Shown here piece by piece: positions 1 through 64,000 of a stretch of 64,000 bases of DNA. Numbering within the stretch: position 1 is the stretch's first letter; every line of letters starts with the position of its first letter. The notes beneath the pieces were generated by a model. That model searched no databases. It was not told the DNA's origin and saw only the letters and a program-made list of their open reading frames with translations. The DNA is from Thermanaerothrix daxensis (GTDB lineage Bacteria > Chloroflexota > Anaerolineae > Anaerolineales > Anaerolineaceae): assembly GCF_001306145.1 (NCBI RefSeq), contig NZ_LGKO01000005.1, positions 682,001 through 746,000 on the forward strand. Reading direction: 5' to 3'. The position numbers were made by a program, and so were the translations under genes.

Positions 1-1281
1 GAGTTGCGCCGCCGCGGGAAACTTACGCCAGCGGATGTGGACGCAGTGATGCGCGAAGTGCGCCTGGCGCTTTTAGAGGCCGATGTCCATTATAGTGTTG
101 TGAAGGATTTCATTGCGCGTGTGCGCGAGCGCGCCATTGGCCATGAGGTTTCCCGCGCCCTCAACCCGGCCCAGCAGGTGATCAAGATTGTGCACGAAGA
201 GTTGATCGCCACACTGGGTGAGCCAGAGCGCTTAAATCTCAGCGGCCTCAAGCCCCGAGTTATCATGCTGGTGGGGTTGCAGGGTTCGGGAAAAACCACC
301 GCCGCGGCCAAACTGGCGGCTCAGTTGCGTTCACAGGGTGAGCGGGTCATGCTGGTAGCAGCGGATCCCTATCGCCCGGCGGCGATCAAGCAGTTGCAAA
401 CCCTGGGTGAGCGGGTAGGGGTGCCGGTTTTCTACGAGGCGGGGGTTAAACCACCTCAGTTGGTGGCGCGGGCTTATGAACAGGCCCAGAAGGGTGGCAT
501 CACCGTCCTGATCATTGATACGGCCGGGCGCTCGCAATTGGATGAGGCGCTCATGGATGAGTTGCGCGCCATTATTCAGAAGGTCACCCCCAACGAGACG
601 TTGCTGGTGGTGGATGCGATGATCGGGCAAGAGGCGCTCAACATCGCCAGCGGCTTTCAACAGGCCATTCCCCTGACGGGCCTAATGTTTACCAAAATGG
701 ATGGGGATGCCCGGGGAGGTGCGGCGATTTCCATTCGCGCTGTCACCGGTGTGCCGATCAAGTACCTGGGGACGGGGGAGTCGCTTGAGGCGCTAGAAGC
801 CTTTGATCCGCGCCGATTGGCTTCGCGTATCCTGGGTATGGGAGATGTGATTGGACTGATCGAGCGGGCAGAGGCGGCTTACAGCGAGCAAGAAGCCCAA
901 AAACAGGCGGAGCGGATGCTGGCAGGGCAGTTTACCCTGGAGGACTTTGCTCAGCAATTACGCCAGATCCGTAAGATGGGGCCGCTTCATCAAATCCTGG
1001 AGATGCTGCCTGGTGGGATGGGACAAATGGCGCGTGCCATTTCGCCTGAAGAGGCGGAGCGCAATCTGAAGATCACCGAAGCCATCATTAATTCCATGAC
1101 AAAGGAGGAGCGTTTACATCCCGAAATCCTGAATGCAAGCCGTCGGCGTAGAATTGCCCGCGGCTCAGGCACGGATGTTCAAGATGTGAACCGGGTGCTT
1201 AAGCAATTCCGGGATGCCCAACGCCTTTTCAAGACGTTGCAAAAAACAGGTGGGAGAGGGCTCTCACGCCTGTTGGGGTAG
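1..1281 (+). CDS. ffh: Signal recognition particle protein Ffh (5'-truncated by window edge)
   Basis: GTPase of the signal recognition particle, which binds signal sequences of nascent membrane and secreted proteins and delivers ribosomes to FtsY at the membrane. The reading frame is open from base 1; family members normally have about 20 more residues upstream, so the true start lies outside the window. Visible are the end of the helical N domain, the G-domain P-loop (GLQGSGKTT), the DTAGR motif, the TKMDGDARGG guanine-specificity motif, and the methionine-rich M domain at the C-terminus (MLPGGMGQM and SRRRRIARGSG, the SRP-RNA binding helix). It is followed by rpsP, khpA and rimM, a common bacterial ffh-rpsP-rimM neighbourhood. 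Identification is secure; only the 5' end is missing. Confidence 0.97.
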   Translation, partial: ELRRRGKLTPADVDAVMREVRLALLEADVHYSVVKDFIARVRERAIGHEVSRALNPAQQVIKIVHEELIATLGEPERLNLSGLKPRVIMLVGLQGSGKTTAAAKLAAQLRSQGERVMLVAADPYRPAAIKQLQTLGERVGVPVFYEAGVKPPQLVARAYEQAQKGGITVLIIDTAGRSQLDEALMDELRAIIQKVTPNETLLVVDAMIGQEALNIASGFQQAIPLTGLMFTKMDGDARGGAAISIRAVTGVPIKYLGTGESLEALEAFDPRRLASRILGMGDVIGLIERAEAAYSEQEAQKQAERMLAGQFTLEDFAQQLRQIRKMGPLHQILEMLPGGMGQMARAISPEEAERNLKITEAIINSMTKEERLHPEILNASRRRRIARGSGTDVQDVNRVLKQFRDAQRLFKTLQKTGGRGLSRLLG

Positions 1282-1347
1282 AGGCTGTTCTGAAAAGACT
1301 CGCGCGTCCTTCCGCGTCCCTCGCTTTTCGGCGGCCTCTGGTTCTGG

Positions 1348-1356
1348 TGATAGAAT
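1348..1356 (+). promoter_or_regulatory. Extended -10 promoter element upstream of rpsP
   Basis: TGA followed by TAGAAT fits an extended -10 (TGn plus a TATAAT-like hexamer), 45 bases before the rpsP start. No good -35 is visible, as expected for an extended -10 promoter. Inference from sequence only. Confidence 0.4.
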
Positions 1357-1401
1357 AAAAACAACGGTTAACTCAAAGAATAAAGAGGAGAGATATCTCA
1401 G

Positions 1402-1761
1402 ATGGTCAGAATTCGTTTGCGTCGTGTAGGTGCTCGGGGTCAACCCAGTTATCGTATCGTGGCAGCGGATAAAGAGATGCCACGGGATGGTCGTTTCTTG
1501 GAGATTCTGGGTTTTTATAACCCGCGTACGGAACCCTTCACCATCCAGGTTAAGGAAGATCGTGTTTTCGATTGGATGAGCAAAGGGGCCCAACTCAGCG
1601 AGGCGGTAGAGAAGCTGTTCCGCAGCGTAGGTCTGTTGGATCGCTATACCCGTTACAAGGCGGGTGAATCCCTCGAGACGCTACTGGCTGAGGCAGAGGC
1701 TTATTACGCCAGCCGGAAGGTGAACCCCAAGACGAAACCCGTTATAACTTCGCGCGCCTGA
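1402..1761 (+). CDS. rpsP: 30S ribosomal protein S16
   Basis: Component of the 30S subunit needed for its assembly. The N-terminus (MVRIRLRRVGARGQPSYRIV) and the GFYNPRTEP segment are diagnostic of S16. At 119 residues it is longer than the usual 80-90, because of a C-terminal tail after the core. An AGAGGAGAG Shine-Dalgarno lies just upstream of the ATG. It sits between ffh and khpA/rimM, the classical rpsP-rimM arrangement, and is probably co-transcribed with them. Confidence 0.97.
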   Translation: MVRIRLRRVGARGQPSYRIVAADKEMPRDGRFLEILGFYNPRTEPFTIQVKEDRVFDWMSKGAQLSEAVEKLFRSVGLLDRYTRYKAGESLETLLAEAEAYYASRKVNPKTKPVITSRA

Positions 1762-1785
1762 AAATTGCGCAGATAGGGGCTTGAT

Positions 1786-2025
1786 GTGAGAGACCTGGTC
1801 GAATATATTGCCCGTGCGCTGGTGGATGACCCCTCCCAGGTAGAGGTCAGGCAAGAACGATTGGGGGGTAACCGGGTGCGGGTCGAACTGCATGTCTCCA
1901 AACAGGATATGGGTCGCGTTATTGGCAAAAACGGACGTGTTGCCAACGCCATGCGCGTTTTGTTGCGTGTGGCGGCGGCCCGCGAGGGCAAGCAGGCCAC
2001 TCTGGACGTGGTAGATCCGCGGTGA
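1786..2025 (+). CDS. khpA: KH-domain RNA-binding protein KhpA
   Basis: Small (79-residue) single type-II KH-domain protein. KhpA homologues bind RNA, often with KhpB/Jag, and affect cell division and small-RNA biology in Gram-positive bacteria; the role in this lineage is not known. The RNA-contacting GxxG loop is visible as VIGKNGR, and the N-terminus DLVEYIARALVDDP is typical. The start is GTG at 1786; the nearby ATG at 1784 is out of frame. The stop overlaps the rimM start by 4 bases (GTGA), so the two are probably translationally coupled. Confidence 0.93.
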   Translation: MRDLVEYIARALVDDPSQVEVRQERLGGNRVRVELHVSKQDMGRVIGKNGRVANAMRVLLRVAAAREGKQATLDVVDPR

Positions 2026-2588
2026 AAAACCCTTCTCGTCATCGAAAGCGCAATTTGCAGAGGGACAACACGGGCTCGCTCCCTTCGGGCGAGCCTGTGT
2101 TCTTGGCCGTGGGGCTGATTCGTCGTCCACACGGGGTGAGGGGAGAGATGGTGATGGACCTCCTCACCCATTTTCCAGAACGCCTGATCCCAGGGCGGCA
2201 ACTTTACATCGGAGAGAGCCATCAGCCGGTGCGCATCCGCTCGGTGCGGCCAGCCCTGCAGGCGGTACTGATTGCGTTTGAGGGCTACGAAGATCGAGAT
2301 CAGGTGGCGGCCTTTCGAAACCAGTATCTCTACGTCCGTGCCGATGAACTTCCACCGCTACCTGAAGGGGAGTACTATCACCACCAGTTGTTAGGCCTGA
2401 GGGTCTTTGATCTTCAGGGCAACCTCCTGGGAGTGCTGAGTGAGATCCTGGAAACCGGGGCTAATGATGTCTATGTTGTGCGGGATGAAGGTGGTAGTGA
2501 GATCCTCTTGCCGGTCATTGAAGGCGTGATCCTCGAGGTGGACCTGGGGGCTCGCCGTCTGATAGTCAATCCTCCAGAGTGGCTTTAG
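2022..2588 (+). CDS. rimM: Ribosome maturation factor RimM
   Basis: Assists 16S rRNA processing and late 30S assembly around S19. The N-terminal RimM barrel starts near residue 26 (VGLIRRPHGVRGEM) and a PRC-barrel follows (EYYHHQLLGLRVFD, then ILLPVIEGVI). The GTG at 2022 overlaps the khpA stop in a GTGA arrangement. The first 25 residues are basic, not part of the family fold, and encoded over a strong stem-loop (2073-2095); an in-frame GTG at 2097 directly precedes the conserved domain and is an alternative start. The function call is secure; the N-terminal extension is uncertain. Confidence 0.94.
   Translation: MKNPSRHRKRNLQRDNTGSLPSGEPVFLAVGLIRRPHGVRGEMVMDLLTHFPERLIPGRQLYIGESHQPVRIRSVRPALQAVLIAFEGYEDRDQVAAFRNQYLYVRADELPPLPEGEYYHHQLLGLRVFDLQGNLLGVLSEILETGANDVYVVRDEGGSEILLPVIEGVILEVDLGARRLIVNPPEWL
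2073..2095 (+). promoter_or_regulatory. GC-rich stem-loop at the khpA/rimM junction
   Basis: Seven-base perfect stem GGCTCGC / GCGAGCC closing a short loop that can pair further (CC/GG). It lies within the first 25 codons of the called rimM ORF and ends just before an in-frame GTG at 2097. No U-tract follows, so it is not an intrinsic terminator. It may modulate translation or processing between khpA and rimM. Confidence 0.4.
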
Positions 2589-2594
2589 CCAACC

Positions 2595-3704
2595 ATGGAT
2601 GCGCGGCTGTACTGGGTGGCTTTTAATCATGTCAAAGGCATTGGAGCAGTGCGCATGCGGGCACTGCTGGATCATTTTGGCAACCTGGAGCGTGCCTGGT
2701 ATGCCCCTCCGGAGGCTTTACGTACCGCGGGTCTATCTCCTCGGCTGGTTGAGGCAGTTCTCGACGCACGCAAGCGCCTGCATCTTGATGAGATTGAGGA
2801 CATGCTCGCCCAACAGCACATTCGGGTTATTACCTGGGAGGATGAGGATTATCCATTCCTGCTGAAGAACATTGATCAACCCCCGCCAGTGCTTTATCTG
2901 CGGGGAACGATGCTTCCCTCGGACCAGATGGCTGTGGCAGTGGTGGGAACGCGTCAGGTGAGCGCTTACGGTCGTCGAGTAACAGAACACCTGGCTTCAG
3001 TGCTTGCACAGCGCGGGGTGACGGTGGTCAGTGGTTTGGCTCGGGGGGTGGATGCGCTGGCTCATGAAGCGGCACTCAATGCCGGTGGACGTACCTTGGC
3101 GGTGCTGGGTAATGGCGTGGATGTCATCTATCCACCTGAACACCAGCATCTGGCTACCCGGATCGAAGGGCAGGGGGCTTTGCTCAGCGATTATCCACCC
3201 GGCACGCCACCTGAAGCGACCAATTTCCCGCCCCGGAATCGCATCATCTCGGGTCTGGCCATTGCAACAGTTGTAGTGGAGGCAGGGGAAAAAAGCGGGG
3301 CGCTGATCACGGCTACTTTTGCGGCGGAGCAGGGCCGCGAGGTCTTTGCGGTACCGGGGAATATTACCTCGCCTGCTTCCAGGGGTACGAATCGGCTGAT
3401 TGCCAATGGAGCACGCCCTTTGTTGCACCCGGAAGATGTACTGGAGGTACTGGACCTTGCTGAGGTGCAACACCAACAAGCCGTGCGGGCTCTGTTGCCA
3501 GGTAACGAGGTGGAAGCGACCCTGCTTAAAATCATGGGGGATCAGGTACTAACGGTAGATGAAATGTGCTTTCTCTCAGGGCTGAGTGCCGAAAAGGTAC
3601 TGGCCAGTCTGGCGATGATGGAGTTGAAAGGATTGGTACGCAATTTAGGAGGGGCCAGTTTTACCACTTTGCGAGAAGATACGGCTTTTTATGTAGGAGG
3701 GTAA
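2595..3704 (+). CDS. dprA: DNA-processing protein DprA
   Basis: Loads RecA on incoming single-stranded DNA during natural transformation. The N-terminal region resembles a helix-hairpin-helix/SAM-type segment (HVKGIGAVRMRALL). The Rossmann core has VAVVGTRQVSAYG, VVSGLARGVDALAH and PPRNRIISGLA, all hallmark DprA/Smf motifs. A winged-helix-like C-terminal segment follows from about residue 300. The length of 369 residues is typical. It starts 6 bases after rimM and is followed 7 bases later by the mannose-1-phosphate guanylyltransferase gene. The only competence-related gene in the window, so its presence does not prove transformability. Confidence 0.96.
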   Translation: MDARLYWVAFNHVKGIGAVRMRALLDHFGNLERAWYAPPEALRTAGLSPRLVEAVLDARKRLHLDEIEDMLAQQHIRVITWEDEDYPFLLKNIDQPPPVLYLRGTMLPSDQMAVAVVGTRQVSAYGRRVTEHLASVLAQRGVTVVSGLARGVDALAHEAALNAGGRTLAVLGNGVDVIYPPEHQHLATRIEGQGALLSDYPPGTPPEATNFPPRNRIISGLAIATVVVEAGEKSGALITATFAAEQGREVFAVPGNITSPASRGTNRLIANGARPLLHPEDVLEVLDLAEVQHQQAVRALLPGNEVEATLLKIMGDQVLTVDEMCFLSGLSAEKVLASLAMMELKGLVRNLGGASFTTLREDTAFYVGG

Positions 3705-3711
3705 GGAATCC

Positions 3712-4800
3712 ATGCAAGATTATTATGCGGTCATCATGGCGGGAGGGGGCGGGACGCGTTTGTGGCCACTCTCGCGACAATCGCGGCCGAAACAGATGTT
3801 GCGGCTTGGTCATAGGCGCTCCCTCTTTCAGCAAGCCGTGGAGCGATTAGAGGGGTTGTTCCCGCCTGAGCGTATTCTGGTCGTTACGGCCCGCGAACAG
3901 GCCCCCCAGTTGCAAGCGCAAGCCCCACATCTTCTGCCGCAGAATTTCTTGCTTGAGCCAATGCCAAAAGGAACGGCCTCGGTCGTGGGGCTGGCGGCTA
4001 CGGTTCTGGCGCGGCAGAATCCCCGCAGTGCCATGGCAGTTTTAACCGCTGATCATCTGATCCAGAATACGGTTCACTTTCACCGTCTATTGCGCGCGGC
4101 CTACAATGTGGCTCAGGAGGGCTATCTGGTTACTCTGGGTGTGCTTCCCACCTACCCGGCAACGGGGTATGGTTACATTCAGCGGGGGGAGCAATTGGGT
4201 GAGCAGGATGGCCTGCCTTTTTATCGGGTGATTAGGTTTAAGGAAAAACCCGATGAGGTCACTGCCCGCGCTATGATAGAAGCGGGTGGTTTTGATTGGA
4301 ATTCGGGCATGTTTATCTGGCGCGTGGACCGCATCCTGGAGGAATTTCAACGCTGGATGCCCGATTTGGCCGCAATTTTGTCTCGTATTGGGGAGGCCTG
4401 GGGAACTCCAGAAGGCCAGGCCACTTTGGAGCATTTGTGGCCACGAATACACCCGGAGACAATTGACTACGGCATTATGGAACGTGCCGACCGGGTGGCT
4501 GTACTCCCGGCGGAGGGATTGGGGTGGAATGATGTGGGAAGCTGGGATTCGCTTTTTGAGGTATTACCCCAAGATGAACATGGCAATCTGGTTTTGGCAG
4601 AGGAGACATCCTTGCTGGAGACCCGGGGGACGCTATTGCTCTCGGAGCAACAAGGTCGCTTAATTGCTGCGATTGGCCTGGAGGATGTAGTGGTGGTGGA
4701 TACCCCGGATGTTTTACTAATTTGTAAGCGATCCCAGGCCCAAAAAGTGCGCGAAATGGTTAAAATTCTCTCTCAAAGTGGGAAAACCCATTACCTGTAA
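3712..4800 (+). CDS. manC: Mannose-1-phosphate guanylyltransferase
   Basis: Makes GDP-mannose from mannose-1-phosphate and GTP, the activated sugar for glycans and polyprenyl-mannose donors. The nucleotidyltransferase signature is near the N-terminus (MAGGGGTRLWPLSR then PKQML), followed by the sugar-binding FKEKPD and the SGMFIWR and GWNDVGSWDSL segments typical of GMP-type ManC. At 362 residues it lacks the C-terminal phosphomannose isomerase domain of bifunctional ManC/AlgA proteins. It lies in the dprA-topA run with only 7- and 10-base gaps, so probably the same operon. The GT39-like genes downstream would be plausible consumers of mannose donors. Confidence 0.93.
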   Translation: MQDYYAVIMAGGGGTRLWPLSRQSRPKQMLRLGHRRSLFQQAVERLEGLFPPERILVVTAREQAPQLQAQAPHLLPQNFLLEPMPKGTASVVGLAATVLARQNPRSAMAVLTADHLIQNTVHFHRLLRAAYNVAQEGYLVTLGVLPTYPATGYGYIQRGEQLGEQDGLPFYRVIRFKEKPDEVTARAMIEAGGFDWNSGMFIWRVDRILEEFQRWMPDLAAILSRIGEAWGTPEGQATLEHLWPRIHPETIDYGIMERADRVAVLPAEGLGWNDVGSWDSLFEVLPQDEHGNLVLAEETSLLETRGTLLLSEQQGRLIAAIGLEDVVVVDTPDVLLICKRSQAQKVREMVKILSQSGKTHYL

Positions 4801-4810
4801 GGAGTGAACC

Positions 4811-7120
4811 TTGGAAGCCTATTGTGTTCGCTGTAAGACAAAACGTGAAATGAAAGATCCCCAGCCCGGCTATAACAAAGCGGGACGACCTGTAACCACG
4901 GGGACTTGTACGGTATGCGGGACGAAGATGACCCGAATAGGGGCTACTGAAGCCCATACTGGTCTCGATCCCGTTCCACAACCCGAAGTGCGCCGAAACG
5001 GCAAATTGGTGATTGTGGAATCGCCAGCTAAAGCCAAAACCGTGGGTCGCTTTTTAGGCAAGGGTTATACGGTGAAGGCTTCAGTGGGGCACGTGCGCGA
5101 TCTTCTGCGCTCGGAACTCTCGGTGGATATCGAGAATAACTTCCAACCCAAATATCGCGTGCCCAATGAAAAGCGGGCAGTGGTCAAAGAGATTAAGGCC
5201 CTGGCCAAGACGGCGGAAGAAGTCTACCTGGCGACCGATCCTGATCGCGAAGGGGAAGCCATTGCCTGGCATTTGCTTGAAGCAGCCGAAATTGACCCTA
5301 AGATCGCCAAACGGGTGGTCTTTCATGAAATTACTCAGCCTGCCATTGAGGAAGCGTTTTCCCATCCGCGGGGAATTGATATGAATCTGGTCAATGCGCA
5401 GCAGGGGCGGCGCATTTTGGATCGCCTGGTGGGGTATAGTCTGAGCCCGCTATTGTGGGAGAAGGTGCGCAGCCGTCTTTCGGCTGGGCGCGTGCAGTCG
5501 GTGGCATTGCGTTTGGTCGTGGAGCGCGAACGCGAAATCGAATCCTTTGTTCCGCAGGAGTACTGGACGATACAAGCCGAATTCCTGCCCGAGGGGCTGC
5601 AACAGTCTTTTATTGCCCGTCTGGTACGGATTAATGAGCAAGAGGTTCAACTTAGCAACGAAGCAGAAACTCAGGCAGTGGTGGCCAGGCTTGAGCAGGC
5701 GCGTTACAGCATTGCGCGCATCAAGCGAGGGGAACGCCGACGACGCCCTGCGGCTCCGTTCATTACCAGTACTTTGCAGCAGGAGGCGTCGCGGCGTTTA
5801 GGTTTCACCCCCCGACGGACCATGATGATCGCTCAACAACTCTATGAGGGTCTGGATGTTGGTGAAGGGGGAGCAACGGGTTTAATTACTTACATGCGCA
5901 CGGATTCGACCAATGTATCTGAGTTAGCGCAGCGCGAAGCCCGGGATTATATTCGCCAGGCTTTCGGGGAGGCATTCTTGCCCCCTTCTCCTCCCCATTA
6001 CCGCACCCGAGCCGTAGCCGCCCAGGAAGCCCATGAGGCGATCCGACCTACCTCGGTTTTCCGTGTGCCCGAAAAGGTTAAACCCTACCTGACAACCGAT
6101 CAGTTCAGGCTTTATCAGTTGATCTGGCAGCGCTTCGTGGCTTCGCAAATGGAAGCCGCCGTGCTTGATACGCTTGCTGTTGAGGTGGAAGGCAAGCATG
6201 AAGATCAGGTTTATCTTTTCCGCGCCTCGGGTTCCAGTGTGCGATTCCCTGGTTTCTTGGTGCTTTATGAAGAAGCAAGAGATGAGGATCAACGCGGGGG
6301 CGAGGAAGAAGAGAATGTACGTATCCCCGCAGGCATTCAGGAAGGACAGCCCCAGCGGTTGGTCCGGGTCCTTCCCGAACAGCACTTCACGCAACCGCCT
6401 CCCCGCTATACGGAGGCTTCATTGGTGCAGGCTTTGGAAGAATATGGGATTGGGCGCCCTTCGACCTATGCGCCTATCCTCTCGACCATTCAGGAACGCG
6501 GGTATGTGGTGCGCGAAAATAAGCGCCTGATCCCCACGGAGACGGGGCGACTGGTCAATGATCTGCTGGTGCAGCACTTCCCCGACATTGTGGATATTGG
6601 TTTTACCGCCCGCATGGAAGAGGATTTGGACGAAATCGCTTCCGGACAGCGGGCATGGACGGATGTCATTCGAACGTTCTACGACTCATTTGCCCCGCAG
6701 GTTAAAAAGGCACAGGCGGAGATTCCGGTCAGTAAGATAGATCTCGAGCCGATCGGTCGGGATTGCCCGCAGTGTGGTCACCCCCTGGTCATTCGCTACG
6801 GGCGGTTTGGTAAATTCATCAGTTGCAGTAATTTCCCGGCCTGTCGCTATACTGAACCCTGGCTGGAAAAATTAGGGGTGGCTTGCCCCGAAGATGGGGG
6901 TGACTTGGTGATCCGGAAGACGCGGCGAGGGCGGGTGTTCTACGGCTGTGCGAATTATCCGCAGTGTCAGTTCATCTCCTGGAAACGTCCGCTGCCCACG
7001 CCGTGTCCGGCCTGTGGCGGGCTACTGGTTGAAGCCAATAAACGCGAAGCCCAGTGCCTCCGCTGTAATGAAACTTTTTTGTTGGAGAAAGTTGGGGAGA
7101 AGGCAGCCGAATCGGCATGA
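4811..7120 (+). CDS. topA: DNA topoisomerase I with N-terminal zinc-ribbon (DUF5679-like) extension
   Basis: Type IA topoisomerase that relaxes negatively supercoiled DNA. The Toprim domain begins around residue 66 (KLVIVESPAKAKT); the catalytic tyrosine is Y361 in YMRTDS; RPSTYAPILSTIQERGYV is the conserved domain-IV region. Three C-terminal Cys4 zinc fingers are visible (CPQCG, CPEDGG with CANYPQC, CPACGG). The first ~45 residues carry a separate Cys4 ribbon (C5, C8, C33, C36) resembling the small DUF5679 family. The start is TTG at 4811, supported by AAGGAG at 4799-4804 with a 6-base spacer, so the extension is probably translated. At 769 residues the protein is otherwise of normal size. 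Confidence 0.96.
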   Translation: MEAYCVRCKTKREMKDPQPGYNKAGRPVTTGTCTVCGTKMTRIGATEAHTGLDPVPQPEVRRNGKLVIVESPAKAKTVGRFLGKGYTVKASVGHVRDLLRSELSVDIENNFQPKYRVPNEKRAVVKEIKALAKTAEEVYLATDPDREGEAIAWHLLEAAEIDPKIAKRVVFHEITQPAIEEAFSHPRGIDMNLVNAQQGRRILDRLVGYSLSPLLWEKVRSRLSAGRVQSVALRLVVEREREIESFVPQEYWTIQAEFLPEGLQQSFIARLVRINEQEVQLSNEAETQAVVARLEQARYSIARIKRGERRRRPAAPFITSTLQQEASRRLGFTPRRTMMIAQQLYEGLDVGEGGATGLITYMRTDSTNVSELAQREARDYIRQAFGEAFLPPSPPHYRTRAVAAQEAHEAIRPTSVFRVPEKVKPYLTTDQFRLYQLIWQRFVASQMEAAVLDTLAVEVEGKHEDQVYLFRASGSSVRFPGFLVLYEEARDEDQRGGEEEENVRIPAGIQEGQPQRLVRVLPEQHFTQPPPRYTEASLVQALEEYGIGRPSTYAPILSTIQERGYVVRENKRLIPTETGRLVNDLLVQHFPDIVDIGFTARMEEDLDEIASGQRAWTDVIRTFYDSFAPQVKKAQAEIPVSKIDLEPIGRDCPQCGHPLVIRYGRFGKFISCSNFPACRYTEPWLEKLGVACPEDGGDLVIRKTRRGRVFYGCANYPQCQFISWKRPLPTPCPACGGLLVEANKREAQCLRCNETFLLEKVGEKAAESA

Positions 7121-7167
7121 ATCTTGCATCGAAGGGCTTCAAGATCATAATTCAGACCCGGCGTCGG

Positions 7168-7196
7168 TTGCGTGATTTGGGGTCTTGACCTACAAT
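7168..7196 (+). promoter_or_regulatory. Sigma70-type promoter for the 7250 gene
   Basis: TTGCGT (7168-7173), a 17-base spacer, then TACAAT (7191-7196), about 54 bases before the next start codon and after the topA stop. Inference from sequence. Confidence 0.5.
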
Positions 7197-7249
7197 AATC
7201 ACGTGCCGGCCACCGGACTGAAATAGCCCGCTAGTTAGGAGAGAAAATC

Positions 7250-8257
7250 ATGATGGAGATGCTGCGTGAGCGTTTGAAAAATCCGATCGTTGCTGCGGTG
7301 AGCGGCTTTATCCTTGGGTTGATCATCGGATTGCCGATTCTGGGGTGGTGGCTCTGGCCAGTACGTTGGGTCAATGCAGAACCGCGCCACCTGCGCGCTG
7401 ACCTGAAGACGGATTACCTGTGCATGGTCATTGATTCTTACATCAAGAACCAGAATCAGGTCAATGCCAGGGCACGCTTTGAACTCTTGGGAGAGGACGG
7501 CCAGGCTTTATTGGAAGGTCTGAAACCTGGTCAATGCAACTTAAGTGAAAGCGACATCAACCAATTCCGTGCCGCCTTGCAGGGTCCGGTACTGCCTCTA
7601 CCTGCGGTTACGCCTGGCGCTGAGCAGCCCACAACGGCACCCAAGACCTCCGGGGTAACAATCGTGATTGTACTGTGTCTGGTGACCCTGGCGGTGGGAG
7701 GGTTGTTGGTTTACCTGCTCGTTTTCCGTCGCCAGCGGGGTGGAGCAACCCCGTCAGTGGTTAGCCAGGCGCGGGAATACACCCGCCAGGCGGAGCCAAC
7801 CGATTACGCGGCTCAGGGTCAACAGCCCCCTATCTCCCAGTTTATGACCACCTATGTGCTTGGGGACGACCTTTATGACGACTCTTTCAGCATTGATTCG
7901 CCCGCTGGCGAGTTTCTTGGCGAGTGCGGCGTTGGCATCTCGGATACCATCGGGGTGGGTGAACCTAAGCGCGTCACCGCACTGGAGGTCTGGCTCTTCG
8001 ATAAAAATGATTATCAGACGGTTACTAAGGTGCTGATGACCCCCCATGCTTATAACGATCCGGCCATTCGCCAGCGGCTGGAATCCAAGGGTGAACTCAT
8101 TCAGGTGGAACCCGGTCAGCGCATCACGCTGGAGGCGAATACGCTGATCATGGAAGCGCATGTAGCAGATTTGGTCTTGGGGGGAGGAGCGTTACCTCCG
8201 GAGAGTTACTTTGAACGCATCACAATCGAGCTCTCGGTGTGGCAGAAGCAAGCCTGA
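7250..8257 (+). CDS. Two-TM protein of unknown function
   Basis: I do not recognise a characterised family. The 335-residue product has a hydrophobic helix at about residues 14-36 (AVSGFILGLIIGLPILGWWL), a ~100-residue segment, a Pro/Thr-rich stretch, a second TM helix at about 138-162 (VIVLCLVTLAVGGLLVYLL), then a basic RRQRGG stop-transfer. The C-terminal ~170 residues are soluble; within them GDDLYDDSFSID and FLGECGVGISDTIG look like a beta-rich domain. The topology suggests that the first soluble segment lies outside and the C-terminal domain in the cytoplasm. A good ribosome site (GGAGAG) precedes ATG 7250, and the gene has its own promoter and terminator, so it is monocistronic. Confidence 0.8.
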   Translation: MMEMLRERLKNPIVAAVSGFILGLIIGLPILGWWLWPVRWVNAEPRHLRADLKTDYLCMVIDSYIKNQNQVNARARFELLGEDGQALLEGLKPGQCNLSESDINQFRAALQGPVLPLPAVTPGAEQPTTAPKTSGVTIVIVLCLVTLAVGGLLVYLLVFRRQRGGATPSVVSQAREYTRQAEPTDYAAQGQQPPISQFMTTYVLGDDLYDDSFSIDSPAGEFLGECGVGISDTIGVGEPKRVTALEVWLFDKNDYQTVTKVLMTPHAYNDPAIRQRLESKGELIQVEPGQRITLEANTLIMEAHVADLVLGGGALPPESYFERITIELSVWQKQA

Positions 8258-8300
8258 ACTGCTCCTTGTCCTCTTTTTGATTGATCGAGATAAGATAAAC

Positions 8301-8334
8301 GCCCCCTCATGTTAGAGGGGGCGTGCTCTTTTTT
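8301..8334 (+). terminator. Intrinsic terminator between the 7250 gene and greA
   Basis: Perfect 8-bp stem GCCCCCTC / GAGGGGGC with a 6-base loop, followed by a T-rich tract (CTCTTTTTT). It lies between convergent genes and works best for the + strand. Confidence 0.85.
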
Positions 8335-8346
8335 CAACCCCGCAGG

Positions 8347-8814
8347 CTACTCGATTTTGAGAATCTTTAAGCGGATGACACCTCCGGGGGTTTCCGCGGT
8401 GACCTCATCGCCGACTTTCTTGCCCAGGAGGGCTTTTCCAATCGGGGATTCATGCGAAATGCGCCCATTGAGAGGATCGGCTTCTTTTGGCCCGACCAGG
8501 TGATAAGTCTCCGGCGGAAAATTGCCTTCCTGGACGGTAACCACATGCCCAATACTTACCTCATTGGCCTTTTTCTCAGTATAGTCAATGATGACGGCAT
8601 TGCGCAGCACTTGTTCTAATTCCTGAATGCGCCCTTCGATGAACCCCTGTTCTTCCTTAGCGGCAATGTAGTCGGCGTTTTCAGAGAGGTCCCCTTGCTG
8701 AATGGCAGCGCGCAAGCGCTGGGCCAGTTGCTGGCGAGCAGTGGTCTTCAAGTATTCCAATTCTTGCTGCAGGCGCTGGTAGCCTTCGGCGGTCAAATAA
8801 TGGACGTCGGACAT
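8347..8814 (-). CDS. greA: Transcription elongation factor GreA
   Basis: Rescues backtracked RNA polymerase by stimulating transcript cleavage through the secondary channel. The N-terminal coiled coil carries the acidic tip in the motif GDLSENADYIAAKEEQ, and the FKBP-like C-terminal domain has ISHESPIGKALLGKKVGD. The length of 155 residues is standard. GGAGAGGTG precedes the ATG at 8814. It follows dgt by 84 bases on the same strand and may be read from the isoprenoid operon or its own promoter. Confidence 0.97.
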   Translation of the reverse strand: MSDVHYLTAEGYQRLQQELEYLKTTARQQLAQRLRAAIQQGDLSENADYIAAKEEQGFIEGRIQELEQVLRNAVIIDYTEKKANEVSIGHVVTVQEGNFPPETYHLVGPKEADPLNGRISHESPIGKALLGKKVGDEVTAETPGGVIRLKILKIE

Positions 8815-8898
8815 GGTTAAACACCTCTCCGCTAAGACAAATTATGAGTAATATTGTGTCTGCTTACCTGCCTGATGACCGATTAGACGCCCAAGCCC

Positions 8899-10050
8899 CT
8901 ATGGGAGGGTGAGAGGGGCAAATAACTTTTGATGCTCCTCAATGGCAAAACGGTCGGTCATACCGGCAATATAATCGCACACAGTCCTTTCTAACCCACG
9001 TTGTTCGATCAGGCGTTGAATGTGGCCGGGTAAAATCGTGGGCTCCGAGCAATAAGCGTTAAATAGATCACTGATGAGCCGTTCAGCCTTCACTGCCATG
9101 CGAACAACGCGATAATGACGATAGAGGTTAAGGAACAAAAAATCTTTCAGTTGACGATTACGACGATTGAATTCCTCGCTGAAAGCGACTACATTATACG
9201 GCAAACGTTGTAGATCGTCTACGGATTGCACGCCGCTCTCGCGTAAACGCTGGTGGGTGGCATGTACCAGATCGGTAACTTCTAGCCCAATCAAACGGCG
9301 AATCAGGCGATGTCGCGTCATTTCATCTAGCACCTTGCCATCCCAACCGATGCTGTGTTTTAGGAGTTCCCATAATTCAATGCCATCCAGCATGTTCAGG
9401 CTGAGGAGCCCTGAGCGCAAGCCATCATCCAGATCGTGGGCGGTGTAGGCTAACTCATCGGCTACGTTGGCGATTTGGGCTTCCAGGTGACCTCGCAGTT
9501 CAGGGTTGAAGTCGCGGGCTTCGGCTTTGTCATACTCGGTCTCATGTTTGACAATGCCCTCCAGGACCTCCCACGAAAGGTTGAGACCCGGGAAATCCGG
9601 ATATCGGCGTTCCAGCTCGGTAACAATGCGGAATGATTGGCGATTGTGATCAAACCCACCATGATCTTTCATCAGGCGAGCCAGGGCCGTTTCACCGGAG
9701 TGACCGAATGGGGGATGCCCGAGGTCGTGTGCCAGGCAGATGGCTTCGGTCAGATCTTCGTTGCCTCCCAGAGCCCGGGCAATTGTGCGCGCAATTTGTG
9801 CTACCTCAAGTGTGTGGGTCAGACGCGTGCGGTAATAGTCTCCCTCATAGGTGATGAAAACCTGGGTTTTGTATTCCAGGCGGCGAAAAGCGGTTGTGTG
9901 CAGAATGCGGTCACGATCGCGTTGGAATACCGTGCGGTACTCGGGTTCGTCCTCCGGGTAGCGACGTCCACGTGAGTATTTACTACGAAACCCATACGGT
10001 GCCAGATTACGATCTTCAATTGCTTCCAGCATCTCACGGGTTAGAAGCAT
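8899..10050 (-). CDS. dgt: dGTPase-like HD-domain triphosphohydrolase
   Basis: Deoxynucleoside triphosphate triphosphohydrolase-like protein (dNTP to deoxynucleoside plus triphosphate). The HD-domain metal ligands are visible: H in RLTHTLEVAQIAR, HD in CLAHDLGHPPFGHSGE, and the more distal D in ANVADELAYTAHDLDDGL. FRRLEYKTQVF near residue 60 is also characteristic. The 383-residue length matches the Dgt-like subfamily rather than the 500-residue enterobacterial Dgt. An AGGAGG site precedes ATG 10050, 9 bases behind the isopentenyl phosphate kinase stop. Its position in an isoprenoid operon is probably not functional coupling. Confidence 0.92.
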   Translation of the reverse strand: MLLTREMLEAIEDRNLAPYGFRSKYSRGRRYPEDEPEYRTVFQRDRDRILHTTAFRRLEYKTQVFITYEGDYYRTRLTHTLEVAQIARTIARALGGNEDLTEAICLAHDLGHPPFGHSGETALARLMKDHGGFDHNRQSFRIVTELERRYPDFPGLNLSWEVLEGIVKHETEYDKAEARDFNPELRGHLEAQIANVADELAYTAHDLDDGLRSGLLSLNMLDGIELWELLKHSIGWDGKVLDEMTRHRLIRRLIGLEVTDLVHATHQRLRESGVQSVDDLQRLPYNVVAFSEEFNRRNRQLKDFLFLNLYRHYRVVRMAVKAERLISDLFNAYCSEPTILPGHIQRLIEQRGLERTVCDYIAGMTDRFAIEEHQKLFAPLTLP

Positions 10051-10059
10051 GGCAACCTC

Positions 10060-10857
10060 CTATTGGGTGATGCGGGTGCCGATAGGGTACCCTTGCAGGA
10101 CAAGGCTCAGGTTTTGAGGGTGTTCTCCTGAGAAGATGACGACTTCCAAGTTGGGATACCGGTTTACCAGATCAAGCATGGCGCGGACTTTTTCGAGCAT
10201 GCCCCCCGTTACATCTGGGGCTTCGGAGCCCCCTAAAGCCGGCCAGGCTGTTTCCAGGTTGGCAGGGGTGAGGTGATGGATTAAACGTTGACGTTGAGGA
10301 AAATCAGCCCACACCCCTTCTTCCTGCCCACAAAGGAGAAGACGGGCGGGCTTCAAGAGCGGCACGAGCTCAGCAAATAAACGTTCGGTGGAGAGAATGG
10401 TGCCCCCAATGCCTTTATCCAGTACCACATCGCCGTAAATAATAGGGATAAGACCAACTTCTAGCGCTTGCAGGAGTGGCGTCAGATCCCAGGTGATTAC
10501 CTGCCCGTTTTGGCAGACAATGGTAGAAGAAGGAGGAAAGGCCATCACTGGAAGGCCGACCTGGAGGCAAATCTCTGTGACCAGGGTATTCAAAGCACGT
10601 GCCTGCCACCAGACTTCCAGAAAGCCTTGCCACTGCGCGGGTGTTGAAACGCCCAGGTGGGTGTTGTACTTTCTGGCGGCCATGTGCCCGAATGAACCCG
10701 AGCCGTGTCCTAACACGAGTTGAAGGTTGGGTTGCTCGGCGCGTGCGCGTTGAATTTCTTCTGCCAGGCGCCGAATTACCTCCGGTCGCGGAGTGGAAGG
10801 ACGATGCTTTTCGGTGATCAGAGAACCGCCTAGCTTGAGGAAGTAAAGGGGGCTCAT
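10060..10857 (-). CDS. Isopentenyl phosphate kinase
   Basis: Amino-acid-kinase-fold enzyme that phosphorylates isopentenyl phosphate to isopentenyl diphosphate, the last step of the alternative mevalonate pathway known from archaea and some Chloroflexi. The N-terminal KLGGSLITEK and the GHGSGSFGH loop, which contains the family's catalytic histidine, are characteristic of IPK rather than of glutamate or aspartate kinases. DVTGGMLEKV near the C-terminus is also typical. The gene overlaps the mevalonate kinase gene by 4 bases (ATGA), strong support for a shared pathway. A phosphomevalonate decarboxylase would complete the route but is not in the window. Confidence 0.92.
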   Translation of the reverse strand: MSPLYFLKLGGSLITEKHRPSTPRPEVIRRLAEEIQRARAEQPNLQLVLGHGSGSFGHMAARKYNTHLGVSTPAQWQGFLEVWWQARALNTLVTEICLQVGLPVMAFPPSSTIVCQNGQVITWDLTPLLQALEVGLIPIIYGDVVLDKGIGGTILSTERLFAELVPLLKPARLLLCGQEEGVWADFPQRQRLIHHLTPANLETAWPALGGSEAPDVTGGMLEKVRAMLDLVNRYPNLEVVIFSGEHPQNLSLVLQGYPIGTRITQ

Positions 10858-11822
10858 GAGAGGGTTACTCTACTGGGGGGTAAAGCGGGCACTTCGGTTG
10901 AAAGTACATTGACGGCTCCTGCCTCTCGCAGAGCCTGTCCAACTTGATGCACATTTTGGGGATGAACCAGCGCAATCATAATCCCACCCTGGCCCCCACC
11001 TGAGAGTTTTGCCCCTAAAGCCCCCGCTCCCAATGCGGCTTCTACCAGCCGGTTCAGCTCAGGTGAAGACACCCCCATCTCGACCAGTAAGCGGTGGTTT
11101 TCGGTCATCAAGGTTCCAACTACTTCCATTTCTCCCTGCATAAGGGCTTCCTTTGCTCGGCGAGTGAGATCGGCAATGGCCTGGAAGAGATTTCCGTAAC
11201 CGATGGGATCTTGTTCCCATCGCTGACGCACCCCGGCCACGGCTTCTCGCGTCAGACCCTTGATGCCGGTATCGCCGATAAGAAGGTGAATTGGTTTGGC
11301 GAAGGTGAGGAATTCCACTGGCTGATGACGCACGAAAAAGATGGGGCGTGCAAAGGTGATTACCGTGTTGTCAATCCCGGAGGGTGTGCCATGATGGCGC
11401 TGCTCGAGGCGGTAAGCCAGTGCGCACACTTCTGAATCGCTCAAGGGATGCCCCATGAAAGCCGAAAGTGCTCGCACCAGAGCCACTGCTGTGGCAGCAC
11501 TGGAACCCATGCCCGAGGCTACGGGGATGCTGGAGGTGAGACGCAGGTGGAACGCTGGCCAGTGGTCCAGTCCCAGTGCCTCAGCGACCAGTTGGAAAGC
11601 ACAGGCAATGGGGTGATCAGCCTGGAGGCGATCCAAGGTGGTTTTTAGGCCAATTTGAGGGGCTTCGATCTCAGGGGGACCAGAACGTGTGGGCTGGGCA
11701 GTGATTGTTACACGTGCTTCTACCTCGTGGACTGGAGCAGCAATTGCGGGGTGGCCGTAGACGACGGTGTGCTCGCCGAAGAGGATGATTTTTGCAGGAG
11801 CGGAGGCTGAAATAGCAGGCAT
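10854..11822 (-). CDS. mvk: Mevalonate kinase
   Basis: GHMP kinase that phosphorylates mevalonate. Motif 1 is APAKIILFGEHTVVYG, motif 2 (ATP loop) is PVASGMGSSAATAVAL, and motif 3 is GAKLSGGGQGGI. The 322-residue length is typical of archaeal-type mevalonate kinase. It is translationally coupled to the isopentenyl phosphate kinase downstream and separated from the UbiA-family gene by only 6 bases. Together these imply synthesis of isoprenoid precursors feeding a polyprenyl acceptor. Mevalonate kinase is preferred over galactokinase because of GEHTVVYGHPAIAAP and the pathway neighbour. Confidence 0.93.
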   Translation of the reverse strand: MPAISASAPAKIILFGEHTVVYGHPAIAAPVHEVEARVTITAQPTRSGPPEIEAPQIGLKTTLDRLQADHPIACAFQLVAEALGLDHWPAFHLRLTSSIPVASGMGSSAATAVALVRALSAFMGHPLSDSEVCALAYRLEQRHHGTPSGIDNTVITFARPIFFVRHQPVEFLTFAKPIHLLIGDTGIKGLTREAVAGVRQRWEQDPIGYGNLFQAIADLTRRAKEALMQGEMEVVGTLMTENHRLLVEMGVSSPELNRLVEAALGAGALGAKLSGGGQGGIMIALVHPQNVHQVGQALREAGAVNVLSTEVPALPPSRVTLS

Positions 11823-11828
11823 GGGCTT

Positions 11829-12719
11829 TTACTTCATTGGAATGCTGTAAAAGATGACAAGCACGGCAATTCCCCACAGCAAGATGGTAATCTGCAGGGG
11901 ACGATCGGTGAGCAGGAGATCTTCGGGTGAACCGCCCGATCCTTCTACTTGAACCAGGTACAGGTAACGTAGAATACCGTAGAGGACAAAGGGAATCGTG
12001 AGCATCATAAGGTGATTCGAGGGCAAGTTGGGTGCCGAAAAAGTATATAGACTATAAGCGATGATGGTGCTGCTAGAGACGATTGTGATGGATTGATCGA
12101 GGAATGGGAGGGTGTATCCATCCAGGACACGGCGATGTGCATTGGCTTGCTCGGCTAGTTCGGAGAGTTCGGCCCGCCGTTTGCCGAACCCTATGTACAG
12201 CGCCAGCAGTGTGGTAACTACATAGAGCCAGGGTGAGAATCGTTCCACCTGGATCAGTGAAACGCCACCCGCCACACGCAGCACGAAGCCGGCTGCAATG
12301 ATCAGAAGGTCCAGGATAGGGATGTGTTTCAGCCAGCGGGAATAAGCCAGGTTGAGGAGGAAATAAGCGCTTAGAATCAGCCCAAAGCCGGTAGAAAGAT
12401 AGAACGCAAGCGGGAAGATGATAAGGACCAGGGCAATGGCCGTGCCCCGAGCGGTGGGAATGGGCAATGCCCCCGATGCAATGGGGCGCAGGCGTTTTTG
12501 AGGGTGGTGCCGGTCTGCCTCGGCATCCATAATATCGTTGAAGATGTAAACCGCCCCCGAAATCAGACAAAACAAAATAAACCCTAGCAGGGTTCGGAAT
12601 GCGGCAGGCAGGTGAGTAAGTTGGCGATCAAAGACCAGCGCTGCCAGTACAAAGGCGTTTTTCGTCCACTGACGGGGGCGCATCGTTTTGATCAGAGCCC
12701 TAATCATGCTCATAATCAT
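11829..12719 (-). CDS. UbiA-family prenyltransferase, decaprenyl-phosphate phosphoribosyltransferase-like
   Basis: Integral membrane prenyltransferase with about eight TM helices. The first aspartate motif is NDIMDAEADRHHP followed by KRLRPIASG; the second region is YSRWLKHIPILDLLI. The KRxRPIASG variant is typical of the 5-phosphoribosyl decaprenyl-phosphate synthase branch, which transfers phosphoribose from PRPP to polyprenyl phosphate, rather than ubiquinone-type enzymes. The reading frame is open further upstream to 13145, but that part lies inside tlyA on the other strand and looks like no protein; the conserved region starts at MRPRQWTKN, so ATG at 12719 (or 12713/12707) is chosen. First gene of the mevalonate operon; the exact substrate is inferred. 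Confidence 0.87.
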   Translation of the reverse strand: MIMSMIRALIKTMRPRQWTKNAFVLAALVFDRQLTHLPAAFRTLLGFILFCLISGAVYIFNDIMDAEADRHHPQKRLRPIASGALPIPTARGTAIALVLIIFPLAFYLSTGFGLILSAYFLLNLAYSRWLKHIPILDLLIIAAGFVLRVAGGVSLIQVERFSPWLYVVTTLLALYIGFGKRRAELSELAEQANAHRRVLDGYTLPFLDQSITIVSSSTIIAYSLYTFSAPNLPSNHLMMLTIPFVLYGILRYLYLVQVEGSGGSPEDLLLTDRPLQITILLWGIAVLVIFYSIPMK

Positions 12720-12740
12720 ATCATAACTCGCCAAAGCGGG

Positions 12741-12746
12741 TAAAAT
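12741..12746 (+). promoter_or_regulatory. -10 box of a probable leaderless tlyA promoter
   Basis: TAAAAT ends 7 bases before the GTG start of tlyA. Transcription from it would begin at or within a base or two of the start codon. There is no Shine-Dalgarno and no clear -35. Confidence 0.45.
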
Positions 12747-12753
12747 ACCCCTC

Positions 12754-13545
12754 GTGAAAGAGCGTTTGGATGTTCTATTAGTTGAAAAGGGGTTGGTCGA
12801 GAGTCGAGCCAAAGCACAGCGCTTGATCATGGCCGGACAGGTACGGGTAGATGATGAGGTGATTCTCAAGCCCGGCACAATGGTTCCCAAAACTGCTCGT
12901 CTTGAAATTGTAGCAGGGATGCGGTATGTTTCGCGTGGGGGTGAGAAATTAGAAGCCGCGTTGATGGCCTTTGGATTAACCCACCTGGAGGGTTGGATTT
13001 GTGCAGATGTGGGGGCTTCTACGGGCGGCTTTACCGATTGCTTGCTTTCTTTTGGGGCGGCGCGGGTGTACGCTGTAGATGTTGGATACGGACAGTTACA
13101 CTGGAAATTGCGCCAGGATCCGCGTGTGGTTATTCTGGAGCGCACAAACGTGCGTTACCTCTCTGCTTTGCCGGAAAAGGTTCGTCTTGTTACGGTGGAT
13201 GTCTCATTTATTTCCTTGAAATTGGTTCTGCCTGTGGTTAAAGGGTGGTTGCAGTCGGATGGGAAGATCATTGCATTAATCAAACCCCAATTTGAAGCCG
13301 GGCCACGCGAGTCGGCGCGCGGTAAAGGGGTCATTCGTGATCCAAGGGTGCACCGGCAGGTGCTTGAAGATGTGCTTGGTTTTGCATTGGAAATTGAACT
13401 GGTGCCGCTGGGCTTGATCCGTTCCCCTTTGCTAGGGCCAAAAGGGAATGTGGAATTCCTGACCCTGTTAGCATCAGGGCCTGAAAGTACTCCCTCTACG
13501 AATATGGCCTCAATGATTGAGATTGCCCTGAATCAGGCCTATTGA
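12754..13545 (+). CDS. tlyA: TlyA family rRNA 2'-O-methyltransferase
   Basis: S4-domain plus FtsJ-fold protein of the TlyA family; characterised members methylate riboses of 16S and 23S rRNA and influence capreomycin sensitivity. The S4 domain is residues 1-60 (KERLDVLLVEKGLVESRAKA); SRGGEKLEAAL leads into the methyltransferase with CADVGASTGGFTDCLL as the SAM loop and GKGVIRDP near the end. At 263 residues it is standard. Start is GTG at 12754, close to a -10 box, suggesting a leaderless mRNA. It is divergent from the UbiA-family gene (34-base gap) and its 3' end overlaps the opposing lytic-transglycosylase-like gene by 7 bases. Confidence 0.95.
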   Translation: MKERLDVLLVEKGLVESRAKAQRLIMAGQVRVDDEVILKPGTMVPKTARLEIVAGMRYVSRGGEKLEAALMAFGLTHLEGWICADVGASTGGFTDCLLSFGAARVYAVDVGYGQLHWKLRQDPRVVILERTNVRYLSALPEKVRLVTVDVSFISLKLVLPVVKGWLQSDGKIIALIKPQFEAGPRESARGKGVIRDPRVHRQVLEDVLGFALEIELVPLGLIRSPLLGPKGNVEFLTLLASGPESTPSTNMASMIEIALNQAY

Positions 13546-14660
13546 AAGATGCGCTCGACGTAATCAGAGCCCTTGCGGCATTCAGGGGTCGTCAAACCTG
13601 CTTTCAGGCTCTCCCATGAGAGGAAAAGCCCTTGCTGATTCACGTATTGAACGGCTTTGGCGGTACAGCCAGGTCCGGTGTGATAATTAACAAGGGTCAA
13701 CTTCCAAAGATCCACATAATTGCTGATCTGGCCAGGCGAGCGTCGGTATACGTTGTAGATGATCTGGGAGATTTGTGCGCAATTAGCACGAAGCACCTCG
13801 GCAAAGGTCGAAACGCTTTCTTTGGCTCGAGCCATATCAATGCCCCCTGGACAGTCGGAGCAGGTTGCATTCACTTGCTGTACCAGATAACCGCGTAGCA
13901 TCAAGCGTTCCTCGCTGGTGAGATTTGCATATCCCATCTCGCAGCGGTTGGGATGAAGGATGGAATTGCACACGCGCTGGAAGAAAGGCGGATTGTATAA
14001 CAGTAGCGTATCCGCCCCGCTCTGATTGAGTTGTCCCAGCCCAATTTCATAACCGTTACCGTATACTCCCGGCCAGAACTGGCTTTCAACCGCAAACAAC
14101 TGTTTAAGCAAACGTGGGGGCACACCAGTGTTTTGTGCTGCCTGGACGATTTCGGGGTCGTAACGATTCTGCCATTCAGCAAGCACGGGGCGAGCGCGTT
14201 CCACCCCGCAGGTATTCGCCACAAAAGGAGTTTGCAGTCCCCCACCCGGGCAATCCTGAGCATCCACTATCCGGTTGCGAATTAACATGGCAACGAGATA
14301 ATAGTAAGGCTGGTTGGTATTCAATTCGGCAACCGAAACCGCTGGCTCCAATATTGGGGGTACGAAAGGGGGGCGCTGATGAATGCCCCAAATTTCGCTG
14401 CAGGTCAGTGCCGTGCTATAAAGTACGTAGACAGGTTGTACTCCCTCCTTGCTAGGAGGTGCGGAGGCGCGGGAAGAAGGCAACTCAGAGGGGGCCTGTC
14501 TGAACAGTCCCGTGGGAGGGACTTCGCTTGTCCCACGCACCGATGGCTCGTATCTCTCAGTTGGAGGTGGGGCAAAGGCGGCTAGAATCCAGGCTAAACA
14601 GACTAAAATTCCCACGGCTAAGCGAGGTGGTATTCTTGCTTCCCCCATTTGCTCTCTCAT
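13539..14660 (-). CDS. Exported lytic-transglycosylase-like protein
   Basis: A 373-residue protein with an N-terminal hydrophobic segment (about residues 14-30, AVGILVCLAWILAAFAPPP) that may be a signal peptide or anchor, a Pro/Ser-rich linker, and a C-terminal domain resembling the SLT lysozyme fold. The putative catalytic glutamate is in LLKQLFAVESQFWPG, followed by EIGLGQLNQSGAD, the equivalent of the Gly-Leu-Met-Gln motif. Several cysteines (CPGG, CNS, CEMG, CSDC, C near the end) could form disulfides. It is the last gene of a three-gene unit; its ATG directly follows the TGA of the cysteine-rich gene. The substrate is presumed to be peptidoglycan, but this is inferred from weak motif similarity. 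Confidence 0.75.
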   Translation of the reverse strand: MREQMGEARIPPRLAVGILVCLAWILAAFAPPPTERYEPSVRGTSEVPPTGLFRQAPSELPSSRASAPPSKEGVQPVYVLYSTALTCSEIWGIHQRPPFVPPILEPAVSVAELNTNQPYYYLVAMLIRNRIVDAQDCPGGGLQTPFVANTCGVERARPVLAEWQNRYDPEIVQAAQNTGVPPRLLKQLFAVESQFWPGVYGNGYEIGLGQLNQSGADTLLLYNPPFFQRVCNSILHPNRCEMGYANLTSEERLMLRGYLVQQVNATCSDCPGGIDMARAKESVSTFAEVLRANCAQISQIIYNVYRRSPGQISNYVDLWKLTLVNYHTGPGCTAKAVQYVNQQGLFLSWESLKAGLTTPECRKGSDYVERIFQ

Positions 14661-14945
14661 TCAGGTGGCATTTCCTTCGTCTTCTTCGTAAACATATGCC
14701 CAACCAGTGCCTTTGCAGACCGGGCATACATTATAGACATAGCCATCGCGGCAGAGTCCACCGCCGTTCCCGGCGCAGAAGGCACATTTCTTGGGGGCCT
14801 GGGCTACCAGTATGGTACCAACTCCCTTACAAACGGGGCAGACGTCGTAGGTATTACCATCGCGGCAGCGTCCTGCGCCATTACCGCTGCAAAATGCACA
14901 GGTTTCAGGAGCATAATGGATAAAAGGCTGGGCTTTTATGCGCAT
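14661..14945 (-). CDS. Free-standing DnaJ-type cysteine-rich zinc-finger protein
   Basis: A 94-residue protein built from two tandem ~38-residue repeats, each with CAFCxGNG and CPVCKGxG. The total is four CxxCxGxG motifs, the same number as in the DnaJ central zinc-binding region, but with no J-domain or substrate-binding domain. An extra conserved RCRDG/LCRDG segment lies inside each repeat. Probably binds two zinc ions. GGAGAG precedes ATG 14945, 46 bases after the HD-GYP gene stop, and its TGA abuts the ATG of the lytic-transglycosylase-like gene. The function is unknown; a redox or assembly-chaperone role for a neighbour would be speculation. Confidence 0.85.
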   Translation of the reverse strand: MRIKAQPFIHYAPETCAFCSGNGAGRCRDGNTYDVCPVCKGVGTILVAQAPKKCAFCAGNGGGLCRDGYVYNVCPVCKGTGWAYVYEEDEGNAT

Positions 14946-14991
14946 AGGGGCTCTCCCGGGGTAAACATCTGGGGCGGTAACCTTTCAGGAT

Positions 14992-16719
14992 TTAGGAAGA
15001 TTGGCTTTGAGAATCTCTCACTGCTTCGATAAAGGCCTCGGCCACCTCAGGGTTGAATTGGGTACCTGCAGCCTCACGGATTTTGTTGAGCGCTTCCTCG
15101 CTGGTAAATCCACTTCGGTAGGGCAGGTCGGTTGTCATCATTGTGTAGGCTTCGGCAACAGCGATGATTGCGGAGGCTGGTGGAATTTCTTGCTTGCTCA
15201 GTTGATCGGGATAGCCGGTACCATCCCAGTGCTCTTGATGATGATAGATCCAGGGAACGATGCGTGAGAAGGCGTTCATTTGCCTCACAATTTGTGCTCC
15301 ATAATACGGATGCATCTGGATCATTTTCCATTCCTGGGAGGTAAGGGGTTTCACTTTAGTAAGCACCGCTTCGGGGATCGAGATCTTTCCGATGTCGTGC
15401 AGGAGTGCGGCGATCTCAATGAATTCAAGATCTGAGCCCGACCAATTCATGCGCTTTGCGGTTTCAATTGCATAACGAGCCACTCGCTCGGAGTGCCCAA
15501 CCATAAAGCGGTCGCGTTGATCAATGGCAGCAACTAATACGCGTGCCAGGTTGATCAACGGTGAAAGGCCGGCAGCACCCGGGAAAATTGTGGGAGAAAG
15601 CGATTGGGTGAATCCCGGTCGGCGGCGTTCCCCAATGGCAATTTCTAGTTCAACGGTATTCTCGTAGAAATTCAGAAAGTTCTCCACTCTTTCCAGCATC
15701 ACCTTGAGTTGCTGGTACTGGCCAGTAGCCCAAAGCGCTGGGATTTGCTCGTACATGATGGCCGAGGCGCGCGCAATTTCGGCCTGGGGGATGATGCGTT
15801 TCCCGTAGGAGGAAAGCAAGTCGTGGTAAGCGATGAGGCGCGAAAACCGCTCGCCAATCCGTTGTATTTGCTTGGAAAGAGTGGGATAGTCTCGCACGCT
15901 TTCTTCCAGCATGCGCAGGCGAGTCAGCAATTCTTCTACTTCTGTAGTTTCCTCGCTGCGTTGCTGTAAGATTTCGTTGAGGATTTGCTCCCACAGCGAA
16001 CGGGCATCTTGAAACGTGAGTACTTCATTGCCGAACAGAACCGGTTCGTCGTTTTTGCACTGACTTTCTACATAACTGATAACTTTCTTGACCGATTCGG
16101 TGGCGGCTTCTAAGCGAGCAGCGTTCTCACGGCGCCGGAGTTCTTCAAGACGTTTCTTTTCGCGCATGAGCTGCATTCGATTGTAGAAGTCCAGCCGCTT
16201 GGGGGCGGCGGCCAGTTTCTCCAGCAGCAGGTCTTGTCTGGCGCTCAGGTCGTCCCAGGCGTTTTTGATGGACCTTAGCTTGGGGTTTGTGTAGATAAAC
16301 AATGGGATTCTGCGGTTTTTCTGCTCAAGGCTTGGAATTGTCTCACAGATCTCATGATAAAGTTTCTGAAGTTCGTCTTCAATTTTGGGCGCTTTGTAGG
16401 TGAGGCTGGCGTAGGTAACCCGGTAGGCTAAAAATGCCGCTTCAATGTCCTGCAGGCGCTGGTGGGCCCGTTTGGGATAAGTGCGAATCTGCCTCTGTAA
16501 ATCCAACCACTGACGTAATGAGTCGCGAATGCTTTGGAGGAAAGACCCAGAGGTTGTGAGAGCCTCAGCTTGGGGTTCTGTTGTGCTTTCCGGAGAGGCG
16601 GATTCGTGAACCTGATTTTCCTGAGATACTTCTGATGCCTCGGCGTTTGTCAGGCCTGATGTGGCCTCTTCAACTGTAGGATTCCCCGCTACGGATTCAC
16701 CGAGCCATTCTTTCTCCAT
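14992..16719 (-). CDS. HD-GYP domain protein with N-terminal coiled-coil region
   Basis: Probable cyclic-di-nucleotide phosphodiesterase. The C-terminal ~180 residues form an HD-GYP domain with VGHSERVARYA, LLHDIGKISIP, HHQEHWDGTGYP and AEAYTMM; the metal ligands HD and HH and the GYP triad are intact. The preceding ~380 residues are charged and helical (many KR/E repeats, ENAARLEAATESVKK), without TM helices, so the protein is probably cytoplasmic. The reading frame extends to 16845, but ATG 16719 is chosen: AAGGAA lies 6 bases upstream, and a TTGACA-17-TACTAT promoter overlaps the longer ORF. It heads an operon with the cysteine-rich and lytic-transglycosylase-like genes and is divergent from the CpaE-like gene. 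Confidence 0.9.
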   Translation of the reverse strand: MEKEWLGESVAGNPTVEEATSGLTNAEASEVSQENQVHESASPESTTEPQAEALTTSGSFLQSIRDSLRQWLDLQRQIRTYPKRAHQRLQDIEAAFLAYRVTYASLTYKAPKIEDELQKLYHEICETIPSLEQKNRRIPLFIYTNPKLRSIKNAWDDLSARQDLLLEKLAAAPKRLDFYNRMQLMREKKRLEELRRRENAARLEAATESVKKVISYVESQCKNDEPVLFGNEVLTFQDARSLWEQILNEILQQRSEETTEVEELLTRLRMLEESVRDYPTLSKQIQRIGERFSRLIAYHDLLSSYGKRIIPQAEIARASAIMYEQIPALWATGQYQQLKVMLERVENFLNFYENTVELEIAIGERRRPGFTQSLSPTIFPGAAGLSPLINLARVLVAAIDQRDRFMVGHSERVARYAIETAKRMNWSGSDLEFIEIAALLHDIGKISIPEAVLTKVKPLTSQEWKMIQMHPYYGAQIVRQMNAFSRIVPWIYHHQEHWDGTGYPDQLSKQEIPPASAIIAVAEAYTMMTTDLPYRSGFTSEEALNKIREAAGTQFNPEVAEAFIEAVRDSQSQSS

Positions 16720-16816
16720 AGCCATTTCCTTATTTTTTAGTAAAAACCCCATTCTTGCGAAGAGAGAACAAACAGGTGGAAAGTCACTTTCTCCCCTTGT
16801 TGATTGTATTATACTA

Positions 16817-16845
16817 ATAGTATCTCCACAATGTTCACCTGTCAA
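16817..16845 (-). promoter_or_regulatory. Sigma70 promoter of the HD-GYP operon
   Basis: On the minus strand TTGACA (16845-16840), a 17-base spacer and TACTAT (16822-16817). The -35 is a perfect consensus. The predicted start of transcription near 16810 leaves a leader of about 90 bases before ATG 16719 and excludes the longer ORF start at 16845. Confidence 0.7.
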
Positions 16846-16932
16846 TTAAAACCCGATTAGGAATTTTCAGATGGCACCTAACCATTTGGATTGTTAGAGT
16901 ATAAAGCCCCAACTCAGGAGGGAGAGACAGCA

Positions 16933-18180
16933 ATGAGCGACGCACACAATTTAATCACCGTGGTTTTGGTTGAAAACAACCCCCAATTGAGCAAACATTT
17001 GCAAAAGACCCTTGGGTTGATCGAGGAAATTGAAGTGGTTAATATATCCATGTCAGCCCAAGAAGCCGTTGAAGCCATTCGGGATCTTAAGCCCGATATC
17101 GCTTTGATTGAGTATGATCTGCCGGATATGAACGGCATCACTTTGACCGAGATGTTACGGCGGGATTATCCGGGTACACAAGTGGTGTTGATCTCGCAGG
17201 ATAATTACACGGACCTGGTGTTGAAGGCAGTTCGAGCAGGGGCTTGTGATTTTATCACCCATGACGTTTCTATAAAGGAACTCACCGATGTCTTGCGCCG
17301 GGCTTCACAACTCTCGCTTGTCGAGCGCCAGCGACAGACGCCTTCGGTGGGTTTGCCCTCCGGCCCGACCCCCATTTTCGTGCCAGGGCGGGGAGTCAAT
17401 GGCCGTATCGTTACGGTTTACAGTCCCAAAGGAGGGACGGGGGCTACCACCATTGCGGCCAATCTAGCACTTGCACTGATGAATAACGAGGTCCGAGTTA
17501 CTCTGGTGGATGGATGCTTGCAATATGGAGATGCCCACATGTTTTTCAACGAACTGGGGCAATTCTCGGTATTAGACCTTGTACCACGCATCTATGATTT
17601 AGACATTCCCCTGGTGGAAAGTGTGATGCTTTTGAATCGGGCGACCGGGTTGTATATCCTGCCGGCACCGCCGCGCCCGGAATTTGCCGAGAAAATTACC
17701 GGCGAGAATTTCTCGCGTATTTTGGAGTTTATGCGCCGCTTTAGCGATTATATCGTCGTAAATACCCACTCCTTCATCTCTGACCCAGTATTGGCAGCGC
17801 TGGATGCGGGGGATGTGGTGGTTTTGGTCGTGGAACAGCAAATTAATGCAATTCGTAATGTGCGCTTGTTCCTCGATCTGTGGGATGCGTTGGGTATGTC
17901 CCGGGAACGCATTGCGTTGGTGATGAATCGCTACCGCAAGGATCACCCAATTACCGTGGAGAAGGTAAGCGAGCGGCTTAAACACACAGTTGCGATAACG
18001 ATCCCTGAGGATGTTGAGGCGGCTCAAAAGGCAGACGCACTGGGCATTCCAATCTTACGTAGCAGCAAGGATTCTGAAATAGCACAAAGTTTTATAGCCC
18101 TGGCTGAACATGTACGCAAGCGTATTACTAACCTGGAGCGAGCCGAAGCGCCGCGGATGCGCCTCTTTGCGGTGGCCTGA
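16933..18180 (+). CDS. CpaE/TadZ-like ATPase with degenerate receiver domain
   Basis: N-terminal receiver-like domain (residues 9-125) fused to a MinD/ParA-type ATPase (from about 159), the architecture of CpaE/TadZ, which positions Tad pilus machinery at a pole. The P-loop SPKGGTGATT keeps the signature lysine K166 but has A171 where most ParA proteins have the second lysine, as is common in CpaE. In the receiver the phospho-acceptor position holds E60 (ALIEYDLPDMNG) and the conserved lysine is H110 (FITHD), so it should not be phosphorylated in the standard way. Start ATG 16933 is chosen over 16891 because of GGAGAG 6 bases upstream. No other tad gene is in the window. Confidence 0.87.
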   Translation: MSDAHNLITVVLVENNPQLSKHLQKTLGLIEEIEVVNISMSAQEAVEAIRDLKPDIALIEYDLPDMNGITLTEMLRRDYPGTQVVLISQDNYTDLVLKAVRAGACDFITHDVSIKELTDVLRRASQLSLVERQRQTPSVGLPSGPTPIFVPGRGVNGRIVTVYSPKGGTGATTIAANLALALMNNEVRVTLVDGCLQYGDAHMFFNELGQFSVLDLVPRIYDLDIPLVESVMLLNRATGLYILPAPPRPEFAEKITGENFSRILEFMRRFSDYIVVNTHSFISDPVLAALDAGDVVVLVVEQQINAIRNVRLFLDLWDALGMSRERIALVMNRYRKDHPITVEKVSERLKHTVAITIPEDVEAAQKADALGIPILRSSKDSEIAQSFIALAEHVRKRITNLERAEAPRMRLFAVA

Positions 18181-18210
18181 AGACCCCTAAAGTATTGTCA
18201 AGGGGGAGAA

Positions 18211-18238
18211 GCCCTGACCAATCTGGCAGGGCTCTTTT
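18211..18238 (+). terminator. Intrinsic terminator after the CpaE-like gene
   Basis: GCCCTG...CAGGGC stem extended by CCA/TGG, followed by TCTTTTG, 30 bases after the stop codon. Confidence 0.7.
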
Positions 18239-18253
18239 GATCCTATTTTGGGG

Positions 18254-18259
18254 TATACT
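18254..18259 (+). promoter_or_regulatory. -10 box of a probable near-leaderless lepA promoter
   Basis: TATACT ends 11 bases before the lepA ATG, so a transcript would carry a leader of about 5 bases. There is no Shine-Dalgarno in front of the ATG and no convincing -35. Confidence 0.45.
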
Positions 18260-18270
18260 ATTCCCCGACT

Positions 18271-20073
18271 ATGGAAAAAGAGTTTATTCGCAATTTCTGC
18301 ATCATTGCCCACATTGATCATGGAAAATCCACCTTGGCGGATCGTCTTTTGCAAATAACCGGTACCATCTCCGACCGCCAGATGGTGGAGCAGGTGTTGG
18401 ACTCGATGGAATTGGAACGAGAAAAGGGGGTAACCATCAAAGCCTCGGCGGTACGGATGCTTTACCGGCATTCCAGTGGGAAAGAGTACGAACTGAATTT
18501 GATTGACACACCTGGTCATGTAGATTTCAGTTACGAGGTCAGTCGGGCGCTGATGGCCTGCGAAGGAGCGCTGCTGGTTGTAGATGCTACGCAAGGGATT
18601 GAGGCGCAGACTCTGGCGAACCTTTACCTGGCTCTGGATGCCGATTTGACCATTATTCCGGTGATTAATAAGATTGACCTGCCCTCGGCACGTGTTGCCG
18701 AGGTTGCTCAGGAGATCCAGAACCTCCTGGGAACACCCCCGGAAGAGATTCTGGCCGTCTCGGCTAAGGAAGGTACCAATGTGGAGAAGGTTCTGGAAGC
18801 GGTGGTAGAACGGGTGCCTTCCCCTCGTGGTGATACTTCCCTGCCGTTGAGGGCGCTGGTGTTTGATTCCCATTACGACTCTTACAAAGGCGTGGTTGCC
18901 TATGTGCGGGTGTTCGATGGAATGATTCGCCCCGAGGACACCCTGCGGGTGATGTCAAGCGGGATTGACTTTAGACCGGTTGAAGTCGGTATATTCTCAC
19001 CGGATATGCGCCCGGTAAGTGTCCTCAGTGCTGGGGAGGTGGGGTATGTGGCTACCGGCTTGAAAACAGTTTCGGAATGCCGCGTGGGTGATACGATTAC
19101 CTCGTCCACCTCTCCTGCGGCTGAACCCTTGCCGGGATTTCGTCATCCGAAGCCCATGGTCTTTGCTGGGATTTATCCGGTTGAAAACGAAGACTACGAA
19201 CGGCTGAAGGAGGCTCTGGAGAAACTCCAACTTAATGATGCCTCCCTCGTATTTCAACCTGAGAAATCCCAAGCCCTTAATTTCGGTTTCCGCTGTGGTT
19301 TTTTGGGGCTTTTCCACATGGAAATTATCCAGGAACGTCTGGAACGCGAATATGACCTGGATATTGTGGTCACAGCCCCTTCGGTCGAGTATGAGGTGGT
19401 CCTGCGAACTGGGGAGGTTGTTCGAATTGATTCCCCGGCGTTGCTCCCGGATGAAGGGCTGATTGAAGAGATACGCGAACCCTGGATGGTGGTTCAAATT
19501 TTCACCCCGATGGAGTATTACGGCACGGTGATGGATTTGGTACGTCGCCGCCGCGGCATTTTCCGCGAGCAGGAATACCCGGCGCCGAACCGGGTGCAAT
19601 TGACTTTTGAGATTCCGCTCTCTGAGTTGATTGTGGACTTCTTCGATGAACTTAAGTCTCGCACCCGCGGCTATGGTTCAATGGACTATCACTTTGCTGA
19701 GTATCGTCCGGGTGACCTGGTCAAATTGGAAGTTCTGGTGGCGGGTGAGCCAGTAGATGCCCTGGCGACCATTGTGCATCGCGATCAGGCCTATCACAAA
19801 GGCCAGGCGTTGGTCAGTAAACTCAAGGAGGTCATTCCCCGCCAATTGTTCGACGTGGCAATCCAGGCTGCGGCTGGAGGGCGCATCATCTCTCGGGCTA
19901 ATGTCAAGGCGTTGCGCAAGGATGTGTTGGCTAAGTGTTACGGCGGCGATGTAACGCGCAAGAAAAAGTTGCTGGAAAAGCAGAAACGGGGGAAGAAGCG
20001 CATGAAAATGATCGGTAACGTGGAAATTCCGCAGGAGGCATTCCTGGCGGTTTTGGGCTTGGAGGAAGATTGA
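18271..20073 (+). CDS. lepA: Elongation factor 4 (LepA)
   Basis: Translational GTPase that acts in 30S biogenesis and ribosome back-translocation. The G1 motif is [13 protein letters not shown]3 is DTPGHVDF, G4 NKIDLP; the LepA-specific C-terminal domain has [20 protein letters not shown] and the final [14 protein letters not shown]. Length of 600 residues and absence of EF-G domain IV mark it as LepA. It starts at ATG 18271 without an evident ribosome site. Its stop overlaps the TTG start of the downstream membrane protein gene. Confidence 0.98.
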
Positions 20074-21092
20074 GAGAAAAGGGCGCTTGTCGGGCCACAT
20101 GGGTAAAGTGGTTGCCAGGGTTTCTCATTAGTGTGCTGGCGTTAGGTATTTTATTCCGGGTTGCCAATTGGCAAGGGATTGGGGAGGCCTTAGTTGCCTA
20201 TCGTTGGCCCTTTATCGTGGGCTCACTGCTGTTGACCCTCGCTTTCCTTTGGGTACGCGCCATGGCTTGGGCCGCCTTGCTGGAGGGGCGCGCTCATCCT
20301 GTTCAGACGTTCTGGGCTATCAATCAGGGTTATTTGATTAACAATTTATTACCGCTACGGGCCGGTGAATTAGGGCGCGCTGTGTTGCTGGGGCAGCAAA
20401 TCAATCTCAGCCCGGTTCACATCCTTTCCACCGTGGTCATCGAGCGTATTCTAGACCTGGCCTTTGCGGCGCTCTTGCTGTTGAGTACATTGCCCCTGGT
20501 GGTGGGGATGGCCTGGGCGCGTACTGTGTCCTGGTTGACGTTGGGGGTGATTTTGCTGGTCCTGCTCATCTTGACCCAAATTGCCCAGCATCAGGAAGCC
20601 GCTTTGCGCTTTTTTGAGAAGGTGACTCAACGCTGGCGCTGGCGGATCCTTCAAGAGGTGGTACTACCTCAAGTGCGCACGCTCATTGAAGGGCTGGGGG
20701 CATTGCGTAGTCCTGCTTCCTTGTGGAAGGTCATGTTCTGGATTGCGGTTTCGTGGGGACTAGCGGTGTGCAATTATTACCTGATGCTATTGCCTATTGC
20801 GCCACACGCTCGCTTCTGGTGGGGGGCGTTTGCGGATGGGGTTTTGGCTATGGGGATCGCTCTGCCTTCTGCACCAGCCGCGCTGGGAACGTTTGAGGCG
20901 GCATTGGTGGGTGCGCTAGCCCTTCTGGGAGTGGAATCAACCCCTGCCCTGGCCTACGCGATTACCTTGCATTTTTTGCAGTTCATAATGACGGGGGTTT
21001 TAGGCGTGCTGGGGTTGTTACGCCAGCGCCGTTCGCTGCAGGGATGGACCCAATGGCTGCAACTGCGGGAGCACAGGGACCCAATTTCGTAA
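20070..21092 (+). CDS. LPG-synthase-type (UPF0104/AglD-like) multi-TM protein
   Basis: A 340-residue polytopic protein with about eight TM helices. The features match the lysylphosphatidylglycerol synthase TM-region family (AglD/UPF0104): [29 protein letters not shown] near residue 90, [16 protein letters not shown] after it, and [20 protein letters not shown] near the C-terminus. It has no MprF aminoacyl-transfer domain, so it is not a complete lipid aminoacylase; family members include flippase-like and glycan-related proteins. The TTG start at 20070 overlaps the lepA stop (TTGA) with GGAGG 4 bases upstream. Downstream come an epimerase, a GT4 and a methyltransferase, so a role in surface glycan or lipid synthesis is likely. 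Confidence 0.82.
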
Positions 21093-21110
21093 AATCCGTG
21101 TGGAGGTACA

Positions 21111-22136
21111 ATGCCGCGACGTTATCTCATCACTGGAGGAGCAGGTTTCATCGGCTCTAATTATGCCGCCCGGTTAATCAACCAGGGACATGAAGTAATC
21201 ATTTATGATAATCTCTCACGCGCAGGGGCAGTGCGCAATTTGGAGTGGTTGCGCACCACCTTTGGTGAGGATGCTTATCGCTTGATTGTGGCTGATGTCC
21301 GGGATACCCAGCGGTTGATCGAGGCGGTACGGGGTGTGGATGTGGTGGTGCATCTGGCTGCTCAAGTTGCTGTCACCACCTCGGTAACCGATCCACGCAG
21401 TGATTTTGAAATCAATGCGCTGGGTACCTTCAACGTTTTAGAGGCGGCTCGCCTTTCGGGAAAGGATCCTGTCGTCATCTATGCTTCAACCAATAAAGTC
21501 TATGGGGGCATGGAGAATGTGGCTGTGGTGGAGGGGGATACCCGCTGGTATTATCAGGACCTTCCTGAAGGTTGCCCGGAGACTCAACCCCTGGACTTTC
21601 ATTCTCCCTATGGATGCTCAAAAGGGTGTGGTGATCAGTACGTGCGTGATTATGCGCGTATTTACGGCTTGCCCACGGTGGTAATGCGCCAATCTTGCAT
21701 TTATGGACCGCGCCAATTTGGGGTAGAGGATCAAGGATGGGTGGCCTGGTTTGTGATTGCTGCTCTGTTGAAGCGCCGATTGACCATCTATGGAGACGGT
21801 AAGCAGGTGCGCGATCTGCTCTTTATTGATGACCTTCTGGATGCTTATAATGCGGCCATTGAGCGCATTGATGCAGTAGCGGGCCAGATCTTCAATATTG
21901 GCGGAGGTCCGCAAAACAGCATCTCGATTTGGCGTGAGTTTGGACCGCTTTTAGAGCGTTTAGTGGGGTTTTCAATCCCGGTTGACTTTGGAGAGTGGCG
22001 CCCAGGTGATCAACGTGTTTATATTTCGGATATTCGCAAAGCGCGTCAGTGGTTGGATTGGCAGCCTAAAGTCAGCGTGGAAGAAGGGGTGGAACGCTTA
22101 GTAACCTGGGTCAGGGACAATCTAAATCTCTTTTGA
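21111..22136 (+). CDS. NAD-dependent sugar epimerase, CDP-tyvelose 2-epimerase-like
   Basis: Short-chain dehydrogenase of the extended sugar-nucleotide family. The NAD motif is GGAGFIGSNYA, followed by YDNLSRAGAVRNLEWL; the catalytic site is YGCSKGCGDQYV, with YASTNKVYG before it. The YGPRQFGVEDQGWVAWF segment is typical of CDP-paratose/tyvelose 2-epimerase-like enzymes. At 341 residues it is complete; GGAGG precedes the ATG. It is followed 15 bases later by a glycosyltransferase. The actual sugar nucleotide is not known; the substrate assignment is by similarity only. Confidence 0.85.
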   Translation: MPRRYLITGGAGFIGSNYAARLINQGHEVIIYDNLSRAGAVRNLEWLRTTFGEDAYRLIVADVRDTQRLIEAVRGVDVVVHLAAQVAVTTSVTDPRSDFEINALGTFNVLEAARLSGKDPVVIYASTNKVYGGMENVAVVEGDTRWYYQDLPEGCPETQPLDFHSPYGCSKGCGDQYVRDYARIYGLPTVVMRQSCIYGPRQFGVEDQGWVAWFVIAALLKRRLTIYGDGKQVRDLLFIDDLLDAYNAAIERIDAVAGQIFNIGGGPQNSISIWREFGPLLERLVGFSIPVDFGEWRPGDQRVYISDIRKARQWLDWQPKVSVEEGVERLVTWVRDNLNLF

Positions 22137-22151
22137 ACCTGGCGAGCAACG

Positions 22152-23315
22152 ATGCGCATCTTGACCGTACTCACTTATTACCGCCCTCACACTTCGGGTT
22201 TGACCATTTATGCCGAGCGGTTAGCGAAAGCCCTGGCGCGGCGCGGGCATCAGGTGACCGTGCTCACATCACAGTATGAGCGTTCCCTGCCACGCGAAGA
22301 ACAGGTGGATGGTGTGCGGATTGTTCGCGCTCCAGTGATGTGGCGCGTGAGCAAAGGGGTCATCATGCCCACCTTCGGCTTCCTGGCCACGCGTCTGGTG
22401 CTCTCTCATGATGTGGTGCATCTGCATTTACCCCAGTTTGATGCCGCCGGCATTGCGTTGCGAGGACGGCTTTTGCGAAAGCCCACCGTCATCACTTATC
22501 ACTGTGATTTGCGCATGCCCCCTGGGTTGGTGGCCTGGCTGGCCAATCAGGCTGTGCTGGTGATGAATGAACTGGCAGCGTTATTTACCCATCGGATTGT
22601 CACTTACACCCAGGATTATGCAGACCATTCGGCGTATCTGAGGCGGTACATGCACAAGTTGCACGTCATTCCACCGCCAGTAGAGTTACCGGTGGTTACT
22701 TTACAAAGCATTCAGGAGTTTGGAAAGCGCTTTAACCCTGAAGGGCGTCGCCCGGTTATCGGCATGGCAGCGCGCTTTGCCACTGAAAAGGGGGTTGAAG
22801 TGCTCCTGGACGCCTTACCCCGCATTTTGGAGGTCTATCCTCAGGCACAGGTCCACTTTGCAGGGCCTTACCAAAATATTGTGGGGGAAGAGCAGTATTT
22901 CCGCCGACTTGCTCCTCGCATTGAGGCTTTGCAAGCACAGGGACACTGGCGTTTTTTAGGAGTGCTGAATCCAGAAGATATGGCGCGTTTCTACCCCAAC
23001 ATTGATGTGTTGGTACTGCCATCGCTTAATTCCACCGAGGCCTTTGGCCTGGTCCAAATTGAGGCCATGATGAATGATGTGCCTTGTGTGGCGTCAGATC
23101 TACCGGGAGTGCGCCAACCAGTGCTGAGGCATCACATGGGGCACATTGCCCCGGTCGGAGATTCCCATGCGCTGGCAGAGGCGATCCTGGAAGTTCTGGC
23201 GAACCGGGAGCAGTTCAAAGTGGATCGCGAAACCATTCGCCAGCAATATCACCCGGATGCCATTGCTGCGCACTTTGAAACCCTATTTCAAACCATGTGG
23301 GACGAGTTGCATTGA
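22152..23315 (+). CDS. Glycosyltransferase family 4
   Basis: GT-B fold glycosyltransferase of 387 residues. The N-terminal acceptor domain begins MRILTVLTYYRPHTSGL; the C-terminal nucleotide-sugar domain has GMAARFATEKGVEVLLDAL, VHFAGPYQN, and LPSLNSTEAFGLVQIEAM, with the EX7E-type motif (E in STEAFGLVQIE) typical of GT4. Located between a sugar epimerase and a methyltransferase in an apparent glycan operon with short gaps. The donor and acceptor are unknown; a mannose- or rhamnose-type donor would fit the neighbourhood but is speculative. Confidence 0.9.
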   Translation: MRILTVLTYYRPHTSGLTIYAERLAKALARRGHQVTVLTSQYERSLPREEQVDGVRIVRAPVMWRVSKGVIMPTFGFLATRLVLSHDVVHLHLPQFDAAGIALRGRLLRKPTVITYHCDLRMPPGLVAWLANQAVLVMNELAALFTHRIVTYTQDYADHSAYLRRYMHKLHVIPPPVELPVVTLQSIQEFGKRFNPEGRRPVIGMAARFATEKGVEVLLDALPRILEVYPQAQVHFAGPYQNIVGEEQYFRRLAPRIEALQAQGHWRFLGVLNPEDMARFYPNIDVLVLPSLNSTEAFGLVQIEAMMNDVPCVASDLPGVRQPVLRHHMGHIAPVGDSHALAEAILEVLANREQFKVDRETIRQQYHPDAIAAHFETLFQTMWDELH

Positions 23316-24136
23316 GCCCGACTCAGATTCCTTCCGCATCACCTCTATTGGGCAAGCGAGATTTCCTCTGGTTGCACTTACGCGAATTGCCCTATTTCCG
23401 GGCTTTGTTGCGAGCCGTTGAGGCGCGATTCTATCAGGATCTGCATTTACCCCGTCCGGTGCTGGATATTGGGTGCGGGGATGGGCATTTCGCCAGCGTG
23501 ACCTTTGCCGAACCCCTGGATGTGGGGTTAGATCCGGACCCAGGAGTTTTGCCCTTGGCAAGAAATTATGGGGGCTACCGCTGGGTGCTCCGTGGGTATG
23601 GGAACGCACTGCCGTTCGGCTCAGCGAGTTTTGCCAGTGCAGTGAGCAATTCGGTGTTGGAACATATTCCGGATGTGGATGGGGTTTTGCAGGAAGTGGC
23701 CCGCGTCCTTCGTCCAGGAGCGCCCTTTATCTTTTGCGTACCCAATCACCGTTTTACCCGTTCGCTTTCGGTGGCTCGCTTCCTCGACCGGCTGGGGTGG
23801 CATGGGCTGGCCGAAGCGTATCGCCGTTTCTTCAACCGTATTTCGCGCCATTATCATTGTGATGACGTGCCTCGCTGGGACGAACGATTGAGAGCAGCGG
23901 GTTTCGCCCTGGAGCGTTACTGGCACTATTTTTCACCTGAAGCGCTGGCCTGCCTGGAATGGGGGCACTATTTTGGCCTTCCCGCATGGGTGGCGCGGAA
24001 ACTGACCGGCAGGTGGATTCTTGCACCAACAACCTGGAATCTCAGTTTGACTCGGCGAGTGGTACAGCCTTACTATGACCAGAGGGCTATTTGCGATGAT
24101 GGGGTGTACACGTTTTATGTGGCCCGGCGCGTTTAA
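23312..24136 (+). CDS. Class I SAM-dependent methyltransferase
   Basis: Methyltransferase (type 11-like) with the SAM motif VLDIGCGDGHFASV at about residue 50, a second motif LDPDPGVLPLA, and SVLEHIPDVDGVLQEVARVLRPGA, the typical post-I to III region. The long C-terminal half (NHRFTRSLSV..., HYFSPEALACLEWGHYFG) is not in simple family members and may bind a glycan or lipid acceptor. Start is TTG 23312, overlapping the upstream stop as TTGA; GTG at 23297 is an alternative in the same frame. The 3' end overlaps the opposing DNA methyltransferase gene by 4 bases. Confidence 0.82.
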   Translation: MSPTQIPSASPLLGKRDFLWLHLRELPYFRALLRAVEARFYQDLHLPRPVLDIGCGDGHFASVTFAEPLDVGLDPDPGVLPLARNYGGYRWVLRGYGNALPFGSASFASAVSNSVLEHIPDVDGVLQEVARVLRPGAPFIFCVPNHRFTRSLSVARFLDRLGWHGLAEAYRRFFNRISRHYHCDDVPRWDERLRAAGFALERYWHYFSPEALACLEWGHYFGLPAWVARKLTGRWILAPTTWNLSLTRRVVQPYYDQRAICDDGVYTFYVARRV

Positions 24137-25233
24137 TCGGTATTTTTCGGTCTGAAATACGCGCTGCTGAGCCGTAGGCGCAGGTTGTTGAGGGGATAGA
24201 GATTCCCAGTTTCGTCGCGGTAGTACCAGAGATCCCAACCATTGCAAGGTGCATTATTCAGCAGAGCACGCGCTACGGTGTGGATAGATCCGGTAAGCTC
24301 ACCGCAGCGCAGGTGACCGTTGGCAAGAATGATGGCTTCCGGGGATCCTCCCCGGAAGTAGAGAGGCTGACCGGGTTGAAGCAAGCCGGCTTCTAAGAGA
24401 GCCCCAAAAGGGATGCGGGGACGCCGGCGCGTTTCCACCCATTCCACGGCTGGAAGGGGAGCCGGGGTAATGGCTTGAATGCGTGCTCGTGCAATTTGAA
24501 CGTAGCGGGGGTCCCGTTCAATGCCCAGATAATGACGATGTAATTTTTTGGCAACGGCCCCTGTGGTACCGCTTCCAAAGAAGGGGTCCAAAATGATGTC
24601 ACCAGGCTGTGTTGAAGCCAGAACGACGCGGTAAAGCAGGGCTTCGGGCTTTTGGGTGGAATGGGCTTTCTCGCCGTTGATGCGGATGCGCTCGTTGCCG
24701 ATGCATGTCGGCAGGTACCAATCCGAACGCATTTGAAGGTCTTCGTTGAGGGCTTTCATTGCCTGGTAGTTAAAGGTGTATTTAGCCCCTTTGGTTTTTT
24801 GTGCCCAGATGAGGGTTTCATGAGCGTTCGTGAAGCGGGTACCATGAAAGTTGGGAGTGGGGTTGGTTTTGATCCAGACTAGATCATTAAGGATCCAGAA
24901 CCCCAATTCTTGGAGCAGCGCGCCGACACGATAAATATTGTGGTAAGTGCCAATTACCCAGAGGGTCCCGGTGTCTTTGAGCACGCGGCGGCACTCTGAA
25001 AGCCAGGCGCGCGTGAAAGTATCATAAGCAGTCAATGATTCAAAGCGATCCCAATGGTCATCTACCGCGTCTACGCGTGTAAAATTGGGGCGGTAGAGAG
25101 CATGCTGCAATTGGAGGTTGTAGGGGGGATCGGCGAACACCATGTCCACGGCATTCGAAGGAAGTTGAGGCAAGATTTCCAGGCAATCGCCTTCCAGGAT
25201 GGTATCCAGGGGCAAACCATCCACTGATTCCAT
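24133..25233 (-). CDS. CcrM-like DNA adenine-N6 methyltransferase with C-terminal RAMA domain
   Basis: Beta-class adenine DNA methyltransferase. Catalytic motif IV is DPPYNL (in ADPPYNLQ), and the SAM-binding motif I comes after it (DPFFGSGTTGAVA), the order of beta-class enzymes. HSTQKPEALLYRVVLAS is also typical. The last ~100 residues (RIPFGALLEAGLL ... CNGWDLWYY) match the RAMA domain found at the end of CcrM. By homology the target would be GANTC, which is not proven. No restriction endonuclease is next to it, so it appears to be solitary. ATG 25233 is chosen with AGAGGA just upstream; the frame opens at TTG 25251. Confidence 0.88.
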   Translation of the reverse strand: MESVDGLPLDTILEGDCLEILPQLPSNAVDMVFADPPYNLQLQHALYRPNFTRVDAVDDHWDRFESLTAYDTFTRAWLSECRRVLKDTGTLWVIGTYHNIYRVGALLQELGFWILNDLVWIKTNPTPNFHGTRFTNAHETLIWAQKTKGAKYTFNYQAMKALNEDLQMRSDWYLPTCIGNERIRINGEKAHSTQKPEALLYRVVLASTQPGDIILDPFFGSGTTGAVAKKLHRHYLGIERDPRYVQIARARIQAITPAPLPAVEWVETRRRPRIPFGALLEAGLLQPGQPLYFRGGSPEAIILANGHLRCGELTGSIHTVARALLNNAPCNGWDLWYYRDETGNLYPLNNLRLRLSSAYFRPKNTD

Positions 25234-25330
25234 GGTTTCCTCTGCTCTCAAAGGGCCTCCAAGATAAGTTTAGCATAATCGCCCTTCATGCGGGCCGTGC
25301 TAGCGTCCCCGCCAAGGATGTGGGCGGTGC

Positions 25331-25359
25331 TTGCCAGTCCCTGGGTCTTGAATTATGAT
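25331..25359 (+). promoter_or_regulatory. Sigma70 promoter for the GT39 gene at 25421
   Basis: TTGCCA (25331-25336), 17-base spacer and TATGAT (25354-25359), 61 bases upstream of the ATG. Good match on both boxes. Confidence 0.6.
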
Positions 25360-25420
25360 ATACACTCAATTGGGGTGATCCGCCAGCCAAGAGAACCTGG
25401 ACTTACGAGATGCACTGACC

Positions 25421-27607
25421 ATGAAGGAACCCACCATTCTGGATTTCGTAAAAGCCTTGCTGACTCCCTGGCGGGGCAGGCCACCGGCCATACCCCCGTT
25501 AGAAGAACCCTCGATAACGTCCCCTTTGCCCCCTTCGGACGAAGAAGTTGTTGTAGTTTCCACGGAAGTTCCTTCTGCACCTGAACCTGGCCCCGCTAAG
25601 AAACCGGCTCCACAGCATGAAGCGAGTGAACCTTTTCGGGTGCCCTGGTTGAGTTTGTCTGCAGTGGGGCTGGCACTTTTAGCGCAAGCCCTGCTGGAAC
25701 CCCCACGGGAAGGATCCCCTCTGGTGGCAGTGGGGATTTATGGACTGGCGCTGGTGGCTTTGCTAGCGGCAATCTGGAAGCGCGAATGGCAGATACCGGT
25801 CCTTGAGAATGAGACACCGCCCACGGTCTTGCCACTCAAAGTGCGAACCCGGGCTGCGTTGCTGGCTGCGGGGTTAATGCCGTTCGCTTTCCTGGCATTA
25901 GGAGGCAATCGTTTTACCCCCCTCAACCTGATTTTATGGTTGGGGTGCCTGGCGGCAACCCTGGTTGCCTTTTTACTCCCTGTGTCGTCGGGAAGAGGGT
26001 TGCGGGACTGGCTCAACAAACTGCGCCAATCGCGCTGGACTATCTCGATTTCGCGCTGGGCTTTGGTATTGGCTCTGGCCACACTGGTGGTGGCCTTTTA
26101 CCGGTTTTATCGTCTGGATAGTGTGCTGGGGGAGATGTTTAGCGATCACGCTGAAAAATTGCTCGATGTGGCAGATGTATTACAAGGTCAGACCTCAATT
26201 TTCTTCCCACGCAATACCGGACGGGAAGCATTTCAAATGTATCTGACTGCCTTGATCGCCGTAGTGGCCGGTACGGGGCTCTCCTTCATAAGCCTGAAGA
26301 TAGGTACAGCCCTGGCGGGTATGGCTGCACTCCCCTTCATTTACTTACTGGGCAAAGAACTCGGAGGAAAATGGGTGGGGTTGGTAGCGTTCCTTCTGGC
26401 CGGGGTGGCTTACTGGCCGAATGTCATCTCCCGGGTGGGATTGCGCTTTCCGCTCTATCCAATGGCTGTTGCGCCAGCACTGTATTTCCTCATTCGGGGA
26501 CTGCGACATGGCCAGCGCAATGATTTTATCTGGGCCGGATTGGCCTTGGGAATTGGGCTGCACGGGTACAGCCCAACTCGTCTTCTACCTTTTGTCATGG
26601 GACTGGCAGTAGGGTTGTATTTGCTCCACCGGCATTCCCGAGGGCGCCGCTGGGCTACGGTGTGGGCTTTTGGGGCGCTGGCTTTTACTGCATTGGTGGT
26701 TTTTCTGCCGCTTCTGCGTTACATGGTGGAGCAACCCGATATGTTCGCCTTTCGGGCGATGACACGGCTTAGTGCGGTCGAGCGCCCTTACCCTGCGCCG
26801 GTTTGGCAAATCTTCCTGAGCAATCTATGGAAGGCCCTCATCATGTTTTTCTACGATAATGGGAGTATTTGGGTGCATTCCATTCCCGGTCGTCCGGCGC
26901 TGGATCTGTTCACCGCAGCGTTTTATTTCCTTGGTCTTGTCATCATTGTGCTTCGTTATGTGCGTGAACGCCATTGGGTTGATATTTTTCTTTTGCTCTC
27001 CGTACCCATGCTGATGATGCCCTCGATTCTCTCGCTGGCCTTTCCTGAGGAAAACCCCTCGCTCAACCGAACTGGTGGAGCAATTGTTCCGGTGTTCATC
27101 ATTGCAGCCATTGGGTTGGTTACCTTTTTGCAGACGTTGAAGAACCATGTTCACCCTCGCTGGGGACAGGTGTTCAGTGGGCTGGTGGGAGTGGGGCTCC
27201 TGGCCGCGGTTGGTTATCAGAATTTCGACCTGGTATTTCGACAATTTGACCGCCAGTTCATGGCGGGTGCCTGGAATACTTCGCAGATTGGGCATGTCAT
27301 CCGTGCTTTCGCCGATTCCATTGGCAATCCTGATACGGCCTACGTTGTGCCTTACCCTTATTGGGTGGACACTCGATTGGTGGGGATCAATGCGGGTTAC
27401 CCGCTTAAAGATTATGCGTTGTGGCCTGAGGATTTCGAGAAAACGCTTGAGCAGCCAGGGCCCAAGCTCTTCATTCTCAAACCCGAAGACCAGGCAGCGC
27501 TGGAAAAATTACGTGCGCTTTATCCGGCAGGTTCCCTCTATTACTATGATAGTCACCGCGAAGGGAAGGATTTTTTGATTTTCTTTGTTCCTCCCCAGAC
27601 TCCCTGA
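25421..27607 (+). CDS. GT39-like (GT-C) membrane glycosyltransferase
   Basis: A 728-residue polytopic protein. The first ~80 residues are Pro/Glu-rich and soluble; then about a dozen TM helices. The DSVLGEMFSDHAEKL segment (residues ~230-245), following a YRFYRLD TM end, resembles the D-E loop of ArnT/PMT-like GT-C enzymes that use polyprenyl-phosphate sugars. The C-terminal ~130 residues are an extracytoplasmic-looking domain ending LKPEDQAALEKLRALYPAG. Probably transfers a sugar from a polyprenyl phosphate donor on the outer face. It is followed by two similar large proteins with small gaps (20 and 8 bases). Confidence 0.82.
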   Translation: MKEPTILDFVKALLTPWRGRPPAIPPLEEPSITSPLPPSDEEVVVVSTEVPSAPEPGPAKKPAPQHEASEPFRVPWLSLSAVGLALLAQALLEPPREGSPLVAVGIYGLALVALLAAIWKREWQIPVLENETPPTVLPLKVRTRAALLAAGLMPFAFLALGGNRFTPLNLILWLGCLAATLVAFLLPVSSGRGLRDWLNKLRQSRWTISISRWALVLALATLVVAFYRFYRLDSVLGEMFSDHAEKLLDVADVLQGQTSIFFPRNTGREAFQMYLTALIAVVAGTGLSFISLKIGTALAGMAALPFIYLLGKELGGKWVGLVAFLLAGVAYWPNVISRVGLRFPLYPMAVAPALYFLIRGLRHGQRNDFIWAGLALGIGLHGYSPTRLLPFVMGLAVGLYLLHRHSRGRRWATVWAFGALAFTALVVFLPLLRYMVEQPDMFAFRAMTRLSAVERPYPAPVWQIFLSNLWKALIMFFYDNGSIWVHSIPGRPALDLFTAAFYFLGLVIIVLRYVRERHWVDIFLLLSVPMLMMPSILSLAFPEENPSLNRTGGAIVPVFIIAAIGLVTFLQTLKNHVHPRWGQVFSGLVGVGLLAAVGYQNFDLVFRQFDRQFMAGAWNTSQIGHVIRAFADSIGNPDTAYVVPYPYWVDTRLVGINAGYPLKDYALWPEDFEKTLEQPGPKLFILKPEDQAALEKLRALYPAGSLYYYDSHREGKDFLIFFVPPQTP

Positions 27608-27627
27608 GAGACAAGAACGAGCCGACT

Positions 27628-30600
27628 ATGACCACAACACCTGACGACGAAAAAGGCCATTCACACCCGACGCATCGTAGATTGTTCTGGGATGCGCTGT
27701 TAATCCTTATTCTGCTGGTAGGGGCTTATTTCCGCCTGGTGGGATTGGATTGGGATGAGGAGCAACATCTTCATCCCGATGAGCGTTTTATGACCATGGT
27801 TGCCAGTTCGGTGCGGTCCCCCGGCAGTCTGGCAGAGTATTTCAACACGGCTACCTCTCCCCTTAATCCCCATGTTGTTGGATATGGTTTTTATGTGTAT
27901 GGTACGCTTCCTTTATTCCTGGTGCGGTGGGTGGGTGAAGCGCTTGGAAAAACCGGCTACGGGGAAATCTACCTGGTGGGACGAGTGCTTTCGGCTCTGG
28001 CGGATCTTTTTACCGTATTTCTTGTTTATCACATTGCGCGGCACCTTTATCGCCGAACCGGTTTGGGGGTATTGGCGGCAGCGTTCGCTGCCCTGGCTGT
28101 GCTGCAAATTCAACTGTCCCACTACTTTACCGTGGATACGTTCGCCAACGCCTTCCTTTACTTGGCTTTCTATGCAGCCGTGCGGGTGATGACTGCTCCG
28201 TTACCCGAGGATTCTCAGGGCACTCCCATGGCTTCGGGGATGCGAGAGCCGGTAGGCTTTTATTTGCTGTTTGGGGTGGGACTGGGGCTGGCATTGGCGT
28301 CCAAGGTAAGCACATTACCGGTTGCCGTTTTGCTCCCGCTGGCAGTTTTGATTCGCTTCTCACGGCTTCCTGCGGATTCGCGTTACGCAATTGGGACAGG
28401 AATGGTGCGTAACCTTCTGCTGGCAGTGGGGGTGGCCTTCCTGTGCTTTCGTGTTTTTCAGCCCTATGCTTTTAGCGGGCCCGGATTCTGGGGGCTTGCC
28501 ATTAACCCGCGCTGGGTAGATAACCTGCGCGAATTGAGCAACCTTAGCAATGGAGATGTGGATTTCCCACCCGCGTTGCAGTGGGCCCGGCGTCCGGTTA
28601 CCTTTGCCTGGGAAAACATGGTCAAATGGGGGCTGGGACTCCCCCTGGGGATTTTGGCCTGGGCAGGTTTTTTGTGGATGGGTAACCGCATTATCAAAGG
28701 AGAATGGCGTGAGCACCTTTTGTTGTGGGGATGGACGGGGCTGTATTTCACCTGGCAGAGTTTGAACTTCACGCGTGCGATGCGTTATCAACTCCCGGTT
28801 TACCCGGCGTTGGCGGTCATCGCCGCCTGGGCCGTGACCATGTGGTGGGAGAAAGGTCAATCCTCTATGATCGCTGTTCGTTCACACCCAAAAAGGCATC
28901 AAGTGCTTGCGCTTGGGCTGGGAGGGTTGGTGCTGGTTGGGACGTTCTTATGGGCTTTTGCGTTTACCCGTATCTACACGCGCCCGGTAACTCGTGTAGC
29001 CGCCAGCCGTTGGATTTACCAAAACGTGCCCGGGCCAATTAGCCTGCAAATTCAATCTGAGACTGGGGTGCTTAATCAACCGTTGCCGGTACGGGCCGGG
29101 GCCTCCCTTACCGCCGCGCAGCCTCTACGCTGGGCATTCACTCCCACAGAATCATGGATGGTCTCGCAGATATGGTTCGCGGCCATTTACGATCCTTCTC
29201 TTGGAACGGATCCGAAGACCGTGCAGATTCTCCTCGGTACAGATGAAGGGGAGGGGGCTGTTCTGGCAGTACGCCAGGTGACCGACACGTTTGCCGTTTC
29301 CGAAGATCAGAGTGCACGCGTTGTTGCTCTGGAGACTCCGGTTCGACTCGATGCGGGTCGGTCCTACTGGCTGGAGGTGCGCCTGGAGAGCCAGGGATAT
29401 TTACTGCGCTTGAACGGGGCCATTCAATTAGGAAGTGAACAGGTTCCCCAACGGCTTACCGTCATTCCGGATCTGGTAGAGCCATTGCGCCCGGGTCAGG
29501 GTTGGGTGATTCCCTTTGTTTCTACCCAAACGGGAACGCTAACAAGTATATGGCTGAACCGGATTGTAGATTGGAGGGGATTGGATGAAACCCAAACCTT
29601 GCGCCTTCAGGTAATGGATTCGGCTACTGGGAGTACCCTGGCCACGGAAGAGATCCAAGGCACGTTTAAGGCCCAAGGGGATCCACGGGGTGAACCCTAT
29701 CTACTTACACTGAAAACACCCATTCGGATGGAAAAAGATAAGGGGTACCTTCTAACCCTGGATGTTATAGCCGGTGAGGGTGAGATTGCCATCTATGGTA
29801 GCGCGCCGGCTCACGAATCTACCTGGGATGATGGTCTCCCGTTGCGCATGGATGGCTATGATCCTTACGGGGGAATTTACCGCGGTGGCTTGAATTTTGA
29901 AATGTATTGGGATGATAATGAAGAGAAACTGGCACGCTTTCTCTCCATTCTTGACCAGGCGGATTATATCTTCATCACCTCGAATCGCCAGTGGGGCACT
30001 ACGACCCGCGTGCCAGAGCGTTATCCGTTGACGACGGTTTATTACCGAAATCTGCTGGGATGCCCGGAAGATAAGTCCATCCTTTGGTGTTACAGCGTAG
30101 CCCAGCCAGGCATGTTTGAAGGAAACCTGGGTTTTGAGTTGATCCGGGTGTTCCAGAGCGATCCTAACCTGGGGCCGCTCAAATTTAACACCCAATTTGC
30201 CGAAGAAGCCTTTACGGTTTATGATCATCCCAAAGTCTTGATCTTCAAAAAGCGGGCTGATTACAACCCGGCCCAGGTGCACGCAGTGTTGGGAAGTGCG
30301 GACCTGAGCAAGGTCATTCGCCTGACACCGCGCAAGTTTAAGTCCTACCCGGCGACCCTAATGCTCCCGCTGGAACGCTGGATTCAACAGGTCAGAGGAG
30401 GAACCTGGTCCGCCTTTTTTGACACTTCGGCCTGGTACAATCGTTACCCCGGCTTGGGGTTGGTGTTCTGGTATCTCGTACTCTCGGTATTGGGATGGGT
30501 GGTTTACCCGCTGGGGCGTCTGGTTTTTGGCTACCTGCCGGATCGAGGATATCCCCTGTTGCGAATTTTGGCATTGCTGTGTCTGGGGTGGGGAGTATGG

Positions 30601-32901
30601 GTGTTGGGTTCATTTGGGGTGCCATTTACCCCTCTCACAGTATCGTTTACGGCTGTTGGGCTTTTGGGACTTAACCTGGGGCTAGGCTTTTTACAGCGCA
30701 AAGCAATTTTTCAGGAACTGCGCCAGGGATGGCGGTACATTCTACGGGTTGAAGCCATGGCCCTGGCGTTCTTTCTCTTCTTCCTGTTGGTCCGCCTGGG
30801 CAACCCGGACTTGTGGCACCCCTACAAGGGGGGCGAGAAGCCAATGGATTTCTCCTACTTCAACGCGGTGATCAAAAGCACCACGTTCCCACCCTATGAC
30901 CCCTGGTTCGCGGGTGGATACATCAATTATTACTACTTTGGGTTCGTCCTGGCGGCTGTGCCGACGAAGTGGTTGGGGATTGTCCCGTCCATAGCCTACA
31001 ATTTGATCTTGCCCTCATTTTTTGCCTTTGTGGCGCTGGGGGCTTTTAGTGCGGGTTTCAACCTGGTTTACTGGGCAAATGCACGCCGGTCTCATGATGC
31101 TCCTGGGGATTCCTATTGGGCGGAAGCCAGGCCGTGGTTGGGGGGATTGGCAGCGGCAGTGGGGGTGTTGATTCTGGGCAACCTGGGCACGGTGCGCATG
31201 ATCTGGCAGGGGTTGCAGCGGTTAGTGGCTCCCAATGGGCAAATTGAAGGGGCAAATTTTATTCAGCAGGCGATTTGGGCAATGCAGGGGTTGGGACGCT
31301 TGATTGCAGGTGCTCATTTGCCTTATGCCCCGGGGGATTGGTACTGGATTCCGAGCCGTGTTTACCCGGGGGAGCCGATTACGGAGTTTCCGTTTTTCAC
31401 CTTTCTGTACGCTGATCCTCACGCGCACTTGTTCGCTCTGCCTCTGACCCTCCTGGCTCTGGGGTGGGGGTTGGCAGTGCTCTTTGCCGGTTGGCGTTGG
31501 ATACGCTCTGAGGAGGGTGTGCAATGGCCGTTGCGGGTGCTGGGGCTCTTTTTCTTGGGGGGATTGATTATCGGGGCTCTGCGGCCGACCAACACCTGGG
31601 ATTTGCCCACCTACTTGGGGTTGGCTCTGCTTGCCGTGATTTTCAGCGGCTGGCAAAATGGCGACCTTCCTGAGGGTTGGTGTCCCTATTTCTCGCCACA
31701 GATCAGACGCTGGATTGCAGTGGGGGTGGCTTCACTAGCGCTTACGGGGTTGGCGTTGTGGCTTTATGCGCCATTCAGTCACTGGTATGGGCAAGCATAT
31801 GCCGCCATTGATTTATGGCGCGGGGCCCGCTCACCTTTCTGGTCCTATCTAACTCATTGGGGCGTATTCCTGTTTGTTCTGGTGTTCTGGTACGGTTGGG
31901 AAACCTACGTGTGGATGGCAACGACACCTCTTTCGGCAATACGTCGCATCTACCCGTACCGTTATGCGCTTATGATTGGAGGGATAATCTATGTGGGGGC
32001 AATGGTTTATTTGACCCGGGGACTGGGGATTGAAATTGCTTGGTTGGTCATGGCCCTGGTGCTATGGGCTGGGTTGTTGCTCCTGCGTTCGCATCAAGAT
32101 CACGCCAGGCGAGCAGTCCTGGTGATGAGCGCGGCGGCGTTGACACTCACGCTGGCGGTCGAACTGGTGGTTTTGCGGGGGGATATCGGCCGCATGAACA
32201 CGGTGTTCAAATTCTATCTCCAGGCGTGGGTGTTGTTGGGCGTTAGCGCGGCAGCGGCTCTGACCTGGTTATGGTCGGTGGTGCCACGCTTCTGGAAGCC
32301 GGCCTGGCAGAATGTATGGAAAGTGGGGTTGGGGCTTCTCGTCGGTGGGGCACTCCTCTTTCCGCTTTTGGGTGGAGCGGATAAAATTCGGGATCGCATG
32401 AGTCCAAATGCCCCCCACTCCCTTGATGGTATGGCTTACATGCCGTTTTCAACCTATTGGGAGGGTGAGCACACTCTGGATCTGAGTCAGGATTATCGTG
32501 CCATCCGCTGGATGCAGGAGACGGTCCAGGGATCTCCTGTGATTGTAGAGGCGAATGTTCCTGAATACCGTTGGGGAAACCGCTTTACGATTTACACTGG
32601 TTTGCCGGGGGTGGTGGGTTGGAACTGGCACCAACGTCAACAACGAGCCCTTCTGCCTGACACCTGGGTCACCGAGCGTGTGGCGGCCATTGCGGCCTTC
32701 TACAATACAATGGATCTGGAAGAGGCCCGGCGCTTCCTGGATCGGTATCAGGTTATTTATATTATTGTGGGACAATTGGAGAAAGCGGTTTATCAGGCCG
32801 AGGGGTTGGCAAAGTTTGAGACCCAGGAGGGCAGATTATGGCGACGGGTGTATCAGGATGCCGACACCGCTATTTACCAGGTGATCCGTCTGGGTAAGTG
32901 A
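27628..32901 (+). CDS. Giant GT39-like / Chlor_Arch_YYY (DUF2298) fusion membrane protein
   Basis: A 1757-residue protein made of two halves. The N-terminal ~420 residues look like a PMT/GT39-type GT-C module (LVGLDWDEEQHLHPDERFM near residue 45 carries the D-E motif). A soluble region at ~430-900 is rich in beta structure (LQIQSETGVL, ITLDV-like repeats). The C-terminal ~850 residues begin with TM segments and contain YINYYYFGFVL at about residue 1100, the signature of the Chlor_Arch_YYY family known from Chloroflexi and archaea. I infer a cell-envelope glycan or glycoprotein role; function is uncharacterised. No frameshift is seen. The following gene overlaps its stop or starts 8 bases after it. 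Confidence 0.85.
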   Translation: MTTTPDDEKGHSHPTHRRLFWDALLILILLVGAYFRLVGLDWDEEQHLHPDERFMTMVASSVRSPGSLAEYFNTATSPLNPHVVGYGFYVYGTLPLFLVRWVGEALGKTGYGEIYLVGRVLSALADLFTVFLVYHIARHLYRRTGLGVLAAAFAALAVLQIQLSHYFTVDTFANAFLYLAFYAAVRVMTAPLPEDSQGTPMASGMREPVGFYLLFGVGLGLALASKVSTLPVAVLLPLAVLIRFSRLPADSRYAIGTGMVRNLLLAVGVAFLCFRVFQPYAFSGPGFWGLAINPRWVDNLRELSNLSNGDVDFPPALQWARRPVTFAWENMVKWGLGLPLGILAWAGFLWMGNRIIKGEWREHLLLWGWTGLYFTWQSLNFTRAMRYQLPVYPALAVIAAWAVTMWWEKGQSSMIAVRSHPKRHQVLALGLGGLVLVGTFLWAFAFTRIYTRPVTRVAASRWIYQNVPGPISLQIQSETGVLNQPLPVRAGASLTAAQPLRWAFTPTESWMVSQIWFAAIYDPSLGTDPKTVQILLGTDEGEGAVLAVRQVTDTFAVSEDQSARVVALETPVRLDAGRSYWLEVRLESQGYLLRLNGAIQLGSEQVPQRLTVIPDLVEPLRPGQGWVIPFVSTQTGTLTSIWLNRIVDWRGLDETQTLRLQVMDSATGSTLATEEIQGTFKAQGDPRGEPYLLTLKTPIRMEKDKGYLLTLDVIAGEGEIAIYGSAPAHESTWDDGLPLRMDGYDPYGGIYRGGLNFEMYWDDNEEKLARFLSILDQADYIFITSNRQWGTTTRVPERYPLTTVYYRNLLGCPEDKSILWCYSVAQPGMFEGNLGFELIRVFQSDPNLGPLKFNTQFAEEAFTVYDHPKVLIFKKRADYNPAQVHAVLGSADLSKVIRLTPRKFKSYPATLMLPLERWIQQVRGGTWSAFFDTSAWYNRYPGLGLVFWYLVLSVLGWVVYPLGRLVFGYLPDRGYPLLRILALLCLGWGVWVLGSFGVPFTPLTVSFTAVGLLGLNLGLGFLQRKAIFQELRQGWRYILRVEAMALAFFLFFLLVRLGNPDLWHPYKGGEKPMDFSYFNAVIKSTTFPPYDPWFAGGYINYYYFGFVLAAVPTKWLGIVPSIAYNLILPSFFAFVALGAFSAGFNLVYWANARRSHDAPGDSYWAEARPWLGGLAAAVGVLILGNLGTVRMIWQGLQRLVAPNGQIEGANFIQQAIWAMQGLGRLIAGAHLPYAPGDWYWIPSRVYPGEPITEFPFFTFLYADPHAHLFALPLTLLALGWGLAVLFAGWRWIRSEEGVQWPLRVLGLFFLGGLIIGALRPTNTWDLPTYLGLALLAVIFSGWQNGDLPEGWCPYFSPQIRRWIAVGVASLALTGLALWLYAPFSHWYGQAYAAIDLWRGARSPFWSYLTHWGVFLFVLVFWYGWETYVWMATTPLSAIRRIYPYRYALMIGGIIYVGAMVYLTRGLGIEIAWLVMALVLWAGLLLLRSHQDHARRAVLVMSAAALTLTLAVELVVLRGDIGRMNTVFKFYLQAWVLLGVSAAAALTWLWSVVPRFWKPAWQNVWKVGLGLLVGGALLFPLLGGADKIRDRMSPNAPHSLDGMAYMPFSTYWEGEHTLDLSQDYRAIRWMQETVQGSPVIVEANVPEYRWGNRFTIYTGLPGVVGWNWHQRQQRALLPDTWVTERVAAIAAFYNTMDLEEARRFLDRYQVIYIIVGQLEKAVYQAEGLAKFETQEGRLWRRVYQDADTAIYQVIRLGK

Positions 32902-32909
32902 GGGTAAGC

Positions 32910-34664
32910 ATGAGCATATCGCATGAGAAGCAGGAGCCACAATCCTCAGCCAGGTTAGGGGCGGGCATTTTTATCGGCGTATTTCTGTTGGGGCTGGTGT
33001 TGCGGTTGATTGCCCTGGACCAGCATCCTTTGAGTGAAACCGAAGCACACCTGGCTTTACAGGCCTATGCATTGGCGCAGGGGCAGTCAGTCCCTGATCT
33101 GGCAGGCCAGCCTGGTTATCTCCTCCCTACGGCACTGGCATTTTTCCTCCTTGGGGCGCGGGAAGCCACCGCGCGGTTCTGGCCAGCGTTATGGGGAATC
33201 TTGGTAGTGGGCCTGCCCTGGTTACTAAGGCGCCAATTGGGCCAGCCCTTGGCAATCCTTTTGGCGCTGGGTCTGGCGCTGGATGCGGGTCTGGTGGCGA
33301 CTTCGCGCCTGGCCACGGCTGATAGTCTCGCCCTGTGGAGTTTGCTGGGACTGATCACGTTTGCCTGGCGCAGGGAGTGGCGCCTGGCTGGGATTGCACT
33401 GGCATTGGGAGTTCTTTCTGGAGCCTCTTTTTGGCTGGGAGCCCTGATCTTGGGAGCGACCTGGGGGTTCTGGCGCTGGATTGAGGGGTCTTTGGAGGTT
33501 GACGTGCCAGAAACCCCGTATTCGCTTTATGGGGTCAGCCTCAATGGATCTATTCCCTGGCCGCGTCTTGCCATCTCGGCTCTGGTGGCGTTTTTCCTAT
33601 TAGGAAGCGGTCTGGGGATTGTAGGGCGTGGATTGGGTGCGGCGGCTACGGGTTTGGTTGAGTTTCTACGTGGGTGGGCAGCTCAAGGCACCACATCGCC
33701 GGGGTTGCTGGGAATGGCGTTGCTCGTTTATCAACCCTTGGGTTGGGTGTTGGCACTGGGTCAGTGGATGAGGGGGTGGCGCCGTATGTCCCCCCTGGCC
33801 CGTTTATCCACCCTCTGGCTGGGGGTTGGGGTGATCCTGCTGGCAGTTTATCCGGGGCGGCAGGTGAGTCATCTGATCTGGGTGTTGGTGCCGCTGTGGA
33901 TTTTAGCCGCCTCTACGCTGACTCAGTGGCTTGGCGGCTTGCGTGAGATCGAACGAACTTCCCTGTTGGTGGTTGCTACCGCGTATTTCGTCCTTTTGGG
34001 CTATTTGTGGCTCAATCTTGAGGGGCTGGTGCCCGGCAACGTTGATCCCCAGTGGATTTGGGTGCGGGGTTTGGCATTCCTGGGAGCCGTGTTGTTAGGG
34101 GTTGCCCTCTGGTTGGTCGTGGGGTGGTCGTGGGGGATGCAGGTTTCTCGCCAGGGCTTATTCTGGGGAGGCACTGTCTTCCTGGGCCTGCTGGCTTTTT
34201 CGGCCACCTGGCAAGCAGCCGGATTGGGACGGGCGCCCTCGGCCCAGATTTGGGGATCTCAGCCCTACGTAGCCGAGGAGGATTTGCTCCTGAAGACTTT
34301 GGAGGACGTCTCGGAGTGGGTTACTGGACGGCGGGACGCAGTGGATATTCGCGTGGTAGGGATCGAATCGGAGGCGCTTAGATGGGCCCTGCGGCGATTT
34401 TATCACGCAGAGTTTGTCCAAACACTTCCGCCTTTGGAGACTCCTTCGGTGGTAATTACCTCTGAGGTGGCGATGCCGGGAGTCAGTGCCCTTTACCGCG
34501 GGCAGGACTTTGTGTGGCGGGAGACGTCTGACTGGTCGCTCTTCTTGCCAGGAGAGTGGTTATCCTGGATAATATATCGTAAGGCGCCCTTGCAACGCCA
34601 GGCAATTGTTGTGTGGGTACGCGCGGATCGTTTTCCTCAGGTTGTTAACCTTACAAATCCTTAG
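32910..34664 (+). CDS. GT39-like (GT-C) membrane protein
   Basis: A 584-residue polytopic protein with about ten TM helices. It begins with GAGIFIGVFLLGLVLRLIALDQHPLSETEAHLA, whose ETEAH corresponds to the acidic loop of GT-C enzymes. The C-terminal ~150 residues are soluble (GSQPYVAEEDLLLKTLEDVSEW...). Start is ATG 32910 with GAGGG in front; GTG 32898, overlapping the previous stop, is an alternative in the same frame. It ends directly upstream of cmk. With the two upstream genes it makes a three-gene set of large GT-C proteins, probably acting on polyprenyl-linked sugars. Confidence 0.75.
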   Translation: MSISHEKQEPQSSARLGAGIFIGVFLLGLVLRLIALDQHPLSETEAHLALQAYALAQGQSVPDLAGQPGYLLPTALAFFLLGAREATARFWPALWGILVVGLPWLLRRQLGQPLAILLALGLALDAGLVATSRLATADSLALWSLLGLITFAWRREWRLAGIALALGVLSGASFWLGALILGATWGFWRWIEGSLEVDVPETPYSLYGVSLNGSIPWPRLAISALVAFFLLGSGLGIVGRGLGAAATGLVEFLRGWAAQGTTSPGLLGMALLVYQPLGWVLALGQWMRGWRRMSPLARLSTLWLGVGVILLAVYPGRQVSHLIWVLVPLWILAASTLTQWLGGLREIERTSLLVVATAYFVLLGYLWLNLEGLVPGNVDPQWIWVRGLAFLGAVLLGVALWLVVGWSWGMQVSRQGLFWGGTVFLGLLAFSATWQAAGLGRAPSAQIWGSQPYVAEEDLLLKTLEDVSEWVTGRRDAVDIRVVGIESEALRWALRRFYHAEFVQTLPPLETPSVVITSEVAMPGVSALYRGQDFVWRETSDWSLFLPGEWLSWIIYRKAPLQRQAIVVWVRADRFPQVVNLTNP

Positions 34665-34678
34665 TCTTGGGAATTCTC

Positions 34679-35356
34679 ATGGAAGCACCTCCGTTGACCA
34701 TAGCCATTGATGGGCCGGCAGCCTCGGGCAAATCCACAGTCGGAGAACGCTTGGCCAGGGCCCTCGGATATCTCTTCTTTGACACGGGAGTCATGTATCG
34801 TGCGGTTACCTGGGCGGCGCTGCAACGCCTGGGGTCGGTTGAGGATGAGGCGGCGGTGACCCGCCTGGCCGAGACCGTGCAGATTGATGTGCGTCCACCC
34901 AGCCACGAGGATGGACGGCAGGCTGACGTGTGGTTGGATGGCGAAGATGTAACGTGGGCGATTCGGCGCCCAGAAGTGGATCGGTGGGTTTCGCAAGTGG
35001 CGGCTTATCCGGGAGTTCGTCAGGCGATGACTCAGCAACAGCGTCGCATCGGCCTGCGCGGACGAGTGGTGATGATCGGACGGGATATCACCACGGTTGT
35101 ATTGCCGGAGGCTGAAGCCAAAATCTATTTGGATGCCTCGGTGGAGGAGCGTGCTCGTCGGCGCTATTTGGAACGCAAGGCACGCGGGGAAGCGGTCAGT
35201 TATGAAGAAATTCTAGAGGGGTTGCGGCAGCGCGATCATCTGGATTCAACCCGTGAAGTCGCTCCCTTGCGCGTTGCCGCAGATGCCATTGTGATCAACA
35301 CAGATGGGCTGAACGTGGACGAAGTGGTACAGAAAATTTTGGCACGAATCAATTAG
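34679..35356 (+). CDS. cmk: Cytidylate kinase
   Basis: Phosphorylates CMP and dCMP. The P-loop is IDGPAASGKST near the N-terminus, followed by LGYLFFDTGVMYRAVT, and the IGRDITTVVLPEAEAKIYLDAS segment is characteristic. Length is 225 residues from ATG 34679 (TTG 34667 opens the same frame 12 bases earlier). The family's conserved DSTREVAPLR is present near the C-terminus. It is preceded by the GT39-like gene with 14 bases between and followed 10 bases later by the C69 peptidase gene. Confidence 0.96.
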   Translation: MEAPPLTIAIDGPAASGKSTVGERLARALGYLFFDTGVMYRAVTWAALQRLGSVEDEAAVTRLAETVQIDVRPPSHEDGRQADVWLDGEDVTWAIRRPEVDRWVSQVAAYPGVRQAMTQQQRRIGLRGRVVMIGRDITTVVLPEAEAKIYLDASVEERARRRYLERKARGEAVSYEEILEGLRQRDHLDSTREVAPLRVAADAIVINTDGLNVDEVVQKILARIN

Positions 35357-35366
35357 GGGACAGATC

Positions 35367-36707
35367 ATGTGTGATACCCTGGTGGCTCTCGGGCATGTTA
35401 CTGCTGACGGGGCTGTGGTATTCGCTAAAAATTCGGATCGTGAGCCGGACGAAGCCCAGGTGCTTGAGGTAATTCCCGGGGCTACTCATGCGCCGGGTTC
35501 AAGTGTCAAATGCACTTATATTGAAATTCCTCAGGTTGAACGCACTTATACTGTGCTTCTTTCGCGTCCGTTCTGGATGTGGGGGGCGGAGATGGGGGCA
35601 AATGAACACGGGGTGGTGATTGGAAATGAAGCCGTCTTCACGCGCATTCCGTACGAAAAACAACCCGGCCTTACGGGCATGGACTTATTGCGGCTGGCTC
35701 TGGAGCGTGCGCAGACGGCTGAGGAAGCGTTGTGGGTTATTGTGCGGTTGCTGGAGACCTACGGCCAAGGCGGAAATTGTGGATTCCGTCACCCCTTTTA
35801 TTACCACAATAGCTTCTTGATTGCCGATCCCAAAGAAGCCTGGGTGCTTGAGACGGCGGGGCGGCATTGGGTGGCGGAGCGTGTGCGTGATGTGCGGACC
35901 ATCTCGAACGCGCTCAGCATCCATAAGGCCTGGGATCTTGCCTCTGAAGATGTGGTGCGTTTTGCGCTGGATCGGGGATGGTGCAAACGGCGCGAGGATT
36001 TTGATTTTGCGGCTTGCTACTCGGATTGGCTGTTCACCCGTTTTGGCGATGGACGTGGTCGGCAGACCTGCACGTTGGATGCACTTCACCAGGCCCGTGG
36101 AAAGATAGGGGTATCCACCTTGATGACAGCGCTGCGTAAGCACAATGTTTCCCGCGGCAATCCCTGGCGTCCGGATCGAGGATTAATGGGGGCGGATGTT
36201 TGCATGCATGCCGCTTTTGGTCCGATACGGCGAAGTCAGTCGGTAGCCTCGTTGATTGCCCATCTGAAGCCTGGGCGCTTCACCTTTTGGGCAACCGCAA
36301 CCTCGGCTCCCTGTACCAGCATTTTTAAGCCATTCTGGCTGGATAGTGGGCTACCCGAAATGGGGCCGCTTCCGCGAGGGGAGTATGACCCCGAGTCCAT
36401 ATTCTGGCGCCATGAACTTCTGCATCGAGAAATCCTGCGCGATTATCCCACCCGAATCAAGGTTATTGAAGGGGAGAGAGAAGCCCTGGAAACCCACTTC
36501 CTGGCAGAAGTAGAGCGTTTAGCGGAGGCTTCACCGGATGAGCGCTACCATTTCAGTCAGCATTGCCTGGAGCAAAGCAATGAAACCGAACAACACTGGC
36601 TGGAGGCAGTGCGGCGCTTGCCCATTCAGGATCCTCCGGCCTGGCATTATGCGATTTACTGGCGAGGCCTCAATCGTATGGATCGTATGCCAATTGAGAT
36701 GAAATGA
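35367..36707 (+). CDS. C69 family (secernin-like) peptidase
   Basis: Ntn-hydrolase of the C69/secernin family. Cysteine 2 (MCDTLVALG) is the expected N-terminal nucleophile after methionine removal. Further matches are VFAKNSDREPDEAQ, MGANEHGVVIGNEA, and GYGQGGNCG-like segments. The 446-residue length fits secernin-like proteins. It has no signal peptide, so it is probably cytoplasmic. GGGGACA lies upstream of the ATG. The substrate is unknown; C69 members include dipeptidases and choloylglycine hydrolase-like relatives. It ends 34 bases before the histidine kinase. Confidence 0.85.
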   Translation: MCDTLVALGHVTADGAVVFAKNSDREPDEAQVLEVIPGATHAPGSSVKCTYIEIPQVERTYTVLLSRPFWMWGAEMGANEHGVVIGNEAVFTRIPYEKQPGLTGMDLLRLALERAQTAEEALWVIVRLLETYGQGGNCGFRHPFYYHNSFLIADPKEAWVLETAGRHWVAERVRDVRTISNALSIHKAWDLASEDVVRFALDRGWCKRREDFDFAACYSDWLFTRFGDGRGRQTCTLDALHQARGKIGVSTLMTALRKHNVSRGNPWRPDRGLMGADVCMHAAFGPIRRSQSVASLIAHLKPGRFTFWATATSAPCTSIFKPFWLDSGLPEMGPLPRGEYDPESIFWRHELLHREILRDYPTRIKVIEGEREALETHFLAEVERLAEASPDERYHFSQHCLEQSNETEQHWLEAVRRLPIQDPPAWHYAIYWRGLNRMDRMPIEMK

Positions 36708-36729
36708 CAATGCAGGGGTGGAAGTGGAG

Positions 36730-36735
36730 TAGAAT
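36730..36735 (+). promoter_or_regulatory. -10 box of a probable leaderless histidine kinase promoter
   Basis: TAGAAT ends 6 bases before ATG 36742, so transcription would begin at the start codon. No Shine-Dalgarno is visible. An ATGACA element 20 bases further upstream is a weak -35. Confidence 0.4.
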
Positions 36736-36741
36736 GAGCGG

Positions 36742-39700
36742 ATGACGATGGAGTGGGTGTGGCCTTTTACGCGTGAGCCCTCCTTGGTCCTGCCCTCTCA
36801 ATGGATGGGATGGTTAGGCTGGGGGCTTCTATGGGTTATCTGGGGGTGGGGGCTAAGGCAAGTAGCCTCCGGGGCCTTACAGGTTGCCCGTCAGCGATGG
36901 TATCTGCTTTTAGGGCTGGCCCTACTTGCTCCTCTCACGACCTTGCTGATCGGTATTCAAATAGGGGGTGAGGAGTTGTTGCCCTTGCCCTATTTGCCGG
37001 GCGAGTCGCCTCTCCCGTTGTTGTTACCGCTGGCAGCCATCCCCTGGGTATTGGCGTCAGGCTGGCTGGGGCCCTTTTGGGCGGCCTGGATAGCACTGGA
37101 AAGTGGTCTGTTGGTTGGCATATGGATCACGCATGATGTGTTCACCCCTCTTTTGATCAGTGGATTAGGACTGCTGTATGGGTTTGCCGTAACCCAGGCG
37201 TATCAGGGGCGCTTTTGGGCCTGGTTGCGTTTCCCCCTGGTTGCAGGGCTGGTTGTGGGGGTGGTGTACACGCCGATTCTGATCCTGGGGGCATTCTTCG
37301 CCGCTCCCGGTGGGCTTGCCACGCGCCTCGATTTTGCTTTCTCTCAGTCCTGGTTGATCAGCCTAGTGCGTTATGGGGAGTTGGTTCTGGCAGGCGGAAT
37401 GGCGACAATTTTGGCGGTGGTTCCGGGGACGGGCTGGCGACGCCCTTCTATTCTGATGCCGGCACCCTGGGAAACTAGCCTGGCAAACCGTTTGCTTTTT
37501 GTGACTCTGCCCCTGGTCGTTCTTCTCTTTTTGGTCATGACCGTAAGCCACTGGATGGTGGCCGGAAACGCGGCGCGAGAGATGCTTCAGGAGCGTTTGA
37601 GCGGGGCCGCCCAGGTAGCAGCAGAGGGATTGCCCTATTTTCTAGAAAGCGGGCAGAGCCTGGTTACTCGCCTGGCAGACCCTGCTCTGTTGGAGCAACC
37701 CCCAGAGACAATCCGGGAGCGCCTGGCTCAACAATTACGAGCGGTGCCTTATTTCCACCAACTAATGCTTTTCGATACTGCGGGACGTTTGGTGGCTGCC
37801 CACCCCGATCTCGATTTGAGTATCTCACCCCTTTCGGCTCAAGAAACCCAGGGCATCAGTTTAGCCCTTAAGGGCGTTCCCATTCAGGTATATACGATTC
37901 TGCCGGCAGGGGAAAAACGGTCCATGCAAGTCTCGTTTCTGGCGGGGGTTCGTGACGCTGGTGGTGTAAAGGGAGTGCTGGTAGGGCGTACAGACTTTGA
38001 TACCAATCCATTTACTCAACCTGCTCTGGCGGCATTACATAGCATCGTGAGTGAAGGTGGGGATGGCTTTATTCTGGATGAAAATGGGGTGGTCCTTTAC
38101 CAGGCCAATCCCACGACCGGAGCGCTGTTGGGCGAATCCTTTGGCAGCGTTATTTTGGGGGGTGAACCCCGATTCTATGAGGGTCTCTCGCCTTTGGGAA
38201 CGCGCCAATTCATGTATTACCAGCCGGTAGTGGGCAAGCCGTGGAGCGTTGTTCTGGTTATGCCTGCGCAACGTGCTCAGGATATGGCGCTTCAAATCGC
38301 CGCTCCCACCTTGATCTCGCTGGTTCTCTTTGCCGGGCTGTTGATCATTCTTTCCCGAGTGGGGTCACGCACATTGGTAACCTCACTGTCCCTTTTGGCC
38401 TCCCAGGCCGCTCGAATTGCTCATGGGCAACTCGATACCCCCGTTCAGGTGGAGGGAGTGGATGAGGTTGGACGACTGGGTCGAGCCTTTGAGCAAATGC
38501 GTCTGAGTCTGAAGGCGCGGTTGGAAGAGTTGAATAAACTCTTACGCGTCAGCCAGGCGGTGGCTGCCAATCTGGACGTTGAAGCCGCCATTGCGCCAGC
38601 GCTGGAAGTCACGTTAGGGGAACACGTGGTAGCAGCGCGGGTGGCTTTGATCCCGGAAGTGAAATTAGATTTTACCAGTGGGCAAGGAGTGGCTTTAGGA
38701 CAGGGTAGTCTTGCCGAGCCTTTTGCTTATCTGGATGAGGTTCTCTTTGAGGGGGTGCGCCAGCAAAACCTTCTCACCATTGCCAATGTGGGTCGTGCGC
38801 GGCGCCTTCAGGAGGTGATCCAGGGACGGCCCTACCCATCAGCCCTTGTGGCGCTGCCGTTGCGCTACGAGAACACTTATTATGGGGTGTTCTGGGTGGG
38901 TTACGATCAGCCGCGCGTTTTTGCTGATGAGGAACTGCGCTTTTTAGAGACGCTGGCAGGAAACATTGCGATGGCAGCCGCCAACGCGCGGCTGTATGCC
39001 ACGGCTGAGGTAGGGCGCAAGCGCCTGGAAGCAGTGCTGGCATCGGTGCCTGATCCGGTGCTGGTTTTTGACAATCAAAATGCCTTGTTATTACTCAACC
39101 CGGCTGCCCTTCAAGTACGGGGGTTGTTTGGGCAGGTGACGCCGGGAAGCGCTTTAGAGGAAGTGATAACAGCTCCAGGACTCCTGGAACTCCTTTCCCT
39201 TCCGCCTGGAACGCGCTTCCAATCGCGGGAGATTGCCCTTGCTGAAGGGCGCATCTATCACGCCAGCGTGGCAACGGTTTGGGGCGAGGAATACCCGATT
39301 GGCAAAGTGTGCGTGCTCCAGGATATTACTCATTACAAGCAGTTGGATGCTCTGAAGTCTGAGTTTGTAGCAACGGTGAGCCATGATTTACGCTCGCCGT
39401 TGACGCTGATTCGGGGTTATGCCACCATGTTACAGATGATTGGCGACCTCAACGAGCAGCAGCAAGGTTACCTGCAAAAGATGGTCAGTGGTATCGAGAA
39501 TATGACGCGGCTGGTCAACAACTTGCTTGATTTGGGGCGCATTGAGGCCGGGATTGAATTAAAACTCGAAAATCTAGATCCCGCGGAAGTGGTGAGCCAG
39601 GTAATTGCCCAGTTGCAGCCTCAGGCGGCTCAGAAGAGCATTGAAATACAAAGTGAGTTTCATCTTCCGGAGGGCCTGGTTCTGCGCGCTGACCCCGATC

Positions 39701-40050
39701 TTTTGAAACAGGCCCTGCTCAATTTGGTGGACAACGCGATTAAGTACACTCGCCTTCATGGTGGGGTTTGGGTGAGTGCTACTTGCGAAAACGAACGAGT
39801 GGTCTTTGCGGTTCGGGATAACGGTATTGGCATCGCTCCTTTGGACCTGCCGCGTCTGTTTGAGAAGTTTTACCGCAGTGGACGACGAGAGGCCCATGAA
39901 CAGCGCGGAACAGGTCTGGGGTTGGCGATTGTCAAATCCATTGTGGAACGTCATCATGGGCGAGTGTGGGTGGAAAGTCAACTGGGTAAAGGAAGTGTGT
40001 TTTATATTGAATTACCCCTTGACCCTGAAAAAGCCGAATCTCTGGTATAA
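36742..40050 (+). CDS. Multi-sensor membrane histidine kinase
   Basis: A 1102-residue hybrid of sensors: about seven TM helices (residues 20-255), a TM followed by a periplasmic dCache-like domain (~270-520), a further TM, HAMP (~550-605), GAF (~615-770), PAS (~770-870), then HisKA and HATPase_c. The phosphorylated histidine is H881 in SHDLRSPLTLI; the ATP-binding motifs are NLVDNAIKYT, DNGIGIAP, and GTGLGLAIVKSI. No receiver domain or partner regulator is adjacent, so it is an orphan kinase. It is preceded by a -10 box directly at the start codon. Stimulus unknown; many bacterial homologues with this layout sense small ligands. Confidence 0.9.
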   Translation: MTMEWVWPFTREPSLVLPSQWMGWLGWGLLWVIWGWGLRQVASGALQVARQRWYLLLGLALLAPLTTLLIGIQIGGEELLPLPYLPGESPLPLLLPLAAIPWVLASGWLGPFWAAWIALESGLLVGIWITHDVFTPLLISGLGLLYGFAVTQAYQGRFWAWLRFPLVAGLVVGVVYTPILILGAFFAAPGGLATRLDFAFSQSWLISLVRYGELVLAGGMATILAVVPGTGWRRPSILMPAPWETSLANRLLFVTLPLVVLLFLVMTVSHWMVAGNAAREMLQERLSGAAQVAAEGLPYFLESGQSLVTRLADPALLEQPPETIRERLAQQLRAVPYFHQLMLFDTAGRLVAAHPDLDLSISPLSAQETQGISLALKGVPIQVYTILPAGEKRSMQVSFLAGVRDAGGVKGVLVGRTDFDTNPFTQPALAALHSIVSEGGDGFILDENGVVLYQANPTTGALLGESFGSVILGGEPRFYEGLSPLGTRQFMYYQPVVGKPWSVVLVMPAQRAQDMALQIAAPTLISLVLFAGLLIILSRVGSRTLVTSLSLLASQAARIAHGQLDTPVQVEGVDEVGRLGRAFEQMRLSLKARLEELNKLLRVSQAVAANLDVEAAIAPALEVTLGEHVVAARVALIPEVKLDFTSGQGVALGQGSLAEPFAYLDEVLFEGVRQQNLLTIANVGRARRLQEVIQGRPYPSALVALPLRYENTYYGVFWVGYDQPRVFADEELRFLETLAGNIAMAAANARLYATAEVGRKRLEAVLASVPDPVLVFDNQNALLLLNPAALQVRGLFGQVTPGSALEEVITAPGLLELLSLPPGTRFQSREIALAEGRIYHASVATVWGEEYPIGKVCVLQDITHYKQLDALKSEFVATVSHDLRSPLTLIRGYATMLQMIGDLNEQQQGYLQKMVSGIENMTRLVNNLLDLGRIEAGIELKLENLDPAEVVSQVIAQLQPQAAQKSIEIQSEFHLPEGLVLRADPDLLKQALLNLVDNAIKYTRLHGGVWVSATCENERVVFAVRDNGIGIAPLDLPRLFEKFYRSGRREAHEQRGTGLGLAIVKSIVERHHGRVWVESQLGKGSVFYIELPLDPEKAESLV

Positions 40051-40110
40051 TTGCGAATGCGTTGGACAGGTGGTTATTCACAAAAAGAATCTTAAAATTT
40101 CTCTAGCGGG

Positions 40111-40139
40111 GTTACAAAGGCAGATTTTCGTGTTATAAT
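40111..40139 (+). promoter_or_regulatory. Promoter upstream of rpoC
   Basis: GTTACA (40111-40116), 17-base spacer and TATAAT (40134-40139), a perfect -10. It lies in the 206-base gap between the histidine kinase stop and the rpoC start, 117 bases upstream of it. Another TATAAT at 40046-40051 overlaps the kinase stop, with TTGACC 21 bases upstream, a poor spacing. Confidence 0.55.
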
Positions 40140-40256
40140 TTTGTTTTGCATGCATGCTATAGTTGACACCCAAACGAACTCAAACGCGTGAGGTCGTACC
40201 TCAGGCGTATGTCTTGTTTAAAGTCAAAAAGGTAATTTGCTAGAGGAGGCGTGTTT

Positions 40257-43200
40257 GTGGAAACGAAAAGCCTGATAGCCCTTCGAATCAGCCTGGCCTC
40301 TCCGGAGACGATTCGCTCTTGGTCATACGGCGAAGTCCTCAAGCCAGAAACCATTAACTATCGTCGGTTGCGCCCCGAAAAGGACGGGCTCTTTTGTGAA
40401 GCCATTTTTGGGCCCACTAAAGACTATCAATGTTACTGCGGTAAGTACAAAAATCCACGCTATAAGGGAATTGTATGCGATAAATGTGGGGTAGAGGTTA
40501 CGCGTTCTTCCGTGCGCCGTGAGCGCATGGGGCACATTGAACTGGCCTCGCCCGTGGCGCATATCTGGTATACTCGCCGAGTCCCTTCCTACCTTGGATT
40601 GCTTCTGGATATTTCGCGCCGTAATCTGGATCGCGTTTTGTACTTTGCTCAGTACATTGTGACGTATGTGGACGAGGATGCGCGCCAGAAGGTGCTCAAG
40701 CGCATGGAGGACGAACTCACCGTTTCCGAGCGCCAGAAGGCAGCCGAACTCAATAAGCGCATTCTGGAAGTTAAGCAGGCGCGCGATCGCCGCATTGCTG
40801 AACTGAATCAGCAACGGGCTGAGATGGAAGCCCGACGCGATGAACAAATTGCTGCGCGTTTGGAGCCGGTCATCCAGGAAGGGCAATCCCTGGAGCGGAC
40901 CTTGCAGGAGAAGGTGGGCACGGTCGTGCGTACGCCGGTCGTGTTCGCCTCAGCCAATGTGGAAATTGCTGCGGCGGGTGAGACCATCACGCCCCAACAC
41001 ATTGGACGGGTGCAACGTGTGGTTAAGGAGCACCTCGAAGAACTGGAAAACGAGTTTCGCGAGCAGTTCCAACGTGAATTAGAACAAATCAAAATGCAGA
41101 TTGAGGAGATTCGTGCGCAGGCAGAGATGGAGATGGAAGCCCTGCGCAACGAACTTGAGGATCAGTCGGTAGCCGCCCAGAGCAGTAGCGCTCGCCAACG
41201 GGATGAATTGCAGGAATTGCGTCCTTTCACCTTCCTGACCGAAAGCCGTTACCGCGAACTAAAATCGCGTTGGGGGCAGGTTTTCCGCGCCGATATGGGG
41301 GCGGAAGCCTTCTACGATATTCTGCGCCGCTTGGATCTGGATAAACTGGCCGAAGACCTCTGGCACGAGGTGCGCACGTCCAAGAGTAAGCAGAAGCGCA
41401 AAAAGGCCACCACACGGCTCAAAGTGGTTGAAGCCTTCCGGCGCTCAGGCAACCGCCCCGAGTGGATGATCTTGCAGGTCTTGCCGGTGATCCCACCTGA
41501 CCTGCGTCCAATGGTGCAACTGGATGGTGGGCGCTTTGCGACCTCCGATCTCAATGATCTCTACCGGCGGGTGATCAACCGCAATAACCGCCTGAAACGC
41601 TTGCTGGAATTGGGCGCTCCAGATGTGATCGTGCGCAATGAGAAGCGTATGCTTCAAGAGGCGGTGGATTCACTGATTGACAATTCCCAGCGCGGTAAAG
41701 CGCTCTCGCGGCGAGGACGTCGCGAACTCAAGTCTCTCAGCGATATGCTTAAAGGCAAGAAGGGGCGCTTCCGCCGCAACCTGCTGGGTAAGCGCGTAGA
41801 CTACTCGGGCCGTTCGGTGATCGTGGTCGGGCCAACCCTGAAACTCTACCAGTGCGGGTTGCCAAAGACCATGGCATTGGAACTTTTCCGCCCCTTTGTG
41901 ATTGCGCGCTTGGTGGCACACAATTATGCAGCGAATGTCAAAGGTGCGCGTCGTTTGATTGAACGTAACCGTCCCGAGGTGTGGGAGGTGCTAGAAGAGG
42001 TTATTAAGGAGCGCCCGGTGCTCCTCAACCGCGCGCCGACCTTGCACCGCTTGGGCATCCAGGCTTTCGAGCCAGTGCTGATTGAAGGAAGTGCCATTCA
42101 ACTTCATCCGTTGGTGACAACGGCCTTCAACGCCGACTTCGACGGTGACCAGATGGCGGTTCATGTGCCACTTTCTGAGAAAGCGGTGTGGGAAGCCCGC
42201 AATCTGATGCTCTCCTCCAAGAACTTGCTCAAACCGGCAGATGGTGAGCCGATCATCAGTCCCTCGAAAGATATGGTGTTGGGGGTTTATTACCTCACCA
42301 TGCAGGATAATAAAACCCATCGGGGTGATGGGCGTGTGTTTGCTGACATTGATGAAGTTGAGTTGGCCTATCACCTTGATCAGGTTGAGGTTCACACCAA
42401 CATTCGTTTGCGGGTCAAGACCTGGTACGATGACCAGGGTAATCGGTTGTCGTCGCCGCGTCAGGCGCTGATTGAGACCACCGTAGGACGGGCGCTCTTT
42501 AATCGCATCTTGCCCGAAGAGGTTCAGTTCGTCAACGAGGCACTGGATAAAGGTGGGGTGAAGGATCTCATTGCCCAGGTGTATGAACTCTGTGGTGAGG
42601 AGGTCACTACCGAAGTCGCCGACCGCATTAAGGATATTGGTTTTGAATATGCCATGCGCTCAGGGGCAACATTGGCAGTAGAAGACATCACCATGCCACC
42701 TGAGAAGCAGGAAATTCTGGCCAAGGCGCACCAGCGGGTAGATGAAGTGCAGCGCGCTTTCCGCCGCGGTCTGCTGACCGAGCAGGAGCGCAATGAGCGC
42801 GAAATCGAAATCTGGCAGCAGACCACCAAAGAGGTGGCCGAAGCGGTGCGCCGCGTGATGGATCCCAACGGCAACCTGGCTGTGATGGCCAACAGTGGGG
42901 CTACTAAAGGTGGCTTTGGCCCCATTTCCCAGTTGGCTGGGATGCGCGGCTTGATGGCGGATCCAGCCGGGCGCATCATCCGCTTGCCCATTCAGTCTAA
43001 TTTCCGTGAGGGGTTGACTGCGTTGGAGTACTTCATCTCCACGCATGGCGCTCGTAAAGGTCTCGCGGATACAGCCTTGCGCACGGCGGATGCGGGTTAT
43101 CTAACCCGCCGTCTGGTGGATGTGGCACAGGACATTATTATCAATGAAGTGGACTGTGGCACACAAGAGGGCATTTGGATCCGCAAGTCGGATGATGTGG

Positions 43201-44483
43201 CGGGTCAGCCCATGTCCACCCGTCTGTACGGTCGGTTGACTGCTGCCCGCGTGGTGCACCCATTGACGGGTGAGGTGCTGGCAGAGCGCAATCAGATGCT
43301 CGATCATGACTTGATTCGCAAGATCCTGGCCGCTGGCATTGATGAGGTGAAAGTCCGCTCGCCGCTAACCTGTGAACTGGTTCATGGTGTCTGTGCGCAT
43401 TGTTACGGTATGGATTTGGGCCGGGGTAAGATGGTTGAATTGGGAGCAGCGGTTGGAATTGTGGCGGCCCAGTCCATCGGCGAGCCGGGCACGCAGCTGA
43501 CTTTGCGCACGTTCCATACCGGCGGTGTGGCGGCTGGTGGAGATATCACGACCGGTTTGCCGCGCGTGGAAGAGCTCTTTGAGGCCCGTCGTCAGCCCAA
43601 GGGTGAGGCGGTCATGGCACGCATCTCGGGTACGGCCAAGATCATCCAGTCAGATCGCTACTCCGATCAGCGCGTGGTGCGGGTTGAGCATTCTGAGATG
43701 GTCAGTGACGAGTACGAAGTGCCCGAAGGATGGGAAATTACTGTCGCCGATGAGGGCGAGGTGAAGATCGGGGATCCCATTGCAACCCAGGGTGAGGCCG
43801 TGATCACGGCGCAACACAGTGGACGTGTACGTCTGGAAGGGCGTAAAGTTATTGTATCTTACGAGCAGAAAGAAGCCGAAGAGTATGAAATACCCAGCAC
43901 GGCCCGCTTGATGATCCGCGATGGGGATCACGTGGAAGCCGGACAGCCCCTGACCGAAGGGTCGCTGAATCCGCACATGATCCTGCGGGTGAAAGGGCGC
44001 GAGGCCTGCCAGATGTACCTGCTCTCCGAGATTCAAAAGGTCTATCGCGCGCAGGGTCAGAATATCAACGATAAACACTTCGAGGTTATCATCCGCAAGA
44101 TGATGGGGCGTGTTCAGGTCATTCGTCCGGGTGATTCCCCCTATCTGCCAATGGATCTGGTTGACCGGTTGGAGATTCGTCGGGTCAACGAGCAGTTGAT
44201 AGCCGAAGGGAAGCAACCGGCCCGCTATGTGGAAGTTTTGTTGGGAATTACGAAGGCCTCGCTGAGCACCGATTCGTTCCTTTCGGCAGCCTCCTTCCAG
44301 CACACGATCAAAGTGCTGGCTGGAGCCGCCATTGCGGGTGCGGTAGATCCCCTCTACGGCCTGAAGGAAAACGTGATCATCGGCAAGCTCATCCCCGCTG
44401 GTACGGGATTCCATCCGGATCGCTTCAAGGCGGATGGGATTTTCTCCAAGAGCGTTTCCATGGCAAATATTACCGGGGACTGA
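40257..44483 (+). CDS. rpoC: DNA-directed RNA polymerase subunit beta'
   Basis: Largest catalytic subunit of RNA polymerase. The N-terminal zinc site has CYCG and CDKCG (residues 59-77), and the catalytic Mg2+ loop is [12 protein letters not shown] (625-636). The trigger/bridge region ([21 protein letters not shown]) and the C-terminal zinc site ([13 protein letters not shown]) are intact. Between about residues 139 and 325 a charged coiled coil is inserted after [13 protein letters not shown], absent from short beta' forms. Start is GTG 40257, 7 bases behind AGAGGAGG; the GTG at 40251 is too close to it. rpoB, normally directly upstream, is not in the window; the gene has its own promoter. 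1408 residues. Confidence 0.97.
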
Positions 44484-44504
44484 GCCAGAGACCGGGTTTT
44501 GAAC

Positions 44505-44542
44505 AAAAAAGCAGGCGGTTTTCAAAGGCCGCCTGCTTTTTT
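44505..44542 (+). terminator. Bidirectional intrinsic terminator after rpoC
   Basis: A-tract, stem GCAGGCGG / CCGCCTGC with a 10-base loop, then TTTTTT. It can stop transcription on both strands and separates rpoC from the convergent gene at 44559. Confidence 0.9.
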
Positions 44543-44558
44543 GTTGGCTTTATGGGGC

Positions 44559-45656
44559 TCAGGTAATGCTAAAAGAAGTGTAATGATAGGCTATTTTGCC
44601 ATCAAAGATGCCCAGAGTATCGCTGCCATTCCTCACATTGCCTTGGCTGGATTGCGCTGTCCAGGTGAAGTGACGTGAATTTCCACTCCCGCTGAGGCTG
44701 GTAAGGGTAAAGGTGGCCTGGGGGAGTAACTGGCGCAGCAAGTTGGTGTACCAGGCGCGGATGGCTTGGCTGCCTTGAATGGTGCGCGCCGCAGTCACAT
44801 GAACCGCATCTGGATGGTACAGCGCCACCACAGTGTCGGGGTTGCCGCTATTTAGTGCGGTGATAAACTGCTGAGCAATATCGGGGGGAGGAGGTTGAAT
44901 ATTCCAGGTATAAGCGGCAATGGTGTTCCAGATGGTAGGCAGGTCGCGCCGGCATTCATCCCAGGAGAAGAAATTCGCCGCGCTTAGATTGAGGGCGCGT
45001 GCGGTGTCCAGGAAAGTGACAATATCAGCAGGAGTGGGGGCCCATCCGTTAACCTTGTAGGCTGGTCCGGTAGGAATGATCGGGCGAACCGGGCTCAGCG
45101 CCTGAAACTCACTCACACAGCGGCGCAACTGGGCATCCGGGTTGTGGGCTTGTTCCCAGTAAACCTGGGGCATGTTGTAGTCGCAATATTCCAGAAAAGT
45201 CTGCCAGGGAAATGAACGGTGGTAAGAGGGAAAGCGGTAGGAACTTAAAGCTATTGGTAAAGTGGGAAAGGCGTTGCGCAGACGGCTCATCAGCGTTCGA
45301 GCGGCGGTTTCTCGTCCGGGTTGTTTGAATTCTGCCTCGGCGTCAATGACATAGCCTTCCAGGCCGAGATTTTGGATGCGCTGAATGGCAATATTGGCTT
45401 CACCGACCGGGTTGCTGCCGTAGACGTAGTGCCAACCCCAAACCTTGATTCCGCGGGAGCGCAGGGCTTGCAACGCGGGGGGTACCAGATCGGCCCCAGT
45501 GGTGGTGTTGATGTTGTAGACGTAAGGCCCGTCGGCCACCTTGATCAATATATGCGTGTAGCCGGAGGATTGGGCCAGGCTGGCGATGGCTTGGGGATTA
45601 CCGCTCTCACAATCGCGTATTTTCCAGATAAAAAATCCCTTGCCTTGGAGACTCAT
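44559..45656 (-). CDS. TIM-barrel-like protein with C-terminal NTF2/SnoaL-like domain
   Basis: A 365-residue protein without a signal peptide. The N-terminal ~260 residues resemble a glycosidase-type TIM barrel (GFFIWKIRDCESGNP, THILIKVADGP, GLEGYVIDAEAEFKQPG, DYNMPQVYWEQAHNP), with the acid pair DAEAE suggesting a GH-like active site. The last ~110 residues (FITALNSGNPDTVVALYHPDAV, GSQAIRAWYTNLL) are an NTF2-like fold. I do not recognise the exact family. ATG 45656 is chosen with GGAAGGA just before; the frame opens further upstream to 45686. Downstream of a separate HD-domain gene by 26 bases on the same strand. Confidence 0.72.
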   Translation of the reverse strand: MSLQGKGFFIWKIRDCESGNPQAIASLAQSSGYTHILIKVADGPYVYNINTTTGADLVPPALQALRSRGIKVWGWHYVYGSNPVGEANIAIQRIQNLGLEGYVIDAEAEFKQPGRETAARTLMSRLRNAFPTLPIALSSYRFPSYHRSFPWQTFLEYCDYNMPQVYWEQAHNPDAQLRRCVSEFQALSPVRPIIPTGPAYKVNGWAPTPADIVTFLDTARALNLSAANFFSWDECRRDLPTIWNTIAAYTWNIQPPPPDIAQQFITALNSGNPDTVVALYHPDAVHVTAARTIQGSQAIRAWYTNLLRQLLPQATFTLTSLSGSGNSRHFTWTAQSSQGNVRNGSDTLGIFDGKIAYHYTSFSIT

Positions 45657-45682
45657 GTCCTTCCCTCTTTGCCGAATTAGGA

Positions 45683-46261
45683 TCACTCGGAAGAGGGTTG
45701 CAAGTTTCCTGCCAACCCGATTTGTGGGGCAATGCGGCGCATGGCAGTAATAACGTTTTCAACATGTTCCCATAATTCAACCCCAAACTCTTCTGCGGCT
45801 CGTGCAATTTCCTCGCGATTGGCCCCCGCCGCGAAGGAACGCTCTTTCCACTTTTTCTTGACCGAGGCTGCAGTGAGATCATAAAGGGAGCGTGAAGGCC
45901 GCACAAGGGCAACCGCTGTGATCAGGCCGGTAATTTCATCGCAGGCGTAAAGGGCTTTTTCCATCATGCTCACCCGAGGGACCCCGGTATGATCCGCATG
46001 ACTCAGGATAGCGCGCACAATCTCTTCCGGGACGCCGCGAGCGCGCAGTATCGGTGCCCCGGCCTGAGGATGTTCCTCCAGAGTGGGGTGAATTTCCCAA
46101 TCAAAATCATGCAGAAGGCCGGTAATGCCCCACAGTTCCACATCTTGTCCCAGTTTCTCGGCATAGAAGCGCATGGCGGCTTCGACGGCGAGCATGTGAT
46201 GAATCAGGTTCTCGTTCTTCACAAATTCCTTAACAATATTCAGGGCTTCCTCGCGATTCAT
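45683..46261 (-). CDS. HD-domain hydrolase
   Basis: A 192-residue soluble protein with an HD fold: HHMLAVEAAMRFYA, LLHDFDWEIHP, then HADHTGVPRVS, together supplying histidine/aspartate metal ligands. Similar short stand-alone HD proteins are annotated as predicted hydrolases; the substrate (nucleotide or nucleoside-like) is unknown. GGAGTA precedes ATG 46261. Located in a block of minus-strand genes with small gaps (26 bases to the TIM-barrel gene; 25 bases from the SanA-like gene). Confidence 0.82.
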   Translation of the reverse strand: MNREEALNIVKEFVKNENLIHHMLAVEAAMRFYAEKLGQDVELWGITGLLHDFDWEIHPTLEEHPQAGAPILRARGVPEEIVRAILSHADHTGVPRVSMMEKALYACDEITGLITAVALVRPSRSLYDLTAASVKKKWKERSFAAGANREEIARAAEEFGVELWEHVENVITAMRRIAPQIGLAGNLQPSSE

Positions 46262-46286
46262 AACTCATTACTCCTGAGCAATGGAT

Positions 46287-46952
46287 TTATTGAGTTGCTC
46301 CACGTTGGTCGGGAAAGATGGGCTCGGGTTCACCCAGAACAGGCAATGGGTGTCGGATCCAGACATCCACAAAAGCCATTAAGGTGGCGGGAATCTCGCG
46401 CAACCGCCAATAGCGGTAGGAGATTGGATGGTAGGTACGTCGGTCTGCTCTGACCCCCCAGGCTTCGATGCCGAGCATATTGCAGGTGATTAGTGCGCGT
46501 GGGAGGTGAAAGGCCTGAGTGACAAGCAAAGCCCGCCGCACACCAAAGATATAACGAGCGCGGTAACAGGTATCGTATGTGCGACGACCTGCGTAATCCA
46601 GCACAATATCTGCCTCCGGGACACCCAGTTGCAGGGCGTAGTCGCGCATGGCCCCGGGTTCGTTGTAGTTGATAAAGCGGTTGTCACCGCTCATTAGCAG
46701 TTTGCTTACCTTACCCTCGAAATATAATTGCGCTGCCGTTGCCACTCGATCACGCAAGACGGGAGAAGGGCTTCCATCACGGGAAAGGCCGGCGCCAAAG
46801 ACAATCGCCACTGGTGCGGAGGGGCTCTCTTGAAGGTCAAAGGTGCGTGGCACACTGTAAAGGGACGCTACCAGATTGGGCAGCCCCAAAACGAGAACCA
46901 CTCCACTCCCCAGTACTATGGAGAGATTCAGCAGTTTTTTCAGGTTTTTCAT
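46287..46952 (-). CDS. SanA/YdcF-type DUF218 membrane protein
   Basis: A 221-residue protein with an N-terminal TM (LSIVLGSGVVLVLGLPNLVA) and a DUF218 domain on the far side. IVFGAGLSRDGSPSPVLRDR, LLMSGDNRFINYNEPGAM, AGRRTYDTCYRARYIFGV, and VTQAFHLPRALITC are the family motifs. ADRRTYHPISYRYWRLREIPA then places it in the SanA subgroup, which contributes to envelope permeability and vancomycin resistance in E. coli. The role in a Chloroflexi envelope is unknown. Same-strand neighbours are HD-domain and PhnD-like genes. Confidence 0.87.
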   Translation of the reverse strand: MKNLKKLLNLSIVLGSGVVLVLGLPNLVASLYSVPRTFDLQESPSAPVAIVFGAGLSRDGSPSPVLRDRVATAAQLYFEGKVSKLLMSGDNRFINYNEPGAMRDYALQLGVPEADIVLDYAGRRTYDTCYRARYIFGVRRALLVTQAFHLPRALITCNMLGIEAWGVRADRRTYHPISYRYWRLREIPATLMAFVDVWIRHPLPVLGEPEPIFPDQRGATQ

Positions 46953-46997
46953 GGGGCAAATTCTACCATGTCAGAGACGCTGAGAGACAAGCAGGCC

Positions 46998-48026
46998 TTA
47001 ACGGCCCAGCAGGTTTGTCAAATCCAGGGATAGCACGGCAAGGGCCTCGCGGAGGGGATCGTAAACCGAATCATCCACACGCTTGAAGGCCTGAATGGTG
47101 TAACCATTATTGAGTGAAACAAGGATGGCATTAAGTTCGGCGTCACCTGCAATTTCGATCAGGCTTTCAGCCACTGCATTGCGCAGCACGGTGGGGACCT
47201 GAGGATGGAAAGAAACGTTCAGGTTGGGGATGATCGGCTCTGTTTGCCAGAGGATGACAACACGCTGTTCGGCATCGGGAAGGTCACTCAGCACGCTAGA
47301 CGCCGTGCGTGGGTCGCCGGAGATAGCAAATGTGGCTCCAAAATCGCAGATGCCTTTGATGTAGAGAGCGCGTACCACCGCGCTGGGGGTTTGAGCTACA
47401 ACGCCGGGGAGGGTCTCAATTTTGAGGTGCTTTAGCAATGCTGCCGGAAGCAAGTACCCCGCAATGGAAGTTAGTTCGACCCAACAAGGCCGCAAGCCGG
47501 CAAGTTGTTGGAGCGCTGTTTCTGGCGGGGCAGTGCTGCGGTGGGTGGCAGGGTCGAAATAGCGAGTCAGGTTGCTCTCGGCATTAGCCAGAAACATGCT
47601 TCCGTAAAAATAAACCCCAAAGTGGTTGGTCAGTAATTCAACCTGTGCCAGGTCTTTTTGGTGGGCCTGGATATAGGTGAGAGGGGGTAAAAAAGCAGCA
47701 TGCACGGAGCCGTCTTCGAGCCCTTCCAGGAGTGATTGATAGGACTCAAAAGGGCGCGTTTGAATGCTGAGCATAGCCCGCTCGCTCAGTGCGCCCGCCA
47801 GGGTTTGAGCCTCGACCTGGTGGGCGGTGGGGTCATCGGAGACGAAACCAATGACCAGGGGGTGATCAGGATGGCCTAAGGGCTGGGGGGTTGATGTGAT
47901 GGTAGGGGCGGGGAGGTGAGGCTCTGGAGTGAGGGTGTTTGACGGGGAACAGGCTGATATCCCAACCAGGAACAGGATGCCCAAAAGGACGGAGAAGACG
48001 TTTCGGATCAACGGTGTTGTGTCCAT
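46998..48026 (-). CDS. PhnD-like ABC transporter substrate-binding lipoprotein
   Basis: A 342-residue lipoprotein: signal segment VFSVLLGILFLVGISAC with the lipobox LVGISAC. The mature domain resembles phosphonate/phosphate-type (PhnD) periplasmic binding proteins: HPLVIGFVSDDP, FESYQSLLEGLEDGSVHAAFLPPLTYI, GDPRTASSVLSDLPDAEQ and PIIPNLNVSFHP. No permease or ATPase gene is adjacent, so it may be an orphan binding or sensing protein. The start overlaps the end of the upstream lipoate-transfer gene by 19 bases, implying co-transcription. Ligand unknown. Confidence 0.82.
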   Translation of the reverse strand: MDTTPLIRNVFSVLLGILFLVGISACSPSNTLTPEPHLPAPTITSTPQPLGHPDHPLVIGFVSDDPTAHQVEAQTLAGALSERAMLSIQTRPFESYQSLLEGLEDGSVHAAFLPPLTYIQAHQKDLAQVELLTNHFGVYFYGSMFLANAESNLTRYFDPATHRSTAPPETALQQLAGLRPCWVELTSIAGYLLPAALLKHLKIETLPGVVAQTPSAVVRALYIKGICDFGATFAISGDPRTASSVLSDLPDAEQRVVILWQTEPIIPNLNVSFHPQVPTVLRNAVAESLIEIAGDAELNAILVSLNNGYTIQAFKRVDDSVYDPLREALAVLSLDLTNLLGR

Positions 48027-48820
48027 GTGGGGTTAGCGTATTTCTCGCGCATCAGTTCCTCGGCGCGGCGCACTTCCAGAGGCGAAGGGGCGGATTCCTG
48101 AAAGCGGATGTCAAAGGTATCGGCAAAGGCGCGCACGAAGGCTTCGGCAGCAATATCCCAGGAAAGGGGATAACCCAGCACAATTTCGGCGGTCGTGGCG
48201 TGTGCCAGGAGGCGCTGAGCATCTTCTTCGCGCTGACGGGGATCGTCATAGTGTAAGACTTGCAGAATACGGGTCAAATCTCCATAGAGGGGAAACGAGC
48301 CGTGTTGGAGCACTCCTTGAAGCCGCCGTGCCTGGGCGCTACCAATGATTTTCTTGCCCTCCACAGTAATTTCATAGTTTGAAGGAACTTCAAAGCACAC
48401 GGCACCGTTGGCGTTTGTTTGCCCGTATTCGCGGTCGGCGCGAGCCTGTAGCCCCAGACTGTGCAGGGCTTTAACAAGAGCGGTTGCAATGCGGCGATAG
48501 GATTCGAGAACGCTGCCACTCACAATCGGATGGTCCTGAGGAGCGATTACCGCATAAGTGAGTTCATCGGTGTGAAGAATGGCTCTGCCCCCCGTCGGGC
48601 GACGTACCACATGCCAGCCACGTAAATTCAGGGCTTCCCAATCCACGTCGCTGAAATTTTGCGCGTATCCCAGCGAGAGGCAGGGAGGCTCCCAGGCATA
48701 TAGCCGTAGAGTCGGAGGAGATTGCCACTGGACCACGGCTTCGAGAATGGCCTCGTCCAGGGCCATATTCCAGGCGCCAGGAGCAGGGGAGGAGCGGATT
48801 AATCGCCAGGTTTCCCGCAT
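48008..48820 (-). CDS. Lipoate-protein ligase / octanoyltransferase family protein
   Basis: Biotin/lipoate protein ligase fold, 270 residues. RRPTGGRAILHTDELTYAV is the acyl-binding region and GKKIIGSAQARR holds the conserved lysine. A cysteine in NANGAVCFEVPSNYE sits where the LipM-type octanoyltransferases have their catalytic Cys, so a LipM-like role (octanoate from acyl carrier protein to a lipoyl domain) is possible; LplA-type ligase is the alternative. No LplA C-terminal domain is seen. It would supply lipoyl groups, including to glycine-cleavage H protein. A TATAAT box 10 bases before ATG 48820 suggests a leaderless mRNA. Confidence 0.85.
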   Translation of the reverse strand: MRETWRLIRSSPAPGAWNMALDEAILEAVVQWQSPPTLRLYAWEPPCLSLGYAQNFSDVDWEALNLRGWHVVRRPTGGRAILHTDELTYAVIAPQDHPIVSGSVLESYRRIATALVKALHSLGLQARADREYGQTNANGAVCFEVPSNYEITVEGKKIIGSAQARRLQGVLQHGSFPLYGDLTRILQVLHYDDPRQREEDAQRLLAHATTAEIVLGYPLSWDIAAEAFVRAFADTFDIRFQESAPSPLEVRRAEELMREKYANPTWTQHR

Positions 48821-48830
48821 TGTGATGCAA

Positions 48831-48836
48831 ATTATA
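48831..48836 (-). promoter_or_regulatory. -10 box of a probable leaderless lipoate-transfer gene promoter
   Basis: TATAAT on the minus strand, 10 bases before ATG 48820, with no Shine-Dalgarno between them. Confidence 0.45.
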
Positions 48837-48975
48837 ACAAAACCAGCAAGGTAAGGGGTGAAGAAGATTAGACGTTCTTGAAAGAGTGCTTCTCCGATAT
48901 GCTATAATAAGGTTGTGTTTTTGAATAATGCAGGTTGTTGCGCCAAGGTTATAGATGGGGGATTTAATGAAAAAC

Positions 48976-49005
48976 TTGTCAATGTTTTTGGACCTGTGGT
49001 ATAAA
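48976..49005 (+). promoter_or_regulatory. Promoter for the maltodextrin-type ABC operon
   Basis: TTGTCA (48976-48981), 18-base spacer, TATAAA (49000-49005). The leader would run for about 155 bases to ATG 49168. Two adjacent small hairpins directly follow the expected transcription start. Confidence 0.5.
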
Positions 49006-49007
49006 TT

Positions 49008-49037
49008 GGGCTTGCGCCCTACTTGGGCCTATGCCCA
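49008..49037 (+). promoter_or_regulatory. Tandem short hairpins near the transcription start
   Basis: GGGC-TTGC-GCCC (49008-49019) and TGGGC-CTAT-GCCCA (49024-49037). Similar spacing and related sequence suggest a paired element, for instance a repressor operator or leader structure, just downstream of the -10 box. Confidence 0.35.
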
Positions 49038-49167
49038 CCAAAAAGACAGGAAGGAGGTGGTGCTAACTTAGAGCAGATAAAGTCGTTAAACCTCGCTCTG
49101 ATCGTGTGCCAAAAAGTCTCAAGAAAAGGCACCCAAATCCCCCCAAAAATCCTTTAAGGAGGAAAGA

Positions 49168-50472
49168 ATGAAAGCGAAGTTACTGCCCTTAATCAGCCTG
49201 CTGCTTGTGGTAGCCTTTGTGCTTGCCGCCTGCCAGCCAGCCGCAACGCCCACCGCGGCGCCTACTCAACCTGCTCAGGAGCAACCCACCCAACCTGCTC
49301 AGGAACAACCGACCCAGCCAGTAGCGGCTGAGGAGGTTACCCTCTCCTTCTGGGAGCAGGAAGGCGATGAAGTAGACGTGTTCATTGACCAGTTGCTGGC
49401 AGAATTCATGGCTGCCAACCCCAACATCAAAGTGGAGCGCACGCACTATGAAAATGAGGCGCTCCGTGATCAGTTCCAGACGGCAGCCCTGGCCAATGCC
49501 GCCCCTGAAGTCGTACGCGTTCCCAACGATTTTGCGGGCCCCTTCAGCAAACTGGATATTGTAGCCCCTGTGGATCAACTCTTTGATCAAGCGTTCCTGG
49601 ATCAGTTCTTCCCGGGCGCTCTTGAGCCGGCCATGGTTGGAGGCACTTTGTGGGGGGTACCGGATAACTACGGTAACCACCTGATGCTTCTCTACAACAA
49701 GGATCTCATTGCCGAGCCTCCGGCTACGTTTGAAGAGTTGATTGAAAAAGCCAAGGAATTGACTAAGGGCGATATTCAGGGCTTTGCTTACAACCTCAAT
49801 GAACCTTTCTGGGGAGCCGGCTTCTACGGGGCGTTTGGTGGCTGGCCTCTGGATGAGAACGATAAACCCCAATTCAACAACGAAGCCTTCATCAACTACC
49901 TGAAGTTCGTCAAGAGCCTCAAAGACCAGGGCGTTGTGCCTCAGGAGTGTGATTACAACTGCGCCGATACGCTCTTCAAAGAGGGCAAGGCGGCCATGAT
50001 CATCAACGGCGACTGGTCGTTGGGCGATTACGTCAAGGCGCTGGGTGACAAACTGGGTGTAGCGCCGGTGCCACCCATCAATGGCAAGCCCTACACCGAA
50101 ATGACCAGCGGTAAGTACTTCATGGTCTTCAAGGGTGTTCTGGATGACCCGGCCAAGAAGGATGCGGTGGTGAAGTTCATTACCTTCATGACCTCGGCGG
50201 ATGTGCAGAAGCGCTGGCTTGAGGAGTTCAAGCGTCTGCCTTCGAACAAAGAGGTTGCAAAAGATCCGTTGATCACCAACGATCCTATCCTGGCTGGCTC
50301 CATGGCAGCCCTTTCCAATGGTCGTGGTATGCCAGCGGCGCCCGAGATGCGCTGCGCCTGGGATGCCTGGCGCCCGGCGTTGGAAGGCGTAATGGCGGGC
50401 ACCACGACACCTGAGGATGCAGCCGCCGCGGCCCAGAAGTCAGCCGATGAGTGCGTGGCCACCCTACAATAA
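49168..50472 (+). CDS. Sugar ABC transporter substrate-binding lipoprotein (maltodextrin-type)
   Basis: Family-1 extracellular solute-binding protein of 434 residues with lipobox VLAACQP after an N-terminal signal. The mature protein begins with a low-complexity linker containing the octapeptide QPAQEQPT twice, then the MalE-like fold: LSFWEQEGDEVDVF, VVRVPNDFAGPFSKLD, YNKDLIAEPPATFEELIEKA, and KAAMIINGDWSLGDYVKA. AAGGAGGA lies before the ATG. The two permease genes follow, separated by a terminator-like hairpin, and a GH57 gene closes the set. No ATPase gene is adjacent; a shared MsiK/MalK-type ATPase elsewhere is likely. Confidence 0.92.
   Translation: MKAKLLPLISLLLVVAFVLAACQPAATPTAAPTQPAQEQPTQPAQEQPTQPVAAEEVTLSFWEQEGDEVDVFIDQLLAEFMAANPNIKVERTHYENEALRDQFQTAALANAAPEVVRVPNDFAGPFSKLDIVAPVDQLFDQAFLDQFFPGALEPAMVGGTLWGVPDNYGNHLMLLYNKDLIAEPPATFEELIEKAKELTKGDIQGFAYNLNEPFWGAGFYGAFGGWPLDENDKPQFNNEAFINYLKFVKSLKDQGVVPQECDYNCADTLFKEGKAAMIINGDWSLGDYVKALGDKLGVAPVPPINGKPYTEMTSGKYFMVFKGVLDDPAKKDAVVKFITFMTSADVQKRWLEEFKRLPSNKEVAKDPLITNDPILAGSMAALSNGRGMPAAPEMRCAWDAWRPALEGVMAGTTTPEDAAAAAQKSADECVATLQ
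49267..49314 (+). repeat. 24-bp tandem repeat (two copies) in the linker of the binding protein
   Basis: Two near-identical 24-base units starting at 49267 and 49291 encode QPAQEQPT twice. It forms the flexible linker after the lipobox; silent differences between the units (GAG/GAA, CCC/CCG) indicate an older duplication. Confidence 0.75.
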
Positions 50473-50486
50473 CTAAAGTAATGGTT

Positions 50487-50521
50487 AAGGGGAGCATGAA
50501 TCCCTCATGCTCCCCTTTTTT
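50487..50521 (+). terminator. Terminator-like hairpin between binding-protein and permease genes
   Basis: Thirteen-base perfect stem (50487-50499 with 50505-50517), 5-base loop, followed by a T-tract to 50521. It lies directly after the binding-protein gene and 22 bases before the first permease start. A partial terminator here would give more binding protein than permease mRNA. Confidence 0.85.
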
Positions 50522-50542
50522 ATACAGAAGGGGACAGGTGCT

Positions 50543-52045
50543 ATGGAGGAGAAAAACGGATTGCGCCGCTTTCTACCGACATTTCTCTGGCTTGCCGCAG
50601 GGACGGCAGTTATCTGGGGGCTAATACGTCTGATCGCTCCTTACTCCGCTGGAATCACACTAACTCAAAAGATCATTGTAGCGCGCATCACAGAAGTCGG
50701 TGGCTTCCTCATCGCCTTGTTAGTTGGGCTGGCGGCGATTGAGGTCTACGTCTACCAGATTTTCTTTCGTGGTCCCCGTGACTTAACCACCGGGATTATC
50801 GTCCGGGCACTGCAAGGGCTTTTCGGCTTAACCTTGCTCATGAGTGTGGTTGCCTTCTTTGATCTAACCGATTTGATTCGCCTGGGAGATGGCCCTCTGG
50901 CAGCCGTCATTCGTTTCCCGATCAATTTACCAGCCACTTTACAGCGGGCTCTCATCAACGCTTCCTTTGCTTCCAAGTCCTCGGCGGGGCTTTGGAGTGG
51001 GCTTCTGTTGGTGGTCATTGTAGGAATTCTCCTGGCGGTGGTTCAAGCATTAACCCGTCCACGCTCTACCAAACTGGGCCTTGCTTACCTTCTGGTTACC
51101 CCGGCTTTCATCGGGATTTTCTTCCTTATCCTTTATCCCTTTGCTTTTGAGGTTAAACTAGCCTTCTCGAACGCGTCGCTAGGCACTCAGGCGACCAAAA
51201 ACGCCTCTTATGGTTTGATCTATGGTTGGCAGAACCTGGTAACTTTGTTTACAGGTAACGTTGCTAAAGAGGCTAAATTCTTCGAGGTGCTGGGTCGTAC
51301 CGTCCTTTGGACGGTGATCAATGTCACCTTCCATGTCACGGGTGGGATGATCCTGGCACTGATGCTCAACCGACCGATGAAGTTGCGTGGGCTTTACCGT
51401 ACCTTGTTGGTATTTCCGTGGGCGATTCCCACCACAATTGCCGCAATGGCTTTTCGTAACGAGTTCGACTCGCGGTATGGCTTTTTCAATATCATCTTGC
51501 GCAACTTGCAGAGTTGGTTTGCGGATGTAGCCAGTCACACCGGATCGTGGCTGGTTATTGGAGATGCATTTAACTGGTTGGCTCAGAACATTGGACCGGT
51601 TTCCTGGAAGCAAGATCCCTTCTGGGCGTTTGTCTCTGTGCTCATCGTCAATATCTGGTTGGGCATACCTTTCATGATGGTGATCATTCTCGGCGGTTTG
51701 CAGAGCATCTCTCATGAATATTACGAGGCCGCTGAGATTGATGGTGCCAGTCCCTGGCAATCGTTTTGGAATATCACGATCCCGCTTCTCCGCCCGGTGC
51801 TCACGCCGGCCATCATCCTGGGGGTGGTGTGGACGTTCAACAAGTTCGATGTGATTTATCTGGTAACGCAAGGAGGCCCACAAGAAAAGACGGACATTCT
51901 GGTTTCTTCAATGTATAAAGCGGCGTTCCAGTTCTATCGGTATGGCTTTACGGCCATGTTTGCGTTGGTCATATTCCTGATTCTGTTCATTTTCACCCTT
52001 GTGTTCTTGCGGGTTAGTGGTGGGCTGAAGTCGGCAACCGAGTAA
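50543..52045 (+). CDS. Sugar ABC transporter permease, MalF-type
   Basis: 500-residue membrane subunit of the importer. It has an N-terminal half with several TM helices and the binding-protein-dependent permease domain, including the cytoplasmic EAA loop (YYEAAEIDGASPWQSFWNITIPLLRPV). Size and layout match MalF with a large N-terminal extension. The frame opens at 50507, inside the terminator hairpin; ATG 50543 (MEEKNG) is used instead. The next permease starts 16 bases after its stop. Substrate inferred from the neighbouring GH57 enzyme to be maltodextrin-like. Confidence 0.9.
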   Translation: MEEKNGLRRFLPTFLWLAAGTAVIWGLIRLIAPYSAGITLTQKIIVARITEVGGFLIALLVGLAAIEVYVYQIFFRGPRDLTTGIIVRALQGLFGLTLLMSVVAFFDLTDLIRLGDGPLAAVIRFPINLPATLQRALINASFASKSSAGLWSGLLLVVIVGILLAVVQALTRPRSTKLGLAYLLVTPAFIGIFFLILYPFAFEVKLAFSNASLGTQATKNASYGLIYGWQNLVTLFTGNVAKEAKFFEVLGRTVLWTVINVTFHVTGGMILALMLNRPMKLRGLYRTLLVFPWAIPTTIAAMAFRNEFDSRYGFFNIILRNLQSWFADVASHTGSWLVIGDAFNWLAQNIGPVSWKQDPFWAFVSVLIVNIWLGIPFMMVIILGGLQSISHEYYEAAEIDGASPWQSFWNITIPLLRPVLTPAIILGVVWTFNKFDVIYLVTQGGPQEKTDILVSSMYKAAFQFYRYGFTAMFALVIFLILFIFTLVFLRVSGGLKSATE

Positions 52046-52061
52046 ATAAGGAGAGATGACC

Positions 52062-52970
52062 ATGAACAGCGTATTGACGGTCTTGAAACGGTTTTACCGC
52101 TGGTTTTTCTTTCGCGCTCGTGGTGACAGCCCATTCAAGCGCCTGTTGATCCATCTGGGATTGATTGCGGCCTGCATCATTGCGGTTTACCCGGTTTTGC
52201 GGGTAGTGACGATTTCCTTACGCCCCAATGATACGTTGCTGACGACCAGCCTGCGCATCATTCCCGAAAACGCTACCCTTGATAACTATAAAGAAGTCCT
52301 CTTTGGGGCGCCGGAGAAAAATCGTAAATCAGACTTTTTCCTCTGGCTTTGGAATTCCCTCTCGATCGTAATGGTGACCTCGATTGCCAGCGTTACCCTG
52401 GCGGCGACCAGCGCTTACGCTTTTTCGCGGTTTCGCTTCCCGGGGCGTAATGCGGGGCTGATCTTTCTGTTTACTACCCAGATGATCCCAGCCGGGATGT
52501 TGCTTTTACCGCTCTTTATCATGCTGGCAAAACTTCAGATGATTAACACTTCGCTGGGGTTGATCATTGCCTATTCGGTCAGCTCGGTGCCGCTGACCAT
52601 CTGGACCCTGAAGGGTTACTACGACACCATCCCGGTGGACCTGGAGGAGGCGGCACTGATTGACGGCGCTTCGCGGCTGCGTACTTTTACGCAAATCATC
52701 TTGCCTCTTTCCAGCCCGGCCCTGGCAATCGCTTTTCTGTTCAGTTTCATGGGGGGATGGAGCGAATATCTGGTGGCTCGGGTGGTCTTGCAGAAGAATG
52801 AGATGTACACCTGGCCGTTAGGTATTTTCACCTATGCGCAGCAGTTTACGGTTGCCTGGGGCAAATTTGCGGCCGCCTCTGTGCTGATCGCCATCCCAGT
52901 TATGGCACTGTTCCTGTATTCGTCCAAATGGTTAATCTCTGGCCTCACCCTTGGGAGTGTCAAAGGATAA
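52062..52970 (+). CDS. Sugar ABC transporter permease, MalG-type
   Basis: 302-residue permease with about six TM helices. The EAA loop is EEAALIDGASRLRTFTQIILPL, and MIPAGMLLLPLFIMLAKLQM is typical of MalG-like proteins. ATG 52062 is used, 8 bases after AAGGAG; ATG 52056 is only 2 bases away from that site. It pairs with the MalF-type permease to form the channel. The GH57 gene starts 4 bases after its stop, so the set is translationally close-packed. Confidence 0.9.
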   Translation: MNSVLTVLKRFYRWFFFRARGDSPFKRLLIHLGLIAACIIAVYPVLRVVTISLRPNDTLLTTSLRIIPENATLDNYKEVLFGAPEKNRKSDFFLWLWNSLSIVMVTSIASVTLAATSAYAFSRFRFPGRNAGLIFLFTTQMIPAGMLLLPLFIMLAKLQMINTSLGLIIAYSVSSVPLTIWTLKGYYDTIPVDLEEAALIDGASRLRTFTQIILPLSSPALAIAFLFSFMGGWSEYLVARVVLQKNEMYTWPLGIFTYAQQFTVAWGKFAAASVLIAIPVMALFLYSSKWLISGLTLGSVKG

Positions 52971-52974
52971 GCCT

Positions 52975-55900
52975 ATGCGTCGCATTTCATGGTCTTTCTT
53001 GCTGTTCAATATCTTGCTGATACTGGTCCTGATTCTCACCGCGTGCACAACGGTTACCCCCACGCCGACATTGCCTCTTCCGACAGCCAGCCCAGTTGTC
53101 ACTGCGACCCCACCGCCAGCAGAGCAGGAGGTTCTATACCTTAACTTGATCTGGCATCAGCATCAGCCCCTTTATTACAAGGATGCTGAGGGGGTTTACA
53201 CGCGTCCCTGGGTAAGGGTACACGCCACCAAAGACTACTATGATATGGCCGCTACGGTAGCCCAATATCCCCAGGTGCATGTAACCTTCAACTTGACACC
53301 GGTGTTGTTGCGCCAATTGGATGATTTTGTCCAGAACGGCGCCAAAGACAAGTATTGGGTATTGGCCGAAAAGCCCGCTAGTGACTTAACTGCGGACGAA
53401 AAAGAGTTCATCCTGCGGCGATTTTTTGATGTCAATTGGGATAACATTATCAGCCGCTATCCGGGTTATAAAGCCTTGCTGGATAAGCGTGGGGGCACGG
53501 ATGATCAAGCCATCGCCCGTGCGCTTGAAACCTTTACCGAACAAGACTTTCGCGATCTCCAAATCTGGTTTAACCTGGCCTGGATTGATCCGGATGAACT
53601 GGCCAAAGAACCGCTGAAATCCCTGGTGGCAAAAGATCACGGTTTTGCCGAAGCCGACAAGGCGGTTCTATTCGATGAGATTCGCCGCATTATGGCGCAA
53701 GTTGTGCCGATTCACAAAGAACTTCAAGAAAAAGGCCAAATCGAGGTTATCACCACTCCTTATGCCCATCCCATCTTGCCTTTAATTTACGACACCAATC
53801 TGGCGGCTGTGGGCAATCCGGGGGCTGAACTGCCAACCCGCTTTTCCTACCCCAATGATGCAATTGCGCATCTACAACGCAGTGTGCAGATTTACCAGGA
53901 GCATTTTGGAGTTGCGCCCAAGGGATTGTGGCCGGGTGAAGGTGCGGTGGCGCAGGAGATTGTACCGCTGGTGGCAAAAGCCGGGTATCAATGGATGGCC
54001 ACTGGCGAGCCTGTTCTCGCGCAGTCGCTGGGAATTGGCTCTTTTACGCGTGATTCCAAGGAAACGGTTCAAGAAGCCGATCTCTTGTATCGGCCCTACT
54101 ATGTTCAGGACAAAGACGGTAATCGAGTGGCGGTTTTCTTCCGTGATTGGACGCTTTCGGATAAGATCGGCTTCACCTATTCCGGAATGCCGGGGGAAGC
54201 GGCCGCCAAAGACCTGATGCAGCGCTTGGAGAATATTCGTCAACGCCTGAAAGAGGAAGGGGCAAAAGGTCCTCACATTGTTAGCATCATTTTGGATGGG
54301 GAAAACGCTTGGGAGTACTACAAGAACGATGGAAAAGAATTTCTGAATACGTTTTACCGCTTACTCTCTGAAAGCCAGACCATTAAGACCATCACGCCCA
54401 GTGAGTACCTCAAGCGTTTCCCAGAGCAGCGGACGCTGGAGAGACTTTTCCCGGGCGCCTGGTTTAGCCCGAACTACGATACCTGGATTGGTGAACCCGA
54501 AGAAACTCAGGCTTGGGAGTACTTGCGCCAGACCCGCGAATTGCTTGCCAAATACGATATGACGCGCACCCGAAAAGCCTCTGCCGAGGCCGTTGCCAAA
54601 GCCCAGGATTATATGTATCTGGCCGAGGGGTCAGACTGGTTCTGGTGGTACGGTAGTGATCAGGATTCGGGACAGGACGAATACTTCGATGAAGGGTTCC
54701 GTGCGCTTCTGCGCGGGGTCTACGAATCTTTGGGAGAGCCGGTGCCGGCTTTCGTCAATGTGCCCATTATCCAGGCGAAACCGGTAGCGGCAACGCGTTC
54801 CCTGGCCGGTTTAGTCACACCCGTTATTGATGGTGTGGCTGGTGCTGATGAATGGGCTAATGCGGCCTATTACGCGGTTGAGAATGGAACCCCCTTGAGC
54901 GGCTTTGAGGTTGGACTGGATGGTAAAAACCTCTATCTTAAGGCTACCGCAGCGACGGGAAGCGCTTTGCCACCAAGGCTGGGGATCTACCTCACGGTTC
55001 CGCGCGTAACCAACCCTTATCCTTTTGCTCAGGCTCCAGAGGATGAGACGCCTGTTCTGCTCCGCATTGCGGCCACCCACGCCTTTGTATGGCAAGGCGG
55101 GCAGGATGTGGCCTTTTATACGGCTTCGGCAAAAGGTTGGCAACCCGCCGGACGGGGAGGGCAGGCGGCGGCTCGAGGCGAGGTGGTTGAGCTGGCCATT
55201 CCTTTGACGGCATTGGGGGCTGTGGAAGCCGGTGATGATCTGCGATTGGTCGTCGTTGCTCAGCCAGATGGGCAGGTTTTGCCGGTGGGCGGGCCGGCAC
55301 AGGTTGTACTGCCAGATTTGGGGCTTTCGACGGTGATTCTTGAGGTTGAGGATCCCGAAGGTGATGACCACGGGCCGGGGAGTTACACGTATCCGACCGA
55401 CAGTGTATTCCAGGAAAAGGCCTTTGATCTGAAAGCCTTCCGTGTCTCCTACGACGAAAATAATCTGATTTTCCGCTTCACGTTTTACGGCCCGATACCG
55501 AATCCATGGGGCTCGCCGAATAATCTGGCGATCCAGACTCTGGATGTCTATGTGGACAAGGACCTCGGCGCCGGCACGGGGGCACGCTTGCTTCTGCCGG
55601 GACGCAACGCCGCACTTAAGAGCGGCAATGGCTGGGAAATTGCTGTTTGGGCAGAGGGCTGGACCCCCCAGATCCTGGCACCAGATCCAAACACTTTAGC
55701 ACCCAAGCAGGTAACCGGTGTGGACTTTAAGATTCTGGTAGATCCGGCTGCACGTACGGTTACGTTGCGAGTGCCGCGTCAGGTCTTCGGTGAGGGTGAT
55801 CCCCGGACCTGGGGGTATGTAGCGGTTGTTTTGGGACAGGAGGGTTTCCCGGCAACCGGGGTCTGGCGAGTACGGGATGTGGAACCTCAGGCAGCCCAAT

Positions 55901-56079
55901 GGCGCTTTGGGGGTGGGCCCGCCGATACAAATCATACGCGCATCATTGACATGATCTGGCCGGCAGATCGCACTCCCACCCAAGAAGAGATGCTGAGTAC
56001 TTACCCATCTACGACCCGACCGATAGATCAACTAACCCCGGATGATTTTGCGCAGTTAGAACTTCTGCGCGTGCCATAA
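52975..56079 (+). CDS. Exported GH57 glycoside hydrolase lipoprotein with C-terminal glucodextranase-like domain
   Basis: A 1034-residue alpha-glucan-active enzyme. Signal segment FLLFNILLILVLILTAC carries the lipobox (C24). The GH57 domain has HQHQPLYY (61-68), the nucleophile E322 in GLWPGEGAVAQEI, and the acid/base D441 in IILDGENAWEYY. A linking domain (~610-780) and a C-terminal module with DPEGDDHGPGSYTYP, similar to the DOMON/glucodextranase C-terminal domain of archaeal amylopullulanases, follow. It probably cleaves starch or pullulan outside the membrane and feeds the adjacent importer. Substrate is inferred from family and context. AAAGGA lies 7 bases before ATG 52975. Confidence 0.9.
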   Translation: MRRISWSFLLFNILLILVLILTACTTVTPTPTLPLPTASPVVTATPPPAEQEVLYLNLIWHQHQPLYYKDAEGVYTRPWVRVHATKDYYDMAATVAQYPQVHVTFNLTPVLLRQLDDFVQNGAKDKYWVLAEKPASDLTADEKEFILRRFFDVNWDNIISRYPGYKALLDKRGGTDDQAIARALETFTEQDFRDLQIWFNLAWIDPDELAKEPLKSLVAKDHGFAEADKAVLFDEIRRIMAQVVPIHKELQEKGQIEVITTPYAHPILPLIYDTNLAAVGNPGAELPTRFSYPNDAIAHLQRSVQIYQEHFGVAPKGLWPGEGAVAQEIVPLVAKAGYQWMATGEPVLAQSLGIGSFTRDSKETVQEADLLYRPYYVQDKDGNRVAVFFRDWTLSDKIGFTYSGMPGEAAAKDLMQRLENIRQRLKEEGAKGPHIVSIILDGENAWEYYKNDGKEFLNTFYRLLSESQTIKTITPSEYLKRFPEQRTLERLFPGAWFSPNYDTWIGEPEETQAWEYLRQTRELLAKYDMTRTRKASAEAVAKAQDYMYLAEGSDWFWWYGSDQDSGQDEYFDEGFRALLRGVYESLGEPVPAFVNVPIIQAKPVAATRSLAGLVTPVIDGVAGADEWANAAYYAVENGTPLSGFEVGLDGKNLYLKATAATGSALPPRLGIYLTVPRVTNPYPFAQAPEDETPVLLRIAATHAFVWQGGQDVAFYTASAKGWQPAGRGGQAAARGEVVELAIPLTALGAVEAGDDLRLVVVAQPDGQVLPVGGPAQVVLPDLGLSTVILEVEDPEGDDHGPGSYTYPTDSVFQEKAFDLKAFRVSYDENNLIFRFTFYGPIPNPWGSPNNLAIQTLDVYVDKDLGAGTGARLLLPGRNAALKSGNGWEIAVWAEGWTPQILAPDPNTLAPKQVTGVDFKILVDPAARTVTLRVPRQVFGEGDPRTWGYVAVVLGQEGFPATGVWRVRDVEPQAAQWRFGGGPADTNHTRIIDMIWPADRTPTQEEMLSTYPSTTRPIDQLTPDDFAQLELLRVP

Positions 56080-56099
56080 ATAAACCCTTGTCCCCAATT

Positions 56100-56141
56100 C
56101 AGGCCTGCCCGAACTTTACGAAAGTGCAAAGGGCAGGCCTG
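56100..56141 (+). terminator. Large hairpin after the GH57 gene
   Basis: Outer stem CAGGCCTGCCC / GGGCAGGCCTG (11 bp) enclosing an inner ACTTT / AAAGT stem. The T-tract after it is weak (GATTCTAT), so termination may be partial or Rho-assisted. Located 21 bases after the stop. Confidence 0.65.
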
Positions 56142-56160
56142 ATTCTATGGGCCGGGGCGG

Positions 56161-56169
56161 TGATATACT
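56161..56169 (+). promoter_or_regulatory. Extended -10 promoter for the nucleoside kinase gene
   Basis: TGA followed by TATACT, 51 bases before ATG 56220. No clear -35; extended -10 promoters do not require one. Confidence 0.45.
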
Positions 56170-56219
56170 AGATTTACCTGCTTCGTAATAGATTTAGGGA
56201 GCCAAGACCGAGGCATTCT

Positions 56220-57983
56220 ATGGCGGAACTCTCTTCTATCCAGCAAGTTTTGCAGCCCCGCGAAACGGTGGAGATTCATTTGCCCGATGGGCGAGTTTAT
56301 GTGGGGCCCCGACACACCCCGGTGGGTGAATTTCTCAAAGTCCTCCCTGAGTGGGATAACCCGCCAATCATGGGGGCGGTCATTAATGGTGAGTTGCGCG
56401 AACTGACCTATCCGATCAGCATGGATGCCCGTGTGCGACCCGTCACCATGGCTGATGCGGACGGAGCGCGCATTTACCGTCGTTCGATCACCTTTTTGCT
56501 CGAAGCCGCGTTCGAGGACCTTTTTCCTCAGGCAGTGCTGACCGTAGATCACTCTGTGGCCTTTGGGGGGTATTATTGTCAAGTAGGTGGTAGGCCGCCA
56601 TTGAGCGAGGCTGAAATTCAGATGCTGGAAGCCCATATGCGACACTTGGTTGAGCAAGACCTGCCTTTTGAACGTCAGGTGGTGCCTTTGAGTGAGGCCA
56701 TTGCCTATTTTGAGCAGAGGGGTTATCCGGACAAATTACGGTTGCTGAAATACCGACAGAAGGACACACTGGTGTTATATCGTCTGGGGGAGCATCGGGA
56801 TTATCATCACGGCTACATGGTGCCCTCAACAGGTTATTTGCGCTGGTTTGCTTTAACCCCACAGGAAGATGGGTTTGTGTTGCGTTTCCCGCGGCGACAT
56901 GCACCGACGACCCTTTTGCCAATGCCGGCCTATCCAAAACTGCTGCGAGCCTTTCGCCAATATGGGGATTGGCTGGCACGTTTGGGAATAGAGAGTGTGG
57001 GGGCGCTCAACGACGCCATTCACGCTGGGCGTATTCGTGAGGTAATTTTGGTTTCCGAAGCCCTTCATGAGCAGCGCATTGCTGAGATTGCGCGTCAGAT
57101 TGCTCAACGTGCTGAGTATGCGCGGATTATTCTGATCGCTGGGCCTTCATCCTCGGGGAAGACGACATTTGCCAAGCGCTTGGCTGTGCAATTGCTGGCG
57201 CATGGCCTCTCACCTTTTCCGCTGGAATTGGATAACTTTTTTGTAGAACGTGAACGCTCCCCGCGGGATGAACAGGGAAACTACGACTTTGAAGCGCTCG
57301 AGGCGCTGGATATTGCTCGTCTTGAGGAATGCCTGGAAGGATTGATTGCTGGTAAAGTGGTTCAGTTGCCTCGTTTTAATTTCAAAACCGGGCGACCGGA
57401 GCCTGGTGAAGTAGTGCAGTTGCGCCCCGATCAACTGATTATTTTAGAGGGCATTCACGGCCTGAATCCGCGCCTTCTGCCCGATTTTCCGCAGGAACGA
57501 TCCTACCGCATTTATGTTTCTTGCTTAACCCAACTCAATCTGGATCGGTATAACCGGATCTCGACCACCGATACCCGTCTGATTCGCCGCATTGTGCGAG
57601 ATGCGCGTGAGCGGGGATACACGGCGACTGAGACGATTGGCCGCTGGGAATCGGTGCGGCGCGGTGAGAAGCGCTATATTTTCCCCTACCAGGAGAATGC
57701 AGATGAGATGTTCAATTCTGCTCTGGTCTATGAACTCTCCGCGCTCAAACCCCTGGTGGAGCCCTTATTGCGCCAAGTGCCTTATGGAAGTGCAGAGTAT
57801 ATTGAGGCCAAGCGATTGCTGAGCTTCATGGAGTGGTTCCTGTCCATTGAAAGCGATTTGATCCCGGATAATTCCATTCTTCGTGAATTCATCGGCGGTT
57901 CCATCCTCAATGATTTCAAGTTGTGGGATCACGGGCCGGAAGGCCCCCTGAATGGCTTGTCTCCTCATTTTGCCATGCGATAA
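56220..57983 (+). CDS. Nucleoside (uridine) kinase with N-terminal TGS and ThrRS-like domains
   Basis: 587-residue protein of the bacterial uridine kinase family that carries a TGS-like domain (residues ~10-75) and a ThrRS second-additional-like domain (~95-190, VDHSVAFGGYYC) before the kinase. The kinase P-loop is AGPSSSGKTTFAKRL (GPSSSGKT at 308-315), then FPLELDNFF, IILEGIHGLN and RIVRDARERG. Comparable proteins occur in Clostridia. Probably phosphorylates uridine and cytidine; specificity of this branch is inferred. It has its own promoter and a strong downstream terminator. Confidence 0.88.
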   Translation: MAELSSIQQVLQPRETVEIHLPDGRVYVGPRHTPVGEFLKVLPEWDNPPIMGAVINGELRELTYPISMDARVRPVTMADADGARIYRRSITFLLEAAFEDLFPQAVLTVDHSVAFGGYYCQVGGRPPLSEAEIQMLEAHMRHLVEQDLPFERQVVPLSEAIAYFEQRGYPDKLRLLKYRQKDTLVLYRLGEHRDYHHGYMVPSTGYLRWFALTPQEDGFVLRFPRRHAPTTLLPMPAYPKLLRAFRQYGDWLARLGIESVGALNDAIHAGRIREVILVSEALHEQRIAEIARQIAQRAEYARIILIAGPSSSGKTTFAKRLAVQLLAHGLSPFPLELDNFFVERERSPRDEQGNYDFEALEALDIARLEECLEGLIAGKVVQLPRFNFKTGRPEPGEVVQLRPDQLIILEGIHGLNPRLLPDFPQERSYRIYVSCLTQLNLDRYNRISTTDTRLIRRIVRDARERGYTATETIGRWESVRRGEKRYIFPYQENADEMFNSALVYELSALKPLVEPLLRQVPYGSAEYIEAKRLLSFMEWFLSIESDLIPDNSILREFIGGSILNDFKLWDHGPEGPLNGLSPHFAMR

Positions 57984-58019
57984 AAAAACACCCGCCATTT
58001 TTTGGGCGGGTGTTTTTTT
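57983..58019 (+). terminator. Bidirectional terminator between nucleoside kinase and aminotransferase
   Basis: A-tract, stem ACACCCGCC / GGCGGGTGT, then seven T residues; works for both convergent genes. Confidence 0.9.
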
Positions 58020-58032
58020 ATCTGTGTATGAC

Positions 58033-59355
58033 CTACTTCAAGTGGGCTTTGACGACCTGACTGAGCCGTCGGATGCCTTCGTAGATTACCTCGGGTCTGC
58101 AGTAGGAAAAATTGAGGCGCATGGTATTTTCTCCCCCGCCACAGGGATGAAAGGGCTCGCCTGGTACGTAGGCCACTTTATTCTCTACGGCCTCGGTGAA
58201 TAATTCTGTTGTGTTCATGCCCTCTGGTAGGGTTACCCACAGGAAGAGCCCACCTTGTGGCCGGGTCCAGCGGACGCCTTCGGGCATGTACTTCTCCAAT
58301 GCCTCGAGCATGGCATCACGGCGCTCGCGGTAGACCTCGCGGATCTTAAGTACGTGCCGATCTAAAAAGCCGCCGTGCCCAACCTCGTAAGCCACCACCT
58401 GATTGAAGGTGGCGGTGTGTAGGTCGGCGCCTTGCTTGGCGAGCACGAGTTTTCGAATTACCTCGGTGGGACCGATCACCCAGCCCAATCGCAATCCAGG
58501 TGACAGGATTTTGGAAAAGGTGCTCAAGTAGATCACATTTCCGCTGTAATTGCCATTGCGGTCGTTTTGAGCGTGAATTTTGGCGTCCATGACCACCACG
58601 GAAGGCAGATGCTCGCCCTCGTAACGTAGTTGCCCGTAGGGATCGTCTTCAATGATCGGAACCCCGTAGCGAGATGCCAGTTCAACCAATTGACGGCGGC
58701 GCTCGGTTGACATGGTCACCCCCATCGGATTCTGGAAGTTGGGTAGTACGTAGATGAATTTGGGGCCGGCGCGCAAAGCATCTTCTAATTCATCGGTAAC
58801 CATCCCTTCGTCATCGGTACGCACGGTGATGTATTCGGCGCCGTAGGCATTCCAGGCTTGCAGGGCACCCAGGTAGGTGGGGGATTCCACCAGAACACGG
58901 TCGCCTCGATTAATAAACACCTTGCCGATTAAATCTAAAGCCTGCTGCGAGCCAGCCGTAATGAGAATGTTGTCGGCGGAGACGCGGATTCCGTAGCGCG
59001 AGGTATGGCGTGCAATCATCTCGCGCAGGGGCAGATAACCCTCGGTTGAACCGTACTGAAGAGCCATTCCGCCATTTTCGCGCAAAACGCGCACACAGGC
59101 CTCGGTGATTTCTTCAACCGGGAAGACCTCCGGTGCTGGCAGACCTCCAGCAAACGAGATCACATCGGGTTGCTCGGTCAGTTTGAGCAATTCACGGATC
59201 GCCGAGCCTTTCATGCGTTGAGTACGCTGAGCATAACGGTGATCCCAAAGCGTTTGCATGCTGGTTCTCCTTGGGCTAGTCTCCAAAGGAAATTCGGGAA
59301 TGTTTGCGGCGGAGGTGAACTCTTCGGGCTTGACCATGATCGGGTCGAACGGCAT
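58033..59355 (-). CDS. PLP-dependent aminotransferase (class I/II, 2-aminoadipate-type)
   Basis: Fold-type I aminotransferase of 440 residues. FAGGLPAPEVFP, QYGSTEGYLPLREMI, SQQALDLIGKVF, PNFQNPMGVTMS and IIEDDPYGQLRY are typical, and the PLP lysine is K in STFSKILSPGLRLGW. The family includes 2-aminoadipate and branched-chain transaminases (LysN-like); specificity is not resolved. Two in-frame starts each have a consensus ribosome site: ATG 59355 with AGGAGG, and ATG 59259 (MQTLWDHRYA) with AAGGAG. The second begins where the family's conserved N-terminus starts; the extra 32 residues are unusual. Confidence 0.9.
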   Translation of the reverse strand: MPFDPIMVKPEEFTSAANIPEFPLETSPRRTSMQTLWDHRYAQRTQRMKGSAIRELLKLTEQPDVISFAGGLPAPEVFPVEEITEACVRVLRENGGMALQYGSTEGYLPLREMIARHTSRYGIRVSADNILITAGSQQALDLIGKVFINRGDRVLVESPTYLGALQAWNAYGAEYITVRTDDEGMVTDELEDALRAGPKFIYVLPNFQNPMGVTMSTERRRQLVELASRYGVPIIEDDPYGQLRYEGEHLPSVVVMDAKIHAQNDRNGNYSGNVIYLSTFSKILSPGLRLGWVIGPTEVIRKLVLAKQGADLHTATFNQVVAYEVGHGGFLDRHVLKIREVYRERRDAMLEALEKYMPEGVRWTRPQGGLFLWVTLPEGMNTTELFTEAVENKVAYVPGEPFHPCGGGENTMRLNFSYCRPEVIYEGIRRLSQVVKAHLK

Positions 59356-59436
59356 AGGATTACCTCCTGGTCACAGGAACTGGATGGGTTAGGAGTTTGA
59401 GAGATACGGCAAATTAACATATACAGGCTACGTCCT

Positions 59437-59485
59437 AAAAAACACCAGGTGTGCGTTAGAGTTATGCCCGCACACCTGGTGTTTT
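59437..59485 (-). terminator. Terminator after the GlyA-GcvT fusion gene
   Basis: About 17-bp near-perfect stem (59437-59455 against 59469-59485) with a short loop; on the minus strand it ends in TTTTTT, just past the fusion gene stop. Each arm is itself nearly palindromic (ACACCAGGTGT-like). Confidence 0.85.
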
Positions 59486-59487
59486 GC

Positions 59488-62400
59488 CTACCTCGGGAAG
59501 CGGCTAAGGACCACCGCCGGCGTGGGTAGTATCAACCGGTCGCCAGTCTTAAGCTCAGCCGGGGCCTTACCCAGGCTTTGCGGCTTGCCCTGGAAGATGT
59601 AAATTGGCGTACCTTCCTCGGCATATTTAAGTTCAACCCAGGCTTGCCCGGTTAGAAAACCTTCTGAGTCAATGGCACAACTGGTCACAAAGCCAATGGT
59701 GCGCCCTTTCCGATCCAGGACCGGATCGCCCAGGTGAGCCATGCGCACGCCTTTCTCAGTGAAGCGGAAGCGTATGACCACCGTCTGGCGCTGCTTCTCA
59801 CGGGCAATAAAGGCCTCCCGCCCGATAAACCAGGGCTTGTAAGTTTTGACGAATGAGGCGAAGCCCGCTTCTCCAACCCCCAGATTGAAGGGGCCAGCCA
59901 ATTCGTGGCCGTAGAGCGGCAAGCCCGCCTCAGTACGCAGGGAGTCTCGGGCTCCCAACCCGCAGGGTTTCAGCCCCATTGGCTCGCCAACTTTGAGCAG
60001 GGCGTTCCACAAATTCACCGCTTTATCTGGGTGGACAAAGAGTTCGAAGGCCATTTTCTCACCAGTGTAACCGGTGCGGGAGACGACCAGGTCAAAACCG
60101 CCGACTACGGCTTCGCAGAGTTCGGTGCGCTTGAGGGCAACAATACGTTTGCGGGTTTCTGTATCACACCCCAAAGCCAGTAGGATATCGCGCGACTTGG
60201 GGCCTTGAAGGGCGATGTCCACGCGCATGTCGGAGCCTTCTTTGGGATCGCGCAGATTACGCAGTACCACCTGGCTGCCGAACGCGCGTGCCCAGGGACG
60301 CTGGTTATCCACTCGTACCTTCCCCTCGCGTACAGCATTGAGCCAGGCCCAATCTTTGTCATCGTTGGCGGCGTTGACCACAATCAGGTACTTGTCTTGA
60401 GCGCGCCGGTACACGATGGTGTCGTCAATCACGTTGGCATCGGGGTCGAGAAAGTGCGTATAGCACGACTCACCAACAGCAAGAGCGCTGATGTCATTGC
60501 CACAGACGCTATCGAGGAACACACCAGCATCCGGACCCTCGGCCTGGTAGACGCCCATGTGAGCCACATCGAATAACCCAGCTGCCTGGCGGGTGGCTAG
60601 ATGCTCTTCGGTAACCGATGTGTACCATACCGGCATTTCCCACCCGGCAAAGGGGATCATCTTGGCGCCCAATTGACGATGTATCTCAAAGAGCGGGGTC
60701 CGGCGAAGTTGAGTGGGTTCGCATTCTTCCCAGGTGAAAGCAGGCAGCGCTTCAAGGCCAGATTCCCCTTCTGCGCCAATGTAGTACGGTTTGCTGTGGC
60801 TGACGGCCGGGCCTTTGGCCTGGGAGATGGGTTGGGTCTCGCTTTCGCTCACAATAATCGGTCCGGGCAAACGCCGCAGAGGATCGGGGTCGAAGGCAAC
60901 ATAACCATCAGAGAGATCGCGCAACCAGGTAGCAGCCAGTGCGGCTTTGTCTGCTGGAACGGAGAGCCGGAAGTGCCATGGAGTCACGCAGGTAATGACT
61001 GCCTCAACATTGCCTTGGGGAGTGCGCAGTTGGGTGGCCTGACTCTCGCCGGGTTTCAAGGCTTCTACATCGCTGGTAAAGACAAAATTGACAAATGTGC
61101 GCACGCGCTCCCCCTGGAGGTCATAGGCTACCCAACCATTTTGGGCTTTAGGTTTGTCATCCAGGAAGTAGAAGTGGGGGTAGCCATGTCGGGTGGGTTC
61201 ATAGTCAATCCCGGCTTTCTCAGCCAGAGCCCGGGCGCGTAGCTTGGCATCCTCCAAGACTTCAAACTTGACTTTGGCACGTTGAGCAGGTCCTTTACGG
61301 GTCTCAACGCTGTAAGGCGTGATGGCGAAGAGTACATCGGCAATGATGTCGGCGATCTGCTGCATTTCGGCTTCTTTAAGCCCGCGCTGGGTTACCCAGG
61401 GGGTGCCGTAGCGGATCCCGGAGGCGTTGAGGGCGGCTTTATCGCCGGGGATGGTGTTGCGGTTAAGGACGATCCCGGCAATATCCAGGATGCGGGCGGC
61501 CATATCTCCGGAGAGGGGAGTGCCGTCTGGCCCGACGATGGTCTTGCAATCCACATTTCCTAGGTGAGTATTGCTTCCACCGTAAGCGATGCGCAGGCCG
61601 CGCTTGGCAAGGTGCTCAGTCAGGGCTGCGCAGTTTTTGACAATTTGAGCCTGGAGTTTTCGGAAGGCTTCGGTGCGCGCTAATTTAAAGGCGACTGCCA
61701 TGCCGGCGATTGCGTGCAGGTGAGGCCCGCCCTGTTCGCCAGGGAAGACGGCACGGTCCAGTTTCTTTGCCAGATTGGCGTCAGTGGTCAAGATGCATGC
61801 CCCTCGTGGGCCCATCAGACTCTTGTGGGTGGTAAAGGTGATTACATGGGCATATCCGAGCGGTGAGGGTAGCACCCCTGCAGCGATCATACCCGCAATG
61901 TGGGCGATGTCGGCCAATAATACGGCGCCTACCCGGTCGGCGATGGAGCGGAAGCGTGCCCAATCAGGTACCCATGGATAAGAGGAGTAGCCGGCAATAA
62001 TGATTTTGGGTTTATGCTCCAACGCCAGGGCTTCAACTTCATCGTAGTCAATCTGCTCGGTTTGAGGATTAACCCCATAAGTGATGACATTGAACCATTT
62101 TCCTGAGCGGTTGACCGGTGATCCGTGGGAAAGGTGCCCCCCGTGGAGCAGATTCATGGCCAGGATGGTATCCCCGGGATTGAGCAATGCAGTGTAAACG
62201 GCATTATTGGCCGGGGCTCCTGAAAGCGGCTGTACATTAGCAAAAATCTGGTCGGGGGAGATGCCGTTGGTGGCAAAGAGTTCGATCAGTCGGCGGCGCG
62301 CCAGCGCCTCCAGGATATCTGCATACTCCACACCTTTGTAGTAGCGTGGATCAGAATAGCGCCGGTAATACGTCAGGCGGGCAGCGTAGTCAAGGATTTC

Positions 62401-62616
62401 TGCCTCGCTCATCCAGCGGGTTTCTTCATCTGGGTAGCCTTCAGCATAGAGATTTTGAAAGATGGAGCCCAGGGCTTCACGAACGGCAAAAGGGGCTGTG
62501 CTTTCACTTGGAATCAGAATCAACTTGCGGTATTGACGCTCTGCTTCCAGTTGAATCAGTTCATGGAGGTCCGGATCTACCTCTGCCAGCGAACCCCGAA
62601 TCAGAAAATCGCTCAT
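59488..62616 (-). CDS. glyA-gcvT: Serine hydroxymethyltransferase-aminomethyltransferase (GlyA-GcvT) fusion
   Basis: Single 1042-residue open frame with two enzymes. Residues 1-445: SHMT, which interconverts serine/THF and glycine/methylene-THF; PLP lysine K265 in [11 protein letters not shown], also YAEGYPDEE and [13 protein letters not shown]. Residues ~637-1042: GcvT, the T protein of the glycine cleavage system; [28 protein letters not shown] (D731-D732), GYTGE (849-853) and [20 protein letters not shown]. Residues 446-636 (60708-61281) match neither and I do not recognise them. AAGGAG precedes ATG 62616 and the promoter is TTGACC-17-TACAAT. Both halves use THF and glycine. SHMT motifs are somewhat divergent (IPSES for IASEN). 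No gcvH, gcvP or lpd here. Confidence 0.93.
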
Positions 62617-62676
62617 GGTTGGCTCCTTGGGATGAAAATGGAGAAAGTTTGGCCGTTATGGAATTGACCCAACCCA

Positions 62677-62705
62677 ATTGTAGCCCTCCCAGAAGAGAGG
62701 GTCAA
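62677..62705 (-). promoter_or_regulatory. Sigma70 promoter of the GlyA-GcvT fusion gene
   Basis: Minus strand TTGACC (62705-62700), 17-base spacer, TACAAT (62682-62677). Start of transcription near 62670 leaves a leader of about 54 bases. Confidence 0.65.
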
Positions 62706-62745
62706 GTGTCATCTTTCCTTAGCCAAGTTATGTCAGTTGTAATGA

Positions 62746-63597
62746 TTAAGAAAGGGCATGCGGTTGGGCTTTGACCAGTGCATTTGCCCAGTCTAGCATG
62801 TAGGCAATGACCTCCTCTTTTTCGGGTTCGTTGTGTAATTCGTGATAGAACCCATCCCAAGTCCTGTAAACCACAGGACCGCGCAGGCGGCTGGCAAACT
62901 GAGAAGTGGCTGCAGGATCTACCAAACGATCCGCTGTGCCTTGCATGAGAAGTAAGGGGTATGGGAACTCTCCTTCCCATTCCAATAGCCGCTCTCCAGC
63001 CTGGAGCAAGCCCAACCCCAGGCTTAGGGAGATATGAGGATGAACCAGCGGGTCGTTAACATAGGCCTGGATGATCTGCGGGTCGCGAGATAAGCTGTTG
63101 AGATCCAGGCCGTTGTTGATGAGAAGAGCGGGAAACAGTCCTTGCAGCAGTTTTCCCAGCCAGAGAGGAATGGGGGAGGGCCTGGCAGAACGTAAGGCGG
63201 GACTGCAGGCAATAACTCCCCGAACGGGGGGCCTGCGCCTCATGGCGTAGTAAAGCACCAGATTCCCGCCCATGCTGTGTCCAAATAAAATTTGGGGAAC
63301 ATCTGGATGGCGCTGTTGAAGACCCTGACGGAGCCAATCGAAGAGATCTAAAAACTCATCATAGGTGCGAATATGTCCTCGTTTTCCTTCGGAGCGCCCG
63401 TGCCCAGGCAAATCGGGAGCGAAAACGATCCAGCCATGCTGGTTAAAGGCTTTTGCCACGTGATGGTAACGCCCGCTGTGCTCGCCCAGGCCGTGGATGA
63501 GAAATACCAGGGCGTGAGGCGAGGATTCGGGTGCCCATTCACGAGCAAAGAGGCGATAACCTTGGGGCGCAGTGAGAGTAAATTCCTGAGTGGACAT
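62746..63597 (-). CDS. Alpha/beta hydrolase, monoacylglycerol-lipase-like
   Basis: A 283-residue soluble esterase-fold protein. Oxyanion region FLIHGLGEHSGRYHH, then PDLPGHGRSEGKRGH, nucleophile elbow GHSMGG, the acid in MQGTADRLVD, and the histidine in DGFYHELHNE: a complete Ser-Asp-His triad. The HGxGEHSGRY element is typical of monoacylglycerol lipase/lysophospholipase-like enzymes. No signal peptide. Upstream of the GlyA-GcvT fusion on the same strand, but separated by that gene's own promoter. Substrate not determined. Confidence 0.87.
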   Translation of the reverse strand: MSTQEFTLTAPQGYRLFAREWAPESSPHALVFLIHGLGEHSGRYHHVAKAFNQHGWIVFAPDLPGHGRSEGKRGHIRTYDEFLDLFDWLRQGLQQRHPDVPQILFGHSMGGNLVLYYAMRRRPPVRGVIACSPALRSARPSPIPLWLGKLLQGLFPALLINNGLDLNSLSRDPQIIQAYVNDPLVHPHISLSLGLGLLQAGERLLEWEGEFPYPLLLMQGTADRLVDPAATSQFASRLRGPVVYRTWDGFYHELHNEPEKEEVIAYMLDWANALVKAQPHALS

Positions 63598-63838
63598 GGT
63601 TTTTTACCTCGTTTGGTTTTGAGTTTCTACTTTTTTGTAGCCCAATCTGAACGGGAGGGCAAGTTTAATAGAACACAAACTTGAATGATTAGACCTTCTA
63701 TTCCTTGAAAACACAACTGCTAAGATCAAGAGGCAAGGGAGGCAATGGTAAAATAGTTTTCAGGATGACCACGCAACCCAATAGTTCGGTTGGGGTTATG
63801 TTTTATGAATTACCCTCCTCGGAGAGGGGGAGGCGGCA
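63598..63838. other. Gap upstream of the sigma factor (241 bp)
   Basis: Holds the divergent starts of the alpha/beta hydrolase and the sigma factor. A TAAAAT at 63749-63754 is a possible -10, without a good -35. Two inverted repeats lie in the sigma factor leader: AACCCAA near 63775 pairing with TTGGGG-TT, and CCCTC (63813-63817) with GAGGG (63824-63828), the second next to the ribosome site. No gene is seen. Confidence 0.45.
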
Positions 63839-64000
63839 TTGAGCGGGCTCTACGACGCCGACGAGAAAGATGTGATCCTGCGCGCCGCTCAAGGGGATTC
63901 GGAGGCTTTTAGTGTGCTTTATGAGCGGTATGTGCGCCGAATATACAGTTATATATATTACCGTACCGGCAATGTTCATGACGCAGAGGACTTGACCGAG
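63839..64000 (+). CDS. ECF sigma factor, 3'-truncated by window edge
   Basis: The 54 visible codons encode the start of an RNA polymerase sigma factor of the ECF type. The sequence LRAAQGDSEAFSVLYERYV then IYSYIYYRTGNVHDAEDLTE is region 2 of sigma-70-family factors, with the conserved AxxGDxxAF start and the DAEDLTE helix. The start is taken as TTG 63839, behind a GGGGGAGG ribosome site. Any anti-sigma factor would lie beyond the window. Too short to give a subgroup. Confidence 0.88.
   Translation, partial: MSGLYDADEKDVILRAAQGDSEAFSVLYERYVRRIYSYIYYRTGNVHDAEDLTE

Follow-up and report, generated by a model that had tools for sequence, protein, structure and literature searches.

The window analysed here, a whole stretch of 64,000 nucleotides of Thermanaerothrix daxensis DNA (contig NZ_LGKO01000005.1, positions 682,001 to 746,000), carries at 27628-32901 an intact open reading frame with an ATG start that encodes 1757 residues. 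The preliminary description had called this a fusion protein, and both the intact frame and the YYY family match in its C-terminal half confirm this; we refer to the two parts as the N-half and the YYY half. The fusion was also said to be flanked by two GT-C proteins, and so it is, with all three genes on the forward strand: a PMT_2 gene stops 20 bases ahead of it, and the start of a GT-C-like gene overlaps its end by 4 bases. The unit proposed from these neighbours was drawn too short, as four more glycan-type genes lie upstream in the conserved locus (Table 1).

Table 1. Features of the locus in window coordinates; counts of loci and of alignment rows come from the best 80 of at least 552 relatives.
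Feature	Position	Strand	Basis
PF03706/TIGR00374 flippase-like membrane protein	20070..21092	+	homologue at 40/52 loci
NDP-sugar epimerase/dehydratase	21111..22136	+	homologue at 26/52 loci
GT4 glycosyltransferase	22152..23315	+	homologue at 50/53 loci
Methyltransferase	23297..24136	+	homologue at 46/55 loci
Upstream GT-C gene (PMT_2), 728 aa	25421..27607	+	Pfam PMT_2 46 bits, cut-off 26
Fusion protein, predicted N-terminal GT-C module and YYY (TIGR03662/DUF2298) module	27628..32901	+	1757 aa
Transmembrane GT-C part of N-half, aa 1-466 (predicted)	27628..29025	+	structure model and VIA
H-P-D-E, first loop of N-half, aa 49-52, candidate catalytic acids	27772..27783	+	64/64 rows at each position
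Beta-sandwich-like inserts of N-half, about aa 490-730	29095..29817	+	strands in model
C-terminal alpha/beta domain of N-half, aa 765-889	29920..30294	+	model
YYY half as aligned and modelled, aa 905-1757	30340..32898	+	alignment and model
Three extra helices ahead of predicted YYY GT-C core, YYY 37-118	30448..30693	+	model helices 37-54, 71-91, 98-118
E-K-P-M-D, YYY first loop, YYY 166-170 = aa 1070-1074; candidate catalytic acid E1070	30835..30849	+	conservation and model
Y-Y-Y signature, aa 1101-1103	30928..30936	+	76/76 rows at each position
E1253 ... D-x-H-x-H (YYY E349, D359, H361, H363)	31384..31428	+	76/76 rows at each position
R-x-N-x-x-x-K (YYY R618, N620, K624)	32191..32211	+	76/76 rows at each position
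C-terminal globular domain of YYY, YYY 706-849	32455..32886	+	VIA
Downstream GT-C-like gene, 588 aa	32898..34664	+	sub-threshold TIGR03663

Residues 24-158 of the downstream protein match TIGR03663 ('Agl23') at 47.1 bits, under the cut-off of 126.25 (model positions 3-139 of 435). This was its sole NCBIfam match; there was no Pfam match at E 0.1, and a search against PDB sequences returned one unrelated match (E 0.69). By the curated cut-off it would not count as a TIGR03663 member, and the above-cut-off member of the same genome lies on another contig.

For the comparison of loci we used the best 80 of at least 552 relatives found in a contig scan, all 80 titled Chloroflexi or its groups; a scan of viral contigs found no relative. 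Among these 80, the fusion occupies one frame in 67 of the 72 homologous loci whose 5' end is not cut off, and it is therefore not an artefact of the window's assembly. We considered whether some loci encode the N-half separately from YYY, and mostly rejected this on examining the five loci that do not have the fusion in one frame: L098 is interrupted by a gap of 192 N, the break in L113 contains ambiguous bases, L046 has N-half end sequence with an in-frame stop, and in L079 the N-half is split over two frames that overlap. L100 is the one locus of the five in which YYY starts cleanly and the N-half is missing; L118, outside the 72-locus set, has YYY without an N-half as well. Three genomes (L115-L117) encode N, YYY and YYY in one frame of 2607-2691 residues; L121 was considered as a fourth and was not counted, its second YYY copy lying in two other frames. 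A fused class is already mentioned in the TIGR03662 description (N-terminal region, two copies, TPR repeats), and proteins of these architectures were found here too.

The neighbours of the DUF2298 fusion are conserved in Chloroflexota. Where loci among the best 80 of at least 552 relatives have room for the gene, an upstream GT-C homologue is present in 62 of 67 (5 lack it) and a downstream one in 60 of 69 (9 lack it); a second YYY gene, absent from the window's own locus, occurs at 66 of 76 loci (10 are without it), and the four genes further upstream recur as listed in Table 1. The fusion thus belongs to a conserved glycan locus of Chloroflexota. Synteny alone was considered as an account of this, as gene order among kin may reflect descent, yet two of the triple fusions (L115 and L116, not L117) are directly preceded by genes for a PF03706 protein and a methyltransferase, repeating two upstream families beside another architecture. 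A YYY gene on a Lachnospiraceae plasmid lies amid GT2, glucosyltransferase-domain and O-antigen-ligase-family genes, those on the opposite strand; the sole archaeal match is on a plasmid, near the record's end, with no annotated feature beneath it.

Of 301 genomes sampled from the phylum, 198 have a TIGR03662 match (193 above the cut-off), and so do 2 of 14 control genomes, both archaeal. With TIGR03662 taken at E<=1e-20 and TIGR03663 above its cut-off, 183 of the 301 phylum genomes have both families, 15 TIGR03662 alone, 2 TIGR03663 alone and 101 neither; a looser criterion, any match to the fusion protein, gave 184, 15, 1 and 101 and is superseded by the YYY-family count. The controls Haloferax volcanii and Methanosarcina acetivorans have YYY and TIGR03663 together. 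YYY without a TIGR03663 match at E<=1e-36 occurs in three of six further genomes from the family to which the window belongs.

Of the earlier label 'GT39-YYY' the second part stood and the first was not borne out, the N-half itself having no Pfam match at E 0.1, PMT and PMT_2 included. We predict the N-half to be a GT-C module, on the basis of profile-profile comparison, its structure model and a homologue that stands alone and scores above the cut-off of Pfam PMT (PF02366; 29 bits, cut-off 22.7). Profile-profile comparison of its family with the PMT_2-type neighbour family gave 98%, and hhalign with the downstream gene family 95%; searched against PDB sequences, its profile finds Pmt1 at E 0.07, among 7 matches at E<=1. 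In VIA the model of the N-half (pLDDT 91.6) is matched by AglB (Z 29.1, 450 residues, 7.3 A), the yeast OST chain 8agc_A (Z 28.8, 373 residues, 4.0 A), ArnT (Z 27.4, 366 residues, 4.4 A) and Pmt4 (Z 26.4). With AglB, STT3, ArnT and PMT all matching the model closely, the fold does not fix the CAZy family of this half. The D-E loop reported earlier is borne out by the invariant H-P-D-E, at which model helix 50-61 begins. A choice-of-anchor R profile matches residues 538-588 weakly, under its cut-off, and the beta-sandwich-like inserts have no counterpart in the triple fusions; several VIA alignments to GT-C enzymes reach residues 858-901.

In the C-terminal half, TIGR03662 Chlor_Arch_YYY (NCBIfam) covers residues 944-1752 at 501.4 bits against a cut-off of 300.25 (model positions 4-726 of 727), and DUF2298, the only Pfam family found there, covers residues 986-1537 (E 6e-113, 378.8 bits against 27.8). 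The AlphaFold2 model of the YYY half has a pLDDT of 93.4 and a pTM of 0.94; the input alignments of the structure models held related Chloroflexota only. In this predicted model the YYY half has a GT-C membrane fold. All seven Foldseek matches at E<=0.001 are GT-C entries, namely the yeast OST chain 8age_A at the top, which we take to be STT3, three DPY19, two AftA chains and AglB. In VIA the top 38 of the 50 rows listed are GT-C entries (Z 15.5-6.8), and the first other row has Z 6.2. The leading match is Pmt1-Pmt2 6p25_B (Z 15.5, 384 residues, 5.2 A); PMT, ALG9, ALG12 and DPY19 have Z 15.5-14.3, OST chains reach 15.1 and ArnT 11.9, and the best rows of OST, PMT, ALG9, ALG12 and DPY19 all fall within Z 15.5-14.5. 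Most of these matches start at YYY residues 118-136, after the three extra helices, and the end of the YYY half matches the C-terminal globular domain of AglB-S2 (3vu0_A; Z 9.9, 118 residues, 2.3 A). TM-scores to the seven best GT-C enzymes are low (0.25-0.31 of the query), so that YYY would be at most a divergent branch. The preliminary description had argued from guilt by association; the better argument is that the YYY domain itself is predicted to be a GT-C module.

At the sequence level, hhalign of YYY against the three local GT-C families gave 2.1, 2.8 and 18.6%, with no significant link, and 0.1-1.4% when the first-loop segments alone were compared; these segments of a related pair, the N-half and the downstream gene, themselves reach 6.6%. 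Searches of YYY against PDB sequences (phmmer and profiles) gave no GT-C match. The assignment therefore draws on the fold of the model, on residue conservation and on the neighbouring genes. Passages of PMC6801728 describe the mutual sequence identity of GT-C families as low or undetectable, and for this reason profile similarity was not counted as defining.

The acidic motif of GT-C enzymes is located, according to passages of PMC12331936 and PMC6801728, in the first external loop. Alignment and model together place such a motif upstream of the loop helix in the YYY half: E166 is found in 76 of 76 rows from the best 80 of at least 552 relatives and sits directly before model helix 167-179, and position 170 is D in 69 rows and E in 7. 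The second-YYY alignment has an E aligned to E166 in 43 of 43 rows. Y-Y-Y-x-G, the name-giving motif of the TIGR03662/DUF2298 family, reads YYYFG in the window, and its three Y and its G are each present in all 76 rows. E1253 and D-x-H-x-H possibly form a metal or phosphate site, and E737 and H764 of YYY are also among the invariant charged loop residues. The YYY alignment (A2) holds 75 of the 80 loci (L036, L066 and L110 omitted by choice, L047 and L094 truncated at their 3' ends), and five of its rows (L046, L074, L098, L100, L113) are second-YYY genes; A3 comprises 63 of the 80 loci, and after manual thinning A4, A5 and A6 comprise 43 of 61, 46 of 59 and 42 of 62 eligible neighbours. The loci were chosen with two peptide patterns, one with E166 and M169 and one with D359, H361 and H363, so that part of the conservation of these residues is selection; R at YYY 167 places 17 of the 76 rows outside the first pattern as written.

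These results suggest that the single chain is probably a covalent tandem of two predicted GT-C-type membrane glycosyltransferase modules. As the best explanation of the whole we propose, with a probability of about three in four, a tandem GT-C glycosyltransferase acting on lipid-linked sugars. Starting from a fusion that is intact, a GT-C fold predicted for either half, invariant polar residues and conserved gene order, we infer the donor type, inverting chemistry, identity of the catalytic acid, orientation and single shared product as follows. Both halves would take up a sugar carried on polyprenyl phosphate or pyrophosphate at the outer side of the cytoplasmic membrane, and each would transfer it to an acceptor in a single inverting reaction. 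The first-external-loop acid (in H-P-D-E of the N-half and E1070/D1074 of the YYY half) would function either as the base or in binding a metal, and the acceptor would be held by the globular domain at the C-terminus. Neighbouring GT-C proteins and the second YYY protein would be partners of the fusion, and a surface glycan or glycoprotein glycan would be built jointly with the cytoplasmic GT4, the NDP-sugar epimerase, the methyltransferase and the flippase-like protein. The polyprenyl-linked sugar role suggested earlier for YYY is thus supported by a GT-C-like C-half in the model and by conserved neighbours, with the substrate presumed. Of the two outcomes named earlier as speaking against it, a predicted C-half unlike GT-C folds and a lack of conservation among the neighbours, neither occurred.

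In an unlikely sub-case that overlaps this tandem reading, the YYY half would transfer a whole oligosaccharide to protein in the manner of STT3, AglB and PglB. The top Foldseek match, a yeast oligosaccharyltransferase chain, and the AglB-like C-terminal domain point that way; however, PMT, ALG9, ALG12 and DPY19, all of them enzymes that transfer one sugar at a time, reach VIA scores as high as those of OST chains, and W-W-D, the STT3-type motif, was not found in the YYY C-terminal consensus.

Less likely again is a YYY that acts as a GT-C-fold translocase, moving polyprenyl-linked sugars for partner transferases with no transfer of its own. Passages of PMC11182771 report Agl23 (TIGR03663) as a flippase in liposomes, where the H. 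hispanica protein moved lipid-linked oligosaccharide, having also suppressed a yeast rft1 deletion, so that membership of this group does not by itself imply transferase activity; the name Agl23 has 0 occurrences in PMC8993221. The co-occurrence of the Agl23 family with YYY in 183 of 301 genomes and the three extra helices ahead of the YYY GT-C core agree with such a role. The invariant charged loop residues (E166, E349, D359, H361, H363, K624, E737, H764) and the OST-like C-terminal domain nevertheless fit catalysis better, and a flippase-like PF03706 protein is already present at 40 of 52 loci among the best 80 of at least 552 relatives.

PIG-U is a scaffold-type GT-C-fold member of the GPI transamidase, and YYY could likewise be a non-catalytic scaffold that keeps GT-C partners together. 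In favour are its fusion to, and clustering with, further GT-C proteins, and the VIA matches of the N-half, which include U-labelled chains of the GPI transamidase that we interpret as PIG-U. We regard this as improbable, given acidic and basic residues strictly conserved across two paralogous YYY groups and YYY genes without an adjacent N-half (L100, L118). That the fold match is a modelling artefact, such as any large helical membrane protein would give, agrees with the missing sequence link and the low TM-scores but is very improbable, since unrelated proteins in the VIA list, transporters and receptors among them, all have Z <=6.2 against GT-C entries in the top 38 of 50 rows, and the soluble C-terminal domain matches separately.

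The tandem glycosyltransferase reading invites a broader and more tentative one, in which DUF2298/YYY may be an unrecognised, highly diverged GT-C family of Chloroflexota, archaea and some Clostridia, forming covalent multi-site relay enzymes (two to three GT-C sites per chain, TPR in some lineages) with sugar order set by domain and gene order. The relay might run, as an equally tentative part of this reading, from PMT_2-type through N, YYY and second YYY to TIGR03663-like, yielding one extracytoplasmic glycan. To our knowledge the GT-C class is known as single enzymes or dimers, and tandem GT-C polypeptides would, if true, be a new arrangement for it. The GT-C assignment gives the YYY family a testable role, naming residues for mutagenesis and a pathway to examine. 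The tandem may also bear on cell-surface construction in Chloroflexota, whose archaella probably carry O-glycans according to passages of PMC4973528 and PMC12488501.

Compared with known systems, YYY is like STT3/AglB/PglB and DPY19 in predicted membrane fold, first-external-loop acid and C-terminal globular domain; it differs in its three extra N-terminal helices, its Y-Y-Y and D-x-H-x-H motifs, its tandem fusion and the lack of detectable sequence similarity. The N-half resembles PMT/PMT_2/ArnT (GT39/GT83-type) in fold and D-E loop, and the upstream neighbour is a PMT_2 protein, whereas the N-half has no Pfam match of its own and carries beta-sandwich-like inserts. TIGR03663 Agl23 co-occurs with YYY in the phylum, and the downstream neighbour resembles its N-terminal third but scores under the cut-off. 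As far as we know, the TIGR03662/DUF2298 family is listed as of unknown function, and literature under its names (DUF2298, PF10060, TIGR03662, Chlor_Arch_YYY) yielded no treatment of that function. The C-half is a full member of TIGR03662/PF10060 DUF2298 (501 bits against a cut-off of 300), and in comparison with the family as described so far, what is added for YYY is the prediction of a GT-C fold, together with candidate residues of the active site and a locus.

In the window, the 1757-residue fusion claimed in the preliminary description is real: a single intact frame, starting with ATG and free of internal stops, joins an N-half (residues 1 to about 900) to a half of the YYY family (TIGR03662/DUF2298; residues 905-1757, with YYY numbering from there). 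We propose that this protein is probably a tandem of two GT-C (membrane glycosyltransferase fold class) transferases, both of which would work on polyprenyl-linked sugars outside the cytoplasmic membrane as part of a group of some five GT-C modules. The predicted GT-C fold, the motifs and the gene context are computational results; donor, acceptor, chemistry and joint action of the modules are what we infer. The polyprenyl-linked sugar role suggested earlier for YYY is probably right, and its case is now stronger. The GT39 label for the N-half was approximate, since no Pfam model matches that half at E 0.1. As for the GT-C-like neighbours, the upstream gene stands as one, ending 20 bases ahead of the fusion; the downstream gene, whose start overlaps the last four bases of the fusion, matches such a family in part only.

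Features of the fusion locus and of related loci
Feature	Position	Strand	Match or description
Adenine DNA methylase gene	24133-25251	-	CcrM-type
Upstream gene	25421-27607		PMT_2
Fusion	27628-32901	+	N-half and YYY half
YYY profile	fusion residues 944-1752		TIGR03662
YYY Pfam match	fusion residues 986-1537		DUF2298
Downstream gene	32898-34664		TIGR03663, partial and sub-threshold
Genes after the locus	36742-40050 and 40251-44483		large Cache/HAMP/GAF/PAS histidine kinase and rpoC
TIGR03663 (Agl23) homologue, same genome	G000:C1:1187671-1189719 (L122, L123)		above cut-off, 225 bits, 1180-aa frame
Tandem upstream GT-C genes	L061 3024-7138		two copies, not one
Interrupted fusion frame	L046 1-400		in-frame stop near N-half/YYY junction
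Free-standing N-half homologue	L119 8478-10826		783 aa

The fusion is old and common. Of the 301 genomes sampled from the phylum, 199 match the fusion protein (E<=1e-20) through one half or the other, and YYY itself is present in 198, of which 193 are above its cut-off. Our locus set comprises the best 80 of 552 relatives in named genomes, all titled Chloroflexi or subgroups and mostly Anaerolineae; in these, N-half and YYY form one frame in 67 of the 72 loci whose YYY frame is not cut at the 5' end. Among the other five, L100 is the sole case of an intact YYY gene minus the N-half; outside this set, the N-half is also missing in L118, which belongs to the same family as the window. In L046 the N-half end lies upstream of the stop, which may be genuine or may come from a sequencing error. 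The N-half homologue of L119 is above the Pfam PMT cut-off, unlike the window's N-half, and one genome (G104) has a free-standing N-half-like match in an 801-aa frame in addition to a fusion.

The surroundings are those of a conserved glycan locus. Among the best 80, which come from related organisms so that the counts are not independent, an upstream GT-C homologue precedes the fusion in 62 of 67 loci with room, a second YYY gene follows it in 66 of 76 loci, and 60 of 69 have a homologue of the downstream GT-C gene. Farther upstream, on one common strand, lie a GT4 (50/53), a methyltransferase (46/55) and a PF03706 flippase-like protein (40/52), with an NDP-sugar epimerase (26/52) and LepA (28/49) in the same stretch; downstream lies a cluster in which the CMP kinase of the window is grouped with an acyltransferase (50/56). 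The window keeps this order with two exceptions: its second YYY gene (free-standing, 844 aa) is on another contig, and the CcrM-type gene separates the methyltransferase from the upstream GT-C gene. The histidine kinase cluster occurs in 46 of the examined loci, the window's included.

In three loci the second YYY is part of the protein itself. From four fetched candidates, L115 (2607 aa), L116 (2691 aa) and L117 (2621 aa) hold N-half, YYY and YYY in one frame, a domain order that mirrors the gene order elsewhere; in the fourth, L121, the second YYY is in other frames. Both triple fusions scanned (L115, L117) end in TPR repeats, and L115 and L116 carry directly ahead of the fusion a PF03706 protein and a methyltransferase that shares 33% and 31% identity, respectively, with that of the window. 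At least 17 genomes have a pair of YYY matches that share one frame length (2501-2867 aa; N-halves checked for two), so this architecture is not rare. Nor is it new as such: a class in which an N-terminal region comes with two copies and TPR repeats already figures in the TIGR03662 description.

YYY also travels with TIGR03663. When TIGR03662 is counted at E<=1e-20 and TIGR03663 by matches above cut-off, 183 of the 301 genomes have both, 15 TIGR03662 alone (three from the window's own family), 2 TIGR03663 alone (G219, G244) and 101 neither (phi 0.88, a value that ignores kinship). The TIGR03663 homologue of the window's genome is on another contig, away from the fusion. Of 14 control genomes, Haloferax volcanii and Methanosarcina acetivorans alone matched both families; under a looser threshold, four matched TIGR03663, two of them above cut-off. 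In one annotated neighbourhood outside the phylum, on a Pseudobutyrivibrio plasmid, DUF2298 sits amid GT2, glucosyltransferase-domain, O-antigen-ligase-family and NDP-sugar genes, which are on the opposite strand. This co-occurrence bears on the main rival explanation, that YYY translocates a lipid-linked sugar rather than transferring it: in liposomes, Agl23, a member of the family found together with YYY, moved lipid-linked oligosaccharide, and it also suppressed the deletion of rft1 in yeast (PMC11182771).

The transferase reading draws on the predicted folds. The N-half model (64 sequences, pLDDT 91.6) resembles AglB (Z 29.1, 450 residues, 7.3 A), a yeast OST chain (Z 28.8, 373 residues, 4.0 A), ArnT (Z 27.4, 366 residues, 4.4 A) and Pmt4 (Z 26.4, 398 residues, 3.6 A). 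Its profile is related to the upstream (98%, E 2.6e-13) and downstream (95%, E 4.8e-8) gene families, themselves related at 94%. The model has beta-sandwich-like domains inserted at about 490-730, and the triple fusions skip the matching profile stretch.

The YYY profile shows no relation to the three local GT-C families (2.1, 2.8 and 18.6%). Its model (76 sequences, pLDDT 93.4, pTM 0.94) gave seven Foldseek matches in the PDB at E<=0.001; every one is a GT-C entry, and their TM-scores relative to the query are 0.25-0.31. By VIA alignment, the first 38 of the best 50 rows are GT-C entries, from Z 15.5 (384 residues, 5.2 A) down to 6.8, the first unrelated entry scoring 6.2; in OST complex and translocon entries, whose titles name the complex only, residue ranges suggest that the matched chain is STT3. 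Most alignments start at YYY 118-136, implying three extra helices ahead of the GT-C core; those to AftA and EmbA/EmbB start earlier, from 55 and 10. Membrane proteins orient by the positive-inside rule, and mean K+R (2.0 in the loop between extra helices 1 and 2, 0.2 between 2 and 3, 4.8 between 3 and the core) is as this rule expects if the catalytic loop of YYY lies outside. As modelled, YYY is a divergent GT-C family occurring in tandem fusions.

Identical in 76 of 76 YYY rows are R152, E166, M169, W189, Y197-Y199, E349, D359, H361, H363, N418, D421, R618, N620, K624, E737, Y743 and H764, a conservation partly accounted for by selection, as loci were chosen by motif. The corresponding second-YYY positions are identical in 43 of 43 rows, with three exceptions: the third Y and the first H of D-x-H-x-H are identical in 42 rows each, and the D aligned with D421 in 40. 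In the model, E166 lies in the loop following the first core helix, immediately ahead of helix 167-179, and this residue (E1070 of the fusion) is our candidate catalytic base. A widespread family of unknown function thus gains a testable candidate active site. In known GT-C enzymes an acidic motif is placed in the first external loop, ahead of its helix (PMC12331936), and soon after the first membrane helix (PMC6801728). At the other end, the C-terminal domain (YYY 706-849) resembles the isolated C-terminal globular domain of an archaeal oligosaccharyltransferase (Z 9.9, 2.3 A, 118 residues).
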